Below, one piece after another: positions 1-58,818 of a stretch of DNA of 58,818 nucleotides. Positions within the stretch are counted from its first letter, which is position 1. Each line of letters starts with the position of its first letter. A program made the translations under genes and the position numbers. The DNA comes from a virus. The stretch is taken from IMG/VR virus record IMGVR_UViG_3300009129_000019, positions 1 to 58,818 of that record. One strand, given 5' to 3'. Below the pieces are notes generated by a model. The model had not been told where the DNA came from. It did no database searches and saw only the letters and a list, made by a program, of their open reading frames with translations.

Positions 1-169
1 CAAATTCTGAACGCAAACAATTACAGGGCTTATGCCTATCTAGCCACTTTTTCTTATCAATATTAAATCGAGCATGGTATTGTGGGTTCACCGAATTTCT
101 CACTTCAAAGAAATTTTTCTTTAATCTACAGGCGGGGTAACCTGAATTGTCGTCTTCACAAGCAATTAG
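1..169 (-). other. Open in-frame extension after the TGA of the 1209-residue gene
   Basis: Directly after the TGA at 170-172 the same reading frame stays open for 56 codons to the window edge. The peptide is rich in Lys, Asn, Arg and Cys (for example CEDDNSGYPACRLKKNFF and NPQYHARFNIDKKKWL). It has no ATG; the first plausible alternative start is a GTG at 101-103, without a recognisable ribosome binding site. It could be a stop-codon read-through extension of the upstream virion protein, the beginning of a small separate gene, or the remains of a gene broken by one nonsense change. The stop context is TGA followed by CTA. Confidence 0.45.
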
Positions 170-3100
170 TCACCAGCGTTCGCCAGAAAGATACTTTCTT
201 ATTTTAGCACTATCTCCTGCTCGGATTTCCACATCACTTGCTGGGACTGGGTGGCCCGCTAAATCGGCACCATCGCCATCTGTCGCGACAGCGCGCTGAG
301 CAGCCGTTTTGCGAGCTCTTTCAGTGGCGGGGTTTCGATGATATATACTATCATAATGATACCAATATGAAGACTTTCTCTGATTAGCGTGCTGATAGAA
401 CCCCGCTGGAATCTTTATAACTAAATGCGTTACTCCACTTGAATCGATTTCCCAGAAAGCATCCACGCCCGGGTGGACAGTCCCCCCATCATCAGTATAA
501 TCTTGAGCTAAGCAGGGTTTTACGCTATTGACCCCAAGTCCTCTTTGGTAAGAAACTATAGCCTGCCACATCGTTCTAAAAGCCGTCTTCTGTTTATCCC
601 TACAGCTTTTTGCTGCTGCCCCAAGTGAAGCGAACGCTCTATACGAACCCGCTCTAGCTAAATATTGTATTTCATTTTCGAGGGGACCAAGAACGCCAAC
701 AACAGGTAAAGTTGACAATATCCCTCCGATAAGAGGAATGTCTTCTACCCAAGGGTCCCGTTGTCTTCGGAGATGCTCGCGAAGTTTATCTACAGGCTTA
801 AGGTTCCACATTATCGGACCCAGCGCCATTACGGCCTGCGCTCCCGTTACGGTCCCTCCGTAGGTAGACTCCGCTCTTAAAACAAAATTCCAGCCAAAAG
901 CTGCACCAATTCCGGGGATAACATTTAATGGAAATTTTAACCACCCCAATATACCGTTGTCCCACTCAATTCCTACTCTACCGAAAAGACCAAACTGTGC
1001 CATCCCACCAGAGATTCCCCCGCCTGTTCCCACTCTAGTTCCTGCCCTTAGTCCAGCTGTAAAGTTCGATCTTAAAATAAGCTTACCCCATACGTCTCCG
1101 AATTCGGCGATATTTTTCTCAAATTTTACATCAAGCCCGAAGTGGACTCCGGAATTATCCAGTCCTACCCCTCCCCAAAACGGGGCGGTTGGGTCGCCGA
1201 GGTCTGCATCAAATCCCCAACTAACCTGAACTTGATCTGTCTCCGTCGTATGCGTGTAAAGATTTACGGCATTACTGATTGCCAGCCTTCCTTCTTGGAT
1301 ATTAATATCATAATTGAACCCTTCGAGAATACTTTGCCCCGCTGGCCTACCCCAAGTTCCGTTAAAACTCCAACTCGGTTTGAGTGTTTTCCCCGCGCCC
1401 AGCCCGCCTACTTCTTCAACGGAAATCCCCGCATTAAGGAAAAGCTTCATCGGTCTGCCGAAAAATGTTTCTGTCCCTAGGCCTCTGTCGGTTAGTTTTT
1501 GAAAAATGTCATCACTCCTATACGCTAATGATAATCCGGGGCTACTTTTATCTGGATTCCAATCTAAACTATATACGACATTTTCCCAACCGGGTATCTC
1601 AGAAGTGTACGATACGCTCGGGTTTATATTAGTAGCTCCTGTTGCTGGGTTATAGCTTGAGGATACGCTTATCGCCCAGCCGTTATTTGATTTTAAATCA
1701 TAATTAATACTAATACTCTGTATCTCAAAAAGACTATCTTTCCAATCTCCTGCGACCTCCTCTTGCGCAAAAATATCTGCTGGGGAACCCGGACCGTGTG
1801 CATTACCGTTTACGGGATTACCGTTGCTGTCTAGTCTATGCGCCCTTTCGGTAGTCGTTGCATGAATGGGGTTGCCTGTCGCTGGGTCAGTCTTAAAGTA
1901 AGACATCTTTTTCTTTACCGTACCTCCAGCTTGTCCTAAATCAATCGCTACCGTGACAGCATCTGTCCACCTACCTTCTGCGTCTGGGTCTCCGTCTCCA
2001 GAAGCGTAAGTCAACAGGTCTCTCCACGTAACGTACGCTCTGCAAGATACGTTTGTCGAGGTTTCGGTAGTAGGATTTTCATAACCGTCCACGCCTTCTC
2101 TGGTCGTCTGAGAGACGTTCATAGATATACCGAACTCAAAATTTTCATTTATTTTTCCGCCTACAGCAAGGGAGGCGGAGTTCTGCATCGTTTGTTCAAT
2201 AAATATCTTTTTATATTCCGGATCCCAAGCTCTAACTACTTCATAATCGAGCGTTGCTTCGCTCCCTTTCATCTTTCGCGCTTTATTAACCTCAATTTCT
2301 ATTTGCTGCCTATATCGATCAAAGAAATCGTAAGACTGTGACGCTGAAGTTGTAAATGCATACCACAGGGAGACACTATCCACTAAAGGTTTACCGTATC
2401 CAGAAGACGTGCTAGGTTGGAAAGTTACTTCCCCATTCCAGTTGTAATTACTTGATGAGCCCGGTAATGAAGCTCTATGTACCCTTGTGTGTCCCGCTCC
2501 CACCATCCTAGTCCAAGCGACCTTCGTTGCAGACGGCGCCCCTGCTAGCCCTTTTTGAACATGATCTATCGTGGTTTCAAAAGCTGTCGCTCTAAAATTA
2601 GACAAGCCTTCCCCCCATCCCATAGATATTAAGCTCTTAGCTAAGGCCTCTGAAAGATGATATTCGTCCATGGTCTCGTTACCGATGCAGGCCCAAACAC
2701 TACCTGTTCCGCCCGCGGCCGTAGAAGCACACTGGAATCTCCCGCCCCTGTACAAAGCTCCCCCTCCTCCCGTCTTGGGATTTATAGTTGTTGCGTCGTT
2801 CGAGGCAGTGCCATGATTATAAATTCTTTTACTAAAATCGCCGCCGGGAGGACTTGCGTTCGCAGATTCTAGTTTCCACTTGTCTTCATCCATGTACTCA
2901 GTAATTTCATAACACTCCTTGAATGAAACATGATTTGAAGGGGTTGCCCCACAAGCGGTGGGTCCGACCGTACCGGGCGTAACTGTACCGTCTGACCCCC
3001 GGCTGCCGACCTGTATTATACAACTTAAGTCCGACTTAAAGACGTCTCCCACAACGGGCTTGCCTGCTCCACCCCATTCGTCATCTACTATTTTCAAGTA

Positions 3101-3799
3101 CTCAAGATTCTTGGTATTGTATGACGCCTTGCAGGGGCTTTCATAAAATGAGGAATCAGGCTTCGTAATGCCGCCGCCCGGACCTCCACCTCCCCATCTA
3201 TGAGTCGATCCTACTGGCTGCGAAGTCCATGGCGCGCTCATATCATCCGCGCCGGCGCAAGGTTTAAACTTTAAATAATATACCGAGTCTGGGAGCGTCG
3301 TTAACTCAAAAACCTGCGCATCATCATCGATCGCCACTGGAGTACTTCCGTCAGGTAAAGTCCCGCCAACGGCTCCAGCTTTTGCTTCAGCCTCGGAAGA
3401 CCAGCTTTTTACCTTTAACCTTACTAAAGCAATTTCTAGTGTCGGATCACTGCTGGTGACCGAACAGCCCTCCATTTTTAATACGAGGGGTTTCGATAGG
3501 TCAGTTGTATCAAAGGGGGTTATATGCGGGGAGCCATCCGCCTGTTTGATTGGGATGTTTACGTTGGGGCTATCGTTTATACAAATAGCTTTGCTGCTGT
3601 GGCTCTCAGCCCAAAGCTTTGTGCTGTCAAACCCGTCGTAAGTATTCCTGTCGGGATCCCACTGTATGATTTCGATAGTACAAAAGAACGCGGTCCCCGC
3701 TCCCTGTATCCTCTCTAACGACACATTCCACGTATTTTCTGTACCGAGGGTTGTCGATGGGGCGGTTGAACCGCCGCTGGCTGAACTATTGTCTCCCAT
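170..3799 (-). CDS. Large virion-type protein with a beta-barrel-like C-terminal half
   Basis: Unrecognised 1209-residue protein. The N-terminal third is Gly/Ser/Asp rich with scattered Cys, in a pattern like the small modules of the Thr-rich proteins of this phage. From about residue 590 to 1000 it is dominated by alternating polar/hydrophobic strands ending in aromatic residues, with Gly-rich turns, such as GLFGRVGIEWDNG and LRSNFTAGLRAGTRVG, which resembles an outer-membrane barrel. No signal peptide is seen, so it would have to be delivered by the virion rather than exported. A Cys and basic segment follows near the C-terminus. It is the last complete gene of a minus-strand unit behind the 1302-residue Thr-rich protein. 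Its frame continues open past the TGA. Role as receptor-binding or penetration protein is inference. Confidence 0.6.
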   Translation of the reverse strand: MGDNSSASGGSTAPSTTLGTENTWNVSLERIQGAGTAFFCTIEIIQWDPDRNTYDGFDSTKLWAESHSSKAICINDSPNVNIPIKQADGSPHITPFDTTDLSKPLVLKMEGCSVTSSDPTLEIALVRLKVKSWSSEAEAKAGAVGGTLPDGSTPVAIDDDAQVFELTTLPDSVYYLKFKPCAGADDMSAPWTSQPVGSTHRWGGGGPGGGITKPDSSFYESPCKASYNTKNLEYLKIVDDEWGGAGKPVVGDVFKSDLSCIIQVGSRGSDGTVTPGTVGPTACGATPSNHVSFKECYEITEYMDEDKWKLESANASPPGGDFSKRIYNHGTASNDATTINPKTGGGGALYRGGRFQCASTAAGGTGSVWACIGNETMDEYHLSEALAKSLISMGWGEGLSNFRATAFETTIDHVQKGLAGAPSATKVAWTRMVGAGHTRVHRASLPGSSSNYNWNGEVTFQPSTSSGYGKPLVDSVSLWYAFTTSASQSYDFFDRYRQQIEIEVNKARKMKGSEATLDYEVVRAWDPEYKKIFIEQTMQNSASLAVGGKINENFEFGISMNVSQTTREGVDGYENPTTETSTNVSCRAYVTWRDLLTYASGDGDPDAEGRWTDAVTVAIDLGQAGGTVKKKMSYFKTDPATGNPIHATTTERAHRLDSNGNPVNGNAHGPGSPADIFAQEEVAGDWKDSLFEIQSISINYDLKSNNGWAISVSSSYNPATGATNINPSVSYTSEIPGWENVVYSLDWNPDKSSPGLSLAYRSDDIFQKLTDRGLGTETFFGRPMKLFLNAGISVEEVGGLGAGKTLKPSWSFNGTWGRPAGQSILEGFNYDINIQEGRLAISNAVNLYTHTTETDQVQVSWGFDADLGDPTAPFWGGVGLDNSGVHFGLDVKFEKNIAEFGDVWGKLILRSNFTAGLRAGTRVGTGGGISGGMAQFGLFGRVGIEWDNGILGWLKFPLNVIPGIGAAFGWNFVLRAESTYGGTVTGAQAVMALGPIMWNLKPVDKLREHLRRQRDPWVEDIPLIGGILSTLPVVGVLGPLENEIQYLARAGSYRAFASLGAAAKSCRDKQKTAFRTMWQAIVSYQRGLGVNSVKPCLAQDYTDDGGTVHPGVDAFWEIDSSGVTHLVIKIPAGFYQHANQRKSSYWYHYDSIYHRNPATERARKTAAQRAVATDGDGADLAGHPVPASDVEIRAGDSAKIRKYLSGERW

Positions 3800-3814
3800 A
3801 ACTGACTCGAATGG

Positions 3815-3833
3815 TCACTTATTTTTACACTCT
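3815..3833 (-). promoter_or_regulatory. Candidate phage-type promoter element AGTGTAAAAATAA
   Basis: Lies in the 96-bp gap between two minus-strand virion genes, about 20 nt before the ATG at 3799. The sequence matches AT-rich elements upstream of the tape measure, tail tube, gpM and neck operons. No -35 hexamer is seen. Confidence 0.4.
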
Positions 3834-3895
3834 ATTAGCTCACCTTCAACCTTTTTAATGTTATTGGGGGGGTTTTCGGGGATTCTTTATTATCA

Positions 3896-6800
3896 TCACC
3901 TCCTACGTCTGGTAGTGCTTCGACTATATACAGGTACTTCTTGTTGACTCGAGCGCGCATAATCCGAAGGAATACTCCATTTTATCACTACTGGAACAAC
4001 TGAAACAGGTACGGCGTCTGGTGTTGTCCCCGCCATGGCATTATACAAACCGAGAATAACGTATAGCCTATAGTCTCCCACAGACAGCGGCGAACTATCG
4101 GTTAACATTTTCTTGGGGTTCAAATTAAAACTAAAACTTTCAGTGGTGGTCATTCGCCATCTTACCGTTCTCTGCCCAGCCGTAACCCAATTTGCGCGGC
4201 CGGCAGTAGCAAAGCCATTAGTTAGGGATATTGATCCCCAAACTTTATTTTGGTCTGCTCTTGATACTCTCTGCCATGATGTGCCCATATCCGTTGAGCG
4301 AGCCACTACTATCCCAAAAGTGTTATCACCCGGATCCGCGTAATTGACTTTAAACTGCATACCGTCAACTGTAATATTACCCATTAAGCTTGAGTTGATC
4401 CGGTCGTGCTTGGGAAAACCCAACGAACCTATGCCGTTATTCTTAATAAAAAAAGTAAATGGATAGTCATCAGTAATTGCCGAACTACCCGCAGCGCCAA
4501 TTAAATCAGCCAAATTACCTATATCGTGCACATATTCTGCCGCTTTTATCTGCGCTAGATCCCATGTGTTGTCTGTACTGACCTTGGGCGTGCGCATTAT
4601 GTTGGTGGTCGCGGAAGTATACGAATCTTTCATAGACAGAACAAAATTATAATCTTGCTGTTTTGAAATGCTACGGGCGGTAAAAGTTTGTTCATGAGCG
4701 CAGCCTTTGTTCTTGTCAATAGTAAGCGAGGCGCTGCCGGGGCAGGGGTGAACCACTTGTTCAGCTCTAAATTCGTACCTTATGGAATTTTTCGCGGCTA
4801 ACTTCCAAGAAAGATTCTCTGAAATAAGGCTTTGCTCCGGAGTTTGAATAGCCTCTTCGCTCAAGTCGGCTCCATACTCGTTATTAATCGCTTCTGCTCC
4901 TGAGCCGATATGTTTGTCCGACGGTGATCTGCCGGTCAGAGGATTCCGGGTTTTGCTAATATTAGGCTCATGAAATATACTCTCCGGGTTAGAAGCGCCC
5001 CGACTGGAGATTGTTGTTTTGGGTAATATATCGTACTTAGAGACGCCAGCTATTACGTCACTGGGAAATGACCATCCCTCTGGCGCATTATGGGAAATAG
5101 CAAAACCTTCACATACCCACGAGATGCCATATTTATTTGAGACTTCAGTCGAACTATTGCTATTATTTAATGTTATCTGAAGACCCGCCATGAATGCTGT
5201 GTCCTCATTTGTTTCTTCTACGTTCGATTTACCTTGTGACGCGTTGGTGATCTTAGGCGAAGCTATTCCGTCACAGTCGGATCCGCCAGCGCAGACGGTA
5301 TCGTAATCCGAAACGTTCCAATTAGTCGTTATGGGATCTTGCGCACCAAATTGGACAGTAAGCTTGGGTTTTGCTATCGTCCCTCCAGCGCAAGATTGAC
5401 AACCCGTTTTATGTTTCGTTCGATCAGCGACGGCTAGAGAATCTATATACGTTGTAAACGTCGACACAGATCCACCAATCCGGCTCAGCCATGCTTGTAA
5501 AACTGCGATAGCCGCCGGGTTTCGGCTAGCACGGACCTTTTGTTCGCCGCGGCGGAGGCGCCTTCTCCCGCCTCGTCCATCTACCTCATCACGAAACGCC
5601 ATACCTAGTCCGTGGCCTCCAAGCGGCTGAGTGAACATCAGCGCATCATTAATATTTGATTCACCATTTCTAACCCATTCAGTAAGGTCAAACTCAAAAA
5701 CTCTAGCATCAAAACCTCCCGCTGGGTCACCCGCGCCCGGTGGGTAATGCATCTGGTAACACTCTTGATTGAAAGACGGTTCCAAATGTTCCGCTTCAAT
5801 AACGTATTTGGGCGTAGAAACATAAGTGCCGCTTTCTTTGTTCCACGCTTCCCAAGAGGACATGTCCATATTTCCGTTCGGAAAAGACGGATGCATAGCT
5901 ATTACTGCGTGATCATTATGGATGCTGCCTGCGCCTAGGTTACCGCCGTGCCCACATTTTGGCAAGATAGCTAGGCAGACATAAACGGGCTTAAGCATCT
6001 CTGTAGATGTAGCTGTGGCTGTTGCCGTAGCTGTCATCGTAGGAGTAAGGCTTGAAGTCGCTGTTGCCGTGAATGAGCTTGTTGCTGTCGCTGAAACTGT
6101 TGACGTTGCTGTGTCGCTTACTGTTGCTGTAGCTGTCGTTGTCCCTGTAGTCGAAGGCGTTGCGCTTAAGGTCGATGTAGCTGTGGCTGTTACCGTAGCT
6201 GAAGATGTAGCGGTGAATGTTTCGCTTAAACTTGATGTTGCTGTCGCCGTCAACGTCAACGTCGGCGTTTCGCTTAGGGTCGAAGTGGCTGTGAATGTTG
6301 TCGTTTCAGTTGCTGTTGCCGTAGCGGTCCCTGTGGCTCCACAATTTAAACCTGATCTAGATGGATCACATAGCCAGTAGGCGCAATCTTGTTGTGGCGG
6401 ACAGTCGAGCCTCATCTGCCAATCGTTTTTGCCGACGTGACCAAAGACCCCACTCCAACCGGAATGGCTACCAGACCCTGCTGAGCCTGAAGATGTAAAT
6501 CCCGTACTAGAAATTTGGTTTGCGTTAGAAATTGTCGAAACTGCACTAATATTGGGGCCAAAATGCCCGAGTTCAAGCCACCACTTATGGGCTGTTTTGC
6601 CGCTGACTATGGATGACTCCAGCGCCCAACCAGCATGAACGGTGATCCCACCGACGCCGCCGACTGATAACTGTGTGGCCGCCAAACTGACTACGTAATA
6701 GCAGTTTCCGTCATCTGCATGAATGGCTCTACCCCACCTCGCCGGGGTATTGAAGTTCGCGCCTCTATCCGCCTTTAGACGCTGAGTGATTGCGTTATTA

Positions 6801-7804
6801 CTTTCCGCATCGTAAGCAAGATACTTAAAATTAGTGAAATTTCCGTCATATACATCCGAACAAAGAATTACCTTTACTCTTGGGCCCGAAACCGCTGTTG
6901 CTGTGGCCGTTGGGCTGTTCGAGACTGTCGACGTAGCCGTAGCGGTCATCGTGGGCGTTTCGGATACTGTCGAAGTAGCTGTAGAAGTGAAGGTTCCAGT
7001 CGCTGTCGCGGTATCTGAGGAAGTTGCCGTGAATGAACTTGTTGCTGTCGCTGTCGCTGTAGACGTTAATGTATCAGACACGGTCGATGTCGCTGTTCCC
7101 GTGAATGAGCTTGTTGCTGTCGCCGTAAACGTCGGCGTTTCGCTTAGGGTCGAGGTGGCTGTGAATGTTCCTGTATCTGTCGCCGTAAACGTCGGAGTGT
7201 AACTTACTGTAGATGTTGCTGTCGCTGTAGACGTCAACGTCGGCGTTTCGCTTATCGTGGCTGTAGCTGTTAACGTTGGCGTCTCACTTACTGTGGCTGT
7301 AGCCGTGTGTGTTCCGCAACCACGAGCAATCCTAAATGCCTCCGTGATGGCTGGTAAGGAGTACTCTCCGTCAACGAACGCTCTCTTTACAAAATCGCAA
7401 GCCCTGCTTGACTCACAAGTATTCCCTGTTACATCTACACAATCACCCGAATAAGGATCCGTGGTACAGTTACCTATGATCGAACCTAAATTTCCCCCGC
7501 CATCCGTGTAGTGAGATAGTCTAAATATATAGTCCTGTTCTACTCCGGAGTTAGATGTAAATGTACCCGCAGGGAAATCGGGGTCATTAATCGCGGCTAC
7601 TACCCAAGTATTCGTCGCTTGGCTTGTGCAGGTGCTACCAACATAACTAACCTCTGCATGATCTGTAAGGTTGCCAACGGTATTGTTATCACAGTCTTGG
7701 CAACTATTATTCCCAGCCATGACCCAGCCGCCAGTGTTATCTGCGCCCAAGTCGCATCTGAACGTAACCTTAAAAACTAATACACTGGATTTAGTACATG
7801 GCAT
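3896..7804 (-). CDS. Modular Thr-rich virion or adhesin protein, 1302 residues
   Basis: Globular segments are separated by two long Thr-rich linkers, at about residues 164-307 and 489-600, made of TAT, SETPT and SFTATS-like units. This is typical of extended, flexible and often glycosylated stalks. The N-terminal module (residues 1-160) contains many Cys and Trp. The segment between the linkers and the one following are soluble beta-rich regions of unknown fold. An Arg-rich, locally GC-rich stretch near residue 745 (VDGRGGRRRLRRGEQ) stands out. The gene ends in tandem AGG AGG codons followed by four in-frame stops, TGA TGA TAA TAA. The start ATG follows a TATAAT-like box by 11 nt. Most likely a tail or surface-exposed binding protein; the exact role is unknown. 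Confidence 0.65.
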   Translation of the reverse strand: MPCTKSSVLVFKVTFRCDLGADNTGGWVMAGNNSCQDCDNNTVGNLTDHAEVSYVGSTCTSQATNTWVVAAINDPDFPAGTFTSNSGVEQDYIFRLSHYTDGGGNLGSIIGNCTTDPYSGDCVDVTGNTCESSRACDFVKRAFVDGEYSLPAITEAFRIARGCGTHTATATVSETPTLTATATISETPTLTSTATATSTVSYTPTFTATDTGTFTATSTLSETPTFTATATSSFTGTATSTVSDTLTSTATATATSSFTATSSDTATATGTFTSTATSTVSETPTMTATATSTVSNSPTATATAVSGPRVKVILCSDVYDGNFTNFKYLAYDAESNNAITQRLKADRGANFNTPARWGRAIHADDGNCYYVVSLAATQLSVGGVGGITVHAGWALESSIVSGKTAHKWWLELGHFGPNISAVSTISNANQISSTGFTSSGSAGSGSHSGWSGVFGHVGKNDWQMRLDCPPQQDCAYWLCDPSRSGLNCGATGTATATATETTTFTATSTLSETPTLTLTATATSSLSETFTATSSATVTATATSTLSATPSTTGTTTATATVSDTATSTVSATATSSFTATATSSLTPTMTATATATATSTEMLKPVYVCLAILPKCGHGGNLGAGSIHNDHAVIAMHPSFPNGNMDMSSWEAWNKESGTYVSTPKYVIEAEHLEPSFNQECYQMHYPPGAGDPAGGFDARVFEFDLTEWVRNGESNINDALMFTQPLGGHGLGMAFRDEVDGRGGRRRLRRGEQKVRASRNPAAIAVLQAWLSRIGGSVSTFTTYIDSLAVADRTKHKTGCQSCAGGTIAKPKLTVQFGAQDPITTNWNVSDYDTVCAGGSDCDGIASPKITNASQGKSNVEETNEDTAFMAGLQITLNNSNSSTEVSNKYGISWVCEGFAISHNAPEGWSFPSDVIAGVSKYDILPKTTISSRGASNPESIFHEPNISKTRNPLTGRSPSDKHIGSGAEAINNEYGADLSEEAIQTPEQSLISENLSWKLAAKNSIRYEFRAEQVVHPCPGSASLTIDKNKGCAHEQTFTARSISKQQDYNFVLSMKDSYTSATTNIMRTPKVSTDNTWDLAQIKAAEYVHDIGNLADLIGAAGSSAITDDYPFTFFIKNNGIGSLGFPKHDRINSSLMGNITVDGMQFKVNYADPGDNTFGIVVARSTDMGTSWQRVSRADQNKVWGSISLTNGFATAGRANWVTAGQRTVRWRMTTTESFSFNLNPKKMLTDSSPLSVGDYRLYVILGLYNAMAGTTPDAVPVSVVPVVIKWSIPSDYARSSQQEVPVYSRSTTRRRR
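6003..6340 (-). repeat. Thr-rich linker-coding degenerate repeat, second array
   Basis: Degenerate GCT/ACG/GTC-type units encode alternating Thr with Ala, Ser, Val, Glu and Pro. The opposite strand stays open by composition only. Confidence 0.8.
6885..7315 (-). repeat. Thr-rich linker-coding degenerate repeat, first array
   Basis: About 140 codons of irregular TATAT/SETPT/SYTPT units. The unit wording is shared with the protein at the right end of the window, showing that the same linker type was spread between genes. Confidence 0.8.
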
Positions 7805-7816
7805 AGGATATCTCTA

Positions 7817-8233
7817 TTATATAATCTTTTTCTTATTTTTTAATATAAATTCTCTTCCTAGATTAGGAACTTCATCTTCTTCTATTTCAATAAGGGTATA
7901 CTCATTTAATTCTAGCCAATTAGCTTTTTCAACATCTCTTTTTATTGATTTTAAATACTCTGCGCGGGAGTTATTATGAAAGAATTTATTAAAGCTACTG
8001 TGCTGCCTTCCGTTGACTTCAACAGCCACCTTCTTAGTGGCATTTAATAAGTCAACTTTAAGCCGAGTTCCGTATACGGGAAACTCCTCATAAACTATAT
8101 GATTTTGCCAATAAGGCTTAAGAAATTGTTTGACTTTGAACTGGATTTTCGACCTAGACTTTTTATCCCAATCAATAAGAAACTTGGAAACTAGCCTAGA
8201 CTGCAGTTTACCCTTGATATTATAAAGTCTCAC
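7817..8233 (-). CDS. PD-(D/E)XK nuclease-like protein (DUF559/VSR type)
   Basis: 138 residues. A conserved core VDLL...VAVEVNGRQH (D61, E72, Q77, H78) followed by KRDVEKANWLEL and a hydrophobic strand TLIEI matches the DUF559/very-short-patch-repair-like branch of the PD-(D/E)XK fold, where the usual motif is E-V-D-G-x-Q-H; here the D is N74. The only usable start is GTG, because a stop lies just upstream. It could act in DNA repair, in homing-like mobility or in attack on host DNA. It precedes the 1302-residue adhesin gene by 12 nt and probably shares its transcript. The family assignment is fairly firm; the role is not. Confidence 0.65.
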   Translation of the reverse strand: MRLYNIKGKLQSRLVSKFLIDWDKKSRSKIQFKVKQFLKPYWQNHIVYEEFPVYGTRLKVDLLNATKKVAVEVNGRQHSSFNKFFHNNSRAEYLKSIKRDVEKANWLELNEYTLIEIEEDEVPNLGREFILKNKKKII

Positions 8234-8335
8234 GGGGTAAAGTTAGCACTAAGTAAAAGAAAAATCAAAGAGACCCTGACGAAGTAGGGGTGTTTGATCC
8301 CCACCTATTTTTACGCGATTTAACGTCAGAGCCTA

Positions 8336-8355
8336 CATATATAATATACACTATT
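8336..8355 (-). promoter_or_regulatory. Candidate phage-type promoter element AGTGTATATTATATATG
   Basis: Sits in the 133-bp gap between the methyltransferase and the nuclease, reading toward the nuclease and the giant virion genes. It has the AGTGTA core seen at other virion operons. The rest of the gap (8234-8335) holds small GC hairpins: GGGG/CCCC at 8287-8302 and CCCT/AGGG nearby, followed on the minus strand by a loose T-rich tract. These may be a weak terminator. Confidence 0.35.
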
Positions 8356-8366
8356 GTGACAAAAGG

Positions 8367-9014
8367 TCAAGGTTGTTTGTGTCTTAAAATAATAACTGAA
8401 TCGTTAAGCTTATCTCGGGTCATGTTATGTCTTAGGTCTATAATGTACAAATCAAGCTCCTCTTTAATTTTTTTAAGGTCCTCGAGCCATGGCTGCTGCT
8501 GCGGTAACATGGGCCAGTGCTCGGTGCCGGAAAGAGATCGCTGACCGTACGCAACGTCTTCGACTAAAAGGGCTCCTCCTTCATTTAGTAAATCATAATA
8601 CTCTCGTAAAAAAAACTCTTGAGATATTAAATTATGCGGCCCGTCATCAATAATTATGTCAAATTTACCATACTTTTTTTCTATCTCTTTGGTAAACTCA
8701 TCTGTGTACGCATTACCGATTTCTACATGCGCATAAGGTGTTTCCTCTATTCTATGTCTGTAAGCTTTTCTTACTTTATGTTGAATGTCTATCCCTACAA
8801 TTTTATTTATGTACTGCTCTCCTTGCTCTATGTAGGCGACCATGGAACCCCCCTTTGATGCTCCTATCTCTAACACGGATATCGCTTCGCCTTTTTGAAG
8901 GTATTGATGATTAAAAACTAAATCATAGATAGTACCGTAGGGGTGATTTTTTTCTTTATCTGTACCTCCAGCGGCTCCTATGAGAGACCTAAAAGTTTTT
9001 TTTAGTTTTATCAT
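8367..9014 (-). CDS. Class I SAM-dependent methyltransferase (sugar O-methyltransferase-like)
   Basis: 215 residues. The SAM-binding loop is VLEIGASKGG (48-57), the second acidic strand ends in GIDI (74-77), and the motif IIDDGPH (121-127) plus a GGALLVED strand near 145 is typical of the macrocin/rhamnosyl O-methyltransferase branch that often sits in polysaccharide gene clusters. The start overlaps the stop of the recA-like gene as ATGA, so the two are translationally coupled. In a phage with several glycosyltransferases the likely substrate is a sugar on a surface or virion glycan. That substrate is inferred; other small-molecule substrates cannot be excluded. Confidence 0.7.
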   Translation of the reverse strand: MIKLKKTFRSLIGAAGGTDKEKNHPYGTIYDLVFNHQYLQKGEAISVLEIGASKGGSMVAYIEQGEQYINKIVGIDIQHKVRKAYRHRIEETPYAHVEIGNAYTDEFTKEIEKKYGKFDIIIDDGPHNLISQEFFLREYYDLLNEGGALLVEDVAYGQRSLSGTEHWPMLPQQQPWLEDLKKIKEELDLYIIDLRHNMTRDKLNDSVIILRHKQP

Positions 9015-10105
9015 GCTTTTTTTAACACATCTCTAAATTTATTAAATAAAAATTTACCTATTTCCTTATTCTCTTCAAAGTATTTTCGTAAATTATCCAT
9101 CCCTTGATGCTGTTTTTTAAGTTCTAGCTTGACTTCTTTTTTTACTTCTTCTACTAGCTCATCAGATATTGTAACCCACGCACCCTTTGCCTTGGCCATG
9201 TCCCAAGCCAGTAGCATATCCACGACCTCGTATTCTACCCATATACTTTTCCCTGCCTGAGAACGATAACGAATAGGATAACGAACCTCTACCCCGGTCT
9301 TTTCGTTAGTAGATTTTCTAAAAATCACCTTACACCAGTGACCTAATTGCTCACCTTTACCATTAGGTTGCGTGGTTATTAAGTCTTTGTTCCAGCGAGG
9401 CTGAAATTCTAAAATCCAATCACTGTAGTGTAACATGGCATTTCCTCCTGAAGCGTTAGTTAGTCGCGGGTCAGATTTTTCGTAAGGATTAATGGAGACC
9501 TTCGTCCTGACCTGAGAAATCATATAACAAATATGACCTCTCGTACCTAATCCTAGGGCCATGCGCTTTAAAAAATCAGAGCTAAGTAGCGAGCCTCCCG
9601 CGACCTTAATCGCTTCGTCCGCGCCCTTCTCTAAATCACCCCTAGGTACCAAAGCGTCCATGCAATCAATAATAAACATGTATCTTGTGTCAGAGGGATT
9701 GTCCTTAACCATCTGGCGCATGAAATCAATAACAGCTTCATATACATTACATTTAAAAACAAACCATTTATCTTCATTTGTATTTACTCCTGATCTTTCT
9801 ACCATCTCTGCGGAAAGCCTACCTTCAGCTTTGATATAAATAACCATAGAGTTATCCATTTTTTGAAAGTTCCGCGCGAAAGCGAGCGCGCAGGACGTTT
9901 TGCCACCCTCGGACACCCCAGAAGCTCTAACAATCCCGGGCTTTATTCCCCCGCCCATTTCGATGTCTAGTAGTAGGCTACCACTAGACACGCTATATGT
10001 CCTCTCCTCTTCAAAGTTATAATGATCCCCCTTGTGCTGCTCAAGATATGCTTGAATTTGCTGTTGGGGAGATGTGTTAGAACTAACTGCCTTCTTTTTC
10101 GCCAT
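9011..10105 (-). CDS. recA: RecA-like recombinase (phage RecA/UvsX family)
   Basis: 364 residues. The Walker A box is GVSEGGKT (63-70), the catalytic Glu lies in YIKAEG (E94), Walker B is MFIIDCMDALVP (143-154, D147), and a DNA-binding loop 2 region ends in GGNAM (220-224) as in RecA. It should form ATP-dependent filaments on single-stranded DNA for recombination-dependent replication and repair. It lacks the full-length cellular RecA C-terminal domain and instead has a Lys/Glu-rich helical tail. It overlaps the upstream 123-residue gene by 23 nt and the downstream methyltransferase by 4 nt, so it is part of one minus-strand operon. Confidence 0.88.
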   Translation of the reverse strand: MAKKKAVSSNTSPQQQIQAYLEQHKGDHYNFEEERTYSVSSGSLLLDIEMGGGIKPGIVRASGVSEGGKTSCALAFARNFQKMDNSMVIYIKAEGRLSAEMVERSGVNTNEDKWFVFKCNVYEAVIDFMRQMVKDNPSDTRYMFIIDCMDALVPRGDLEKGADEAIKVAGGSLLSSDFLKRMALGLGTRGHICYMISQVRTKVSINPYEKSDPRLTNASGGNAMLHYSDWILEFQPRWNKDLITTQPNGKGEQLGHWCKVIFRKSTNEKTGVEVRYPIRYRSQAGKSIWVEYEVVDMLLAWDMAKAKGAWVTISDELVEEVKKEVKLELKKQHQGMDNLRKYFEENKEIGKFLFNKFRDVLKKA

Positions 10106-10454
10106 CTCTTATAAAATCTAAGAGACCCTTTTTCTTTTTGATCTCTTTATCTTCACCCAATTTACCATAAAGTTCTACGTTTGTCAATACTGCTTTATAG
10201 TTCATGTTCATCAACTTTTTTTTGTTTACAATAAATTCTATACCCTCTGGCGTTGTAAAATAAGATGGACAATTTACCTTGAGACTGCAATTTATAAACA
10301 TCCAGTCCCAAAACTCGGGGTCGGGATTAACCGCGTAAGCTTTCACTGCTTCGTTCAATTTCGCTCCGTAAGTTCCCTTTTCGTACTCACAAAACTGACT
10401 AACAATTAACCTATGATAATCCGTCTTCGTTTTTGTCTTGCAGTTTAACATCAT
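10083..10454 (-). CDS. Conserved-looking phage protein of unknown function
   Basis: 123 residues, soluble, mixed charge, with a Lys-rich C-terminal tail (EIKKKKGLLDFIRDGEKEGS). No family recognised. It overlaps the end of gmd by 44 nt and the start of the recA-like gene by 23 nt, so it is translated from the same mRNA. A second ATG directly follows the first. The position next to recA could suggest a DNA-related accessory role, but the sequence does not show one. Confidence 0.6.
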   Translation of the reverse strand: MMLNCKTKTKTDYHRLIVSQFCEYEKGTYGAKLNEAVKAYAVNPDPEFWDWMFINCSLKVNCPSYFTTPEGIEFIVNKKKLMNMNYKAVLTNVELYGKLGEDKEIKKKKGLLDFIRDGEKEGS

Positions 10455-11457
10455 GCTTTACCATCTTCTCAACGAGAGAGTCTATATTCCCTTCTGGGGT
10501 CCAGCCTAAATTTTCTTTAGCCTCTGTCGGGTCGCCCATTAACTGCTCCACTTCAGCGGGCCTGTAAAATTGTTGGTTAATTTTAACTAAAACTTCCTTA
10601 CCGCTACCTTCTTTTACGTATACTTCATCTAACCCTTCTCCTTCCCATCGCCCATTTATTCCTGCCGCGCTAAAAGCTTTTTCCACGAACTCTCTGATGG
10701 AGTGCATCTCTCCGCTAGCTAGTACATAATCCATCGGTTCGTCTTGATCCAGCATTAACCAAACGCCCCTTACAAAGTCTTCACTATCGCTCCAATCCCT
10801 TTTTGCATCTAGGTTCCCCAACTCGATCGGATCAAATTCGGAAGCGCCACTATGGTATATTCTCGCTACCCCTTTAGAGATTTTTCTAGTTACAAACTCC
10901 TCCCCTCTCTTCGTCCCCTCGTGATTAAATAGTATTCCGTGCACTGCGTACAGGTCGTAAGACTCTCGATAAACTTTTACTACATGATTCGCGGCGCACT
11001 TCGATGCTCCGTAAGGACTCCGGGGCTTCATGGGATGTTTCATATCCTGTGGAGAGTAGTCCACATTACCGAATTGTTCACTGCTTCCCGCGCTGTAAAA
11101 TCTGCATTTTGGCTGGAAATTTTTAATCGCTTCTAGACACCTGATAACTCCCAAAGTATTCACGTCAAACATATGAACCGGCATGTCCCAGCTGCACCCC
11201 ACAAAGCTATTCGCTCCAAAATTAATAAAATAATCTGGTTTAATAGATTTAACTAGCTCGTTTAGGCTAACTTCATCCGTAAGGTCTCCGTAAACTAAAT
11301 TGAACCGAAGATTACGCTTAAAGGAAGCTATGTTTGCGAAGTTGGGTGTCGCTACTCTGCGCATCATTCCGTAAACTTGGTGATCTGTATGTCTCAACAG
11401 GAACTCCGCCATGTTCGCGCCGTCCTGCCCAAGAATTCCTGTTATTAATACTTTCAT
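10411..11457 (-). CDS. gmd: GDP-mannose 4,6-dehydratase-like enzyme
   Basis: Extended short-chain dehydrogenase that should convert GDP-D-mannose to GDP-4-keto-6-deoxy-D-mannose, the entry to GDP-fucose, GDP-rhamnose and related sugars. The N-terminus VLITGILGQDGANMAEFLL holds the NAD(P) Gly-rich loop in the form typical of Gmd (G-x-x-G-Q-D-G). RRVATPNF, YGDLTD, SSEQFG and the catalytic YGASK follow in the usual order, then NHEGTKRGEEFVTRKI, another Gmd hallmark. The length is normal for the family. An ATG 12 nt upstream (11469) is also possible; the chosen start begins directly before the nucleotide-binding strand. It overlaps the end of nrdB closely. No GDP-fucose synthase partner is in this window, so the host or another region may supply it. 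Confidence 0.85.
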   Translation of the reverse strand: MKVLITGILGQDGANMAEFLLRHTDHQVYGMMRRVATPNFANIASFKRNLRFNLVYGDLTDEVSLNELVKSIKPDYFINFGANSFVGCSWDMPVHMFDVNTLGVIRCLEAIKNFQPKCRFYSAGSSEQFGNVDYSPQDMKHPMKPRSPYGASKCAANHVVKVYRESYDLYAVHGILFNHEGTKRGEEFVTRKISKGVARIYHSGASEFDPIELGNLDAKRDWSDSEDFVRGVWLMLDQDEPMDYVLASGEMHSIREFVEKAFSAAGINGRWEGEGLDEVYVKEGSGKEVLVKINQQFYRPAEVEQLMGDPTEAKENLGWTPEGNIDSLVEKMVKHDVKLQDKNEDGLS

Positions 11458-11458
11458 T

Positions 11459-12472
11459 TCAAAAATCATCTTCCAGCATGCCAGAATTTTGGTAATCCTT
11501 TACCTTCCTTTCAAAAAAGTTTGTCATCGCTCCGGTATCAACTACCTCAGATAGCCATGGAAATGGATTGTTGTCGCTATCAAAACGAAAATCTATGCCG
11601 ATCCCTTCGAACCTGCGATTACCTATGTACTGCATATAGTCAACAAACATATCTGCATTTAAGCCAAGTATACCTCGTGGAAGCACGTCATGCGAGTAGG
11701 CTATTTCAAGCTCTACCGCTTTTTTAATATTGTCCACAGTCTCTTCTTCAAACTTTTTTGTCCACACCGATGGGTATTGCTCTTTGATTGTGTTAATTAA
11801 ATAAGTTCCAAATTCTATATGTAAACTTTCGTCCCTAAGCGTATACCTGATTTGATCTGATAGTCCCGGCAATTTGTTTTGTCTCCCTAAGGCCAGCAAC
11901 ATAGCAAAACCACTAAAGAAAAATGTTCCTTCACAAACTATGTAATAGGTAATCAAGTTCCTTAAGAATTCTCTTTTTCCTTCCACGGATTTTGTTGAAA
12001 AATCTTGCCTATTAACATCTGACGTTATCTCCATTAAGAAATCGTCCTTCGCTTTGATCGAAGGTATATTAACGTAGGCTTCATATACGTCCGATACCTT
12101 TAACGAAAAAGAATCGCAACATGTAACCACTGTCCAATTATGAAGTGATTCTTCGTAGGCTTGCCTTAGAATATATTGGCGACATTCAGGGTCTGTTACC
12201 CACTTCGCTACAGTAAGGAGCAAATTATTGCCCACTAAGGATTCACTTCCGGCAAAAAACCCCAGACACCTTTTTACTAAAAGCTTTTCGTCTTTACTAA
12301 GGGAATCCGACTTCCACTGAGCAACATCTTCGGACATGTTAATCTCTGCCGGTGACCAATTGTTTGCTACACCTTTAAGAAAAAGGTCCCAAGCAAATCT
12401 ATGCTTATGAGGTAAAATTTGATTTACCCCTGCGATCTCTTCCCCCAAAATTAAATTAGTTTTGTTGCTCAC
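11459..12472 (-). CDS. nrdB: Ribonucleotide reductase small subunit, class Ic-like (radical Tyr replaced by Val)
   Basis: 337-residue R2 subunit supplying the oxidising equivalent for ribonucleotide reduction by NrdA. Metal ligands read as E77, E108, H111, E181, E215 and H218. The first ligand is Glu rather than the Asp of standard class Ia proteins, and the position four after H111, normally the radical Tyr, is V115. Subtracting 12 from the known Chlamydia trachomatis class Ic ligand numbers (89, 120, 123, 193, 227, 230; Phe127) gives exactly these positions. A Mn/Fe or related metal-based oxidant instead of a tyrosyl radical is therefore expected. Family membership is firm; the metal chemistry is inferred. 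It lies in one operon with nrdA, with two small genes between. Confidence 0.92.
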   Translation of the reverse strand: MSNKTNLILGEEIAGVNQILPHKHRFAWDLFLKGVANNWSPAEINMSEDVAQWKSDSLSKDEKLLVKRCLGFFAGSESLVGNNLLLTVAKWVTDPECRQYILRQAYEESLHNWTVVTCCDSFSLKVSDVYEAYVNIPSIKAKDDFLMEITSDVNRQDFSTKSVEGKREFLRNLITYYIVCEGTFFFSGFAMLLALGRQNKLPGLSDQIRYTLRDESLHIEFGTYLINTIKEQYPSVWTKKFEEETVDNIKKAVELEIAYSHDVLPRGILGLNADMFVDYMQYIGNRRFEGIGIDFRFDSDNNPFPWLSEVVDTGAMTNFFERKVKDYQNSGMLEDDF

Positions 12473-12728
12473 TGCTGGTTATCGTAGTCTCTACTCGTTC
12501 CCCTTCGGGCTTATAGTAATCTGGAAATACAATATTCTCTTTACCGCCGAATTCCTGAGATAGTATCTGTTCTAATATACTTCTAATTAAAACGTCTTCT
12601 GGATGTTCAGCCTCTATTTTAACTAAATCCTGATAAATTTGCAAGCATAATCCTGCTTCATTTACTAACACTCCGTCTGCAGCTTTGATGCTCTGCTCTT
12701 CGTTTAATTCTATGTTATATTCTTTCAT
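12456..12728 (-). CDS. Small acidic protein between nrdA and nrdB
   Basis: 90 residues, acidic, mostly helical by composition, no recognised motif. It overlaps the start of nrdB by 17 nt and abuts the methyltransferase gene, with ATG overlapping that gene's stop. Translation coupling with nrdB suggests equimolar or regulatory production, but there is no sequence evidence for a reductase-related function. It is not a glutaredoxin or thioredoxin, since there is no CxxC. Confidence 0.6.
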   Translation of the reverse strand: MKEYNIELNEEQSIKAADGVLVNEAGLCLQIYQDLVKIEAEHPEDVLIRSILEQILSQEFGGKENIVFPDYYKPEGERVETTITSSEQQN

Positions 12729-13291
12729 TTTATATATCTCCAGCTGGTATCGGAATATCTTTTTAACCCAACTGTTCCTAATAGTCTTAGCATAACACTA
12801 TTTACTGAGCCGTTTCTGCCGTCATGACCGGAAATTACCCCTCCCCTTTTAACTTTCGGATACCAATTGAGTATATCTTGCTCGACGGCACTTTGTTCGT
12901 GCCATCCGTCTATATATACCATATCTATTGACTCGTTTTCAAATAATTTATAGGCATTTTCGCTAAAATCCTTTATTACTTCTACATTATTGTAGCTAGA
13001 TAGCCTCTCTCTGAACTCCTTTTCTGCGCTTTTCGCGTCCATGGAAAATGAGGCTTCGTCATACTCTTCCACTAAATCCCACGGGTCCACGGCGTAAACC
13101 CTGTTCGAAAACATAGCTAAAAGCTCTGTGGAAACCCCCCTGTGAGAACCTATTTCTACTATATTATCGCATTTTGTTACATTCTCTTTTATTAGGTCGT
13201 ATAGTCCGTAGAGATAATTGCAGCCTCGAGAGCGGTTCGAAATGTCAGTAAACATTCTCGGCTCCGACAATAGCTCTAATAATCTGTCCAT
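12725..13291 (-). CDS. Class I SAM-dependent methyltransferase
   Basis: 188 residues with IVEIGSHRGVST (44-55) as SAM loop, an acidic strand end in YAVDPWD, and VYIDGWH near 129 followed by a GGVISGHD strand. This is the Methyltransf_24-like pattern found in enzymes that modify sugars and small molecules. It lies between nrdA and nrdB, with 24 bp before it and a 4-nt overlap after it. Its presence inside the reductase operon looks like insertion of a glycan-type gene rather than part of nucleotide metabolism. The upstream gap holds TTGTCA and TAAATA boxes with the -10 only 5 nt from the ATG. Confidence 0.7.
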   Translation of the reverse strand: MDRLLELLSEPRMFTDISNRSRGCNYLYGLYDLIKENVTKCDNIVEIGSHRGVSTELLAMFSNRVYAVDPWDLVEEYDEASFSMDAKSAEKEFRERLSSYNNVEVIKDFSENAYKLFENESIDMVYIDGWHEQSAVEQDILNWYPKVKRGGVISGHDGRNGSVNSVMLRLLGTVGLKRYSDTSWRYIK

Positions 13292-13315
13292 GGGGATATT
13301 TACACCCCATAACGG

Positions 13316-15781
13316 CTACTGACAACTCTCACAGGTCGGGTCTAGGACAGAGCAAGCTTGCACAACAGGCTCAGAATCATCGTTATCGCTTGAATCAGTA
13401 TTACTAATGTCACTACTAGCCGTAGCCTTTTCAATTTCGCTTGCACTTTTATTCCTTAAATAATATGTACTTTTTAGGCCTAATTGTCTAGCGTGAAAGT
13501 ATAAATCATTTAAATGTTTAAGTGAGGTCTTGTTGTTGAATAAGTTTAAAGACTGCCCCATGTCAATCCACTTTTGTTTAGCTGCCGCAGCCTCTACCAA
13601 TTTAAATTGATCATGATCAAAGGCTGTGCGGTACCGATTCTTAAGATCGTCTGGTAATTCACCGTTTAGTCGTAAAATGTCCCCGTCTACGGCCTTGAGC
13701 ATTTCTATTAGCGTCTTATTCCAAATATCAAGCTGTTTGCATTCTTTAACGAACCATTCGTTAGTAATAAAAAGGTTTCCACTCTTGTTCTCATAGACAA
13801 ACAGTGTAGAAAAATCTGGCTCAACAGATGGGGAGCATCCCTGTATGTAGGATATAGTCGCTGTGGGAGCTATAGCCATGGTATTGCTGTTCCTTATCCC
13901 GTTATTTTTTACGTTTTCCCTTAGGCTCTTCCAGTCTACCTCGGGCGTATATTTTCTGCCCCTATGAACGATCGGCTTACTTCCTAAGTAGCCCATTAAG
14001 TCTTTGTATGTGTCTATGGGTAGCTCTCCCTTTTCCCACTTAGAGCCCGCATACGTAGAGTATTCCCCCCTCTCTGAGGCGAGCTTGTTAGAATTTAAAA
14101 TGCAATTATAAGAGATAAATTCATACAGTTCATCCGAAAACTTTACCGCGTCATCACTAGAAAAATCAACCTTGTAAGAATGAAAAACGTCTGCCCATCC
14201 CATGGTCCCCGCTCCCACCGGACGGTGACTGAGGTTAGCCTTTTTGGCTTCCTTAGTCGGATAAAAATTTAAATCAATAACGTTATCTAGCATTCTCATT
14301 TGAACTGCTATGGTTTTGGATAAAGTCTTAAAGTCTAATTTCCCGTTTTTCTTTAGGTGTTCTTTAAGGTTCACTGAGCTCAAATTACAAACCGCCGTTT
14401 CTCCCACCTCGCTTTTTTCACCGTTGTCATATTGTGACGGCTTCGTGTGTAAGAAGATTTCTGTACACAAGTTAGAACTATTAATTATCCCCTGATGGGA
14501 ATTAGAGTACCTGACATTCGCGTTGTCCTTAAAAGTAATCCAAGGGTGTCCCGTTTCGAATAGGGCTCTTAGCATTTTTTTCCAGAGCTCTTTAGCCTTA
14601 ATGATTTTAAAATTATTAATCTCCCCATTATCGGCCATTTTACTGTAAGACTCGTACCTCTTATCGAATTCCTCACCGTAATATTTATGAAGGTCCACTT
14701 CGGATGGGGAAAATAAATACCAGTCATCGTCAGTCTCCACTTTTCGCATAAAAAGATCCGGTATCCAATTCGCCGTATTCAGATCATGGCACCTTCTGCG
14801 CTCATCACCCGTATTTTTTTTAAGATCAAGAAAATCTTCAATATCTAAATGCCATGGCTCTAGGTAGGCGCACCCTGCCCCCGGTCTTTTCCCTCCTTGG
14901 TTAACCGCCACAAGAAGATCGTTAAAAATCTTGAGCCAAGGGATAAGACCGCTAGACGAGCCGTTGGTTCCCTTGATATAAGAGCCCGCTGATCGAAAAT
15001 TGGTAACATCAAAACCTAACCCTCCAGCAAACTTAGATTTTCTAGCTTCCTGCCACGCGCCTTCAAATATGCCATCGATGCTATCATCAAAAGTGTTGAG
15101 GTAGCAAGAACTAAGCTGACTACGAGTGCTCCCACTATTAAAAAGGGTAGGCGTAGAAGGGCATAACCTAAACGATGAAATTGCGTGGTAAAATTCGATA
15201 GCCTTTTTTTCTTTATCTTTTTCATTTAAAGCTAGACCCATGGCTACGCGCATCCAGAATGACTGTGGAGCTTCTAGCCTAACACCGTTCACGTGATGAA
15301 AGTATCTATCGTAAAGGATCTGTAAACCAAGATACTTAAATTTATAATCCCTGTCAAGAATAAGAGATTCTGATAACTTCTTTAAGTCGAAAGACAGTAA
15401 TTTTTTATTTAGTATTCCCTCGTTAACTAGTTTTTTAATGTTCCTTATGAAGCTTAATTTATATTGATGCTCAAAGCCGTCCTTGTCTCTACTCTCCCCA
15501 AAAACTTCTTTATGTATGTTCCCTAATAGAAGTCTGGCTGCAGCGTATGAATAATTAGGTTCTTTTTCTATTTTTGTTCGCGCAGACATCACGAGCGCTT
15601 GATCTATCTCCTTGGTTGTAATTTTGTCATAGAACTGAACTTGTGCATCTAAAACTACTTCACTAGCCGAAACATTATCTATCCCATCGCACGATCTCGT
15701 TGCGCACAAATTAATTTTATTAATATCTAACTTCTCTAATCTTCCGTTTCTTTTTTTTACGTTCAGGGCGGGGGTACTCAT
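13316..15781 (-). CDS. nrdA: Ribonucleotide reductase large subunit, class I
   Basis: 821 residues, the catalytic subunit making deoxyribonucleoside diphosphates. An N-terminal ATP-cone (about 8-97) gives dATP control. The active site reads NLCTEI with N437, C439 and E441, and the redox pair is C226 (SSCYLN) and C465 (AVCNLSSVN). The Tyr pair of the radical path is present in STYYLRN near residue 775. The C-terminus ends in CESCQ, the mobile thiol pair that re-reduces the active site. Only one ATP-cone is seen, unlike chlamydial NrdA. Start chosen at the first ATG; no Shine-Dalgarno is visible within 15 nt, so it may be a leaderless or near-leaderless start. The 91-bp gap before it has a weak hairpin followed by a T-run. 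Confidence 0.95.
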   Translation of the reverse strand: MSTPALNVKKRNGRLEKLDINKINLCATRSCDGIDNVSASEVVLDAQVQFYDKITTKEIDQALVMSARTKIEKEPNYSYAAARLLLGNIHKEVFGESRDKDGFEHQYKLSFIRNIKKLVNEGILNKKLLSFDLKKLSESLILDRDYKFKYLGLQILYDRYFHHVNGVRLEAPQSFWMRVAMGLALNEKDKEKKAIEFYHAISSFRLCPSTPTLFNSGSTRSQLSSCYLNTFDDSIDGIFEGAWQEARKSKFAGGLGFDVTNFRSAGSYIKGTNGSSSGLIPWLKIFNDLLVAVNQGGKRPGAGCAYLEPWHLDIEDFLDLKKNTGDERRRCHDLNTANWIPDLFMRKVETDDDWYLFSPSEVDLHKYYGEEFDKRYESYSKMADNGEINNFKIIKAKELWKKMLRALFETGHPWITFKDNANVRYSNSHQGIINSSNLCTEIFLHTKPSQYDNGEKSEVGETAVCNLSSVNLKEHLKKNGKLDFKTLSKTIAVQMRMLDNVIDLNFYPTKEAKKANLSHRPVGAGTMGWADVFHSYKVDFSSDDAVKFSDELYEFISYNCILNSNKLASERGEYSTYAGSKWEKGELPIDTYKDLMGYLGSKPIVHRGRKYTPEVDWKSLRENVKNNGIRNSNTMAIAPTATISYIQGCSPSVEPDFSTLFVYENKSGNLFITNEWFVKECKQLDIWNKTLIEMLKAVDGDILRLNGELPDDLKNRYRTAFDHDQFKLVEAAAAKQKWIDMGQSLNLFNNKTSLKHLNDLYFHARQLGLKSTYYLRNKSASEIEKATASSDISNTDSSDNDDSEPVVQACSVLDPTCESCQ

Positions 15782-15872
15782 TTTATATGTTTATCTTACA
15801 TCTTATCCTAGTTAAAAGAAAGAAAAATCTATTAGAAGTAAGAAAAAAACGAAAGACAGTCTAAACCGTGTA

Positions 15873-16220
15873 TCAACCTCGTTGGTCTAACGACTTTTTT
15901 CCTTTACGTAGATCCTTCTGCTTCTTGTTGTACTGCTCTAGTACTGGATCCTTGCCTCCATGTATCCTAGCTCTTTTTTCGCTCATTTCTCTAGATAAAG
16001 ACCAGAGGTCTCCTACCGTACCTTTTTTGTCGCGAGTTTTATGGACAAAGTCCGCGGAAGATTCCGCATTTACATTTGTATCAATAGAGGCTTGCGGTAC
16101 CGCCCATACCCTGTTCCACTTTGTTCCCTCGTCATCAATATATTGATGTTCCTCTGTCATTTTTTGAACAAGCTCAATAACTTGGCCCGAAGTGGGGTGT
16201 TGAAAGACATATAAAGGCAT
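15873..16220 (-). CDS. FmdB-like small protein with lost zinc ribbon
   Basis: About 115 residues. The start MPLYVFQHPTSGQVIEL has the shape of FmdB-family zinc ribbons (MPLYEY.C..CG...E), but the two CxxC pairs are replaced by non-Cys residues, a variant also known from phages. The C-terminal half is strongly basic and probably disordered (KKQKDLRKGKKSLDQRG). The chosen ATG lies 1 nt after the glycosyltransferase stop, and an in-frame upstream ATG inside that gene is less likely. FmdB proteins are called regulatory, but the function in phages is unclear. Confidence 0.55.
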   Translation of the reverse strand: MPLYVFQHPTSGQVIELVQKMTEEHQYIDDEGTKWNRVWAVPQASIDTNVNAESSADFVHKTRDKKGTVGDLWSLSREMSEKRARIHGGKDPVLEQYNKKQKDLRKGKKSLDQRG

Positions 16221-16221
16221 C

Positions 16222-17319
16222 TTACATGGTCTCCATCTCTTTCCAGATGGTATCAAACATAGATTGATAAGAGAAATTCGCTGGAATAGACAAGCCCTGT
16301 TCGTTTAGGGGGTTTTTATTCACGCGCTTTATTGCTTCTTCACATGCACTAATAAAGTCATCTTCATCCCAGTCGTATATCTGTCCTTGATTAAAGTCTT
16401 GCCCCTCTTTAAAAAATATTCCATCATACGCATCGATTTTTCCAACGGGATCTACCATAACCGCGTTCTTCTCGTTGGCCCAGTCTTTATAAGCATGAGC
16501 GTTTAGCATTACTGCATGCTTGCCCATAGCTACGCTTTGGAATTCTGGGAGTCCCCAGCCTTCTCCCCCCGACATACCTATTACAATATTAGACGAATTT
16601 AAAAAATCGTTGTACTCCGCATTAGTTTTCATATGCGGAAAAAAGGACATGTTAAAATACTTCTTATGTTCTAATGCTCTGGCTACTAGCTCGTTATTGG
16701 CTTGTGCGTCCAAAAAGGGATTAAATAAAGCACACTGCAAGAAATATTTTCTATTATTCCCGTACTTTTTAGTCCACGCTCTAAGAATCTTCTCGTGCCT
16801 TTTCCTGAATTCGAACTTACCGCATAAGTTAAAAACTATTCGATCATCTTCAAAGTACTCTTTATCGATTGCCTTGAAATTATTCGTATCAAATGCTAGT
16901 GGACAATATTTTACGTTTTCTATCCCCTTGGATAATAGGATATCTCTTGTATATCTTGAAGAAACAAGAGTTAGCGGCTGTTGTTTTAATATGTTAACTT
17001 CTACATCCGTTGGCGAATCAAGCTCGTAGAACGTAAACAGTAATTGTTTGTCAGAAACGCGACCAATAGACCCATTAATATGCCACAATCTAAAAGTGGG
17101 GTGATCACTAAAAACATGATCGCGTTGAAAATGTTTAACTGCCCCTTCGAGCCAGCCCACAAAGGCCTTATCTTTATTGCTCTGAGACGTAAGGTCCAAC
17201 TTCTCACCGATAGGTAAGAGGGACACCCCGCATCCTCTTTCGTAAGCTTCCCTTAAAAGACCTAAGGAAACCTGACCGAACGAAACAGAGTTAACGGGGC
17301 AGTTAAAGGCTAATTTCAT
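16222..17319 (-). CDS. GT-B glycosyltransferase (GT4-like)
   Basis: 365 residues. The N-terminus begins as a hydrophobic strand, followed by SSRYTRDILLSKG and a second Rossmann domain starting near VFNLCGKFEFRKRHE. The nucleotide-sugar binding segment GMSGGEGWGLPEFQS (about 245-260) with the E-x7-E arrangement typifies GT4 enzymes. It should transfer a sugar from a nucleotide donor to a glycan or other acceptor. It starts at TAATG, overlapping the stop of the upstream 87-residue gene, and is followed 1 nt later by the FmdB-like gene. It lies apart from the main sugar island but on the same metabolic operon. Confidence 0.82.
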   Translation of the reverse strand: MKLAFNCPVNSVSFGQVSLGLLREAYERGCGVSLLPIGEKLDLTSQSNKDKAFVGWLEGAVKHFQRDHVFSDHPTFRLWHINGSIGRVSDKQLLFTFYELDSPTDVEVNILKQQPLTLVSSRYTRDILLSKGIENVKYCPLAFDTNNFKAIDKEYFEDDRIVFNLCGKFEFRKRHEKILRAWTKKYGNNRKYFLQCALFNPFLDAQANNELVARALEHKKYFNMSFFPHMKTNAEYNDFLNSSNIVIGMSGGEGWGLPEFQSVAMGKHAVMLNAHAYKDWANEKNAVMVDPVGKIDAYDGIFFKEGQDFNQGQIYDWDEDDFISACEEAIKRVNKNPLNEQGLSIPANFSYQSMFDTIWKEMETM

Positions 17320-17579
17320 TAGAGAAGGTCTTCTTGTTCAGATACGCCCTCCACTGAACCTTCCTCGACCTGAGCGTTTCTCGGTTCAGACTTGTAGACT
17401 CGAAAATCTGGTTGATTCTCTTTATTCTTGTGTTTATTGGAAAAAATTACTACTTGCTGTTCCGTGCCGTCAGCATTCTTCATTTTACCAGTAAGGTATT
17501 TTTGATTACCGTTGTCTCTCTTCCACAACGCTCCAATTTCACGGTCCGACCATTCACTCTTATTTGATGTATCACTCAT
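17319..17579 (-). CDS. Small phage protein, DUF736-like
   Basis: About 86 residues from MSDTSNKSEWSDREIGALWK. The pattern IGALWKRDNG...YLTGKM...VVIFSNK...NQPDFRVYKSE resembles small beta-rich proteins of the DUF736 type, which share the (A/Q)PDFRV signature. Function unknown. The ATG sits 6 nt after a TATAGT box, predicting a leaderless transcript; an in-frame alternative start 24 nt upstream would fall inside the promoter. Its stop overlaps the next start as TAATG, coupling it to the glycosyltransferase. Confidence 0.6.
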   Translation of the reverse strand: MSDTSNKSEWSDREIGALWKRDNGNQKYLTGKMKNADGTEQQVVIFSNKHKNKENQPDFRVYKSEPRNAQVEEGSVEGVSEQEDLL

Positions 17580-17585
17580 ACCAAT

Positions 17586-17614
17586 ACTATAACAGCCTTC
17601 CAAGGCCCTGTCAA
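17586..17614 (-). promoter_or_regulatory. Sigma70-type promoter giving a leaderless mRNA (TTGACA-17-TATAGT-6-ATG)
   Basis: A perfect -35 TTGACA (17609-17614), 17-bp spacer, -10 TATAGT (17586-17591), then 6 nt to the ATG at 17579. The -35 overlaps the TGA stop of the sigma factor gene. Confidence 0.7.
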
Positions 17615-18204
17615 ATAAATAATTTATTTTTTTTCATCTTTTTTCTTAATACCCTACGCCCTTTGGTGTGCAGATTTATAATTGTTTGCGGGGTCAAGTC
17701 AAATTCTTCAGCAATCTGTTTCCAAGTTAGCTTTTGGCTTTTGTTCAGGTATCTTAATTTAAAAATTTTAAATATCCTCTTGTCCGATAATTTACTTAGG
17801 ATATCAAAGGCGTGCTCTACGTCATTTTTTGCCTCGTCTTTTGGGTCAAAATCTTCTATAGATTTTTTATTGAAGAAATGGTTAATAGCTTCTTCTTCTG
17901 AGCAGATATATTTGCTATTGTTTTTTATATAATTTAAACAGTGGTATCGAGTATAGTTCCCTAGCCAAGTAGAAAACTTCGCTTTCCTGTCTGTCTTAAA
18001 AGAGATTGCTGCCTTGTAAAATACGAAGTCTCTATCTTTGCGTATCTCGTCTATATTCAGCTTGCCGGCGAACTTGTTACAAATGGCATAAAAAAGCTTT
18101 GAGTGCTTGTCTGTAAGTAAAACAAAACTGTCGCTGCAGTTCTTATTTTTAATTAATTTAATTAAATTTAAATCCTCTTCGTTGCTAGTTTTTAATCTCG
18201 CCAT
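17611..18204 (-). CDS. Phage sigma70-family RNA polymerase sigma factor
   Basis: 197 residues. Region 2 is seen in LFYAICNKFAG and KAKFSTWLGNYTRYHCLNYI (about 75-93), the core-binding and -10 recognition helices. Region 4 is a helix-turn-helix in LTWKQIAEEFDLTPQTIINL (159-178). There are no regions 1 or 3, so it is a small two-domain factor like T4 gp55 or ECF factors. It should redirect host polymerase to phage promoters, plausibly the AGTGTAA elements before virion genes. It overlaps the dNMP kinase gene by 20 nt, so both come from the leaderless promoter at 18838-18866. Confidence 0.85.
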   Translation of the reverse strand: MARLKTSNEEDLNLIKLIKNKNCSDSFVLLTDKHSKLFYAICNKFAGKLNIDEIRKDRDFVFYKAAISFKTDRKAKFSTWLGNYTRYHCLNYIKNNSKYICSEEEAINHFFNKKSIEDFDPKDEAKNDVEHAFDILSKLSDKRIFKIFKLRYLNKSQKLTWKQIAEEFDLTPQTIINLHTKGRRVLRKKMKKNKLFI

Positions 18205-18829
18205 GGTACCAGTCGATGAATTCTTTCACCTTACTGATAAGATACTCACATTCTAGAGGATTGTCATCTTTTATTTTTTCCCATTCTACTATAAAGTCAG
18301 CAGAACCTTTAAGAATCGGATCCTGCTTGGCTTCTTCAAGGTTTATTGGCTCCCTGAAAACCTTCTTCATGACTTTCTTGGGCCACTCCTTTTTGCTTGT
18401 AACCTCTTTCATTTCGTATTGGGAAACGTGAACCAGTACTCCGCCGAGACTCTTTTTTACCCAAGAGACTTCATCATTATCGTACTCACTATATCGTATA
18501 TCCGTGATTACGGGGACATCTTCAGTCACGGCGTTATTAAGGAAACTTTTTATTTCGTAATCAAGCTTGTCAAGCCAGAAGCGTCCTTGAGTCCTCTTCC
18601 TCATAAACGTGCCGTGAAAGACCAAGAACTCTCTAATTTTTTCCTTGTCTTCTCTGGAGCATTCTAGCGGGTCTATGCCGTATCGCCTTATGCACCAGTC
18701 TCTAACATCATACTTGAGGGAGTCCGCCAGCGCAAAGCGCCTTGCTCTTATCTCGTTACTTAACAGATTAAAAAATAAATCTTTCCCCGCTCCCGCTACT
18801 CCGCTTATACCTATTACAGTTCTGGACAT
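18185..18829 (-). CDS. Deoxynucleoside monophosphate kinase
   Basis: 214 residues. P-loop GVAGAGKD (10-17) in an NMP-kinase setting, followed by FALADSLKYDVRDW and a lid-like region rich in Arg (FMRKRTQGRFWLDKL), then PVITDIRY, the strand-Asp-Arg motif seen in T4 gp1-type dNMP kinases. It should phosphorylate dNMPs to dNDPs for DNA synthesis, together with the phage reductase and deaminase. It is the first gene of the minus-strand metabolic run and diverges from the glycosyltransferase at 18913. Confidence 0.8.
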   Translation of the reverse strand: MSRTVIGISGVAGAGKDLFFNLLSNEIRARRFALADSLKYDVRDWCIRRYGIDPLECSREDKEKIREFLVFHGTFMRKRTQGRFWLDKLDYEIKSFLNNAVTEDVPVITDIRYSEYDNDEVSWVKKSLGGVLVHVSQYEMKEVTSKKEWPKKVMKKVFREPINLEEAKQDPILKGSADFIVEWEKIKDDNPLECEYLISKVKEFIDWYHGEIKN

Positions 18830-18837
18830 CCAGTCAC

Positions 18838-18866
18838 ATACTATCCGATTCCAAGTCAGAAGTCAA
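18838..18866 (-). promoter_or_regulatory. Sigma70-type promoter, near-leaderless (TTGACT-17-TAGTAT-8-ATG)
   Basis: -35 at 18861-18866, 17-bp spacer, -10 at 18838-18843, 8 nt before the dNMP kinase ATG. It drives the kinase-sigma operon and is back to back with the plus-strand box at 18902. Confidence 0.55.
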
Positions 18867-18901
18867 GAGAATACTTAATAGTAAAAGTGAGCTTTTTCGA
18901 G

Positions 18902-18907
18902 TATAAT
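18902..18907 (+). promoter_or_regulatory. TATAAT box 5 nt before the glycosyltransferase start
   Basis: A perfect -10 with no consensus -35. The mRNA would start at or within a base or two of the ATG at 18913. A small inverted repeat AAAAG/CTTTT (18884-18897) lies in the spacer and could be an operator. Confidence 0.5.
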
Positions 18908-18912
18908 ATATT

Positions 18913-19752
18913 ATGCCTAGGTGGAAAATGAAGCCGAAACGAAAAAGGGGGAAACCCTACGGTGGTAATCCGTGGTATGGAGTAGTATGCCCTGCGATTA
19001 GCCCGCGGTTCCTAGATAAAGTAAACGCAGTTAAGGTTATTTCTTTCTGGACTGGAGAAAGAAGACGCGACCAGCCTCAAGGACCGGAGGACTCATTAAA
19101 GAAGCTAAGGTTTATAATGGAAAAGGAAATGACTTTAAATTACGGTGCACCCATGGACTTGATTATAGTTAATTCGATAAATGAAGAAGATAACGACTCA
19201 AAAGTAATAAATTATTTAAATTTACTAAATGGGAAACGAACCAAAAACGGAAGGGTAACTGTCCTACATAGAGACAACTACGGAATATCGTTTGGGTCGT
19301 TCCATTATGCCTTCAATCTATTTAAGGACAATTATGAATACTGGTACTTTGCTGAAGATGACTATATAACTAGCGTGAATAACGTGTTAAGTACAGCAAT
19401 TGGGATTCTAGATAATGAAAAACCTAAAGTGGGGTTTGTTGCTACTTGTCAAGTATGTCCCGCGCGTGGTTATGCGCGTGGTGGAACAGGCGTAACCACG
19501 AGAGATATAATGTTAAAGGCTCATGGGGAAAATCTTCCATTTCACTCTGGCGAAGAACAGTATAGTTGGAGAAAGCACCAAGAGTTAGGGGAGAGGCATT
19601 TCACGAATAAGATTCTTCGCAAAGGGTGGAAAGTAGTCGAATTACCCATTCCTAAATCTATGATTTTTTGGGGATACGATCCAAAATACGAACAAAAACC
19701 TGATTATGAAAGACTATGGGATACGGAATTAAGCTTAAGAAGTGTAAAATAA
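18913..19752 (+). CDS. GT-A-type glycosyltransferase with EDDY motif, paralogue 1
   Basis: 279 residues. After a basic N-terminus, a nucleotide-binding strand (AVKVISFWTGERR) leads to the metal-binding motif YFAEDDY (E148-D150), the DxD-like element of GT-A enzymes. The block ISFGSFHYAFNLFKDN just before it closely matches FSMGCFNHAYQLFKNQ in the gene at 22273, so the two are paralogues from a duplication. Donor and acceptor are unknown. First gene of the plus-strand glycan island; its final codons contain AGTGTAAAATAA just before the next gene. Confidence 0.72.
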   Translation: MPRWKMKPKRKRGKPYGGNPWYGVVCPAISPRFLDKVNAVKVISFWTGERRRDQPQGPEDSLKKLRFIMEKEMTLNYGAPMDLIIVNSINEEDNDSKVINYLNLLNGKRTKNGRVTVLHRDNYGISFGSFHYAFNLFKDNYEYWYFAEDDYITSVNNVLSTAIGILDNEKPKVGFVATCQVCPARGYARGGTGVTTRDIMLKAHGENLPFHSGEEQYSWRKHQELGERHFTNKILRKGWKVVELPIPKSMIFWGYDPKYEQKPDYERLWDTELSLRSVK

Positions 19753-19755
19753 CAT

Positions 19756-20733
19756 GTGCAAGTATGGTTTATTTATAAAGAGCCATGGGGACACGTAGAT
19801 ATTCGAGGACACCAAGTAGCCTCAGAGCTTAATAGTCGGGATGGGATTGAAGCACACGTGATTCACATAAGCGAGTTCTTACTTCTGATAAGGAACAAGT
19901 CTTTAGGTATAGTAAAAAAGGGATCCGTAGCGGTCTTACTGAGGGAAGTCTGTAGTAATCATAATACTTACACGGAAATATGGGATCATGGCTGTAAGAT
20001 AGTTATAGATATCATAGATCTTTCTAGGCCCGCTAGTGCAAAGTGGAGATTTTTTAAAAGATACCCCTTAATTAATAAACCCGCTCATGCAATCATTTTT
20101 CCAAATAAATTTTACTTGAACAATATTAAGCACTGCTTGCCTATTCCAGAGACAAAATACAAATGTATATATCATCATATTGACCGGAGGCTAATTCCTA
20201 ATACCAATCAAGAAAAAATAAATTTCTATGCATTTAATAAAAATGAAATATATGACCTTATAGGAGAAAGAATAAAACTTAAGGTATTTGAGAGTAGTGA
20301 TACTTTTAGAAACGATTGGGGATCGACATTTTTAAAGAACTATAATTGCTACTTATCATTAAGAGGAGCGCTCGAGAGCGAGGAGTCAATTAGCGGTCTG
20401 ATATGGTACTTCTTGAAATCGAATGTAAGGCTTTCTGTCGCAGCGGGTACAGATTCCGTTATTATTGCTAACAGAGAATGTGCTTACGAAGAGCTCCTTC
20501 CTCCTGACTACCCTTATTGGGTGGGTAGTAATGCTTGCTCGCACGCAGATCCAATTCACCCCCGAGGGGTAACATTTACAATAAATGAAATCTTAGACGC
20601 TATACATTACGCAGAAGAAACCTTTAATAAGCAAGAGTGGAATATAGCAAAAGATATGATTCGATCGTTAAAACCCAAACTCTCTCTCCAAACTATTAGC
20701 GAAGAATATTTAACTCTATTTAGGTATTTATGA
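19756..20733 (+). CDS. Glycosyltransferase-like protein (GT-B-like, remote)
   Basis: 325 residues starting with GTG 3 nt after the previous stop; the nearby ATG is out of frame. VWFIYKEPWGHVDIRGHQVA looks like a glycan- or nucleotide-sugar-binding N-terminus of a GT-B enzyme, and KIVIDIIDLSRPA, IIFPNKFY and LSLRGALESEESISG match the usual order of a group-1 transferase without giving a definite family. The last codons overlap the next gene as ATGA. Called a glycosyltransferase from fold-like pattern and neighbourhood; it could also be a binding protein without catalytic activity. Confidence 0.5.
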   Translation: MQVWFIYKEPWGHVDIRGHQVASELNSRDGIEAHVIHISEFLLLIRNKSLGIVKKGSVAVLLREVCSNHNTYTEIWDHGCKIVIDIIDLSRPASAKWRFFKRYPLINKPAHAIIFPNKFYLNNIKHCLPIPETKYKCIYHHIDRRLIPNTNQEKINFYAFNKNEIYDLIGERIKLKVFESSDTFRNDWGSTFLKNYNCYLSLRGALESEESISGLIWYFLKSNVRLSVAAGTDSVIIANRECAYEELLPPDYPYWVGSNACSHADPIHPRGVTFTINEILDAIHYAEETFNKQEWNIAKDMIRSLKPKLSLQTISEEYLTLFRYL

Positions 20734-21473
20734 CTAAGGGCACTCTGCATTATATGGCGTCTGGGGGATTGGCTCATATGCTTTCAGGGCTTAGTTACGC
20801 TATGATTCTAGCAGAAAGGGAGGGTAGATATTTAATAATTGACTGCAAGAGACATAAGGCCTTTCCTTACGACTTTTCTGATTTTTTTTATATAAAAACA
20901 AATTTACAATATAGCGAGAACCCCAAGGACTGTACTCACGTAGACGTCCTTTCTTATAGAGGCCCGGGTCCGTGGCGGGCGTATTCAAAGAGGCCGTTCA
21001 TAAGGGGATTGAAGGTCTCTCCAAGCGTGATTAATAAAATCAAAAGTGAACAACCCATAAAGGAAAGATACCTGTCTGTTCATTTTAGAAACACAGATAT
21101 AAAACAAGATATAAATATTTTTATTAAAAAAATTAAAAATGCTCAAGAAAAACTTCTTATTAACACCGTTTATCTTGCTACTGATGACCATGAAGCGTTT
21201 GATAAAATATGGGCATCAACAAGAGGAATAAGATTAATAAGGAGAACCGAACCAGAAAGGGTAAAACACAATTTACACTACGACTCTAAAGACAAACGCA
21301 AACAAATATATAATTGCCTGCTAGATATGTATTTTATTTCAAGATCCGATTTTTTTATTAAGTCTCCCGCGTCAGGATTGTCCATGTTCCTTATTAAGAT
21401 GAAAGAAAATCACGAAGATATATTTGACCTAGAGGGGGAACGGGACTACGCTGTCCGTTTTACTGAAATCTAA
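20730..21473 (+). CDS. Fucosyltransferase-like protein (GT11/GT23/O-FucT branch)
   Basis: 247 residues. SGGLAHMLSGLSYAMILAER (11-30) is the Gly-rich N-terminal signature of alpha-fucosyltransferases, followed by YLIIDC and DFSDFF. SVHFRNTD (116-123, with H118, R120 and D123) is the GDP-fucose-binding H-x-R motif, here with Phe-Arg, and VYLATDDHEAF and FFIKSPASGLSMFL complete the usual series. Donor GDP-fucose would fit the phage gmd. The shortened central region leaves some doubt about activity. Overlaps the GT2 gene of the opposite strand by 45 bp at the 3' end. Confidence 0.68.
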   Translation: MTKGTLHYMASGGLAHMLSGLSYAMILAEREGRYLIIDCKRHKAFPYDFSDFFYIKTNLQYSENPKDCTHVDVLSYRGPGPWRAYSKRPFIRGLKVSPSVINKIKSEQPIKERYLSVHFRNTDIKQDINIFIKKIKNAQEKLLINTVYLATDDHEAFDKIWASTRGIRLIRRTEPERVKHNLHYDSKDKRKQIYNCLLDMYFISRSDFFIKSPASGLSMFLIKMKENHEDIFDLEGERDYAVRFTEI

Positions 21474-22214
21474 ATTCCTCTGTATCCCAAGTTTTCTTCT
21501 ATCTGTGGTATCATCGCTTGTTCCATATCTAAAGTGAAACACATATGAAGACTTGCATAGAGTTGCCCTTATACCCTGATTTCTCATCCTTCGCCAGATC
21601 TCATTATCTCCCCCGGTAAACTTCCTACTGGGATCAAATAAAATATCTTTTTCGAATTCATAATTCATGATATCCCTGTTGAACCCCATGAAGTGCCCTC
21701 CGAAGGAAGCTATAGTTCTGTTTTCTGAGGTATTTTTAATTTTATTTTGAATTTCTTGAATATTTTCGTATGTAAATAGATCGCTTGGGGCCCTACGAGA
21801 ATTATATTTAAATAATCTGAGCTCTTTATATCTAGCTATATCCTGCTGTTCCCCGAGACTGCTAATCCCCTGTGGGTTACAAAAGGGGACGACAATCATG
21901 TGCTGCTCTAACGAGCGCTCCATGCTTTTTAGTGCGCCATCGGGGATAATAACATCATTATTACTTATAAATAAATTTTTGTACTTACCATTTTTAAATT
22001 TTTGATAAGCGAGATTCCAAGAGTGTGTTGGTCCGAACCCTTGATCTTTCGTAATTATGTTTACCCCATACTTTCTGGCTAGAGACGAATAGTTATCCGC
22101 ACTAAAATCATCGATAATCAAAACTTCAACGTCAGGACTGTATTTAAATGTTTTTAATAAAAGATCCGTGTAGTGAATTTGATTGTAGGTAGTGATAGCT
22201 AGCAAAGATTTCAT
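21429..22214 (-). CDS. Family 2 glycosyltransferase
   Basis: 261 residues. The N-terminus LLAITTYNQ, then VLIIDDFSADN (31-41) and the DxD-like SNNDVIIP (84-91), are the nucleotide and metal sites of GT2 enzymes. FTGGDNEIWRRMRNQG near 205 is the acceptor-side ED-type motif with Asn-Glu. It should add one sugar from a UDP or dTDP donor. Its 3' end is convergent and overlaps the fucosyltransferase-like gene by 45 bp; its 5' end diverges from the GT-A paralogue at 22273. No Shine-Dalgarno is visible. Confidence 0.85.
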   Translation of the reverse strand: MKSLLAITTYNQIHYTDLLLKTFKYSPDVEVLIIDDFSADNYSSLARKYGVNIITKDQGFGPTHSWNLAYQKFKNGKYKNLFISNNDVIIPDGALKSMERSLEQHMIVVPFCNPQGISSLGEQQDIARYKELRLFKYNSRRAPSDLFTYENIQEIQNKIKNTSENRTIASFGGHFMGFNRDIMNYEFEKDILFDPSRKFTGGDNEIWRRMRNQGIRATLCKSSYVFHFRYGTSDDTTDRRKLGIQRNLDFSKTDSVVPFPL

Positions 22215-22252
22215 ATCAACAAATAAACCAAAAAGGGGAAATAATCAAATAC

Positions 22253-22272
22253 AGAAGTGTAATTATATTTAT
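22253..22272 (+). promoter_or_regulatory. AGTGTAATTATATT element directly before the start at 22273
   Basis: Shares the AGTGTAA core with the virion-type elements and runs straight into the ATG. No Shine-Dalgarno is present, so a leaderless message is again likely. Confidence 0.4.
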
Positions 22273-23130
22273 ATGCCGAGATATAAAAGAAAAAAAAGGA
22301 GAGCAGAACAAGAGTTAGAACAAAGCCGAACATTAATGATAATACCATGCTGGAGCGGACGCAGGAGAGAGCAAAATCAAATCCATTCCCTATATTTATT
22401 AGAGTATATGTTAGATAAATACAAAAAGATAGATTTTGGCGCTAAAATGGACATCTGCCTTGTTCACCATATGCCTACCCCGACAGAATTAGAGTCTATG
22501 GACGAGTTGCTTTACCGACAATACAGAAAAACAATTTGGGAAGCAGACGGAGCGAAAACTATTAACGGAAAGATAATATTATTAGAAAAAGAAAATAAAG
22601 GATTTAGTATGGGATGCTTCAATCATGCTTATCAGCTTTTTAAAAATCAATATTCTTACTGGTTTTTTAATGAAGATGACAATTTAATTTTAAAAGACGA
22701 TTTTTTAAAAAATAATCTTAACATATTGTTATCACACAACAACACTGCATGGATCGCCACAAATGGCCTTTGGCCATACCGATGCGGAGTGAGGCAACGA
22801 TGGGCTATCTGTGGGTGTAATGGCCTCACAAGTTCAAAAATGATGAAATTAATCGGTGACAAAATACCCAGTACAGAGACGGGAGAAAAAACTATAAACC
22901 GTTCAGAAGTGTTTGGTGTCTTCGAAAAAGAATTGGCAAATATCATATCTGACCCCTCTGTATCAGGAGATCTTTTACCAAAGCACGAAAGAAGGGATAC
23001 CTGTCTCTGGTTGTACAAGCCGTCGAAGCACCAATCCAAAGCTCGTCGGTGGTGGAGGTATCAAAGAATAGATTGGGATGAATCTTTTATATTAAATCCC
23101 AGAGAAGGGCACGAATCGGTTATACAATAA
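22273..23130 (+). CDS. GT-A-type glycosyltransferase with EDDN motif, paralogue 2
   Basis: About 285 residues from MPRYKRKKRR; an upstream in-frame start would run back through the promoter and into the opposite gene and is rejected. LMIIPCWSGRR is the nucleotide-binding strand, FFNEDDN (E134-D136) the metal-binding motif, and FSMGCFNHAYQLFKNQYSYW precedes it exactly as in the paralogue at 18913. Both proteins open with a basic tail (MPRWKMKPKRKR and MPRYKRKKRR), suggesting a recent common origin. Acceptor unknown. The gene is followed by a 365-bp non-coding stretch with a strong terminator. Confidence 0.72.
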   Translation: MPRYKRKKRRAEQELEQSRTLMIIPCWSGRRREQNQIHSLYLLEYMLDKYKKIDFGAKMDICLVHHMPTPTELESMDELLYRQYRKTIWEADGAKTINGKIILLEKENKGFSMGCFNHAYQLFKNQYSYWFFNEDDNLILKDDFLKNNLNILLSHNNTAWIATNGLWPYRCGVRQRWAICGCNGLTSSKMMKLIGDKIPSTETGEKTINRSEVFGVFEKELANIISDPSVSGDLLPKHERRDTCLWLYKPSKHQSKARRWWRYQRIDWDESFILNPREGHESVIQ

Positions 23131-23164
23131 CATTTTTCTAGAACATGGAAACACAATACCCCCT

Positions 23165-23364
23165 AGAAGGGGGCTTGCGTTATACAAATCATTTTTCTTA
23201 GACCCAGTGATTTTAAATACTGATGGGACATTCAGCGGACTTATACGCAACTCTTTCGAGGGCTATCTTCCCTTATGGGATGAGAAACTGTGCTGAAAAC
23301 TCATTACAATAGCCTACCACAACACGCCGGGGTGATGCAACAGGAGTTACCTGTTAGTTTTTTT
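23165..23364 (+). ncRNA. Candidate structured RNA in a 366-bp non-coding stretch
   Basis: The gap 23131-23496 holds no convincing gene. On the plus strand a long-range stem (23175-23184 with 23242-23250, one bulge) encloses two hairpins, AAATCA/TGATTT (23186-23213) and CTGA/TCAG (23220-23235). Then GATGAG/CTCATT (23279-23305) and a Rho-independent terminator follow. A CCCCCTAGAAGGGGG hairpin precedes it (about 23159-23173). The part after the terminator (23370-23496) contains a CCTGA/TCAGG hairpin and nothing else I recognise. It could be an independent small RNA or a long structured 3' UTR of the glycosyltransferase mRNA. No known family is recognised. Confidence 0.35.
23339..23364 (+). terminator. 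Rho-independent terminator
   Basis: AACAGG, loop AGTTA, CCTGTT, AG, then seven T. It closes the plus-strand glycan island and the candidate RNA. Confidence 0.75.
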
Positions 23365-23496
23365 AGGATCGTATCATTCCTAGGCATACCCTTGAATATA
23401 GATTTCTGCCAAAAATCCTGATTCATAAAATCTCATCTCAGGAAAACTCCACTGATTGCTCCCAGCGAGCTTAAAAGAATTTCGCTTTTCAGAAAG

Positions 23497-23928
23497 TTAC
23501 TCGAGTTCCTGATTTAAGTCAACATCTTTCTCTGCGTCTTTTGTTAAATAATTACAAATGTACAATAAGTTCTTTATGTCTTCTTCGGATATTTCAGCTG
23601 GATTACACATGTCTTTATCGTTACCAATTATTTCGCAGAATTTATTTATTACCGTAGACATTATCAACGAAGTGTCTGAACTGATTGAAATTGTTTGGGG
23701 ATACATCAGAAAAGACCTTTGCAAAACCCAGTACTCTTCGTCACCCACCCTAGCCTTTTTAATCATCTCCCCCTTTTCGAAATCACTTAGTGCGCATAAA
23801 AACGCAGCCCTGTCTCTGCTCGGGTGCTCAGTAATAGTTACAATTTTTATGAAGTCCTTTTCTAACGAAAAAGAATGATTTTCTGAAAACCAATTGTAAA
23901 GATGTCCAGAGGCTTCGAGTACTGTCAT
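23497..23928 (-). CDS. Unknown phage protein, 143 residues
   Basis: Soluble, acidic C-terminus, no recognised family. Start chosen at MTVLEASGHLYNWF because a perfect TATAAT lies 6 nt before this ATG, making it the first base of a leaderless mRNA; the upstream in-frame ATG at 23946 would be inside the promoter. It stands alone, divergent from the AT-hook-like gene, with which it shares a compact intergenic region carrying both promoters. Confidence 0.6.
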   Translation of the reverse strand: MTVLEASGHLYNWFSENHSFSLEKDFIKIVTITEHPSRDRAAFLCALSDFEKGEMIKKARVGDEEYWVLQRSFLMYPQTISISSDTSLIMSTVINKFCEIIGNDKDMCNPAEISEEDIKNLLYICNYLTKDAEKDVDLNQELE

Positions 23929-23934
23929 TACCTC

Positions 23935-23963
23935 ATTATAACCCATGCAAAATAAAATTGCAA
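23935..23963 (-). promoter_or_regulatory. Sigma70-type leaderless promoter (TTGCAA-17-TATAAT-6-ATG)
   Basis: -10 TATAAT at 23935-23940, -35-like TTGCAA at 23958-23963, 17-bp spacer, then exactly 6 nt to the ATG at 23928. Confidence 0.6.
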
Positions 23964-23969
23964 AAAAAG

Positions 23970-23998
23970 TTGACTTAATCCCAGATATGTCGTACCTT
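23970..23998 (+). promoter_or_regulatory. Sigma70-type near-leaderless promoter (TTGACT-17-TACCTT-8-ATG)
   Basis: -35 at 23970-23975 and a weak -10 at 23993-23998, 8 nt before the ATG at 24007. Divergent from the promoter at 23935. Confidence 0.45.
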
Positions 23999-24006
23999 TA
24001 CAACAT

Positions 24007-24276
24007 ATGAATACATATACGGATACTCAAAATAACTTAACTGAAAATGTTTGCGCCCCGTCTCGAAAGCGAACTCGAGGACGCCCGAAGCAAGAGATCT
24101 CTTGGCCGCAAGGGGAATTTACCTTTGATTCTCTCAAGGAGTCTAATGTTTTATCTGCGTCTTCTATTCGCAAAAAGATGAGGGCAGAACTAGTAAGAGG
24201 GGGAATTCTAAAAGTAGCTACCCTCAAGACCGCCTTTGGCAGACCCTTAAACGTTTATAAAAAGAACGAAGCTTAA
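24007..24276 (+). CDS. Small basic AT-hook-like DNA-binding protein
   Basis: 89 residues. SRKRTRGRPKQ (about 19-29) contains the R-G-R-P core of an AT-hook that inserts into the minor groove of AT-rich DNA. The rest (SLKESNVLSASSIRKKMRAEL) could be a short helix-turn-helix. It heads a plus-strand unit with dCMP deaminase and is a candidate transcription regulator or DNA-organising protein. It is not assigned to a family. Confidence 0.55.
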   Translation: MNTYTDTQNNLTENVCAPSRKRTRGRPKQEISWPQGEFTFDSLKESNVLSASSIRKKMRAELVRGGILKVATLKTAFGRPLNVYKKNEA

Positions 24277-24278
24277 TT

Positions 24279-24740
24279 GTGTCAAGGATCAGCTGGGCAG
24301 AATATGCGCTAGAGCTAGCGAAAGTCGCAGCTAAACGTAGCGAAGATCCCCATGTGCAAGTGGGCGCATGTGCATTAAGGGAGGATAATACTGTTGCGGG
24401 TATTGGCTATAATGGAGCGCCGCCCGGTATAAATATAGATTGGTCAAATAGGGACGAGAGAAGAGCAAAGGTTGTACACGCAGAGACAAACGCTCTTCGG
24501 TATATTATGCCCAAGGAGTGTTACCTATTGGCGACAACGCTGTTACCTTGCACAGAATGTATCAGAACTATATCAGCATACGGAATAAAAAAAGTTATCT
24601 TTGATAATATTTATCAAAAAGATAAATCTGCTCTAAGCTTGGCGCATGAATACGGTGTTGAACTGTATGCCTCGCAACACGCACTAGGAAGAATACCAAA
24701 ACATGAATCCACACATATTAGATCTATCAACAATTTTTGA
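24279..24740 (+). CDS. dCMP deaminase
   Basis: 153 residues, Zn-dependent deaminase converting dCMP to dUMP for dTTP synthesis. The zinc and proton-shuttle site is HAETNA (H67, E69) and PCTEC (C91, C94). GYNGAPPG is the family substrate-binding loop. The start is GTG, 2 nt after the preceding stop. The last 38 nt overlap the next gene. Complements the phage reductase and dNMP kinase. Confidence 0.92.
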   Translation: MSRISWAEYALELAKVAAKRSEDPHVQVGACALREDNTVAGIGYNGAPPGINIDWSNRDERRAKVVHAETNALRYIMPKECYLLATTLLPCTECIRTISAYGIKKVIFDNIYQKDKSALSLAHEYGVELYASQHALGRIPKHESTHIRSINNF

Positions 24741-25074
24741 TATAATTTATCTGGCGAGCATAGTCGTAACCGCTTTATTCGTATGGTTTGAAACTACAGC
24801 TTTCGAAGAGTACGCTAAAATACTAGGTGGGTCAAAATTTTTCCTAATCGAAGACTACGAAAAGAAGAAGGAGCTAGACCCAGAGCTTACCTACCTTTAT
24901 TATTTATCATTAAATCACAATTCATTTTTAACCAGAATGATAACTTGCGTTTATTGTTTGGGGTTCTGGATGACCGTAGTTTTCTGCCTACTAGCGAAAA
25001 GTTTCGTATTAATCCCTACGTGCTATATTTTTTCGCTTTTGGTTTATAAATCACTAACTTTTAATAAAAATTAA
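24703..25074 (+). CDS. Small membrane protein with CxxCLGFW motif
   Basis: 123 residues. Hydrophobic segments at about 9-28, 82-100 and 102-117 indicate two or three membrane helices with a charged soluble loop (30-70). TCVYCLGFW near 80-90 resembles the C-x-x-C-x-x-F-W motif of DUF1360-type small membrane proteins. It overlaps the dCMP deaminase end and is 2 nt from the next gene. Role unknown; it could affect the host envelope. Confidence 0.6.
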   Translation: MNPHILDLSTIFDIIYLASIVVTALFVWFETTAFEEYAKILGGSKFFLIEDYEKKKELDPELTYLYYLSLNHNSFLTRMITCVYCLGFWMTVVFCLLAKSFVLIPTCYIFSLLVYKSLTFNKN

Positions 25075-25076
25075 AT

Positions 25077-26273
25077 ATGCACCTAGTCGAGTCATTCTCC
25101 CTAAATACCGGTCTTAAAATAGATCAGCCCTATCTATATGATAAATTTGTACCCTTACCGTTTAGATGTGGTTACATTACACTACAGCCCTTTGGCAAAT
25201 ACCCCAGTAGACAATACGACTACTGGAAAGAAGTAATGGAGATACTGAAGCCGGTGCTGACAGACAATAATATTAAAGTAATTCAATTAGGGACAAAAAA
25301 CGAAAACCCCATACAGGGGTGCTATGACATGCGAGGAAAGACGTCTTTTTCTCAAGCATCGTACCTAATTAAAAATTCATTATTACACTTAGGCATAGAT
25401 AGCTTTGGTATACATTTTGCATCGGGAGTTAAGAAAAAAATTGTAGGGATTTATTCAAACATGCTACCATCCCAAACTGGACCATACTGGAGTGACAGCA
25501 AGGACGTAATCTTACTTGAGCCGCCTAGAGAAAGCCATGAGAAACCAAGCTATAGCATAGAAGAAGACCCCAAGACTATAAATACCATAAAGCCAGAAGA
25601 TATAGCTAAAAGCGTCTGCAAACTTTTGCGGCTTGAGTATGATTACCCGTATAAAACTTTATATACAGGCAGAGAATATCACGTCAACAAGATAGAGGTG
25701 GTTCCAGTTAACTTTATTACAAATCACGTAGAAATGGGAGTAGAATCCATGATCGTTCGTATGGATATGTATTTTAACGAAGAGTCCTTAGAAAGACAAC
25801 TCAGAATCTGCCCCTGCTCTATCGTTACAGACCAGCCTATTAATGTGAGTTTACTCCAAAAATACAAGTCACGCATAAATGAATACGTGTTTTTTGTGGG
25901 TGAAGATACTGACGTAAATTACTTTAAATTACTAAAAACAGCTGGGGTAAAATTTTTCGCCATGAGTAAGCTAGAAGACTCAAAACTAAACAGCATTAAA
26001 TTAAAGTATCTAGATATAGCTCCTATCATAGCTAAGAAAATTACTTCGAAAAACGACCTGAAAAGCGAACTAAAAGGCAAGAATTTAAATAATATTTATT
26101 ATAAGAGTAGCTGTCTAACAGTACTAAGGAACGACCTCTATCAGAGTAACGTTTATTTAGAAAATAATCCACCAGTAATGGACGTGAATTGTCTCCCGCC
26201 AGCGAAAGTGATCGACCACCCAGACTTTTGGGCAGACCTAGATAATTACTTAATTCTAGAAAAAACTTCTTGA
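25077..26273 (+). CDS. GT9-like (heptosyltransferase-like) protein with an extra C-terminal domain
   Basis: 398 residues. The first half follows the C-terminal domain of ADP-heptose:LPS heptosyltransferases: YITLQPFGKYPSRQYDYW, VIQLGTKNE, DMRGKTSFSQASYLIKNS, then LHLGIDSFGIHFASG and KKKIVGIYSNM. The N-terminal Rossmann domain of full-length GT9 enzymes is missing; the second half (about 200-398) is a different unrecognised domain. It may be a sugar transferase or a derived sugar-binding protein. Its TGA stop lies inside the -35 box of the next promoter. Confidence 0.62.
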   Translation: MHLVESFSLNTGLKIDQPYLYDKFVPLPFRCGYITLQPFGKYPSRQYDYWKEVMEILKPVLTDNNIKVIQLGTKNENPIQGCYDMRGKTSFSQASYLIKNSLLHLGIDSFGIHFASGVKKKIVGIYSNMLPSQTGPYWSDSKDVILLEPPRESHEKPSYSIEEDPKTINTIKPEDIAKSVCKLLRLEYDYPYKTLYTGREYHVNKIEVVPVNFITNHVEMGVESMIVRMDMYFNEESLERQLRICPCSIVTDQPINVSLLQKYKSRINEYVFFVGEDTDVNYFKLLKTAGVKFFAMSKLEDSKLNSIKLKYLDIAPIIAKKITSKNDLKSELKGKNLNNIYYKSSCLTVLRNDLYQSNVYLENNPPVMDVNCLPPAKVIDHPDFWADLDNYLILEKTS

Positions 26274-26298
26274 CCTATTTTTGGTTATTTAGTATAAT
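26270..26298 (+). promoter_or_regulatory. Sigma70-type leaderless promoter (TTGACC-17-TATAAT-6-ATG)
   Basis: -35 TTGACC at 26270-26275, 17-bp spacer, perfect TATAAT at 26293-26298, then 6 nt to the ATG at 26305. No Shine-Dalgarno is possible in the 6-nt gap. Confidence 0.75.
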
Positions 26299-26304
26299 CC
26301 TTTT

Positions 26305-27012
26305 ATGAAGAAAATCGAAAGAAATGCTGAGGGCTTAATCAAGGACGTAAAATATTCTTTTACAGAAGACGGACTGATTGATTGGAGAAAAATGGTCAAG
26401 CCAGAGCATCTCGTGCCGAATAAAGATAGGACAAGTGAAACAGACGTCACAAAACTCAAAGATTATCAATTGATCATTTTGCTTGGGGGAATTAAAGAGC
26501 TAGCTCAAATCCGTGGATACACAAACGTTACCTACGATGTAGTTTCGCCAAGTTCAGACTATGTGGCGGCGACCTGTACAATAACTTGGAAACCTAATTA
26601 CGAAACGGAGAGCGAGCCCGTTGTTTTTTCTGCTATCGGTGACGCTTCGCCTCACAACACAAACAGTTTTGCTCGCAACTTCCTCGGTCCTATCGCGGAA
26701 AATAGAGCCTTTGTGCGATGCGTAAGAAATTTTTTAAAGATTAATATTGTAGGCAAGGAGGAGCTTGGCGGCGCAGACGCGCCACCATCCTCAACGAACA
26801 CCAGTTCTCATACCTCAGACAACTCTATGGACCCGCGTAATATGCTCCAAGCAGTTATGATGGAAAAGGGAGTAAGCTTCGAAAAAATTAAGCAAAAGCT
26901 CTTAGGCGAAAAATATGAAAGCGCAGAGTCTATGGCCAGTATCAGTGACATACCCAAGCTAAAAGCTTTTGAATTAATCGAAAGGCTAAAAAAAATTAAG
27001 TCAAAAAATTAA
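26305..27012 (+). CDS. Conserved-looking phage protein, possibly a recombination mediator
   Basis: 235 residues. A compact N-terminal domain ends in SFARNFLGPIAENRAFVRCV and RNFLKINIVGKEEL, a pattern reminiscent of Rad52/Sak-type single-strand annealing proteins, where an Arg-rich helix follows a Gly/Ala-rich turn. After a Ser/Thr/Pro linker (about 157-175) there is a small helical C-terminal domain (MLQAVMMEKGVSFEKIKQKL). The resemblance is not enough for a family call. It has its own strong leaderless promoter, so it is probably expressed early. Confidence 0.45.
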   Translation: MKKIERNAEGLIKDVKYSFTEDGLIDWRKMVKPEHLVPNKDRTSETDVTKLKDYQLIILLGGIKELAQIRGYTNVTYDVVSPSSDYVAATCTITWKPNYETESEPVVFSAIGDASPHNTNSFARNFLGPIAENRAFVRCVRNFLKINIVGKEELGGADAPPSSTNTSSHTSDNSMDPRNMLQAVMMEKGVSFEKIKQKLLGEKYESAESMASISDIPKLKAFELIERLKKIKSKN

Positions 27013-28109
27013 AATCCGTGCATGTCGGTTAGACCTCCCGTGACATGGAAAACTACAGGCCTCGAATTTTCTTCGCCCCCTTCGGTAACTACTCTAACTG
27101 GAGCGGCGTACCCCGATAAAATATCGGGGGAAATTTCGAAAACAATTTCTGCTTCGTTAGAAGAAATTATCTCGCATGGGAATTCTCCAACCAAGACACG
27201 ATCAATATTTAAAAAATTATTCCCCCCTATAGTACACTGAGAATGAGCCGTAGCTTTAGCTACGTTTGCCGGCGCGCCCTGCGTGATAGAAAGGGACGAA
27301 ATGCTGGGTCCACCTCCTTCTAACGCCCCCAGTTTAGCTGAGCCCACCTCATAAGTAGAAGTGACAGCGCCGCCGACTTGATAGCTAGTGTCTTTTTTAG
27401 AAAGCACTCCGTCGAGAACAAAAGACCGTTTCGTGACGCTATTTTTATCTTTTAAATTAATTTTAAAATTTTCTTTTATGCCCGTTTGGGGCAAGGATAA
27501 ATCTGAGCCATACACAGTAATTTTTGAATCTATTTTTTTTCTTCCCCTAGTTACCCCCTGTAGAGCCGTACTGCCCGCATGAAAGACGGGAACTATTTCA
27601 CACTGGTATGAATAAGACAAACTCTTCACGTTATCTTTAGAAAAACTTTTTCCTCCCTCTATCTCCGCATTAGTCGACCTCAATATTTCTAATTCGGAAG
27701 GAAGAATCGTAGACTTAACTGGAGTAAAAGTCCCAGCTACATCTTCGTAAAATTTTATATCTGCTGTAGCAGTCGCAAACGCGTACTGATTCATCGTTAA
27801 AGAATAGTTAACTAAATAACCAGAAGATATACTTAAGCCCGCAAATTTAACGGGTATGTGCGTACCGGGTGAGGCAATATAAGTCAAAATCGGATCGGTC
27901 CCAACAGAACCGATCCCTTGTTCTGTTAAATAATATTGTAACTTCACAGATCCGCCCCTTTCTTTTGTGTTCTTAATTTCACTAGGAACAGACTTATCAA
28001 TACTAAAAAGGGGCTCGAGGGGGGCAGAATTATTAATGGATAGAGAAGAGCAGCAGACTTCGGCGTCTCCAATAGCAACTTTAATGTCTTTGTGAGTATA
28101 AACAGCCAT
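27009..28109 (-). CDS. Tube-like tail protein with C-terminal TIG domain
   Basis: 366 residues. Two tandem segments (about 20-140 and 160-250) share the pattern S-L-x-(Y/N)...P-(L/V)-F...S-(V/I)-(K/T)-(L/V)-x-Y seen in the major tail tube protein at 51177-52343, so this looks like a second, tube-related protein. The C-terminal 90 residues, starting at ISSLSITQGAPANVAKATAH, have the beta-sandwich wording of IPT/TIG domains often displayed on virions. It is divergent from the tail-tip operon and shares a palindromic promoter region with it. A distal-tail ring or minor tube protein is the likeliest role; this is inferred. Confidence 0.5.
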   Translation of the reverse strand: MAVYTHKDIKVAIGDAEVCCSSLSINNSAPLEPLFSIDKSVPSEIKNTKERGGSVKLQYYLTEQGIGSVGTDPILTYIASPGTHIPVKFAGLSISSGYLVNYSLTMNQYAFATATADIKFYEDVAGTFTPVKSTILPSELEILRSTNAEIEGGKSFSKDNVKSLSYSYQCEIVPVFHAGSTALQGVTRGRKKIDSKITVYGSDLSLPQTGIKENFKINLKDKNSVTKRSFVLDGVLSKKDTSYQVGGAVTSTYEVGSAKLGALEGGGPSISSLSITQGAPANVAKATAHSQCTIGGNNFLNIDRVLVGEFPCEIISSNEAEIVFEISPDILSGYAAPVRVVTEGGEENSRPVVFHVTGGLTDMHGF

Positions 28110-28133
28110 CTTTTACTTGAATTACATAATTAT

Positions 28134-28154
28134 TTTACACTATTATAGTGTAAA
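28134..28154. promoter_or_regulatory. Perfect 21-bp palindrome with divergent AGTGTAA elements
   Basis: Arms TTTACACTAT and ATAGTGTAAA with a single central T. It gives AGTGTAAATAA toward gpM (plus) and AGTGTAAAATAA toward the tube-like gene (minus), so one site may serve two divergent late promoters or bind a dimeric regulator. Confidence 0.6.
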
Positions 28155-28179
28155 TAAGATACAAGGTACAAGGAATAAT

Positions 28180-28701
28180 ATGGCATCGATTTATAATATA
28201 GGGCCCTATTCGGGGTCAAAAACGTATAATACTAATGATATAGTCAGTCACAACGGCCTTTTTTATTATTCAAAGGCTCAGGACGTATTAAATCTTACTC
28301 CAAGCGCGTCTTCAGCGTATTGGGGAGGAACCATAAATATACAAGACGGACTAAGCACTTCTGAAAAGCCTTACTTTTTTTGGGCCTTCTCTTACGGAGC
28401 CAATACTCAACACGAACCGAAGGTAGATGTAATAGAATTTGGAGATGGATACAAACAAAGAATAGCTCAAGGGACAAATAATAGTTTGCTTAATTTTCAA
28501 GTCTCATTCAATAATAGAAGCGAACAGGAAGCGGCGGCAATACTGCATTTTTTGTCGTCTAAAGAAGGGTACCAATCGTTTTACTTTAAGTGCCCATCCC
28601 CCTATTCTGTCATTAAAAAAATGATTTCCCCGAGTTGGTCCAGTACGTTCAATTTTAATAATGATTACAATATCCAAGCGGTTTTTGAAGAGGTATCATA
28701 A
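28180..28701 (+). CDS. Tail-tip protein gpM-like, with N-terminal CBM5/12-like module
   Basis: About 173 residues from MASIYNIGPYSGS, preceded by AAGGAATAAT; a longer in-frame start would run through the palindrome. The C-terminal part VIEFGDGYKQRIAQGTNNSL and FLSSKEGYQSFYFKCPSPY is the lambda gpM minor tail signature. The N-terminal 45 residues (SKTYNTNDIVSHNGLFYYSK, then SSAYW) match the chitin-binding-like CBM5/12 wording (Y-x-x-x-D-x-V-x-x-N-G-x-x-Y, ending in W), which lambda gpM lacks. It should sit at the distal tail and join the tip complex. Confidence 0.75.
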   Translation: MASIYNIGPYSGSKTYNTNDIVSHNGLFYYSKAQDVLNLTPSASSAYWGGTINIQDGLSTSEKPYFFWAFSYGANTQHEPKVDVIEFGDGYKQRIAQGTNNSLLNFQVSFNNRSEQEAAAILHFLSSKEGYQSFYFKCPSPYSVIKKMISPSWSSTFNFNNDYNIQAVFEEVS

Positions 28702-28703
28702 GT

Positions 28704-29885
28704 ATGGCTGATAAAATCAATACATCGACAGCGCAAAGCACCGTCAAAGACATAAATAAAGAAGCTCACTCTTTAGAGAGCACGGCCATTATAGAGCTTT
28801 TCGAAATAGATATATCCGAAATTAAAACGAACCTATCGTTAAACACGAGTTCCACTATACCAGAAGACTACCTAAGATTTCACAACAACGAAACGCTGGG
28901 AAATAAAAAAATATACTTTAAGGGCGACACCTATCACGCTATGCCTATCCTGACAGAAGGCTTCGAGGTAGATTCTGGCGGAGAGTTACCCAGACCCTCC
29001 CTAACTTTTACCTCGTTAACAGGAATAGCTCAAAAAGAAGAGGAAACATATTCGCGATTCAATAGCCTAAAGAGAGCGGTGCTAGAACTAAACAACATGA
29101 TAGGCGCCAAGATTACCAGAATTAGGACTTACAAAAAGTTCTTAGACGCAGAAAACACATGGATATCTGGAGTCGGGCAGTTCGCTGGAACCAACCCAGA
29201 ATTCCCCAGAGAGATATATCATATAGAAAGAAAAATTACAGAAGATAAAGTGCATATATCATTTGAGTTGTCCTCTGTTTTAGATATGCAAAATTTCAAA
29301 ATACCCGGTAGGTTAGTTTTAGCTACAAGATGTCCTTGGAAATATAGGGGCGAGGGTTGCTGTTACGAATTTAAAGGGGGCGACGCCAGCGAATTAGCTA
29401 AACAAAAAAACTTATTTGGTGCAACAGATCATTTGCCAGACTTCGCCCCTCCCGTAGCAAATGACGCGGACGAATTAATAACAGGCAAAATGAACAACGG
29501 CACTTATGACCCCTCTCAAATCAAAGCTACGGACGTAGAACCGTATGATAACAGTAAAAGTTATGCCGCAGGGAAAGTAGTTTACCTTGAAAAAAATTCC
29601 GTGAGATATTACTATGTTTCTCGAGGCAATCCGGATGGGGGTAGCGTACCCTCGCTTGCATCTCCCCCTAACACGGTATACTGGGAAGCAGACAGGTGCT
29701 CTAAAACCTTAGACGGATGCAAAAAAAGATGGGGCGCGGCGGGAGCAGCAAAATCATGCTCGCCCGGAACTTGCAACTCAACAGCGCAAGGGAGATGCGC
29801 AGCGAACAACTGTGAGGGAGCAACAAACAGCTTCCTTCCGTTTGGGGGCTTCCCGGGAACAAATTCTAAATATGTATCGCAATAA
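28704..29885 (+). CDS. Tail-tip protein gpL-like, with inserted CBM5/12-like module
   Basis: 393 residues. The C-terminal half has the gpL pattern RCPWKYRGEGCCYEF, then CSKTLDGCKKRW, then LPFGGFPGTNS, whose Cys residues hold an iron-sulfur cluster in lambda gpL. Between these elements lies an insert (about 265-335): YDNSKSYAAGKVVYLEKNSV, YYYVSRGNPDGGSVPS and VYWEAD, again CBM5/12-like. An additional Cys cluster (CSPGTCNSTAQGRCAANNC) is not in lambda. It acts in initiating the tail tip with gpM, gpI and gpJ. Confidence 0.82.
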   Translation: MADKINTSTAQSTVKDINKEAHSLESTAIIELFEIDISEIKTNLSLNTSSTIPEDYLRFHNNETLGNKKIYFKGDTYHAMPILTEGFEVDSGGELPRPSLTFTSLTGIAQKEEETYSRFNSLKRAVLELNNMIGAKITRIRTYKKFLDAENTWISGVGQFAGTNPEFPREIYHIERKITEDKVHISFELSSVLDMQNFKIPGRLVLATRCPWKYRGEGCCYEFKGGDASELAKQKNLFGATDHLPDFAPPVANDADELITGKMNNGTYDPSQIKATDVEPYDNSKSYAAGKVVYLEKNSVRYYYVSRGNPDGGSVPSLASPPNTVYWEADRCSKTLDGCKKRWGAAGAAKSCSPGTCNSTAQGRCAANNCEGATNSFLPFGGFPGTNSKYVSQ

Positions 29886-29886
29886 C

Positions 29887-30219
29887 ATGGACTTAAACGA
29901 TAAACAAAAATTATATATTAAAAATCACGCTCTGGAAGAAGCGCCCAACGAGTGTTGCGGCTTAATTGTTGAACGGGGGGGAGATATTAAAGTAATAAAG
30001 TGCGAAAATGCCTCCTATAATAAAGAGAGGCACTTTGAAATATCTAGTTCGGATTTGTTACAAGGCTACAAGCATGGAAAAATAGTAGCTTATTATCACT
30101 CTCATACTCAAGACAATATCGAATTCTCAGGGTTAGATGAGTCAATAAGCCTTAGTCATAACTTACCGTTATTTATGTACTCTATACATGCAGACAACTT
30201 TCTCTTATTTGAGCCATGA
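29887..30219 (+). CDS. gpK-like JAMM/MPN peptidase domain protein
   Basis: 110 residues from MDLNDKQKLY, one base after the gpL stop; a longer in-frame start would overlap gpL by 74 nt. The full JAMM zinc site is present: E22 in ECCGL, H71-S-H73, S81 and D84 (H-x-H-x7-S-x2-D). Lambda gpK has this domain plus an NlpC/P60 peptidoglycan hydrolase domain; here only the JAMM part remains. It probably matures or assembles the tail tip. ATGA-type overlap with gpI. Confidence 0.82.
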   Translation: MDLNDKQKLYIKNHALEEAPNECCGLIVERGGDIKVIKCENASYNKERHFEISSSDLLQGYKHGKIVAYYHSHTQDNIEFSGLDESISLSHNLPLFMYSIHADNFLLFEP

Positions 30220-30845
30220 AAAAAAACATAAAATTTAATCTCCACGGCAAGTTGGGAGAATTCCTATCTAATAACGAATGGGAATTGCTGGTCGGCAGTG
30301 TCGCGGAAGGAATGCATGCAATCAACACGCAAAGCGGGGGCTTGATACAGCAGTTTTTTCTTAAACAGGAAAACATGTACGGAAGATACAAGGTCGTTGT
30401 TAACGGTAAGGAAGTCCCATTTCATGGAGATTTTAAAGATAACGAGCTAACCATGCAAAGAGACGACATAGATACTGTAGATGTAATCCCCGTTCTCGAA
30501 GGGGCAGGATGGGAGAACTGGCTGGGGTTGGGTTTAGGCATGTTTGGAATGTATTATGCTCAAACTAGTCTAGGCATGATGGCTAGTCTAGCTTTATTCG
30601 CTTATGGTATATCTAATATGCTAGCAGAGCCGCCGGATATGCCAGAAAACAGACAGATAACGAATCCCAGTTCAGACCCAACAGCCTTAGCGAATTCGTA
30701 CCTGTTTAATGGCCCCGTAAATGTACTAAATGAAGGCGGGCCCGTACCGGTTGGTTATGGAAGGTTAATTGTGGGTAGTCAAACTATTATGGCTTCGTAT
30801 GACATAAAACGAATACTAACGCGCGACGCGGGAGCTATAAGATAA
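30216..30845 (+). CDS. Tail assembly protein gpI-like
   Basis: 209 residues. The C-terminal block SYLFNGPVNVLNEGGPVPVG and YGRLIVGSQTI is the lambda gpI signature. A hydrophobic stretch near 105-135 (GLGLGMFGMYYAQTSLGMM) may help insertion into the host membrane or tip packing. It lies between the JAMM gene and gpJ in the same order as in lambda. Confidence 0.85.
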   Translation: MKKNIKFNLHGKLGEFLSNNEWELLVGSVAEGMHAINTQSGGLIQQFFLKQENMYGRYKVVVNGKEVPFHGDFKDNELTMQRDDIDTVDVIPVLEGAGWENWLGLGLGMFGMYYAQTSLGMMASLALFAYGISNMLAEPPDMPENRQITNPSSDPTALANSYLFNGPVNVLNEGGPVPVGYGRLIVGSQTIMASYDIKRILTRDAGAIR

Positions 30846-30849
30846 AAAA

Positions 30850-33800
30850 ATGAGCACGATCACTACAAACACGGTAAGTACTTCTGGGGCAGCAGAGGGG
30901 TATTATAATACTCAGGAGTATGGTATCGATGTAGCGAGCTCAAACACTTATTACAATAGAATTTATGGCACAGACGAGATAAAAATATTTAACTCTACCG
31001 GGGAAGGAATTTATTCTGGAATTTTCCCCAACGGAGAAACAGGATTCTTTACTTCAAGAACTATAGCCAAAACTATAGATTTAATATGTGAAGGGGAAAT
31101 CGAAGGGATAGTAAGCGGAGAATGGGTGCCTTCAGGAACAAATCCTAACGGGCAAATAGGATGGGAGCATGTTAATTTTCAAGCCTTTTCGGACACCCAA
31201 CCTGAAGCTTGGCTTAAATCAATATACCTAAACGATACCCCAGTAGTAAACGCGAACGACCAATATAATTTTCAAAATGTAGAAGTAGCTATAGCTAATG
31301 GAGTGCCGTCTGGAGTAAGTCAAAATGACGGTTTTCTATATGTAGGAGACACGAACGCTATAGAAAAAACTAGAGTAATTAACGAAAGAGTAAGGGGTCC
31401 AGATAACGCGAGATGGAATGCTCAAGATGAAGCTTCTGCAGATAACCCATTCTTTTTTCACCCAAAAGTTTATAGATTTTTAGACAAAACAGCCCAAAGG
31501 TGCCGAATAGGGATTAAAATATCTTCTTTAAGTTATACGAAACAGGGGGACAATTTTGATATATCAGAATGGGGAGAAGTAAACGGAACCGAAGTTACGT
31601 TTAAAACAAGGTATAGGCCTATATATATAGACAACAACGGAGTTATGGATCTAGCTACCTCAAGAGGGTGGTATCCGACAGACGGGCCTTTTTCTACTAC
31701 CGTACAAGGCTTAGTTACTGCTCCGTACCTTCACCCTATAAATATAACATTCGATACCGACTTAATGAGTGAAAATCTAGCCGGTTGGGAAATAGAGGTG
31801 ATAAGGACCACTCCAGATTCAGCGCAAAACAATATCTCCAATCAAACATTTATCGATACTATAACTACAGTAAGTGATAATATTTTATCTTACCCCAATT
31901 CTTCATTAGTCTCGATGAACTTTAACGCGGAATACTTTTCTCAAATTCCGACTCGTTCATTCGACATGAGACTGTTGAAAGTCAAAGTGCCTAGTAATTA
32001 TGATCCAATAACAAGACAATATGCGGATACAGTTACACCTTGGGATGGAACCTTCAAAGATGAAAACGCTTGGACGGATAATCCAGCTTGGATTTTCTAC
32101 GACCTTTTAACTAACGAGAGGTACGGGGTAGGAAAATTTCTTAAAGACGTAGAAGTAGACAAGTGGACGCTATATGAGATATCTAAATTTTGCGATACGT
32201 TAGTCCCAAATGGAGAGGGGGGGAAAGAACCGAGGTTCACCTGTAATACTCTTATTAATACTCGAGAAGATGCATTTAAAGTGCTCAAAGATTTCGCTAG
32301 TTGTTTTAGATCGATCTTATATTATGGCTTCGGAAGTATACATACATCGATAGACAAACCCAGAACTGCCGTAGCCCAATACACCAACGCGAATGTAAAA
32401 AACGGAAATTTCACGTATTCTTCAACTAGCGAAAAAGCTACGCCCACAGTCTGCTTAGTAAGGTATAATGATAAAACTAATTTCTACAAACCCTCAGTAG
32501 AATATGTAGAAAACACAGAAGGAATCAGAAAGCATGGCGTTATAGAAAAAGAGATAACAGCCTTTGCCTGTACAAGTCGTTCTCAAGCAATTAGATTAGC
32601 TAGATGGATACTCGCGACAGACGCAACGCAAACTGAAGTAGTACAATTTACTACGGGACCAGAAGGAATGATGCTCCGTCCCGGTGACATAATACGTTTG
32701 GTAGACGAAAGTAGATCAATAAATAGATTCGGAGGGAGAGTTATAGATGTTAATACAACAGGCATAGTCTTAGACGAGGATTTAAGTCACCCGCTACTCT
32801 CTACAGACTGTACAAATAATAATTTATGTAACAATACAAATTACCAACTGACCTTAACTACACCGAATTATTTTTATGACACCTCTTTAGTAGACCTCGC
32901 AAACCAGAGCTACTATCCAGATATTAGAAATGAACATATACAGACGTTCAATTTTTCTCCTAGCAATAATAGTGTGACGGTAAGCTCCACAGGAATAGGG
33001 CACTCAGAACTAGTTAAAGGCCCTACTTCAGGGACGACCATAACTTACGGAGATAATAACGAAATGTTTAGCACGTCCGATGGGGAGTTAATGAAAGAGT
33101 CTACTTGGTCATTAACGGATATAAATACTAATAACTTATACTCCCTTATATCAATTAAAGAAAATGAAGGGTTTATGCATGATGTCGAAGCGGTAGTGCA
33201 TAACGAAAAGAAATATGATTACATAGAATCAGGCATTATATATTCATTTGTTCCTAGCCCACAAACCGTAACAGAGGCCCCTCCCGCCCCTCATGCTGTT
33301 CAGTTGTATGTAAGGAATTATCCCGGTAGTACAAATACAAAAAGACTAGCCATTAAGGTACATCCCCCTACCAATAGAGGGACTACAATTGGTTATAAAA
33401 TTTACGTCAAGGCCGGAGAGGGCCTAAGCGTTCCGAGTACAGTATGGACTGACGACGAGTTAAAATCGGGGACTTCTATCCCTAAAAATAATTTCTTAGA
33501 ACAAACCCTATATTTAGATGATTTAACTGACGAAAGCGGCAGGCCTTATACTTTCTATTTACCTCACAAAAACAATACAAGATATTTTGTAAGAGTTTTC
33601 GCGATAAATGCCGTGGGAGTATCATCCGCAGCGCACGCAGACGGAACAGATTATTCGGGGGCACAGGGGTATGGAATTACAGACCACCACCCCACAAGAG
33701 ATATACAAATCCATTCACTCAGGCTTTATTCAGAATTTCACCCGGCGCTCTCAAACACGGGAGACTCAGCGACGAAGACTTTTTATGCAGAGATACAAGA

Positions 33801-35922
33801 CCAAGACTTCGCGATAGTCTGGGGAGCTTCCTTTTTCGGTCAAACCGTCGACTCAGGAATAGGAGCAACGAGTGTATCGGTATCTTTCCCGATAGAGTAC
33901 GTAATTCGTATACATAACCCAAATACTGGGTCGAACTCTCCGAATAACCCAGAGATAACAACCTTCACAACCACAGAGAACTTTTTTAATTATTCATTTT
34001 TATTAAATAAAAGTACAACTGGCGGGCCCAGAAGACATGTAGATATAACGGTCGAAGCTAGGAATTTAAACGACGGAGATACCTCCTCGCAGAACTTCTC
34101 TAATAGTAAAGGTTGGGATATAGTAGAAATATATAACCCAAAACCGAAGGGCTACTGCCTAACCCCCCGAAGGCAAGCGGGATCGAGACCCGGCAAAGAT
34201 TTAGCTTGCGATTTATTAAATACGACACAGTGGGTCGATAAGGACGGGCTCGTACACCTAGAACTATTACGAAACTCTTTTACAGACTTAGCTGGAGGAT
34301 ATGTTTACGTATCAAAACATCCGTTCTCTGGAGCAGATTTTAAAGCGGATGGTACGCCCAAGCTTCCGCTAGAAAGGGGGGTATTTAATTTTACCGCAGA
34401 AGAGCTATATAAAACTGGAGAATACCAAATCGTAGAATGCCCATTTGAAGCAGAAGGAGTAAACACGCTTAGTTCTGAAGTTATAGTTAGTCCGCCTGTC
34501 GCGGTAGGTTCGACGGATACATTTTTATTTTCAGAAACCTACTATATGGGAGTAAAATTTTATGACTCTTTTGATAGAGAGATCAAAAAACTACACGACC
34601 TTGATCAGCTAAAGGACAGCCCAACAAATGAGTGGTCAGATTGGGATGATGATTTATGGCTAGGGTTAGCTAGAGATCATACTGGAGACGCGGGGGATAC
34701 TTTATTCTCCAACTATCAAATGTCAGCGAACGTTAACGGACGCTTTGTCGGTAATTATGAAGCGGGAAATCCTAAATGTTGTAACGACAATATAGCGGGT
34801 TCTTTTTCGGTCCCTATCGTCCCAACCAAGTTCTCAAGTGCTCACCAAGGCGGTTTTCGATGGTGGGTGAGGCTAAACGTAAATGGTCAGTGGGAAGGCC
34901 AAGGAGTATCCGCAGTCAAAGTTTTAACTTGGAAAGACGTAGCGGATCAGTACAATTACAAAGGGTATCATGAATATGGGTGCGTGATGACTGAGCATTA
35001 TGATAGTACATACGGAGATTACTTACCCAACTGGGATGATAGCATAACGAGATGTAGATTTAGAGTGGGAGAATGGACTGCAGCAGGATTTTACCCAGAT
35101 CATGTATTAAAATATAGCGTAGACGACCCTTGGCTTTACTGGAATCCCAGTGACAGTTACCCTGTCATTACCGGGGCTACTAGACCGCCAACCATAAATG
35201 ACGCGCCCCTATCTAAGGCCGGTATCGCTTACGGAGGATGGGATCGAGAGCGATATCCCGGTACGCCTAATTATGATATAGATAAACTAGAATCTTATAA
35301 CGAAAGAAATCAAATAATAGCAGGCAAAGATCGACCAGTCAGAGGCTTTAGAAGATTTAGAGTATATTTCGATCCCAATAATTTGCCCCCTCCATCAGAT
35401 GATAATAAACTAGCGTCCTATGCTGTGGTGGGAATGAATGCTTGGAACGGGGAATACGAAACTTTCCCGGATCCAGATAGCGCGAGCTACAATAAAGCTT
35501 TATTAACAGCCAAAGATCTTTCCTTTACGCATGATGACCCAGATAACCCAGACGGGAATTACCAAATCACAGCGGGCATATTCAGCCCCTCAACGCTCTC
35601 TTGGATGAACAAAGGAGACTTATTCGAAAACATTCCCGGTGTTTGGAATCACCATCCAGCCGGATTCGGTCAAGGTTTCGGTGGGTTAGTAAAAACTCAG
35701 AGATTCTTTGATGTACATATGGGGAGAATGATAGACGATAGCTACCTAAACGAAGCTATGTTCGGAGTTGTGACTTCTAATGATTATGCTATAGTTGATC
35801 AAGACGCCAGTATACCAAACTTTGGCTCGTCTGACGATACGCTGCACGAAGCAGTATACTCTACGAATAGATTTGTCACTATCTCTGTTAATCAGGGAGG
35901 GGACGGAGTAATAAATTATTAA
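30850..35922 (+). CDS. Central tail fibre / host-specificity protein gpJ-like
   Basis: 1690 residues, the receptor-contacting tip protein in lambda-like phages. The N-terminal 600 residues follow the gpJ pattern: FFTSRTIAKTIDLICEGEIE, a ring domain with AWIFYDLLTNERYGVGKF, then CNTLINTREDAFKVLKDFAS and GPEGMMLRPGDIIRLVDESR. Fibronectin-III-like segments follow (about 810-910, with AIKVHPPTNRG and RVFAINAVGVSS). The C-terminal third is Trp/Tyr/Asp rich and presumably the variable receptor-binding part. ATG preceded by GGAGC; co-transcribed with gpM-gpI. Confidence 0.85.
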   Translation: MSTITTNTVSTSGAAEGYYNTQEYGIDVASSNTYYNRIYGTDEIKIFNSTGEGIYSGIFPNGETGFFTSRTIAKTIDLICEGEIEGIVSGEWVPSGTNPNGQIGWEHVNFQAFSDTQPEAWLKSIYLNDTPVVNANDQYNFQNVEVAIANGVPSGVSQNDGFLYVGDTNAIEKTRVINERVRGPDNARWNAQDEASADNPFFFHPKVYRFLDKTAQRCRIGIKISSLSYTKQGDNFDISEWGEVNGTEVTFKTRYRPIYIDNNGVMDLATSRGWYPTDGPFSTTVQGLVTAPYLHPINITFDTDLMSENLAGWEIEVIRTTPDSAQNNISNQTFIDTITTVSDNILSYPNSSLVSMNFNAEYFSQIPTRSFDMRLLKVKVPSNYDPITRQYADTVTPWDGTFKDENAWTDNPAWIFYDLLTNERYGVGKFLKDVEVDKWTLYEISKFCDTLVPNGEGGKEPRFTCNTLINTREDAFKVLKDFASCFRSILYYGFGSIHTSIDKPRTAVAQYTNANVKNGNFTYSSTSEKATPTVCLVRYNDKTNFYKPSVEYVENTEGIRKHGVIEKEITAFACTSRSQAIRLARWILATDATQTEVVQFTTGPEGMMLRPGDIIRLVDESRSINRFGGRVIDVNTTGIVLDEDLSHPLLSTDCTNNNLCNNTNYQLTLTTPNYFYDTSLVDLANQSYYPDIRNEHIQTFNFSPSNNSVTVSSTGIGHSELVKGPTSGTTITYGDNNEMFSTSDGELMKESTWSLTDINTNNLYSLISIKENEGFMHDVEAVVHNEKKYDYIESGIIYSFVPSPQTVTEAPPAPHAVQLYVRNYPGSTNTKRLAIKVHPPTNRGTTIGYKIYVKAGEGLSVPSTVWTDDELKSGTSIPKNNFLEQTLYLDDLTDESGRPYTFYLPHKNNTRYFVRVFAINAVGVSSAAHADGTDYSGAQGYGITDHHPTRDIQIHSLRLYSEFHPALSNTGDSATKTFYAEIQDQDFAIVWGASFFGQTVDSGIGATSVSVSFPIEYVIRIHNPNTGSNSPNNPEITTFTTTENFFNYSFLLNKSTTGGPRRHVDITVEARNLNDGDTSSQNFSNSKGWDIVEIYNPKPKGYCLTPRRQAGSRPGKDLACDLLNTTQWVDKDGLVHLELLRNSFTDLAGGYVYVSKHPFSGADFKADGTPKLPLERGVFNFTAEELYKTGEYQIVECPFEAEGVNTLSSEVIVSPPVAVGSTDTFLFSETYYMGVKFYDSFDREIKKLHDLDQLKDSPTNEWSDWDDDLWLGLARDHTGDAGDTLFSNYQMSANVNGRFVGNYEAGNPKCCNDNIAGSFSVPIVPTKFSSAHQGGFRWWVRLNVNGQWEGQGVSAVKVLTWKDVADQYNYKGYHEYGCVMTEHYDSTYGDYLPNWDDSITRCRFRVGEWTAAGFYPDHVLKYSVDDPWLYWNPSDSYPVITGATRPPTINDAPLSKAGIAYGGWDRERYPGTPNYDIDKLESYNERNQIIAGKDRPVRGFRRFRVYFDPNNLPPPSDDNKLASYAVVGMNAWNGEYETFPDPDSASYNKALLTAKDLSFTHDDPDNPDGNYQITAGIFSPSTLSWMNKGDLFENIPGVWNHHPAGFGQGFGGLVKTQRFFDVHMGRMIDDSYLNEAMFGVVTSNDYAIVDQDASIPNFGSSDDTLHEAVYSTNRFVTISVNQGGDGVINY

Positions 35923-35923
35923 T

Positions 35924-36637
35924 ATGAAAACTTTAGTTAACAAAATTTTATTAATAGTTTTAAAGAATGAGAGAAGGTTATCCTTTACCCTTCCTAACGA
36001 TATAGATGTCCAAGCTCAATATCTTAATATACTTATATCCGAAGGCCTTACAGAAGAAGACGTAAAAACAAATTACTTTTTTCCAAATACCCCGCTTACG
36101 GCAGATCATTACGCTAATTTTTTCGATGAAGAAACTCAAACCATAGACGAAAGGGCCATAGCCACAGAGTTTAAACTAGAAGAATTCAGGAAGCAAAGGG
36201 CAGCCTTTTTCACGGCTCTAGATCTAGAGTTTATGAAGTCTATGGAGGAAGATTGCGAAGAATGTAAAAAACACGTAGTAGAAATTAAAAATTACCTGAG
36301 AAATCTGCCATTTGAACTGTCTAAAAAATTCACTGACTTGGACGCGGGAGATATACTTACGTTTAATGCTTTTAATAATGTCCTAGGAATAAATATAATA
36401 AATGGTGGGTCAGGATATACCAGCCCGCCCGAGATTATTATATCCGAACCGGAACAATCCGGATTCCAGCTAGAAGCTAGGACTATAATAAAAGACGGAG
36501 CCGTGTCCGAAGTGATTGTTACGCAATCAGGAAGCGGCTACACACAAAGGCCTAGGATATCGGTTGCTCGCCCAGACGCGGAATCCGGAGAAACAGCAAT
36601 ATTAATTGCAAGAAATATAGAAAACGACAATTACTAA
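35924..36637 (+). CDS. Virion protein with GSGY repeats, short
   Basis: 237 residues. The N-terminal 150 residues are helical, with a CEECKKH motif. The C-terminus carries two copies of the repeat GGSGYTSPPEIIIS and GSGYTQRPRISVA, each followed by an acidic loop. GSGY...P repeats are common in structural and fibre proteins of cyanophages and other marine phages. Starts 1 nt after the gpJ stop, so expected at the tail tip or as a fibre accessory. Confidence 0.6.
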   Translation: MKTLVNKILLIVLKNERRLSFTLPNDIDVQAQYLNILISEGLTEEDVKTNYFFPNTPLTADHYANFFDEETQTIDERAIATEFKLEEFRKQRAAFFTALDLEFMKSMEEDCEECKKHVVEIKNYLRNLPFELSKKFTDLDAGDILTFNAFNNVLGINIINGGSGYTSPPEIIISEPEQSGFQLEARTIIKDGAVSEVIVTQSGSGYTQRPRISVARPDAESGETAILIARNIENDNY

Positions 36638-36652
36638 AAACAAGGAATAATT

Positions 36653-37534
36653 ATGCCACCAACTATGATCAAGAAAAACTACGGGCACACCGTATCAGTT
36701 TTACAAAACTCCAACAGCGTCACCGCCTCTTCTAAGGCGGACCTAGCCTCACTAAAGGAAGATAGTTATATTGTAATTGGCAGTGACCAAGAGTTTTATC
36801 GGATAGCCGAAAAGCAAAAGTTTTTATACGTAAAAGATGTACAGTCTCAAGGTACGGAGAATATAGTTATTAATGAAAATATAGGTACAAGTCTATCCGT
36901 GAACGATGAAATAAAATTTACTTATAAAGAATACAAAGTAAAAGAAGTTTCTATTCTAGACGGCGGTTCGGGATATAAAGAGGGCGATCAAATTAAGCCG
37001 TCTACGGGAGTATGCAAATACAACTCGCTAGACGAGATTGATATCCCCGCTTTATTTGTAGTTAAGTCTGTAAGCGCAAGCGGATCAATTAACTCTGTTG
37101 AAATTCACACTGAAGGCACATATAGCCTTGCTCCCGACGAAGAAGACGACGCCTCTTCAGGCTCAGGCTCCGGTGCCAAGTTATCTATTGTTTGCTCTTT
37201 GTTAGATAATAGATCAGTAGAGGAAAGAACTATCTCAGATATAGTTTTAAATGAAAACGAAACAGTTATTCGCTTAAACCATGCATTACCCCCAAGGGTA
37301 ATCGAGGGAACTCTCTCTGTAGAAAAATGGAATTTAATCTTAAACAGAAATTACGTGGGAGATAGTAAGTTTAATGTAGCTTATGAAGTTCTTAAAGACT
37401 TTACTCCCCATTACAAATTGCCCATCTTAAGAGGGGATTTAAGTAGTAATTATTTATTATATAATGAGTCTTTATCTATTTTAGATAATAAGATTAAAGA
37501 ATTAGAAGATAAAATTGATTCCTTAGGTTCCTGA
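36653..37534 (+). CDS. Virion protein with GSGY repeat and coiled C-terminus
   Basis: 293 residues. A GGSGYKEGDQIKPSTG repeat relates it to the preceding gene. A Ser/Gly linker (about 164-175) and a helical tail (LDNKIKELEDKIDSL) suggest trimerisation. RBS AAGGAATAAT is 0-2 nt before the ATG. The last 12 bp overlap the tape-measure gene of the opposite strand, so the two late operons collide here. Confidence 0.6.
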   Translation: MPPTMIKKNYGHTVSVLQNSNSVTASSKADLASLKEDSYIVIGSDQEFYRIAEKQKFLYVKDVQSQGTENIVINENIGTSLSVNDEIKFTYKEYKVKEVSILDGGSGYKEGDQIKPSTGVCKYNSLDEIDIPALFVVKSVSASGSINSVEIHTEGTYSLAPDEEDDASSGSGSGAKLSIVCSLLDNRSVEERTISDIVLNENETVIRLNHALPPRVIEGTLSVEKWNLILNRNYVGDSKFNVAYEVLKDFTPHYKLPILRGDLSSNYLLYNESLSILDNKIKELEDKIDSLGS

Positions 37535-40500
37535 TATATTTCCATCATACAATATACCGCCCGGGCGCTTCTGGTTTACCAGAACGTTAACGACCTGACC
37601 CTTGATCATTTCGCCTAACTTCTTGGCATTTGGCTCATTTAATCCTCCTCCTGAGGCGTCTGTAGCGGCAGAGCCATTTTGGTCTATGTTGACAGTTATG
37701 TTAATGTGGTTTGTTGAGCCCAGAACGTCTTCTCCGGCCGTTTCCGCACCCGTAGCACTACCGACATACCCTCCTTCAGCATAGCCCTTTATACGGCCAT
37801 TTCTGTTTAAATTATCAAAAAAGGCAACGCCGTGCTTGTCTACGATATCCTTGGGGATAACATACTCACCCTTAGATAGTAAAGAGAGCTCTCGATCTTC
37901 GATTGCTCCGCCCATATAGTTACGGTCCACCCCCGGCCATCTCGGGTTATTAAACGCGGGGTTCCGCCGCCCTTGCCATCTTCGTTGCCCAATTGGCCCC
38001 CCCATGGGAGCAGCAAGCGGATGCGGTTCTGCAAGATTACCAGCACCAGCGCCACCAGCGTTAGCGCCGCCCCACCAATTTTTAATTCTTCCCGGAACGC
38101 CCTTTACCCAATTACCAAATTTCCCGGGCTTAGCAGCAAAGGGGGCTCGTTGCCCCATCATGGGGTTCACCACCTGAGATAATAGGCTTATGCCTCCCAT
38201 CATAAATAGCATGTTCATCATTTTTTTTCTACGCCCCCTTGCTTCTTCTGCGGAGCTTGCCTCCCATTCTTTAATTTCGTCGTAGCGTCCTTTTCTGGCG
38301 TCCATGAGTTTATCATATTTGTCCATGCGAAATTTATTACGCGGATTATTTGGGTCAGTAAGCGCGAACTGGCTTAGTCTTTTGTCTATATCGTAACCGC
38401 TTGTGCCCTTGCCATAAAGGTATGAATTTTTTAAATTTATAAATGCGGACCCCTTACCATGCCTAGCAAATGATTTAAGGCCTGACTGCGGATCTGCATC
38501 ACCAAAGATGGGATCGTATTCGCTCGAATCTCTTCTGCTCGCTATTGTTCCACCAGTAGAGGCACCTCCGCTGCGATTTAGGTCGTCTAACATCATTTTG
38601 GTTGCGTAGGCATGATTGTACTCACCATGCCCATACCTAATGCTTCCACCTGAATTATATCCCGTTAAGCGACGACCACCATTTAAGGACTCAAGAAACT
38701 CTAAACCCAGCTTGTCTACGCTATTTGCTCTAATAACATATTCTCCCTTGCCGAGCATGGCGGGGACGGTATCTTTACCTCGGATGCCATTAGCAACATA
38801 ACCACCCTTATTGTAGCCCTTAACTAACCCACCCTGCTTCATAGGCATTCCCATAATAGGATTAAATAAGAACTGTTGTAGCGCCATCTTTATAACCATC
38901 TTGGCGGCCATGTCTCCGATCTCATTAAATAAATCTTTAAAGGATTCTTTGATATCTTTTGTTCCGTTAATCCAAGTCCAAACCGCGTCGTTGATTCCAT
39001 CTCTGAAAGTGTCACCGATGTTTACTAAAGCTTCTTGTGACACGCGAGCCATATCTCTCGTACTCATCGACCAACGCTCTTTCATTTCCTTGCCCATCAA
39101 GGAGAAAGAGTCACCGAACTCACCGGCCTTGATAGCGTCTTGTCTTCTCTTGGCTACTGCAGCAATCCTTTGTCCTTGGGAGGCTGTCGGGTCAGCTAAC
39201 ATCATTTTCATTTGCGCTTCGCCGGCTTTGTACACTTGCCTTGCGTTTTCTTCCTGTATGGCCGCGTGCTTTTTAAGTAATTCCTTTTCCTTTTCTGCAA
39301 ATTCGACCTGAGTAAGTCGGCCGGCGGCAACATGTTGTTGCCATTCCATTAACTGTTTTACTCTATCTCGCGCTTCCTTGCCGGCTTTGTTTAATTCCGT
39401 AAATTCTTCCAGCATGGATTCTGTGGCAGAAAGCTCGGCAATAAAGTCGGACATGCCTTCTTTAGTAAATTTGCCCGCCGCGACCATTTTTTCCGCGAAT
39501 ATCTTACCAGCATCAGATAAGGGGACTTGTATTTCTTTACCGTCTTTACCCTTGATTGTGCGAGTTTGATACATACCTTCAAGATCATCACCAAACCCCC
39601 CTTGCTCACTGAAATGATCAAAGACTTCCTTGGCTCTTGCCTTGAAACCGCTAATCAATTGCATGTTTTGGTCTACTCTTTCAGTCGCAAGATCTCCCAT
39701 ATCGAACAAGTCAGTTTTAAATCCGCCCGCCATTAATTCTCTATGAAATGCGCCGCCCTTACCCAGCATGAGTCCATCTCCGCCTAATTTAAATGGATTT
39801 TTATTTGCGGCATTTCCTATATTAGCCGTCCTTAAAGCTAGAAGCCTTCTCGCCAAAGGGGTTCCCGGAGGCATACCGCCCACGTAATGACCGGCCATAT
39901 TTACAGTTTTAAATGCTGTCGGATCTTGAGCAACATCACCGAGTTTTGGCTGTCCGATACCCGCGGAACCACCTTGTGGTGTGGTAAGGTAGCCTGCAGC
40001 CGCCAATCCGTGTTGCATCCTCTTATCTATTTGAGTGCTAACATTTTCAACTTGGTTCCAGTCAATACCGTAGCCGGACGTATCACCAAATTTCCAATTA
40101 TCGGGGTCGTCTATTTTTGCTCCAGCCATAGTCAGTGACTTTTGTCGCAAAGTGTTGAACTTTTTCCAAGCGTCTGCGTATGCTTTTATATTTGCGGTTT
40201 GCTCCTTCGTTAATTTAGTATCTTTTTTGAGGTCGTCTATGAGCTTCTTCGACGCAGCAGTTTGAGCATTAATCTCACCACTTTTCTTCTGGTGCTCAGC
40301 TTTAACCTGTTCCATCATCCAGTGTGGCAAAAACTCATCGAAAAGCCGAACCAGTTTGTTCTGTTCTTTGCCCCAAGAGCCCTTTTTGACAGCTTTCCAT
40401 CTTTGAGGGTCATACGTGTTTCGGATTCCAGACACTGGATTGTCTCTTCCGGCTAGGACCATTCCTCCTCCACCGATGGGGACTTGGTCGCCTTTCGTCA

Positions 40501-43500
40501 ATTTCATGATACTATTAACACCCAGCGCACCGCCAACCATTAATACCTCAGTTAATTCTTCCATCTTGCGAGCGAAGTCGGCCATTTCTCGAGTGTATTT
40601 GTGTACGTTCCCTTTAGGATCCTCGAAGGATCCCTGACGGAGTGCTTGCCCGCGTAGTTCCGGACGCACGTACTGGTAACCTTTGGGAGCCAAATGTGCT
40701 AATGCACCCCGAGCCGGACCCCCAAACCCCGCCGCATTTCCAGCTGCCTCCTTCGCTGCTTTTCTCATCCACATGAAGGGATCAGCGTGATGGCCCTGCG
40801 GGAGACCTTGGTTCATAGCGTCGCCGTGTCCTGCGGATCTTCTAAAGATATTCGACCAATAAGGGTCGTAAATCATGGTTTCAAAAGCCCCCATTCCTGC
40901 GCCCTTCCGTTGGCCGCTCGGTGTGAGACCGCCCTTGAACTGGGGTACCTTAGGTGCGGGAAGATTTCTCAATCGCATAGCGTTGGCTGCATCAAGAATG
41001 GCGTGTGTAGTATTTGCCGCCCCCCCTTTATCTACGTCAGCAGACAAAGCATTATACAGGGCGGCTTGATTTTGTCCGGACATCTCCCTGATGGCGCGTG
41101 TGTTCACATTAGGTAAAGCGGCGTTGCCAGCGGGCGAAGCAAAGCCTCTAAGCGCTAACGCAGCGGCTTCACCGGGTGAGCCGTATATTACGCCAGAAGC
41201 ATTTGCCGCCAGCGTCGAGCCGAGGGCGCGGCCGGCGGGGGGCACCGAGGCCGGGATGGCGCCGGAGGCCACGGCAGATTGGATGATTCCGCCCCCCGAC
41301 ACTGCATACTGTTGGAGAGCTTTATGTGCTGCACCAGTTTTGCCTAAGGCTGAAAAATTTAATGGGTCGGCTCCGGGTTGACCACCCGCAAATTTAACTT
41401 GTCCGGCCACACGGCCTTGCGCAAATTGCGCACGACTCGGTAGGTTTTGATTTCCAGATTGTAGTTTAAGACCCGCTGCCATCATGCCGCCAAATGATGA
41501 AAGCGGTGCATGTGTAAATACATCATCCATGATTTTTGCTAGATCTTGGTTAAAGCCCTTTAGAGTTCCTACCATATCGTCTGTAATGGTACCTTCGTAA
41601 TCTTTATCGCCTATTTTATATTTATATTTTCCGCCGACATCAGATTGTTGATAAAAATCAAGAAGCAATTGATGACTCGGATGGGTTAGCACATTCTTCA
41701 ACCCCCCCTGATCAACGATACCTTGCAAAATATTTTCTGAAGTTTTTTTCAAGCCCTTAATTGTTTTAACTTCTTCATCTAAATACATCATCCTAAGTAA
41801 GGATTGATTTAACAAGTTAAAGCCACTCTCATTAAGATTAACGATGTTGTTCGATGCGGACATCGTCTGACCCGTGATTTGCTCGCTTAAGGCTGATAAT
41901 TGACCTTCGCGCACGGAGCCCTCTTCTTTTGATACTTCAAAGGCATTCTTCCTTTGTTGTTCTGCTATTTTAACAGCATTTTGATACCCTTTCTTGTGGC
42001 TTTCAGTTGCCAAGTGCTCTTGACTACCCACAATATTATTCGCTGCCATGCCCATCGTCGTAGACGTCGCATTACCCGCTGACCAGATCGTAGTATCCAG
42101 TGCTGTACGTTGTCGGTGATGCTCTGTCAATTCCTTCTTTGAGATTTCGTTGGCGTTTCTAAGTTCTAATCTTTCTCGTTCCTTGGCTACTTGCAACGCT
42201 CCGTCATTAACATCGGCCGCTAGCTTATCCATCCCAACAGTTCTTAGTGCGCTAATAAAGGCTGATCTGTTTTTTCTTTCAAGTTCATTACCTTGTAATT
42301 CTAAAATTCTATTTAAAGCTTTTATACCCGTATTCATTTGTATGATTTGGTCGGGTATTTCTTTCATTTTTAATTGTTGACCAATTTGCTCTGCGGCAGT
42401 CCTTTTTCTTCCTTCTTCTGAAAGAGCCTGCTTAAAAGAAGCCGCGATATTGTTTCTGTCTGCATCACGCTTTATGATAGCTGCCCTGTTTGGGTCCGTC
42501 TTAACTAGTTTCTCTGCTCTTGCATACTCTATATCTTTTTGTTTCGCTGCAAGCTGTTCGATAGTCATGCCAGTAATATCTTCCACATTTGCTTTCGCGG
42601 CCAGCGTTTGTAACCTTAAGCTTTCCATTACTCCATGCATACTTTGGCCGACTAACGGACCAAAAGCTTCTGGGCCTAATCTTTCGCCAGTGACCCCACG
42701 TATTTTTAAATTATTTATTAGCGTGTCAAGCGTATTCATGGCATCTCTACCACGCCCTATGCTTCCATTCGGATTTTCAAAAAACATTTCTCCAGATCCC
42801 GCGCGACCCGGAGCAAACGCTCGCGCACCATTTTGTGCGCTATAAAATCCCTTTATTTGACTTTCGAATATGTTATGAATTTTTTCAAAATTTTTGGGCA
42901 TTAGAGCTAAACCAGCGGGGCCCATAAAATCTTTAATTCCACCATAACTAGCCATTCTTTCTTGAGCTCTTAATATTTCTTTTTGTAGCTGGGACTCTTC
43001 TTCGAGTATCATTCTCTGCCTTAAGGTCTCGTCTGCAATAATAGCTAATTCATTTTGCAGTGAGCTTTCTACTCTACTAAAGTCCGAGCTAAATTTTTCT
43101 GCCATAACTCTAGCGTTTTCAATACCGGCTTCCTTAAACGCTCCATGTAATCTGTCCACAAATTTTTCATTAACGTCAAAGTCCGCGGGATTATCTTTAA
43201 TACTTCTTAAATGAGCTTCAATTACTGGCAACAGCGCTTGCTGCATCGCCGCGGCTCGCGAGGCGTCTCTCATCATCTTCGTATCTTCAGATTGCCCGCT
43301 AGCTTGTTGATTTCTAATTGCAGCCAACTTATCGTTAGCCTTAGTCATTTGTTCATTAGTTATCTTCCAAACTTCATCAGTAGCTTTTGTTATAGCGTCT
43401 CTATTTTTAATAATATTTTCAGCTGTGATTTTATTTAATCCTATTAATGTTTTGTATTGTTCGTCTTCTATATCCCCCAAGAAAGGTTTGCTTCCTTCGT

Positions 43501-46500
43501 ATAGTTTACCGGCCCTCATGGCTGCCAAGTCTACGCCAAATTTTAATCTATTTTCTTGGAGTTTTCTTAAGGTGTCAGCATATTCTTTTTCCATCGCAAT
43601 ACGATTAGCTAAAACGGCGTTAACAATTTTAGTTTCCTCCGCGACCCTTTGCATTTGTATTCTGTATTGATGATTAATCGCTTGTAATCTCTTTTGCCTT
43701 TCTGCGGCGAGCGCTGTACTATCAAAGGCATCCTTGGCCGTTTTGACTTTCTCTGCTAAATCTTTGGCTGCTTCAGCCGCGTCCTCTTCATTTTTTCCCA
43801 GTTCTTTAACGTCATCAATATACCCCTCGGGAATACCAAGTTCTTGCATAAGAGCGACGAATGAACGCATCTCACTCTGGTCCATTTCTTCGCCCATATC
43901 TCCCACAAATCTTTCTAATGCTGCGACATTTACATTTCCTACGTGCCCTTTTAACATCTCGGAGTCTACCTCTCGGAATAATCTATTGCTAAACGCCTCC
44001 TGTCTACGAGACCCTGCCGTACCTTCGCCGAACATTCTATCGCCGCGTTGTACATCCATTCCGGCCCAGCGAGCAGCCTTTCTTGTCCAATCTACAAACC
44101 ATCCTCGCTCTTCATCTAATTCTTGTGCAAATTCTTTTCTACCGGCAGTTTGGCGTTCACGATCTTGTAATTCCTTCGCCATGGAGCTAAACAGTTCCTT
44201 AATCTTTTCTGTATCGCCCTTGGCTGCAGCAATTTTAGCTTGCATGTCGGCAGGTAACTCCATCAGGGCATCATTTAACGCTTTTTCTCTTTTAGCATAG
44301 TCCTCCGGCTTCATATTAGGATCCGAGACAGCTTCTTCCATTTGCCCGAATGCTGTTAAAAATTTTTGAGAGCTATTATTAAAGTCCGTGAGCTTTTGCT
44401 TAGCTTTTTCATGCGCAGCGGTTAAATCTGGAAGGACGCTAAGTTGAGAGTCCAATACTCCGCTTAGTGCTTGGAAGCCGCCAACTACACCACCAATTAT
44501 GGCTAAGTAGGGGTTGCCCGTCATGGCTCCCATCATAGCGAAGTTAGCTCCGCTTTCCACGCCGCTTACGGCAGTCTCTGTTCGCATTTTACCTGCTGTA
44601 TCTTGAGGTCCTAGCGCGCGGGCTGTACCGCCTACCATGGGCATCATCATCATTCCGGCCATCGCGCCGCCGCCAGACATAAAATTCATATATTTACCGC
44701 CCTTGCCGGGAGCACCTTCGATTCCCCCTCCTGTTCCTGCAACCATTTGGGACGTTTTCGTAGCGGTCGCATTATGGGCTGCAGCTTCTTTATTTATGGC
44801 GGCGGAATTTTTCTTATGAGCCGCGAGCTCTTCATTTAGCCCCGCTATATTTTTGTCTATTGCGGCGTTTTTACTTCTAGCTTTACCAACAGACTTTTTG
44901 CCTTCGTTAATCTCTTCATTAATTTGAGCTATTTCCTTTTCAATTGCCCGAACCCTTCTCTTCTTGATGTCCTCCTCGGCCATGCCGCGCATACCTTTGT
45001 ATTCCGCTTTTTGTTCGGGGGAAAGAGAGCTCACTTTAGTATTTTTATCAAGCCCCATGGCTTGCATAGTTTCTCTCCGGATTGCGTCTTTACCTACGGG
45101 CTTGGCGTCTACGGCAGCCCTTTTGGCTTGAAGCTCGGTTAGCTTTTGAGTTCTTTGTGTGTGCTGTTCAATTATTTGAGCGTTCTTTTTGTATTTTGCT
45201 GAGTTTTTATCTATCTCTTGTTGAAGCTCTTTTGAGGCTGCGGCTTCATTCTTTTTAGCTTCATTTACTTTTTCTGCAAGGGCGCGCTGTGCTTCGCCCA
45301 AAGCTTTAGATTGCTCAGAAAGCTGCATAAAACCGAACCCAGCCATAGCCGCTCCAGCGGAAATAGCTGCGAAGTCTAGCCCTGTTCCTCCACCGCCCTC
45401 GGCAAAGTTCGGTACGTGCCCTTCTGCAGCGAGCATGTCCTGCATTTTTCTGGAGTTTTTAATCGCATTCGGCATTCCCTCCGGATGGTCTCTCCTTACA
45501 TCTCCAAAGCTTTTTTGAGTTTTATCATCTCTAACGTAATATCCCACGCTGGAATGATAATCTAATACAGGTTTACCTCCCATCCGCCTTTCTGCCTCAA
45601 AGGCATCTTGTAACGGGGAGAAGTTCGGAACAAAACCATGGGACTTTTTAATTCCCTTTTCTATATTGTACTTTTTAGCCATGCTGCGAAGGTTATCGTT
45701 TGAAACTGAATTTTTAAAGTCCGCATGGCGAGTTTTATAATTACTAAAAAGTCTTCTTACTGATCCTGTGCCCTTGGTTCCACCCCGCACATCCCAAGTT
45801 ACGCCCTCTTTATCTACGTTTCTAGAGAAAGCGGCATTAATTGCTGACTCGAAAAGCGTACCTACGGCCGCGGCGACTGCTCCCTTGTTGTAGTATTTTG
45901 ATGGGTCCATTTTTGCCCCGAGGGGAGGATCAATCATTCCACTATACTGGCTAGCTACACCAGTCAGCGCTTTTTTGGTAGCGTCATGCAGCCCCTCGAA
46001 CCCTTTACCGCTTTTCATTTTATTTTTTGAATAGCCCCTTACGGGCACGGAATATTTTGAGCCTTGATAAATGAATTGGTGATTTTTGTTTGCTACACTC
46101 GCTGCCATGGGAACTAGCATAGTTGCCATTTCGCCGATATTTCTTGCTGGCCCGGGCTTGTTTTGAGCTTTGCCGTGCTTTTGAGTACTAATAAAATTAG
46201 GAATAAGACCGCCTGAATAAAATAAACCCTGTTTATGGGCCGCTACAGCATTTTTTGTATCGAACCCCATAGCAGCGTTCATCTCGCGGAGGCTGTTCAT
46301 TTCTCCAGCCGTGTATTTAGAAATTTCAGTACCCCTGTTTCCTATAGCCTTACCCGTAGTTCTCTGCAGTTTATCCAAAAGCATTCCTGCTTGTGGATCA
46401 TCTTTTTTAGACTGAAGTCTTCTACGAAGATGCCTAAGGCTTGAACTGTTATTTTCGTATAAAGTTTTAGCAAATATTTGAGCAATTTGTTTTGTTTTTA

Positions 46501-48877
46501 ATTCTGGTTTAGATTCTACAGGAAAATTTCTGCCCCCCGCTTTTTGGCCTAAGTCGTAAGGGGTTTTGGGAGCAGTAACACTTGGGTCCCTTTGAAATCT
46601 GTTTATACCAAAAAAGCCGGGTCGGGCAGCTATCGCTCTTTCTGCCTGTGTGCCCTTAAGATCTGCTGCTCTACCCGTACCTCTTGCGAAGGCCGCGGAT
46701 TCTTTACTGGTCGGACCCGGCACTTGCCCCATAGTATGAATGTTTACTTTTTCTCCGGGAGTTAATGCGTACCCGAGTATGGGCCTGAGCCAAGCGGGAG
46801 TACCTTGGCTCTTTATCAACTGCTCTTTAGTGGTTGAAAGTTTTCTGTCCATAGAGCCGGTTTTCCCAGAGCCCTTTTTATGAAAGGCTGTTCGCAAAGA
46901 AGTGAGAACCTCCATCATATTCGGAACGAAACCACCACTGGCATAAGGATTAAATCCGTGTTGCCCCTGAAAACTTTGGCTGTAAGCCTTCCCCGCCGGG
47001 CTCCCTGCCGGGGGCATAATAGCGGGCTGTTTGAAATTAGGAAAATATTTTATTTTTTCAGCGGTATTATAAGTTACCTGTCCATAGTTAGGTATGAACC
47101 TTTGCCTTACGTCTCCCGGCGTATACCCTCCAGCTACAGCCCCCATCATTTCTGCAGCGTCGCCTTTAAAATTCGGAATAAAACCCCCGTGCTTTCTTCT
47201 TACTAATGTAGTCGTTCCAGCGCTCTTGTCGATCTTAGCTCCAACACCACCAGCAACTACCCCGGGAGCCATAGTTTTAGATAATCTCGCAATAGCCTCT
47301 CTTGCTCTAATTTCATCCTTTAAAACCATAAGAATTTCTCGCTCGACAGTAAGACGAGACTTTTCTTTCGTTTCTATTGCTTGGACTAGTTGGGGAGAAT
47401 TTTGTAAAATAGATTGTATTTGCTGTTGGATAGCGGCTTGCTGTTGACTATTTTTATTTAAGTTCATCATATCTATGGTAGACTTGCCAAGGAACTTGGT
47501 AAAATCAATAAACAACTTGCCAGCAATAGATACCAGCGCCACTAATCCCGGTCCCTGTAAGAAGTTACCGATCGATTTAAATATTCCCTCACCTAACCTC
47601 TTACCAAATTGACCAGCCTCTTTTTCATCGAAACCGAAAAAGCTTCCTATGTCACCAAAAATCTCAGTCTCTTCAGCCAACTTGTTAAAACTGCCTAATA
47701 ACTTTTTGAAAACGGGCTCGAAAGTCATCTTACCTATTTCTGAACCCATCTTAGTAAGGTTCTGTACGGTTTCGTTAAGCATGGCAGCCATAGTTTTATT
47801 AAGCTGCGCATTTCTTCTTATAGCCTCGTCAGTAGAATTATTAGCCGTGCTTAAAGCTTGAGAATAAACAGAATATCCACTACCCAAGTCCTTCAAAAGA
47901 GCTTTTAATATGTTCATCTGGTAAACGCCACCAACTAATTCGGCAGTCTGCGCCTTAACCTGAGGAGTTAAGCTTTCATAAGCTTTTGCTAAGTCCCTAA
48001 GGATATTCATGGCGGGTCTCATTTCGCCAGTAGTCTCTTTAACTTGAACACCCAAGAATTTTAATTGATTAATAACCTCAGTTCTTTGAATTCTAGTAAA
48101 GATAGTTTTCAAAGAGTTACCAATAACATTACCTCCACGAGCAGTAGTCTGCTGGACAGAGGTAACCGTAGCTAACAATTCATTAAAAGTAACATTAACA
48201 CCCTCTGCGCTAGCGCCGACACGCCTAATGGCTTCAGCTAGGTCATTTGTGCTAACAGCAAAAGCGGCGTCAACATTTGCCATTTTATTAATGATCTCGG
48301 TAGAAGTAAGCGCGGACTTATTAAAACTGTTAATAGCTGCTGTAAGAGAGTTCACGGCAGATTGAGCGTCCATGCCACTTAATCTCATTAAAATGAGAGC
48401 GTCTCTCGTTCTAGTAAGGGTTTTTTCCATGGATAAACCCTGACGAGCAAATTCTCCAGCGGCTTCGCCCACCTCGTAGAAGCTTTGGCCAGTCTTCTTG
48501 GCTATATCAAAAAGCCCGGCTCCGAATTTCTTAAGGTTTCTTTCTGATTGATTAAGGATTACATTAACGTCAGCGAGAGTTTTTTCTACTTCAATTGCGG
48601 CCTTAGCCATTTCAGAAAACGCTCTAGTAACAGTAAATAGAACTCCGGCAGAAGCAGTAAAGGCAATAACACGAGCATTAGAAGCTTCAAGAGACTTGTT
48701 AAATTCTGAAACAGAACCGGTGATTTTACCGAGAGGTTGGGTAAATTTTCTGTGATCTATACCCTTAAGGTTTATTTGGGTTCGCTCAGCCTTTTTAGCA
48801 AAACGCGCCAATTCACGTTCTGCCTTATCAACGCGTAGCCTAAGATCTACAATTATATCAGAATCTGATCGTGCCAT
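37523..48877 (-). CDS. Giant tape measure protein, 3784 residues
   Basis: Sets tail length and is ejected on infection. Residues about 65-280 hold the TP901/PhageMin_Tail core (AAIEVEKTLADVNVILNQSE, GEFARQGLSMEKTLTRTRDA). From about 560 to 1155 seven G-x-x-P-N-(F/Y/M) motifs delimit small modules. One (about 1000-1055: GTLFESAINAAF, TWDVRG, HADFKNS) looks like a PD-(D/E)XK-type nuclease core. Long coiled-coil regions follow (1165-1300, 1600-2300). Hydrophobic segments near 1435-1475 could cross a membrane. The C-terminus has two copies of the common SKGEYVIPxDIVDKHG-type motif. At 1.5 Å per residue it predicts a tail near 570 nm. AAAGGG precedes the ATG. The gene is the largest in the window, and its 3' end overlaps the convergent gene by 12 bp. 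Confidence 0.92.
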   Translation of the reverse strand: MARSDSDIIVDLRLRVDKAERELARFAKKAERTQINLKGIDHRKFTQPLGKITGSVSEFNKSLEASNARVIAFTASAGVLFTVTRAFSEMAKAAIEVEKTLADVNVILNQSERNLKKFGAGLFDIAKKTGQSFYEVGEAAGEFARQGLSMEKTLTRTRDALILMRLSGMDAQSAVNSLTAAINSFNKSALTSTEIINKMANVDAAFAVSTNDLAEAIRRVGASAEGVNVTFNELLATVTSVQQTTARGGNVIGNSLKTIFTRIQRTEVINQLKFLGVQVKETTGEMRPAMNILRDLAKAYESLTPQVKAQTAELVGGVYQMNILKALLKDLGSGYSVYSQALSTANNSTDEAIRRNAQLNKTMAAMLNETVQNLTKMGSEIGKMTFEPVFKKLLGSFNKLAEETEIFGDIGSFFGFDEKEAGQFGKRLGEGIFKSIGNFLQGPGLVALVSIAGKLFIDFTKFLGKSTIDMMNLNKNSQQQAAIQQQIQSILQNSPQLVQAIETKEKSRLTVEREILMVLKDEIRAREAIARLSKTMAPGVVAGGVGAKIDKSAGTTTLVRRKHGGFIPNFKGDAAEMMGAVAGGYTPGDVRQRFIPNYGQVTYNTAEKIKYFPNFKQPAIMPPAGSPAGKAYSQSFQGQHGFNPYASGGFVPNMMEVLTSLRTAFHKKGSGKTGSMDRKLSTTKEQLIKSQGTPAWLRPILGYALTPGEKVNIHTMGQVPGPTSKESAAFARGTGRAADLKGTQAERAIAARPGFFGINRFQRDPSVTAPKTPYDLGQKAGGRNFPVESKPELKTKQIAQIFAKTLYENNSSSLRHLRRRLQSKKDDPQAGMLLDKLQRTTGKAIGNRGTEISKYTAGEMNSLREMNAAMGFDTKNAVAAHKQGLFYSGGLIPNFISTQKHGKAQNKPGPARNIGEMATMLVPMAASVANKNHQFIYQGSKYSVPVRGYSKNKMKSGKGFEGLHDATKKALTGVASQYSGMIDPPLGAKMDPSKYYNKGAVAAAVGTLFESAINAAFSRNVDKEGVTWDVRGGTKGTGSVRRLFSNYKTRHADFKNSVSNDNLRSMAKKYNIEKGIKKSHGFVPNFSPLQDAFEAERRMGGKPVLDYHSSVGYYVRDDKTQKSFGDVRRDHPEGMPNAIKNSRKMQDMLAAEGHVPNFAEGGGGTGLDFAAISAGAAMAGFGFMQLSEQSKALGEAQRALAEKVNEAKKNEAAASKELQQEIDKNSAKYKKNAQIIEQHTQRTQKLTELQAKRAAVDAKPVGKDAIRRETMQAMGLDKNTKVSSLSPEQKAEYKGMRGMAEEDIKKRRVRAIEKEIAQINEEINEGKKSVGKARSKNAAIDKNIAGLNEELAAHKKNSAAINKEAAAHNATATKTSQMVAGTGGGIEGAPGKGGKYMNFMSGGGAMAGMMMMPMVGGTARALGPQDTAGKMRTETAVSGVESGANFAMMGAMTGNPYLAIIGGVVGGFQALSGVLDSQLSVLPDLTAAHEKAKQKLTDFNNSSQKFLTAFGQMEEAVSDPNMKPEDYAKREKALNDALMELPADMQAKIAAAKGDTEKIKELFSSMAKELQDRERQTAGRKEFAQELDEERGWFVDWTRKAARWAGMDVQRGDRMFGEGTAGSRRQEAFSNRLFREVDSEMLKGHVGNVNVAALERFVGDMGEEMDQSEMRSFVALMQELGIPEGYIDDVKELGKNEEDAAEAAKDLAEKVKTAKDAFDSTALAAERQKRLQAINHQYRIQMQRVAEETKIVNAVLANRIAMEKEYADTLRKLQENRLKFGVDLAAMRAGKLYEGSKPFLGDIEDEQYKTLIGLNKITAENIIKNRDAITKATDEVWKITNEQMTKANDKLAAIRNQQASGQSEDTKMMRDASRAAAMQQALLPVIEAHLRSIKDNPADFDVNEKFVDRLHGAFKEAGIENARVMAEKFSSDFSRVESSLQNELAIIADETLRQRMILEEESQLQKEILRAQERMASYGGIKDFMGPAGLALMPKNFEKIHNIFESQIKGFYSAQNGARAFAPGRAGSGEMFFENPNGSIGRGRDAMNTLDTLINNLKIRGVTGERLGPEAFGPLVGQSMHGVMESLRLQTLAAKANVEDITGMTIEQLAAKQKDIEYARAEKLVKTDPNRAAIIKRDADRNNIAASFKQALSEEGRKRTAAEQIGQQLKMKEIPDQIIQMNTGIKALNRILELQGNELERKNRSAFISALRTVGMDKLAADVNDGALQVAKERERLELRNANEISKKELTEHHRQRTALDTTIWSAGNATSTTMGMAANNIVGSQEHLATESHKKGYQNAVKIAEQQRKNAFEVSKEEGSVREGQLSALSEQITGQTMSASNNIVNLNESGFNLLNQSLLRMMYLDEEVKTIKGLKKTSENILQGIVDQGGLKNVLTHPSHQLLLDFYQQSDVGGKYKYKIGDKDYEGTITDDMVGTLKGFNQDLAKIMDDVFTHAPLSSFGGMMAAGLKLQSGNQNLPSRAQFAQGRVAGQVKFAGGQPGADPLNFSALGKTGAAHKALQQYAVSGGGIIQSAVASGAIPASVPPAGRALGSTLAANASGVIYGSPGEAAALALRGFASPAGNAALPNVNTRAIREMSGQNQAALYNALSADVDKGGAANTTHAILDAANAMRLRNLPAPKVPQFKGGLTPSGQRKGAGMGAFETMIYDPYWSNIFRRSAGHGDAMNQGLPQGHHADPFMWMRKAAKEAAGNAAGFGGPARGALAHLAPKGYQYVRPELRGQALRQGSFEDPKGNVHKYTREMADFARKMEELTEVLMVGGALGVNSIMKLTKGDQVPIGGGGMVLAGRDNPVSGIRNTYDPQRWKAVKKGSWGKEQNKLVRLFDEFLPHWMMEQVKAEHQKKSGEINAQTAASKKLIDDLKKDTKLTKEQTANIKAYADAWKKFNTLRQKSLTMAGAKIDDPDNWKFGDTSGYGIDWNQVENVSTQIDKRMQHGLAAAGYLTTPQGGSAGIGQPKLGDVAQDPTAFKTVNMAGHYVGGMPPGTPLARRLLALRTANIGNAANKNPFKLGGDGLMLGKGGAFHRELMAGGFKTDLFDMGDLATERVDQNMQLISGFKARAKEVFDHFSEQGGFGDDLEGMYQTRTIKGKDGKEIQVPLSDAGKIFAEKMVAAGKFTKEGMSDFIAELSATESMLEEFTELNKAGKEARDRVKQLMEWQQHVAAGRLTQVEFAEKEKELLKKHAAIQEENARQVYKAGEAQMKMMLADPTASQGQRIAAVAKRRQDAIKAGEFGDSFSLMGKEMKERWSMSTRDMARVSQEALVNIGDTFRDGINDAVWTWINGTKDIKESFKDLFNEIGDMAAKMVIKMALQQFLFNPIMGMPMKQGGLVKGYNKGGYVANGIRGKDTVPAMLGKGEYVIRANSVDKLGLEFLESLNGGRRLTGYNSGGSIRYGHGEYNHAYATKMMLDDLNRSGGASTGGTIASRRDSSEYDPIFGDADPQSGLKSFARHGKGSAFINLKNSYLYGKGTSGYDIDKRLSQFALTDPNNPRNKFRMDKYDKLMDARKGRYDEIKEWEASSAEEARGRRKKMMNMLFMMGGISLLSQVVNPMMGQRAPFAAKPGKFGNWVKGVPGRIKNWWGGANAGGAGAGNLAEPHPLAAPMGGPIGQRRWQGRRNPAFNNPRWPGVDRNYMGGAIEDRELSLLSKGEYVIPKDIVDKHGVAFFDNLNRNGRIKGYAEGGYVGSATGAETAGEDVLGSTNHINITVNIDQNGSAATDASGGGLNEPNAKKLGEMIKGQVVNVLVNQKRPGGILYDGNISGT

Positions 48878-48887
48878 ATACCCTTTA

Positions 48888-48910
48888 CCTTATCTATTTA
48901 TTACACTTTT
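48888..48910 (-). promoter_or_regulatory. Candidate phage-type promoter element AGTGTAATAAATAG
   Basis: About 15-30 nt upstream of the tape-measure ATG, followed by AAGGTAAAGGG as ribosome binding site. It lies in a 44-bp gap and has no -35 box. Confidence 0.45.
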
Positions 48911-48921
48911 TTCTGGGTATA

Positions 48922-49938
48922 TTAGCTGTGTAATTTCATGATATCATCTAATTCTACAACGCCACCTTTGCTTTTCACGTAGTCGATCAAGTCTACGTCT
49001 CCCTCTTGTGGGCCCATGCCTAAAAGCTCTAAGTCTTCAGCGGTGGCGCCCACAAGGCTGGTTGCAGCATTTTCTGCGCCCTCTCTACTCCGGCCATCGT
49101 TTTTGTCCATAAACTCTTCAGCTTTTTTAGACATCTCATAAAATTCAGCTAGCTTGTCGGGGTCCTCCATCATTTCTCTTGGGGGCTTACTCTTCGCCTC
49201 GGAGGCCAAATGCTTAAAATACCTACCGAAAGCAAATAATTCAGATTGGTAATAAGTTAATTTAACAATTGGTACTCCATAAAATATATAAGGGTTATCT
49301 TCGGATAGATAAAAAAAGTTAACAAAAAATCCACACAAAGCTATTCTTTTTAAGTTGTCTATAGTTAAGTTACTAACCCCCATGTTATACGTAGCCAATA
49401 ACCGTGTCATATCTTCGTCAGTTAATGAATCGTATTTTTCTTCGGGCAGGGCGGACTCTTTAAAATCTTTGTCTTTATATAAAACCTGAAGCATATAAAG
49501 CTCATTAGCTTTTTTAGCCGCGTAAGCTTCAGCAGTTAACCCCACGAGCTCCTTTTTCTTTAATTCTAATGAGGATATTTCATTTTGAGCTTCTTCTATT
49601 TGATTATCTATTTCTACTATTTGAGATTTTAAAAACAAATTCGCTTTCGTGTCGCCAAGAGTATTTAACATTCCTTTTAGTTCGTATATCTTTCTTTCTT
49701 CCGCTTCTGACCACAAGCCTTCTTTTTCTAAATAAATCGTTTGCTCTTTTTCGGTGGGTAGACCTAGCTTTTTTGCTTTTGTTAAAGCTTTTTCTTGTTC
49801 TTTATCGGTAGATATGGAGTCGAAAACGTTAAGGTGCTTGGAATAAACCGTACCGATTGGTGTATTATTTATTTTTGTATAACCGTTCAATATATCGAAA
49901 TATAGACTTTTTAATTCTGTTTGTGTCGGTTTACTCAT
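48922..49938 (-). CDS. Tail assembly chaperone-region protein, 338 residues
   Basis: Between the tail tube gene and the tape measure, where siphoviruses encode tail assembly chaperones. A central Glu/Lys coiled coil (about 85-145) and a soluble helical rest; no known family is recognised by eye. Its start is placed immediately behind a Rho-independent terminator whose GGGGG arm is the only Shine-Dalgarno-like sequence, so its level may be kept low relative to the gene before. A frameshift linking it to the 287-residue gene was looked for and not found. Confidence 0.6.
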   Translation of the reverse strand: MSKPTQTELKSLYFDILNGYTKINNTPIGTVYSKHLNVFDSISTDKEQEKALTKAKKLGLPTEKEQTIYLEKEGLWSEAEERKIYELKGMLNTLGDTKANLFLKSQIVEIDNQIEEAQNEISSLELKKKELVGLTAEAYAAKKANELYMLQVLYKDKDFKESALPEEKYDSLTDEDMTRLLATYNMGVSNLTIDNLKRIALCGFFVNFFYLSEDNPYIFYGVPIVKLTYYQSELFAFGRYFKHLASEAKSKPPREMMEDPDKLAEFYEMSKKAEEFMDKNDGRSREGAENAATSLVGATAEDLELLGMGPQEGDVDLIDYVKSKGGVVELDDIMKLHS

Positions 49939-49941
49939 AAC

Positions 49942-49965
49942 AAAAAAGCCCCCTGTTACGGGGGC
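49942..49965 (-). terminator. Terminator touching the next start codon
   Basis: GCCCCC, loop GTAACA, GGGGGC, then six T; the ATG of the 338-residue gene begins 4 nt beyond the T-run. It lies between two genes of the same direction. Confidence 0.8.
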
Positions 49966-49980
49966 GGAATGTACTATGCT

Positions 49981-50844
49981 TTATTCACCCTCTTTTTCGT
50001 CGGGCTCCTCTTTTTTCTCTTCTTCGGTCTCCGCTTCAGCCTCTTCTTCGGTCTCCTCTTCGGGGGAGAGCTCTTCCCCTTCCTGCTCGCGCTCTATTAA
50101 GTCCGCTTGTTCAGCATATTTTATTAGCTCTATAAACTGTTCTGGATCACTAGTCTTACTTACATACCAGAAGCTAATATAATAAAAGAATTTATTAATT
50201 ACATCTAAATTAAAATCCTCTTCCTCTTCTTCATAAGAATCATATTTTAAAATTCTAGAGTCAAAATCTCCGTCCCCAAAGAAAGGGGTCTCATTATCTT
50301 GATCGTCAATAGAATAACTTAAATACAATACCCACCAAAGAATGGTTTTGTTTCGAGCTCTATTCTCTGCGGTTTGGTCATAGAGAGAAGACTGCTGCAT
50401 TTCGAATTCTTGCACTCTTGCCCTAGCTTCCTTCAGCCAGTCTTGTAGCTCTTCGAATTTTTCGTTTTCCTCTGCGCTTCTCTCTTCCTTTGTTTTTAAA
50501 GAAAGCGCTTGATGTTCAACTTGCTTTTCAAACAACTCTTCATATAATCCCTGAAATTGCTCTTTCTCTTTATCGCCTAGTACGCCACCATCATTACTAA
50601 ATCTTTTCGCTAATAAAGCTCTAGTAAGTAGCCCCGCCTTAATACCTTCCGATAACTTAACCCCATAATATAATTCGGCTTCATCAAATAGTCTTCTCGT
50701 CGGTCTTTTAATAAAAAACTTTCTGTCTACGGTTTTTTCTACCTCCGTAGTGGTTGATACCTCCTGACCTTGATCGTTTTTTTCTGTAGTAGTTTCTTTT
50801 ATCTTTTGTTTATTAGGTAATTTAAATTCATATAGTTTTTTCAT
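49981..50844 (-). CDS. Tail assembly chaperone-region protein, 287 residues, very acidic tail
   Basis: A helical, charged protein. After a basic N-terminal strand region, a coiled coil spans about 115-170 and the last 40 residues are nearly all Glu/Asp/Lys (EEETEEEAEAETEEEKKEE). AAGGAATAATT precedes the ATG, and the gene follows the 76-residue gene by 2 nt. Position between tube and tape measure suggests the role of gpG. The acidic tail could keep the tape measure soluble before assembly, a suggestion only. Confidence 0.6.
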   Translation of the reverse strand: MKKLYEFKLPNKQKIKETTTEKNDQGQEVSTTTEVEKTVDRKFFIKRPTRRLFDEAELYYGVKLSEGIKAGLLTRALLAKRFSNDGGVLGDKEKEQFQGLYEELFEKQVEHQALSLKTKEERSAEENEKFEELQDWLKEARARVQEFEMQQSSLYDQTAENRARNKTILWWVLYLSYSIDDQDNETPFFGDGDFDSRILKYDSYEEEEEDFNLDVINKFFYYISFWYVSKTSDPEQFIELIKYAEQADLIEREQEGEELSPEEETEEEAEAETEEEKKEEPDEKEGE

Positions 50845-50846
50845 AA

Positions 50847-51077
50847 TTATTCCTTATTAAAGTTTATATCAAACCCATCCATAGTTTCTTCGAATTCTCT
50901 TATTGTATCGTTACCGAAATCTAAGACTCTTTTTCTAATTTTTTGATAAGAGTCGTTATTCAAGGGTTCCCCCTTATCCTTAGCGTCTTCAATAAGAAAC
51001 AAAAAAGATTTGCACAAGTTAATAGTCTTGCGCTTGTGATGAAATTTAATAAACTCTTTCGCCTTGTTCCCTTCCAT
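50847..51077 (-). CDS. Small basic protein downstream of the tail tube
   Basis: 76 residues with Lys/Arg-rich first half (FHHKRKTINLCKSFLF) and acidic end. No family recognised. An AT-rich element AATGTATAATATTATGAGG (51088-51110) precedes the ATG by about 12 nt and resembles the other virion promoter elements. It follows the tube-gene terminator, so it likely begins a new transcript with the two chaperone-region genes. Confidence 0.55.
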   Translation of the reverse strand: MEGNKAKEFIKFHHKRKTINLCKSFLFLIEDAKDKGEPLNNDSYQKIRKRVLDFGNDTIREFEETMDGFDINFNKE

Positions 51078-51124
51078 AAAACATTTACCTCATAATATTA
51101 TACATTAAAATGGGCATTATCTAT

Positions 51125-51151
51125 AAAAAAAAGCCCCCCAAAATGGGAGGC
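51125..51151 (-). terminator. Terminator after the tail tube gene
   Basis: GCCTCCC, loop ATTTT, GGGGGGC (one wobble pair), then eight T. It ends the tube mRNA, so the tube can be made at much higher level than the following genes. Confidence 0.85.
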
Positions 51152-51176
51152 TTGTTAGATTAATTGTTACTTAGTC

Positions 51177-52343
51177 TTAGCTTACTGACGCGCCGCTCAA
51201 GAAGAGACCGACGTCTGTTTGAGAAGACGAGCCAATCTGAGAGCTCCAAGAAAGCGTCGCAGTCTTGTTGTCACCGATCGACGAACTGTAGGACTGACTA
51301 TCAAGCTTGGCGCCCTTAAGGACGGCAGCGATATGAGAAGTCGAGCCCTTTTTCATTTCAACAGTGATATCGTGGCTGCTGTCCAAATCGATAATATTCG
51401 ATAGCGCACCGGACTTGAAATCACCCACGATTGCGTCACACGACATGGAGACAGTAATCGGGAAGGTAATTTCTCTTGCGAATGCAAATCGGCTACCCAA
51501 TTTGTTAATCGGCTCACGAGCCATATCAAAGCTAATATTGAAGCTTTGGATCTTTTGGTCATCAACAATATCAACACCACCACCCGGATTCGGGATGGTT
51601 AAGGTAATGTCGCCGGGCTTAAGCGCGGTTGTCGCGTTACCGGGATGAACGTGACTGGTATAACCTGTTGGCAAGCTATAATACTTATCGGTATTTGCTG
51701 ATCCGTCTGCTGGGTTCACGTGAGGAGCAAGCACGAATGCCTCGTCTCTATCTCCTCCTCCGGGCATAACTTGGTCTACGTGACCACCGGTACCGAACAT
51801 GAACTTCATGTTCAGCGCTTCTACATTAGCGCTAGCAGTTGGAAGTCCACCCACGGCACCTTCTAAAGTATATGAAGATAAGAAGCCGTTACCGATACCA
51901 ATTACGGTTGATTCTACTTCTGAACCGTTACCGCCGTCACCGGTTAATAAGGTAGAGTTATGATTTACGTCTGAACCCGCCTTAACAACACGCACGTAGT
52001 AATTTCTCTCGTCAGCATTATTGTCGAGAATATCGGTTAAAGCCGAAGTCAAGGTATCCGCTACCTTAAGTCCGATTACCGACTCATTATAAAAGCTGCA
52101 CGTGTACCAAGAAAAATCCAAACCGACGGTAGGACTCTCCAAGACTACACGGTCAATCGCAGCTAGGTTACCGAATTGATTGACATCTTGCCTCGCTACA
52201 TCAAAGTTGTAGTTAACACTTTGGATTCGATGTAATTGCTTAGGAGCATAAGTCGCCCCTGTCTCTTGTCTCCAGTTAGCGCCGTCTTTCTTCGGGCCCG
52301 CATAGAGAGCTTGACTTTGATAAATGATTCTATTTCTGGCCAT
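51177..52343 (-). CDS. Major tail tube protein with internal duplication
   Basis: 388 residues. Two copies of the tube-type core occur at about 40-80 (RIQSVNYNFDVARQDVNQFG) and 263-303 (KIQSFNISFDMAREPINKLG), so one chain would replace two subunits and six-fold rings would be made by trimers, as known for T5 pb6 and for a long-tailed Thermus phage. Preceded by a good promoter-like element and ribosome binding site AGAAGGAATT, and followed by a strong terminator, both fitting a highly expressed structural gene. Position directly before the chaperone and tape-measure genes supports the call. Confidence 0.82.
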   Translation of the reverse strand: MARNRIIYQSQALYAGPKKDGANWRQETGATYAPKQLHRIQSVNYNFDVARQDVNQFGNLAAIDRVVLESPTVGLDFSWYTCSFYNESVIGLKVADTLTSALTDILDNNADERNYYVRVVKAGSDVNHNSTLLTGDGGNGSEVESTVIGIGNGFLSSYTLEGAVGGLPTASANVEALNMKFMFGTGGHVDQVMPGGGDRDEAFVLAPHVNPADGSANTDKYYSLPTGYTSHVHPGNATTALKPGDITLTIPNPGGGVDIVDDQKIQSFNISFDMAREPINKLGSRFAFAREITFPITVSMSCDAIVGDFKSGALSNIIDLDSSHDITVEMKKGSTSHIAAVLKGAKLDSQSYSSSIGDNKTATLSWSSQIGSSSQTDVGLFLSGASVS

Positions 52344-52355
52344 AGTACTATAATT

Positions 52356-52376
52356 CCTTCTATTTTTTTACAGTTT
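52356..52376 (-). promoter_or_regulatory. Candidate phage-type promoter element ACTGTAAAAAAATAG
   Basis: Upstream of the tube gene, followed by AGAAGGAATT ribosome binding site. Belongs to the AGTGTAA-type set with one change (C for G). Confidence 0.4.
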
Positions 52377-52406
52377 AATATTAGTTTTGGGAACTTCTTA
52401 CCCGTT

Positions 52407-53273
52407 TTAACTCGCTCGAGGAAAACGGTACGCCTCTAACTCAAAATCTATTATTGCCTTAAATACGTCTGGGTTAGTATTTTTTAAATTTTCCATATAA
52501 CCCAAACTAAACCTTGATACTTCCACAGAGTTAATAAATACCGTGTTTTGTATCGAATTAGTCATTCCCACATAGTTATATACACCAGATTTTAGTCCGC
52601 CGAACGCATTAAATGGATAAAAATCATCGTCTATTAATGGGACGTTTAGTTTATTACTATCTTTGAACACTGAGCAGACTGCATCTAGGTTAAATTGTGA
52701 GTCAGCGAGGACTATCGCTCTAATATTTATTTCAGTTCTGTCTTCGCCCCCCAAAGCGAATGGCTCGTTCTCTCCGCCGTTATTCTTAAGAAAAACTGCT
52801 GGATATGTTTCCGCTTCTGGAGCTAGACCAGTCTCTATTTGAGTTGTCGCCTCACGCAAGTTAATTTTGTCTTCGAAAAGCAGTTCCTGCTCGGCTTTAC
52901 TGGTTAAATATACATTAAAATCTTTTACGGCATAACTGCCACTTACAACGGCATCATCAGCTATGACACCGCTTAGATATACTTGCCCTTGGTCATAGTT
53001 AATGTCATATAATGGATACTCTCCAGTATTTTTAAAGTCCGAGGCGGTTGTACCGCTAATATACACTCCGTCAGCTACCGTTGCTCCAGCTATAGAGGAG
53101 TCATTCACAAATTGTTTGTACGGGGCGCCATATGAAGTATACCCATAATAGGTTGTTCCCACGGGGTAAAATTTAGAGCTATGATTAGTATAAGCTTCCC
53201 CCTTATCTAAAAGGTGATGATCAAACCACAGGTAAAAACTAGACATTACCCTATTTTCGTATTGAGTTTTCAT
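52407..53273 (-). CDS. Neck / tail-terminator-region protein, 288 residues
   Basis: Soluble beta-rich protein located just before the tube gene, where a tail terminator or second neck protein is expected. It contains Tyr/Gly-rich strands (TTYYGYTSYGAPYKQF) and a compact C-terminal alpha/beta part. The start overlaps the preceding stop as ATGA. Longer than typical gpU-type terminators, so the function is by position only. Confidence 0.5.
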   Translation of the reverse strand: MKTQYENRVMSSFYLWFDHHLLDKGEAYTNHSSKFYPVGTTYYGYTSYGAPYKQFVNDSSIAGATVADGVYISGTTASDFKNTGEYPLYDINYDQGQVYLSGVIADDAVVSGSYAVKDFNVYLTSKAEQELLFEDKINLREATTQIETGLAPEAETYPAVFLKNNGGENEPFALGGEDRTEINIRAIVLADSQFNLDAVCSVFKDSNKLNVPLIDDDFYPFNAFGGLKSGVYNYVGMTNSIQNTVFINSVEVSRFSLGYMENLKNTNPDVFKAIIDFELEAYRFPRAS

Positions 53274-53875
53274 ATTCCCTTCTTAAATGTATTTAAAATT
53301 GCACTTATATAACTAGTTCTTCTATACATCGTTCTACCAAGTATTTTGTTTTTACCCTGTGCACCCGTGCCCGAACGACTTTTTTGTATATATTTTTTAT
53401 AGATATAATATCCCAAACCAGATATACCTCTTTCTGTTTTTAATAACCAACTCCCGGGCTCCCAAGGCATCGGTGTCAACTTGCCTAGTTCTCCCTTGCT
53501 AGGTATTCTAACCTCAAAGGAGCATATTACTTTATTATTATTAGCTTTTTTAAGCACTCCCTTCCTAATTAATCTAGTGTCTATTTGCAGAGCTTGCCGA
53601 ACCACGCTTATCGGATCTTGCCCTGAATCAAAACCTATAAAACTATATAAATTACCATATCCCCCTAGGGTTTTAGAAATATTCATTCCCGTAGGGCCCG
53701 ATTGTAATTCTCTTGTTATCGGGTGGTTATCAAACGCCTTAAGCATTTGTTCTTTCTTTTTTTCAAATTGTATTTTTGCCTGTTTGTACGCTGCGCTTTT
53801 TACCTTACCGCCCTTGTCCTGCATGAGGACTTTCATAAATTTTCTTTTAAGCTTTTGTTTGTTTAGCCTGCGCAT
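53270..53875 (-). CDS. HK97 gp10-like tail-completion/neck protein
   Basis: 201 residues, very basic at both ends (MRRLNKQKLKRKFMKVLMQD, RRTSYISAILNTFKKG). Central region IPSKGELGKLTPMPWEPGSW. Length, charge and position between the stopper-like and 288-residue genes agree with a tail-completion protein; there is no decisive motif. Starts at TAATG with the previous stop. Confidence 0.5.
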   Translation of the reverse strand: MRRLNKQKLKRKFMKVLMQDKGGKVKSAAYKQAKIQFEKKKEQMLKAFDNHPITRELQSGPTGMNISKTLGGYGNLYSFIGFDSGQDPISVVRQALQIDTRLIRKGVLKKANNNKVICSFEVRIPSKGELGKLTPMPWEPGSWLLKTERGISGLGYYIYKKYIQKSRSGTGAQGKNKILGRTMYRRTSYISAILNTFKKGI

Positions 53876-54321
53876 TATCCAGCCTCTTCTAAATGATAAA
53901 CATACAGCTTTAATCCAAAATGGTCTTTTATAGATGCGTTACTGGCGACCCTGAAAGATTTTCCATCGATTTCTACTTTTTGAGTACGGCCATTATCAAT
54001 ATAATCTCTTGCGTCCGATTTGACTTTAATTGAAACTTTTCCCACAGGAATTCCTATTCCTGCCTCACCCTCTAACTCAACCCCCTGTTTATCTTGATAG
54101 CGAACCATGGCAGTAAACGAGGCGGAGACAGGAACGTATTCTATATTTTCGACGTTGGACGTATTTTTGTACCCCGGTAAAACTGCGCCCGCGGGATTTG
54201 AAGAGGTTACCTTCTTTTGTGGCTCTTTATGAACTGTAATAACTCGACCAAAAGTATCAAACAAATCCAAAACAGAGTTTTGAAAAGATGTCTTGTCCGT
54301 ATTAGATAATAAATCTGCCAT
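53875..54321 (-). CDS. Head-closure (stopper)-like protein
   Basis: 148 residues, beta-rich (FRVASNASIKDHFGLKLYVY), in the second place of the neck gene series. SPP1 gp16-type stoppers have this size and position. Start overlaps the upstream stop as TAATG. Function assigned by context. Confidence 0.5.
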   Translation of the reverse strand: MADLLSNTDKTSFQNSVLDLFDTFGRVITVHKEPQKKVTSSNPAGAVLPGYKNTSNVENIEYVPVSASFTAMVRYQDKQGVELEGEAGIGIPVGKVSIKVKSDARDYIDNGRTQKVEIDGKSFRVASNASIKDHFGLKLYVYHLEEAG

Positions 54322-54851
54322 TATATAACGTCTTTACTTCTGATGGTGTGAGTATCTTCTCCACCAAAATTTCCTGCTGTCGTATCGTCTCCTGCAACCT
54401 GTATCGGAGAAGCGCATGCGATTCTATAAGCATGAACCAGCTTTTCTAAATCTTCCATTTCTGTTTTTTTGGCTACTTGATAAGTTTGACTTTGTTGAAT
54501 TTTATTAACCCTCCTTACAGACGTTCCATCGGATGAGATCTCAACCCAGCTATCCGTAGACGCTGCCCCAAGAGACTCTCTTAATTTTACATCATAATGA
54601 TGAATTAAATACATTTTTTTAAGTATAGCTTTTTCATCTTCCCCCAGTTCAACTACGACATCAGAGCCAGTTTTATCCTTGTGTGTCCTTTTAATCTCAA
54701 AATCGTCAGGATTTATGTAAAAATCTTGCCCTATACGAGAATTTAACTCGCCCACATTAGATCTGATCCAAAAAGCTATTGGAGGAATAGATAAGGTGGA
54801 AGGAGACCCTAACTCTGACCATATCTCATTTGCTATGTCTACTACCTTCAT
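54321..54851 (-). CDS. Head-tail adaptor-like protein
   Basis: 176 residues. A helical N-terminus (VVDIANEIWSELGSPST; FWIRSNVGELNSRIG) is typical of connector/adaptor proteins that attach to the portal. A Gly/Thr-rich C-terminal tail follows. Its TATAAT-containing AGTGTATATAATAA element lies 5 nt from the ATG. First of the four-gene neck series; the portal and capsid genes are not in the window. Confidence 0.55.
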   Translation of the reverse strand: MKVVDIANEIWSELGSPSTLSIPPIAFWIRSNVGELNSRIGQDFYINPDDFEIKRTHKDKTGSDVVVELGEDEKAILKKMYLIHHYDVKLRESLGAASTDSWVEISSDGTSVRRVNKIQQSQTYQVAKKTEMEDLEKLVHAYRIACASPIQVAGDDTTAGNFGGEDTHTIRSKDVI

Positions 54852-54871
54852 ACTTTATTATATACACTTAA
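54852..54871 (-). promoter_or_regulatory. AGTGTATATAATAAAG element before the neck operon
   Basis: Contains TATAAT (54857-54862) 5 nt from the ATG at 54851 and the AGTGTA core. The -35 position is not sigma70-like. It predicts a leaderless or very short leader. Confidence 0.5.
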
Positions 54872-54884
54872 AATTACTACTAAA

Positions 54885-56813
54885 TTAACACGTTCCATGA
54901 CAAGTCCCCACATTTGCGCTAGAGCACTCACCGCAAGTAGCATAAATGTCTTCCGTGGCAAATTCCCAGTATGCCGCGCTTGGCGTACTTCCCAGTCTAG
55001 CTGGGCTCGCAAGCTTGGTGTACACAATTTTATAATTCTTATCTAGATAAAATTGAGCGCAAGTCCAATCAAATATCCAGAAATTATCAGTGCCCCTTCT
55101 TCCCGTGCTTTTTAGAGCGCATAGATAATAACCACGATACTTAGTAAAAATGGACGTATTAGCGCTTGTTCTATAATCAGCTGGCTGCGGAAGAGTGTCT
55201 GTCCAAATATAAAATGGACTTCCAGTACTTGTTTCAATTACTTTTATTTTATAAACGGGAGTATTCGCCGGCATCTCCACTGGTGCACCTCCATTATTGG
55301 GGTTACCGACGGGAGGATTAACGGGCGCTACAGGTCTCCCGATTGGCGGTGGCGGTTTGCCGGGTGGCGGTGGCGGCGGCATGGGAGGCCTTGGCGGGGC
55401 CTTCGGCGGACACCTCGTCTTTGGTCCCAACGCTCCTCCTGCATCTCGACATGAACAACAATCTGGATAAAAAAATGTTGGAAAACTATGGCGATATATG
55501 TAGGATTTAAAAGCATAATTGAACTGACCAGAAACATACCATAGTTGTTTAGCTGCATCATTATAAAAATAATTAGCCCACTGTCTGATCATTATATTTG
55601 GGCAAGGAACATACCTTAACCTTACGCAATCGAAAGTGGGCTTGGTGGGATCCGAGGACCTAGCTTGACTCAAATAATATTTACCATCATTTAGTTTGCC
55701 ATACGCTATCCTGCTCGGCGTTGGTGCAGCCCTGACTATCCTTAGGGCGCCCGATTTGAGGCATTTCAGCGCGTTCCACGCTTTCACTCTGGAAACCAAA
55801 TTGGCCCCGTTATAAGCAGTAATGAGATCATCGGCAGAGCAGGAGTATCCACAAAATTCTATTATAAATATCGATTCATTAAGGCAATCCGAACAGGTTT
55901 TCATCGCGTACATTCCACCCGCACGAAGCTGGCCTTTTGCTCCATGAAAATGATTAGGATCATGATTCCAAGATTTAGCTGTAACGTCAACGGCCTTTCC
56001 AGTATTGTCAACGGGGACAAAGTTTTTTCCACCATATTGTATTCCAGTGTCGTGCCACGAAAAACACATATAATCAGAGGAGTGCCCTAAAAATTTACCA
56101 TAATCATATAAATTAAACCATTTAGGTACCCTTACGAATGGATAAAGCGCGCTAAAAGTCTGATTAGACGGTAAAGATATATAATACTCTTGGTTTAAAT
56201 CAAGTTTTCCCGCCTCTTCCCCAATCTTACTATAATACCCCGCACAGTCTACGCAAGGTTTAAGCTTGTAATAATTGGGGCACATATGATGTGCGCCCGA
56301 TCTGATCCAATCTCCAACTTGTGGGGCATCCGGTGGAATACACGCCCCGGGACAAGAGACAGCTTGAGGAATTTCACCATATGGGTCTTGGATTACCGAT
56401 GTAGTAACTTTTTTATAATAGAGCATTATAGTATAGTGATCATATGCATTACAGTTTTCGCAGCGTAACCACATATCTGTAGGCATAAGCCCATTTTCTA
56501 ACATATTTATAATATTTTGATCAGTTACTAGGCCCTTAGCAAGCGGCCAAGAAAAGGGGTGACCTATATATTTTTCAATACTGGGGCTTGTATAGTACCA
56601 CGCCTTTGTATTATTTTGCGCTTCATTAATTCTTAAGCAGTCTACTCCCGCCTTAAATAGATAATAGCACGTAGACTCTATAGGCTTAACTGGGTTATTC
56701 GGCGCCTGTAGAGGAATGACTTTGCCAAAGATTCTCCTCATATCATCTGGATTGATATGCCCTGTAAGAGCCGGGGGCTCGTTGCAGTATTTAATTGTTT
56801 TTTTATTAGCCAT
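54885..56813 (-). CDS. Cys-rich virion-type protein with Pro-rich linker
   Basis: About 642 residues from MANKKTIKYCNEPP, preceded by AAGGAAAAATATA; a longer in-frame start inside the upstream gene is less likely. Cys occurs in pairs throughout (CENCNAY, CPGAC, CSDC, CCSC). A Pro-rich linker near residues 478-520 (PPRPPMPPPPPPGKPPPP) separates two globular parts, the last carrying FWIFDWTCAQFY. No family recognised. Position between adhesin-like and neck genes suggests a head-decoration, collar or fibre protein. Cys pairs may bind metal. Confidence 0.55.
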   Translation of the reverse strand: MANKKTIKYCNEPPALTGHINPDDMRRIFGKVIPLQAPNNPVKPIESTCYYLFKAGVDCLRINEAQNNTKAWYYTSPSIEKYIGHPFSWPLAKGLVTDQNIINMLENGLMPTDMWLRCENCNAYDHYTIMLYYKKVTTSVIQDPYGEIPQAVSCPGACIPPDAPQVGDWIRSGAHHMCPNYYKLKPCVDCAGYYSKIGEEAGKLDLNQEYYISLPSNQTFSALYPFVRVPKWFNLYDYGKFLGHSSDYMCFSWHDTGIQYGGKNFVPVDNTGKAVDVTAKSWNHDPNHFHGAKGQLRAGGMYAMKTCSDCLNESIFIIEFCGYSCSADDLITAYNGANLVSRVKAWNALKCLKSGALRIVRAAPTPSRIAYGKLNDGKYYLSQARSSDPTKPTFDCVRLRYVPCPNIMIRQWANYFYNDAAKQLWYVSGQFNYAFKSYIYRHSFPTFFYPDCCSCRDAGGALGPKTRCPPKAPPRPPMPPPPPPGKPPPPIGRPVAPVNPPVGNPNNGGAPVEMPANTPVYKIKVIETSTGSPFYIWTDTLPQPADYRTSANTSIFTKYRGYYLCALKSTGRRGTDNFWIFDWTCAQFYLDKNYKIVYTKLASPARLGSTPSAAYWEFATEDIYATCGECSSANVGTCHGTC

Positions 56814-56824
56814 TATATTTTTCC

Positions 56825-58818
56825 TTATTCGTCGTATACTGAGCAACAGACGTCTCTCCACTCTTGCCATGCCCAATTTCCATTAGAATTGCTTGGAGGG
56901 CTTCCTCCCGTATGATTTCTCGTTGCGCTCCAAGCTTTACCGTCATGACACACATAATCATCAACATTATAGTATGTTGCCCAAGTCCACTCAGGATCAG
57001 CGCCTCCCTCGCAGTCTTCATATGGCTCAGTCGCCGTCGCTGTCGGCGTAAATGAAGTTGTAGCGGTCGACGTACTCGTACCCGTGCTAGTTGCGGTTGA
57101 CGTAGCTGTTGCCGTCGCTGTCGCCGTCGTGGTCGAAGTGGAGGTGTGACTAGCTGTTGTCGTAGGCGTTTCACTTTTAGTTGTTGTAGGCGTTGCGCTT
57201 GCAGTGAATGTAGCAGTTGTTCCAGTACAATCGTAGCAATCGGTATAGGTAATTCCGTCCCAAGTATAGTTTAGATTACTCGCTCCCGCGGTCTGAAAAC
57301 CTATAATTTTAATACATATCCCGCCCACTTTAATTACGGATAAATGAGGAGCGTGGCCCAAGGCCGGATTAGCCCCGATTCCATAAATTTGGTCCGAGGG
57401 CCAACAATTACTTGGGTCCAGCGCGGAACATCTGCAACCATATTTTAGTCTTCCATCTACGGTCGCTGTAGCTGTAGCTGTAGCCGTTGAAGTAGCTGTA
57501 TGCGTTGATGTAAGCGTAGGCGTTGCGGAAAGGGTGCTGGTGGCAGTTCCTGTCGCAGTAAATGTCCTAGTGGTACAGCATGGACACTCGGCCCAACTAT
57601 CTAATTCTTCAGGTGGAGGATTAAGGCTACCATTTGCCGCAGAAGAAGTAACATGCCAGCACCTTTCTTCTTCAGCGCAATAGACTTTTACCCAACCTCC
57701 TTCGGTGCCGCCTAACCCGTCATCATATGGAGCAGTCATAGAAGCACCATTAACTATATCTTCATCAACAACTTTCCAACACTGCCGACTACCAGCGGCG
57801 TTAGTAGTATAAAGCGCGACGTCACCGTCTTCCCAAGACGTATACCCTGCTACCCAGTTATTATGCGAGCCGCCGCTAGCGTTATTTGATGGCTCGTAGC
57901 AACTATTATCCCAAGATGGACACTCCCACCAACGTAAATCATCAAGACTATATACATCTCCCGCTTGCCATTTATCTTGAGGCTGACAACATGTTGCGGT
58001 TGCTGTAGCTGTGGCAGTGCCGGATACGGTAACTGTGGGTGTTTGAGATAGCGTGGGTGTATCTGTATGACTAACCGTACGAGTTGCCGTTTGCGTGCTA
58101 GTTGCTGTTTGCGTAGCCGTACGAGTTGCCGTTTGCGTACTAGTTGCGGTTTGCGTAGCCGTACGAGTTGCCGTTTGCGTGCTAGTTTTTGTAACAGTTG
58201 CTGAAATAGTGGGGGTATAAGAAGCCGTAAGCGTCGGCGTATGAGAGACGGTAAGCGTGGGGGTATGCGAAATTGTCCCCGTGGCGGTTCTAGTTACTGT
58301 AAGTGTGTGAGAAGCGGTATACGTCGCTGTTGCTGTGCTTGTGGGCCTCGCGCACCTCCATATAATTGTATTTTGTGGTAAGAGTGATTGTAAATTGGGA
58401 CTAATATATACTTTATATACCCCCTGCGAAACGGGGGGCAAAATTGGACCTACTGAGGTTACTTCGTGAAAATATTTAACTCCATTATACGAATAATAAA
58501 CACAATCTCCCGCGGTTAATTCTCCTGTTAAATCATCCGGTACAGCTTCCGTTGATAATTTAAAAAAGTCACTTCCAGCCCCTAGATTTGATTGCGCTGT
58601 AGCTTGGGAAAGATTACTAGCGTTATGATAACACCAACATACATCCGCGAGTGTCTCCGTTGCTGTGGCTGTTGGCGTGCTTGTTTCCGACGTAGTAAGT
58701 GTTGCTGTCGCCGTCGGAGTAACAGTTAACGTTGCTGTTTCTGTAGCTGTTCCTGTAGCTGTCGCTGATCTCGTGATGGTTTTTGTCGCTGTCGCTGTTG
58801 CGGTATGCGTACGAGTCC
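56825..58818 (-). CDS. Modular adhesin-like protein with Thr-rich linkers (5' part missing)
   Basis: The frame is open to the window end, so the start is upstream. At least four Thr-rich linkers separate Cys/Trp-rich modules of about 50-130 residues. Several modules are CBM5/12-like: WATYYNVDDYVCHDGKAWSA with NGNWAWQEW at the C-terminus, KWQAGDVYSLDDLRWWEC, and SWEDGDVALYTTNAAGSRQC. This resembles a string of binding domains on stalks. Chitin- or polysaccharide-binding on the host or in particles is plausible. The terminal TAA is 11 nt before the next start. Confidence 0.7.
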   Translation of the reverse strand, partial: TRTHTATATATKTITRSATATGTATETATLTVTPTATATLTTSETSTPTATATETLADVCWCYHNASNLSQATAQSNLGAGSDFFKLSTEAVPDDLTGELTAGDCVYYSYNGVKYFHEVTSVGPILPPVSQGVYKVYISPNLQSLLPQNTIIWRCARPTSTATATYTASHTLTVTRTATGTISHTPTLTVSHTPTLTASYTPTISATVTKTSTQTATRTATQTATSTQTATRTATQTATSTQTATRTVSHTDTPTLSQTPTVTVSGTATATATATCCQPQDKWQAGDVYSLDDLRWWECPSWDNSCYEPSNNASGGSHNNWVAGYTSWEDGDVALYTTNAAGSRQCWKVVDEDIVNGASMTAPYDDGLGGTEGGWVKVYCAEEERCWHVTSSAANGSLNPPPEELDSWAECPCCTTRTFTATGTATSTLSATPTLTSTHTATSTATATATATVDGRLKYGCRCSALDPSNCWPSDQIYGIGANPALGHAPHLSVIKVGGICIKIIGFQTAGASNLNYTWDGITYTDCYDCTGTTATFTASATPTTTKSETPTTTASHTSTSTTTATATATATSTATSTGTSTSTATTSFTPTATATEPYEDCEGGADPEWTWATYYNVDDYVCHDGKAWSATRNHTGGSPPSNSNGNWAWQEWRDVCCSVYDE
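57015..57215 (-). repeat. Thr-rich linker array, C-terminal
   Basis: Degenerate Thr/Ser/Ala units between the last CBM-like module and the previous one. The same wording is shared with the array at 6003-7315. Confidence 0.75.
57465..57575 (-). repeat. Thr-rich linker array, short
   Basis: Degenerate Thr/Ala/Ser-rich codons between two modules. Confidence 0.7.
57998..58350 (-). repeat. Thr-rich linker array with a 42-bp near-perfect tandem repeat
   Basis: Three 42-bp units at 58075-58116, 58117-58158 and 58159-58200, the third diverging at its end, encode 14-residue units of the type TRTATQTATSTQTA. The surrounding units are degenerate. Confidence 0.8.
58655..58818 (-). repeat. Thr-rich linker array at the window edge
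   Basis: Continues beyond the window. Encodes Thr with Ala, Glu, Ser, Pro and Leu. Confidence 0.7.

What the first reader, a model, noticed from the sequence alone, without database searches (positions are those of the whole stretch)
49930..49990. Terminator adjoining a start codon inside the tail chaperone region
GCCCCC/GGGGGC with a T-run ends 4 nt before the ATG of the 338-residue gene. The GGGGG arm is the only ribosome-binding-like stretch and would be hidden in the stem. Read-through and unfolding would both be required for expression, giving a low fixed ratio between the two proteins, the outcome lambda obtains with its G/GT frameshift.
Basis: partly seen in the sequence, partly recalled or inferred. 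Interest (0 to 1): 0.5.

Follow-up and report, generated by a model that had tools for sequence, protein, structure and literature searches.

The report
Terminator throttling a second tail-chaperone-like gene
In an uncultured phage family, the second of two related proteins encoded between the tail-tube and tail-ruler genes always seems to be made at reduced level, in many members by a transcription stop signal placed right against its start codon, apparently doing the job that phage lambda does with a ribosomal frameshift.

Summary
The hairpin is real. On the minus strand, GCCCCC-GTAACA-GGGGGC (49965-49948) and six T end 3 nt before the ATG (49938) of the 338-aa gene ("T"), 15 nt after the TAA of the 287-aa gene ("G"). 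It is one of only two strong intrinsic terminators in the window. I compared 109 distinct G/T junctions from uncultured relatives. In 31, a sequence-diverse terminator hairpin sits at this spot, with its T-run almost touching T's start codon; 30 of these start with ATG. In the other 78 the gap is mostly short or overlapping, and T starts with TTG (41), GTG (24) or an ATG without a Shine-Dalgarno (13). No T gene has an unobstructed ATG plus Shine-Dalgarno (0/108; 0/47 clusters), against 100/106, 70/108 and 99/106 for three neighbouring genes. So T looks under-expressed by design, through alternative cis brakes. G and T are distant paralogues (profile E 2.3e-4), and lambda-type frameshift fusion is impossible in the hairpin class. 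The chaperone label is positional. Closest analogue: the M13 gene VIII/III terminator. No expression data exist.

The parts
49948..49965 (-). terminator hairpin GCCCCC-GTAACA-GGGGGC
49942..49947 (-). T6 (U-run) directly after the stem; ends 3 nt before the ATG
49981..50844 (-). G: 287-aa protein, upstream member of the pair (putative tail assembly chaperone); TAA at 49983-49981
   Evidence: family alignment; AlphaFold2 model mean pLDDT 84.6
48922..49938 (-). T: 338-aa protein, throttled downstream member; distant paralogue of G
   Evidence: profile comparison; model mean pLDDT 84.0
49936..49938 (-). ATG start codon of T
   Evidence: first ATG/GTG/TTG after the in-frame stop; start position matches relatives
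51131..51153 (-). second strong terminator, after the putative major tail protein; found in 79 of 80 loci examined
50847..51077 (-). 76-aa gene ('SM') between putative major tail protein and G; used as control gene
51177..52343 (-). 388-aa putative major tail (tube) protein, by position only
   Evidence: no family match
52407..53273 (-). 288-aa gene ('A3') upstream of the putative tube gene; used as control gene
37523..48877 (-). tape measure protein, 3784 aa, next gene after T
   Evidence: PHROG tail length tape measure families, best E 3e-54; Pfam PF10145 E 4.9e-30

Best explanation
The hairpin plus U-run is a leaky intrinsic terminator between two related genes. The first (G) is needed in large amount and the second (T) in small amount. 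Some RNA polymerases stop there, so fewer transcripts carry T (and the tape-measure gene behind it). On transcripts that do read through, the same hairpin lies inside the ribosome landing site of T, where no other Shine-Dalgarno exists, and keeps T's translation low as well. Other members of the family obtain the same under-expression with a TTG or GTG start, or an ATG without a Shine-Dalgarno, placed at or near G's stop codon. SHOWN by sequence: the hairpin, its placement, its recurrence with varied stems, T's consistently handicapped start, the lack of a frameshift route in the hairpin class, G-T paralogy. INFERRED: that it terminates in vivo, that T is scarcer than G, that G and T are tail assembly chaperones, and that the purpose matches lambda's 30:1 G:GT ratio.
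For: Terminator form with U-run at this junction in 31 of 109 junctions, 22 of 47 clusters at 70% identity. Stems vary, including a two-sided change G-C to A-T between L126 and L214. The stem starts 14-36 nt after G's stop and ends 4-14 nt before T's start; for tR2, termination is lost when the stem is only several bp from the stop, and is tuned by distance up to about 30 bp (PMC4824070, passages). T start codons: ATG 43, TTG 41, GTG 25 of 109, against 3/87, 4/106, 1/109 and 1/107 non-ATG for the four other genes in the same loci. Unobstructed ATG plus SD: T 0/108, SM 100/106, G 70/108, TMP 99/106. In the 53 weak-start T genes of the first set of 83, the first in-frame ATG is at codon 34 or later. 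Cost of opening -20..+3: 17.0 kcal/mol in hairpin T, 5.4-5.7 in other T classes, 3.2 for G. The terminator detector found 0/80 at SM-G, 0/81 at T-TMP, 0/83 inside G, 3/83 inside T. Paralogy: score 38.1, E 2.3e-4 over 176 columns; the nine other gene pairs 17.3 or less, reversed T 17.5, 100 column shuffles at most 22.9.
Against: No transcript or protein data. The swap of hairpin for weak start is not significant once shared ancestry is allowed for: 5 independent pairs on supported branches, median sign-test p 0.625. The A3 gene upstream also lacks a Shine-Dalgarno in 62 of 87, so the '13 ATG without SD' class is not peculiar to T; G itself reaches the SD threshold in only 70 of 108 and has a weak SD in many hairpin-class phages. 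At cluster level, ATG-without-SD versus non-ATG-with-SD is not significant (Fisher p 0.28). A terminator would lower the tape measure too, whereas a weak T start would not. L216 has both hairpin and GTG. L151 and L152 have a hairpin without U-run before an ATG.
Confidence: 0.64

Rival explanations
1. Ordinary terminator: it merely ends the major-tail-protein/G transcript, T and the tape measure have their own promoter inside G, and the closeness to the ATG is only genome compaction.
For: Terminators are common at gene ends; a terminator also follows the putative major tail protein (79 of 80 loci). Promoter-like matches on the minus strand exist near G, e.g. 50872-50843.
Against: Promoter-like matches are at chance level (40 found, 35.3 expected), and a promoter upstream of the hairpin would also be terminated by it. 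Compaction does not explain why the next-gene start after the putative major-tail-protein terminator is 34-83 nt away, usually with its own SD, but 4-14 nt away here, nor why T has weak starts where the hairpin is absent.
Confidence: 0.17
2. Translation-only device: the hairpin acts mainly by blocking ribosome landing, and little transcription stops there.
For: High predicted opening cost (17.0 against 5-6 kcal/mol); the same gene has weak starts in relatives; L151/L152 have a non-terminator hairpin there.
Against: Selection for translation alone would not need a U-run, yet only 3 of the 78 junctions without a terminator form have a spacer of 40 nt or more that could hold a plain hairpin, against 31 with stem plus U-run (the detector requires the U-run, so this is a contrast of counts, not a test).
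Confidence: 0.12
3. Recoding: G and T are joined in one protein by frameshift, stop read-through or ribosome hopping over the hairpin, as a direct equivalent of lambda GT.
For: In the window G and T are in the same frame with no further stop between them; this is so in 5 of 31 hairpin junctions.
Against: In the hairpin class T's frame overlaps G by 4 nt at most; 26 of 31 cannot fuse by stop read-through; T has its own start at a homologous place. Matching take-off and landing codons, looked for by eye in the window, L002 and L004 (listing), were not seen.
Confidence: 0.03
4. The hairpin protects the 3' end of the major-tail-protein/G mRNA against nucleases (or is an RNase III site), without a ratio role.
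For: Any GC-rich terminator stem can do this (established knowledge, recalled).
Against: Does not explain weak T starts where the hairpin is missing.
Confidence: 0.07

Closest known systems
M13/f1 central terminator between gene VIII and gene III
   Same: Looked at directly in M13: gene VIII stop, 15 nt later a GC hairpin with T-run, then gene III start 56 nt after the gene VIII stop. An abundant coat protein is followed by a minor one. That gene III depends partly on read-through is recalled, not read here.
   Different: M13 has a Shine-Dalgarno (GGAG) between T-run and ATG; here there is none. That the two M13 proteins are unrelated is recalled, not tested.
Lambda gpG/gpGT programmed -1 frameshift (tail assembly chaperones)
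   Same: Position just before the tape-measure gene; two products, one wanted in low amount (molar ratio 30:1, PMC5009743 passages).
   Different: No overlapping frame or frameshift fusion in the hairpin class; T is a separate, distantly related gene with its own start.
Two-gene tail chaperones of some T4-like phages (Vladimirov et al. 2022, seen only as cited in PMC10885494)
   Same: Short and long chaperone forms come from two genes instead of a frameshift.
   Different: There the long gene is described as a fusion containing the short form; here T is a diverged paralogue aligned over most of G. The expression device of the T4-like case was not read (paper not held).
Position effect of terminator tR2 (PMC4824070, passages)
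   Same: Stop-to-terminator distance tunes termination through the last ribosome; distances here (14-36 nt) fall in and around that range.
   Different: Reporter study; no start codon abutting the U-run was at issue in the passages read.

Membership tests
Intrinsic (Rho-independent) terminator | short GC-rich stem with small loop | tested here: met
   6 GC pairs, 6-nt loop, gap fold -14.9 kcal/mol
Intrinsic (Rho-independent) terminator | U-run directly after the stem | tested here: met
   TTTTTT directly after the stem
Intrinsic (Rho-independent) terminator | terminates transcription | not testable with these tools
   needs RNA 3'-end mapping
Lambda-type G/GT frameshift chaperones | lies directly upstream of the tape-measure gene | tested here: met
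   tape measure by PHROG E 3e-54
Lambda-type G/GT frameshift chaperones | second frame overlaps the first so that a frameshift makes a fusion | tested here: not met
   overlap 4 nt at most in 31 hairpin junctions; largest in all 109 is 47 nt
Lambda-type G/GT frameshift chaperones | sequence or fold match to known tail assembly chaperones | tested here: inconclusive
   no PHROG or Pfam chaperone match; T model against BFVD: 4 of the 8 best rows are named tail assembly chaperone but E is 0.09-0.85; G model: no row so named among the 50 shown, apart from a baseplate hub assembly chaperone at E 0.9
Lambda-type G/GT frameshift chaperones | low second:first protein ratio | not testable with these tools
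   only start-signal comparison available
M13 VIII/III-type read-through terminator | terminator between two genes of one operon, close to the second start | tested here: met
   placement met; abundance of the products not measured
M13 VIII/III-type read-through terminator | Shine-Dalgarno between T-run and start | tested here: not met
   GTT only in the window; no GGA/GAG/AGG after the U-run in any of 31 (L011, whose T-run is interrupted, by eye)
T4 gene 60-type bypass | matched take-off and landing codons (feature recalled) | tested here: not met
   by eye on three junctions only (window, L002, L004) in the listing

The most novel reading that the evidence does not exclude
A whole uncultured phage family has replaced the classical tail-chaperone frameshift by gene duplication plus interchangeable cis brakes on the second copy: a terminator pressed against the start codon, or TTG/GTG at the stop of the first gene, or an ATG without Shine-Dalgarno. 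In the terminator class the ribosome finishing G could itself tune read-through, because the stop-to-stem distance (14-36 nt) spans the range in which termination depends on that ribosome, so T would be coupled to G's translation. T dosage would thus be the conserved trait and the mechanism the free variable.
Probability: 0.4. Interest if true: 0.75.

Novelty: new variant of a known kind. Interest (0 to 1): 0.6.

Why it matters
If true, it shows that the low second-chaperone dose needed for long-tail assembly can be set without recoding, and that evolution keeps the dose while swapping the device. It gives a natural series of 109 junctions for testing how tail length control depends on chaperone ratio, and an annotation rule for phages in which no slippery site can be found.

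Tried and rejected
G-T fusion by frameshift or stop read-through: rejected as a general route. Ribosome hopping: no matching codons by eye in three junctions. Known RNA families: none in the window. Relatives in named phage genomes: none by DNA or protein for G or T, so no annotation or expression data could be borrowed. Bacterial and archaeal genomes: 70 pattern matches, none confirmed. PHROG/Pfam for G, T, SM and the putative tube protein: nothing above weak scores; a sub-threshold Pfam HobA hit to G (E 5e-4, below the curated cut-off) was not pursued. Solved structures by profile: none for G or T. Fold comparison with the PDB gave only helix matches. Hidden-RBS reading: weakened by the control. 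Literature: ten searches. No listing named a terminator at a tail-chaperone start, but most subscription papers are not held; the M13 searches found no usable text.

Known flaws in my own calls: one search used loops of 10 at most and missed L025 (found). In one search the tape-measure model was built with three of five rows mis-framed by one base and cut at the first stop; it still found the gene in 81 of 83 loci, all with ATG. Two SM rows in that call carried a likely over-long start. SD energies left out the last 3 nt before the start; one search repeats them with the full stretch, and the zero for T is unchanged. In one search three rows (L009, L011, L202) are mis-parsed because outer pairs were counted. 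Dropped rows: L169 (G start cut off); L124 left out of the 108-row tree and cluster counts because its G protein equals another's. Each related-loci run kept at most 80 loci (108, 184 and 178 relatives existed), so the 109 junctions are a sample, not a census.

Full report
Setting. The window is a virus record of 58,818 bases. On its minus strand lies a tail operon: a 388-aa putative major tail protein, a 76-aa gene (SM), a 287-aa gene (G), a 338-aa gene (T) and a 3784-aa tape measure protein. Only the tape measure is identified by family (PHROG E 3e-54; Pfam PF10145 E 4.9e-30). G, T, SM and the putative tube protein have no convincing family match. 'Tail chaperone' is therefore a name by position.

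Observation. Between G and T the minus strand reads TAA, 15 nt, GCCCCC GTAACA GGGGGC, TTTTTT, GTT, ATG. It is one of two strong terminators in the whole window, the other following the putative major tail protein at 51153-51131. Dinucleotide shuffles give a mean of 0.4 such sites per window.

Relatives. Named phages hold no homologue of G or T at the thresholds used. IMG/VR does. After removal of identical junctions, 109 distinct G/T junctions remained from 295 held sequences with both genes; one locus was dropped. Thirty-one carry a terminator-like hairpin between G and T: 22 of 47 clusters at 70% identity. In all 31 the gap is 42-61 nt; in the other 78 it is -20 to 49 nt, with only four of 36 nt or more. 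The stem starts 14-36 nt after G's stop and ends 4-14 nt before T's start. In L024, L025, L085 and L139 the T-run directly touches the ATG. Stem sequences differ widely, and a two-sided G-C to A-T change separates L126 from L214.

Control junctions. The detector used found hairpins at 21 of 83 G-T junctions, 0 of 80 SM-G, 0 of 81 T-tape measure, 0 of 83 inside G, 3 of 83 inside T, and 79 of 80 behind the putative major tail protein. In that last group the next start is 34-83 nt away and usually has its own Shine-Dalgarno (SM: 101 of 106 at -4 kcal/mol or lower).

T is handicapped everywhere. With one start-picking rule for all genes, ATG is used by 84/87 A3 genes, 102/106 SM, 108/109 G, 106/107 tape measure, but 43/109 T (41 TTG, 25 GTG). 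In the 53 weak-start T genes of the first set of 83, no in-frame ATG occurs before codon 34. Of the 43 ATG starts, 30 lie behind the hairpin; the other 13 have Shine-Dalgarno energies of -2.0 kcal/mol or weaker. So an unobstructed ATG plus Shine-Dalgarno occurs in 0 of 108 T genes (0 of 47 clusters), against SM 100/106 (43/47), G 70/108 (29/47), tape measure 99/106 (41/45), A3 25/87 (14/39); thresholds -3 and -5 give the same zero for T. A3 shows that lack of a Shine-Dalgarno alone is not special in this operon. The hairpin class also has a far larger predicted cost of opening the landing site (median 17.0 against 5.4-5.7 kcal/mol in other T classes, 3.2 for G, 5.8 for SM, 7.0 for the tape measure).

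Ancestry. On a 108-row G+T tree the hairpin label needs 7 changes, 5 of them forced by supported branches. In the window's own small clade of five, three members have the hairpin, one (L001) has GTG without hairpin and one (L008) has ATG without Shine-Dalgarno. The hairpin-ATG association is strong by plain counts (29/30 against 13/78; 21/22 against 6/25 clusters, Fisher 6e-7), but the test on independent pairs has only 5 pairs and a median p of 0.625. That the brakes replace one another is therefore suggested, not proven.

G and T are paralogues. Profile comparison of 108 G with 109 T sequences gives E 2.3e-4, score 38.1 over 176 colinear columns; the other nine gene pairs score 17.3 or less, reversed T 17.5, and 100 column-shuffled T profiles at most 22.9. 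The AlphaFold2 models (mean pLDDT 84.6 and 84.0) share the order beta-hairpin, then helices of about 20, 10, 24, 30 and 17 residues; T has one extra helix in front of the beta-hairpin. A search of T's model in BFVD put tail assembly chaperones in 4 of the 8 best rows, none significant (E 0.09-0.85).

Mechanism. Best reading: a leaky terminator plus an occluded start. It cannot be a frameshift fusion: T's frame overlaps G by at most 4 nt in the hairpin class. The paper on tR2 (PMC4824070, passages only) shows that termination rises with stop-to-stem distance and is maximal beyond about 27-30 bp, so distances of 14-36 nt leave room for tuning by the ribosome finishing G (inference).

Known relatives of the idea. 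Lambda makes gpG and gpGT at 30:1 by frameshift (PMC5009743, passages). Some T4-like phages use two genes instead (PMC10885494 citing Vladimirov et al. 2022; only the citing passage seen). M13 places a terminator between genes VIII and III, 15 nt after the stop, but with a Shine-Dalgarno after the T-run. The present case combines two separate paralogous genes with a start codon pressed against the U-run. I found no description of it in the ten searches made, in a library that lacks most subscription papers.

Noticed in passing
51131-51153 (-): The other strong terminator of the window, behind the putative major tail protein, recurs in 79 of 80 loci examined, 34-83 nt before the SM start; together with the G/T hairpin it would give a stepwise fall in transcription along the operon.
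   Followed up: partly
L048 and relatives, start of T (e.g. L043, L047, L058): TTG-start T genes often carry an out-of-frame ATG just before the TTG (TAATGATTG); 29 of 65 non-ATG, non-hairpin junctions have an out-of-frame ATG over or within 8 nt of the start, which might act as a decoy.
   Followed up: partly
L151 and L152, gap before T: A 40-nt gap with a hairpin of about -11 kcal/mol but no U-run, before an ATG without Shine-Dalgarno; close relatives use GTG with almost no gap.
   Followed up: partly
L216, G/T junction: The only junction with both the terminator hairpin and a GTG start.
   Followed up: no
L024, L025 (223 nt) and L216 (144 nt), between SM and G: Unusually long gap between SM and G, perhaps an extra small gene.
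   Followed up: no
37523-48877 (-): A tape measure protein of 3784 aa, implying a very long tail.
   Followed up: no
13316-15781 (-) and 9011-10105 (-): Ribonucleotide reductase large subunit (Pfam E 2.5e-178) and a RecA-like protein (E 3.2e-16).
   Followed up: no
30850-35922 (+): 1690-aa central tail fibre J-like protein (PHROG E 2.3e-151) on the strand opposite to the tail operon.
   Followed up: no
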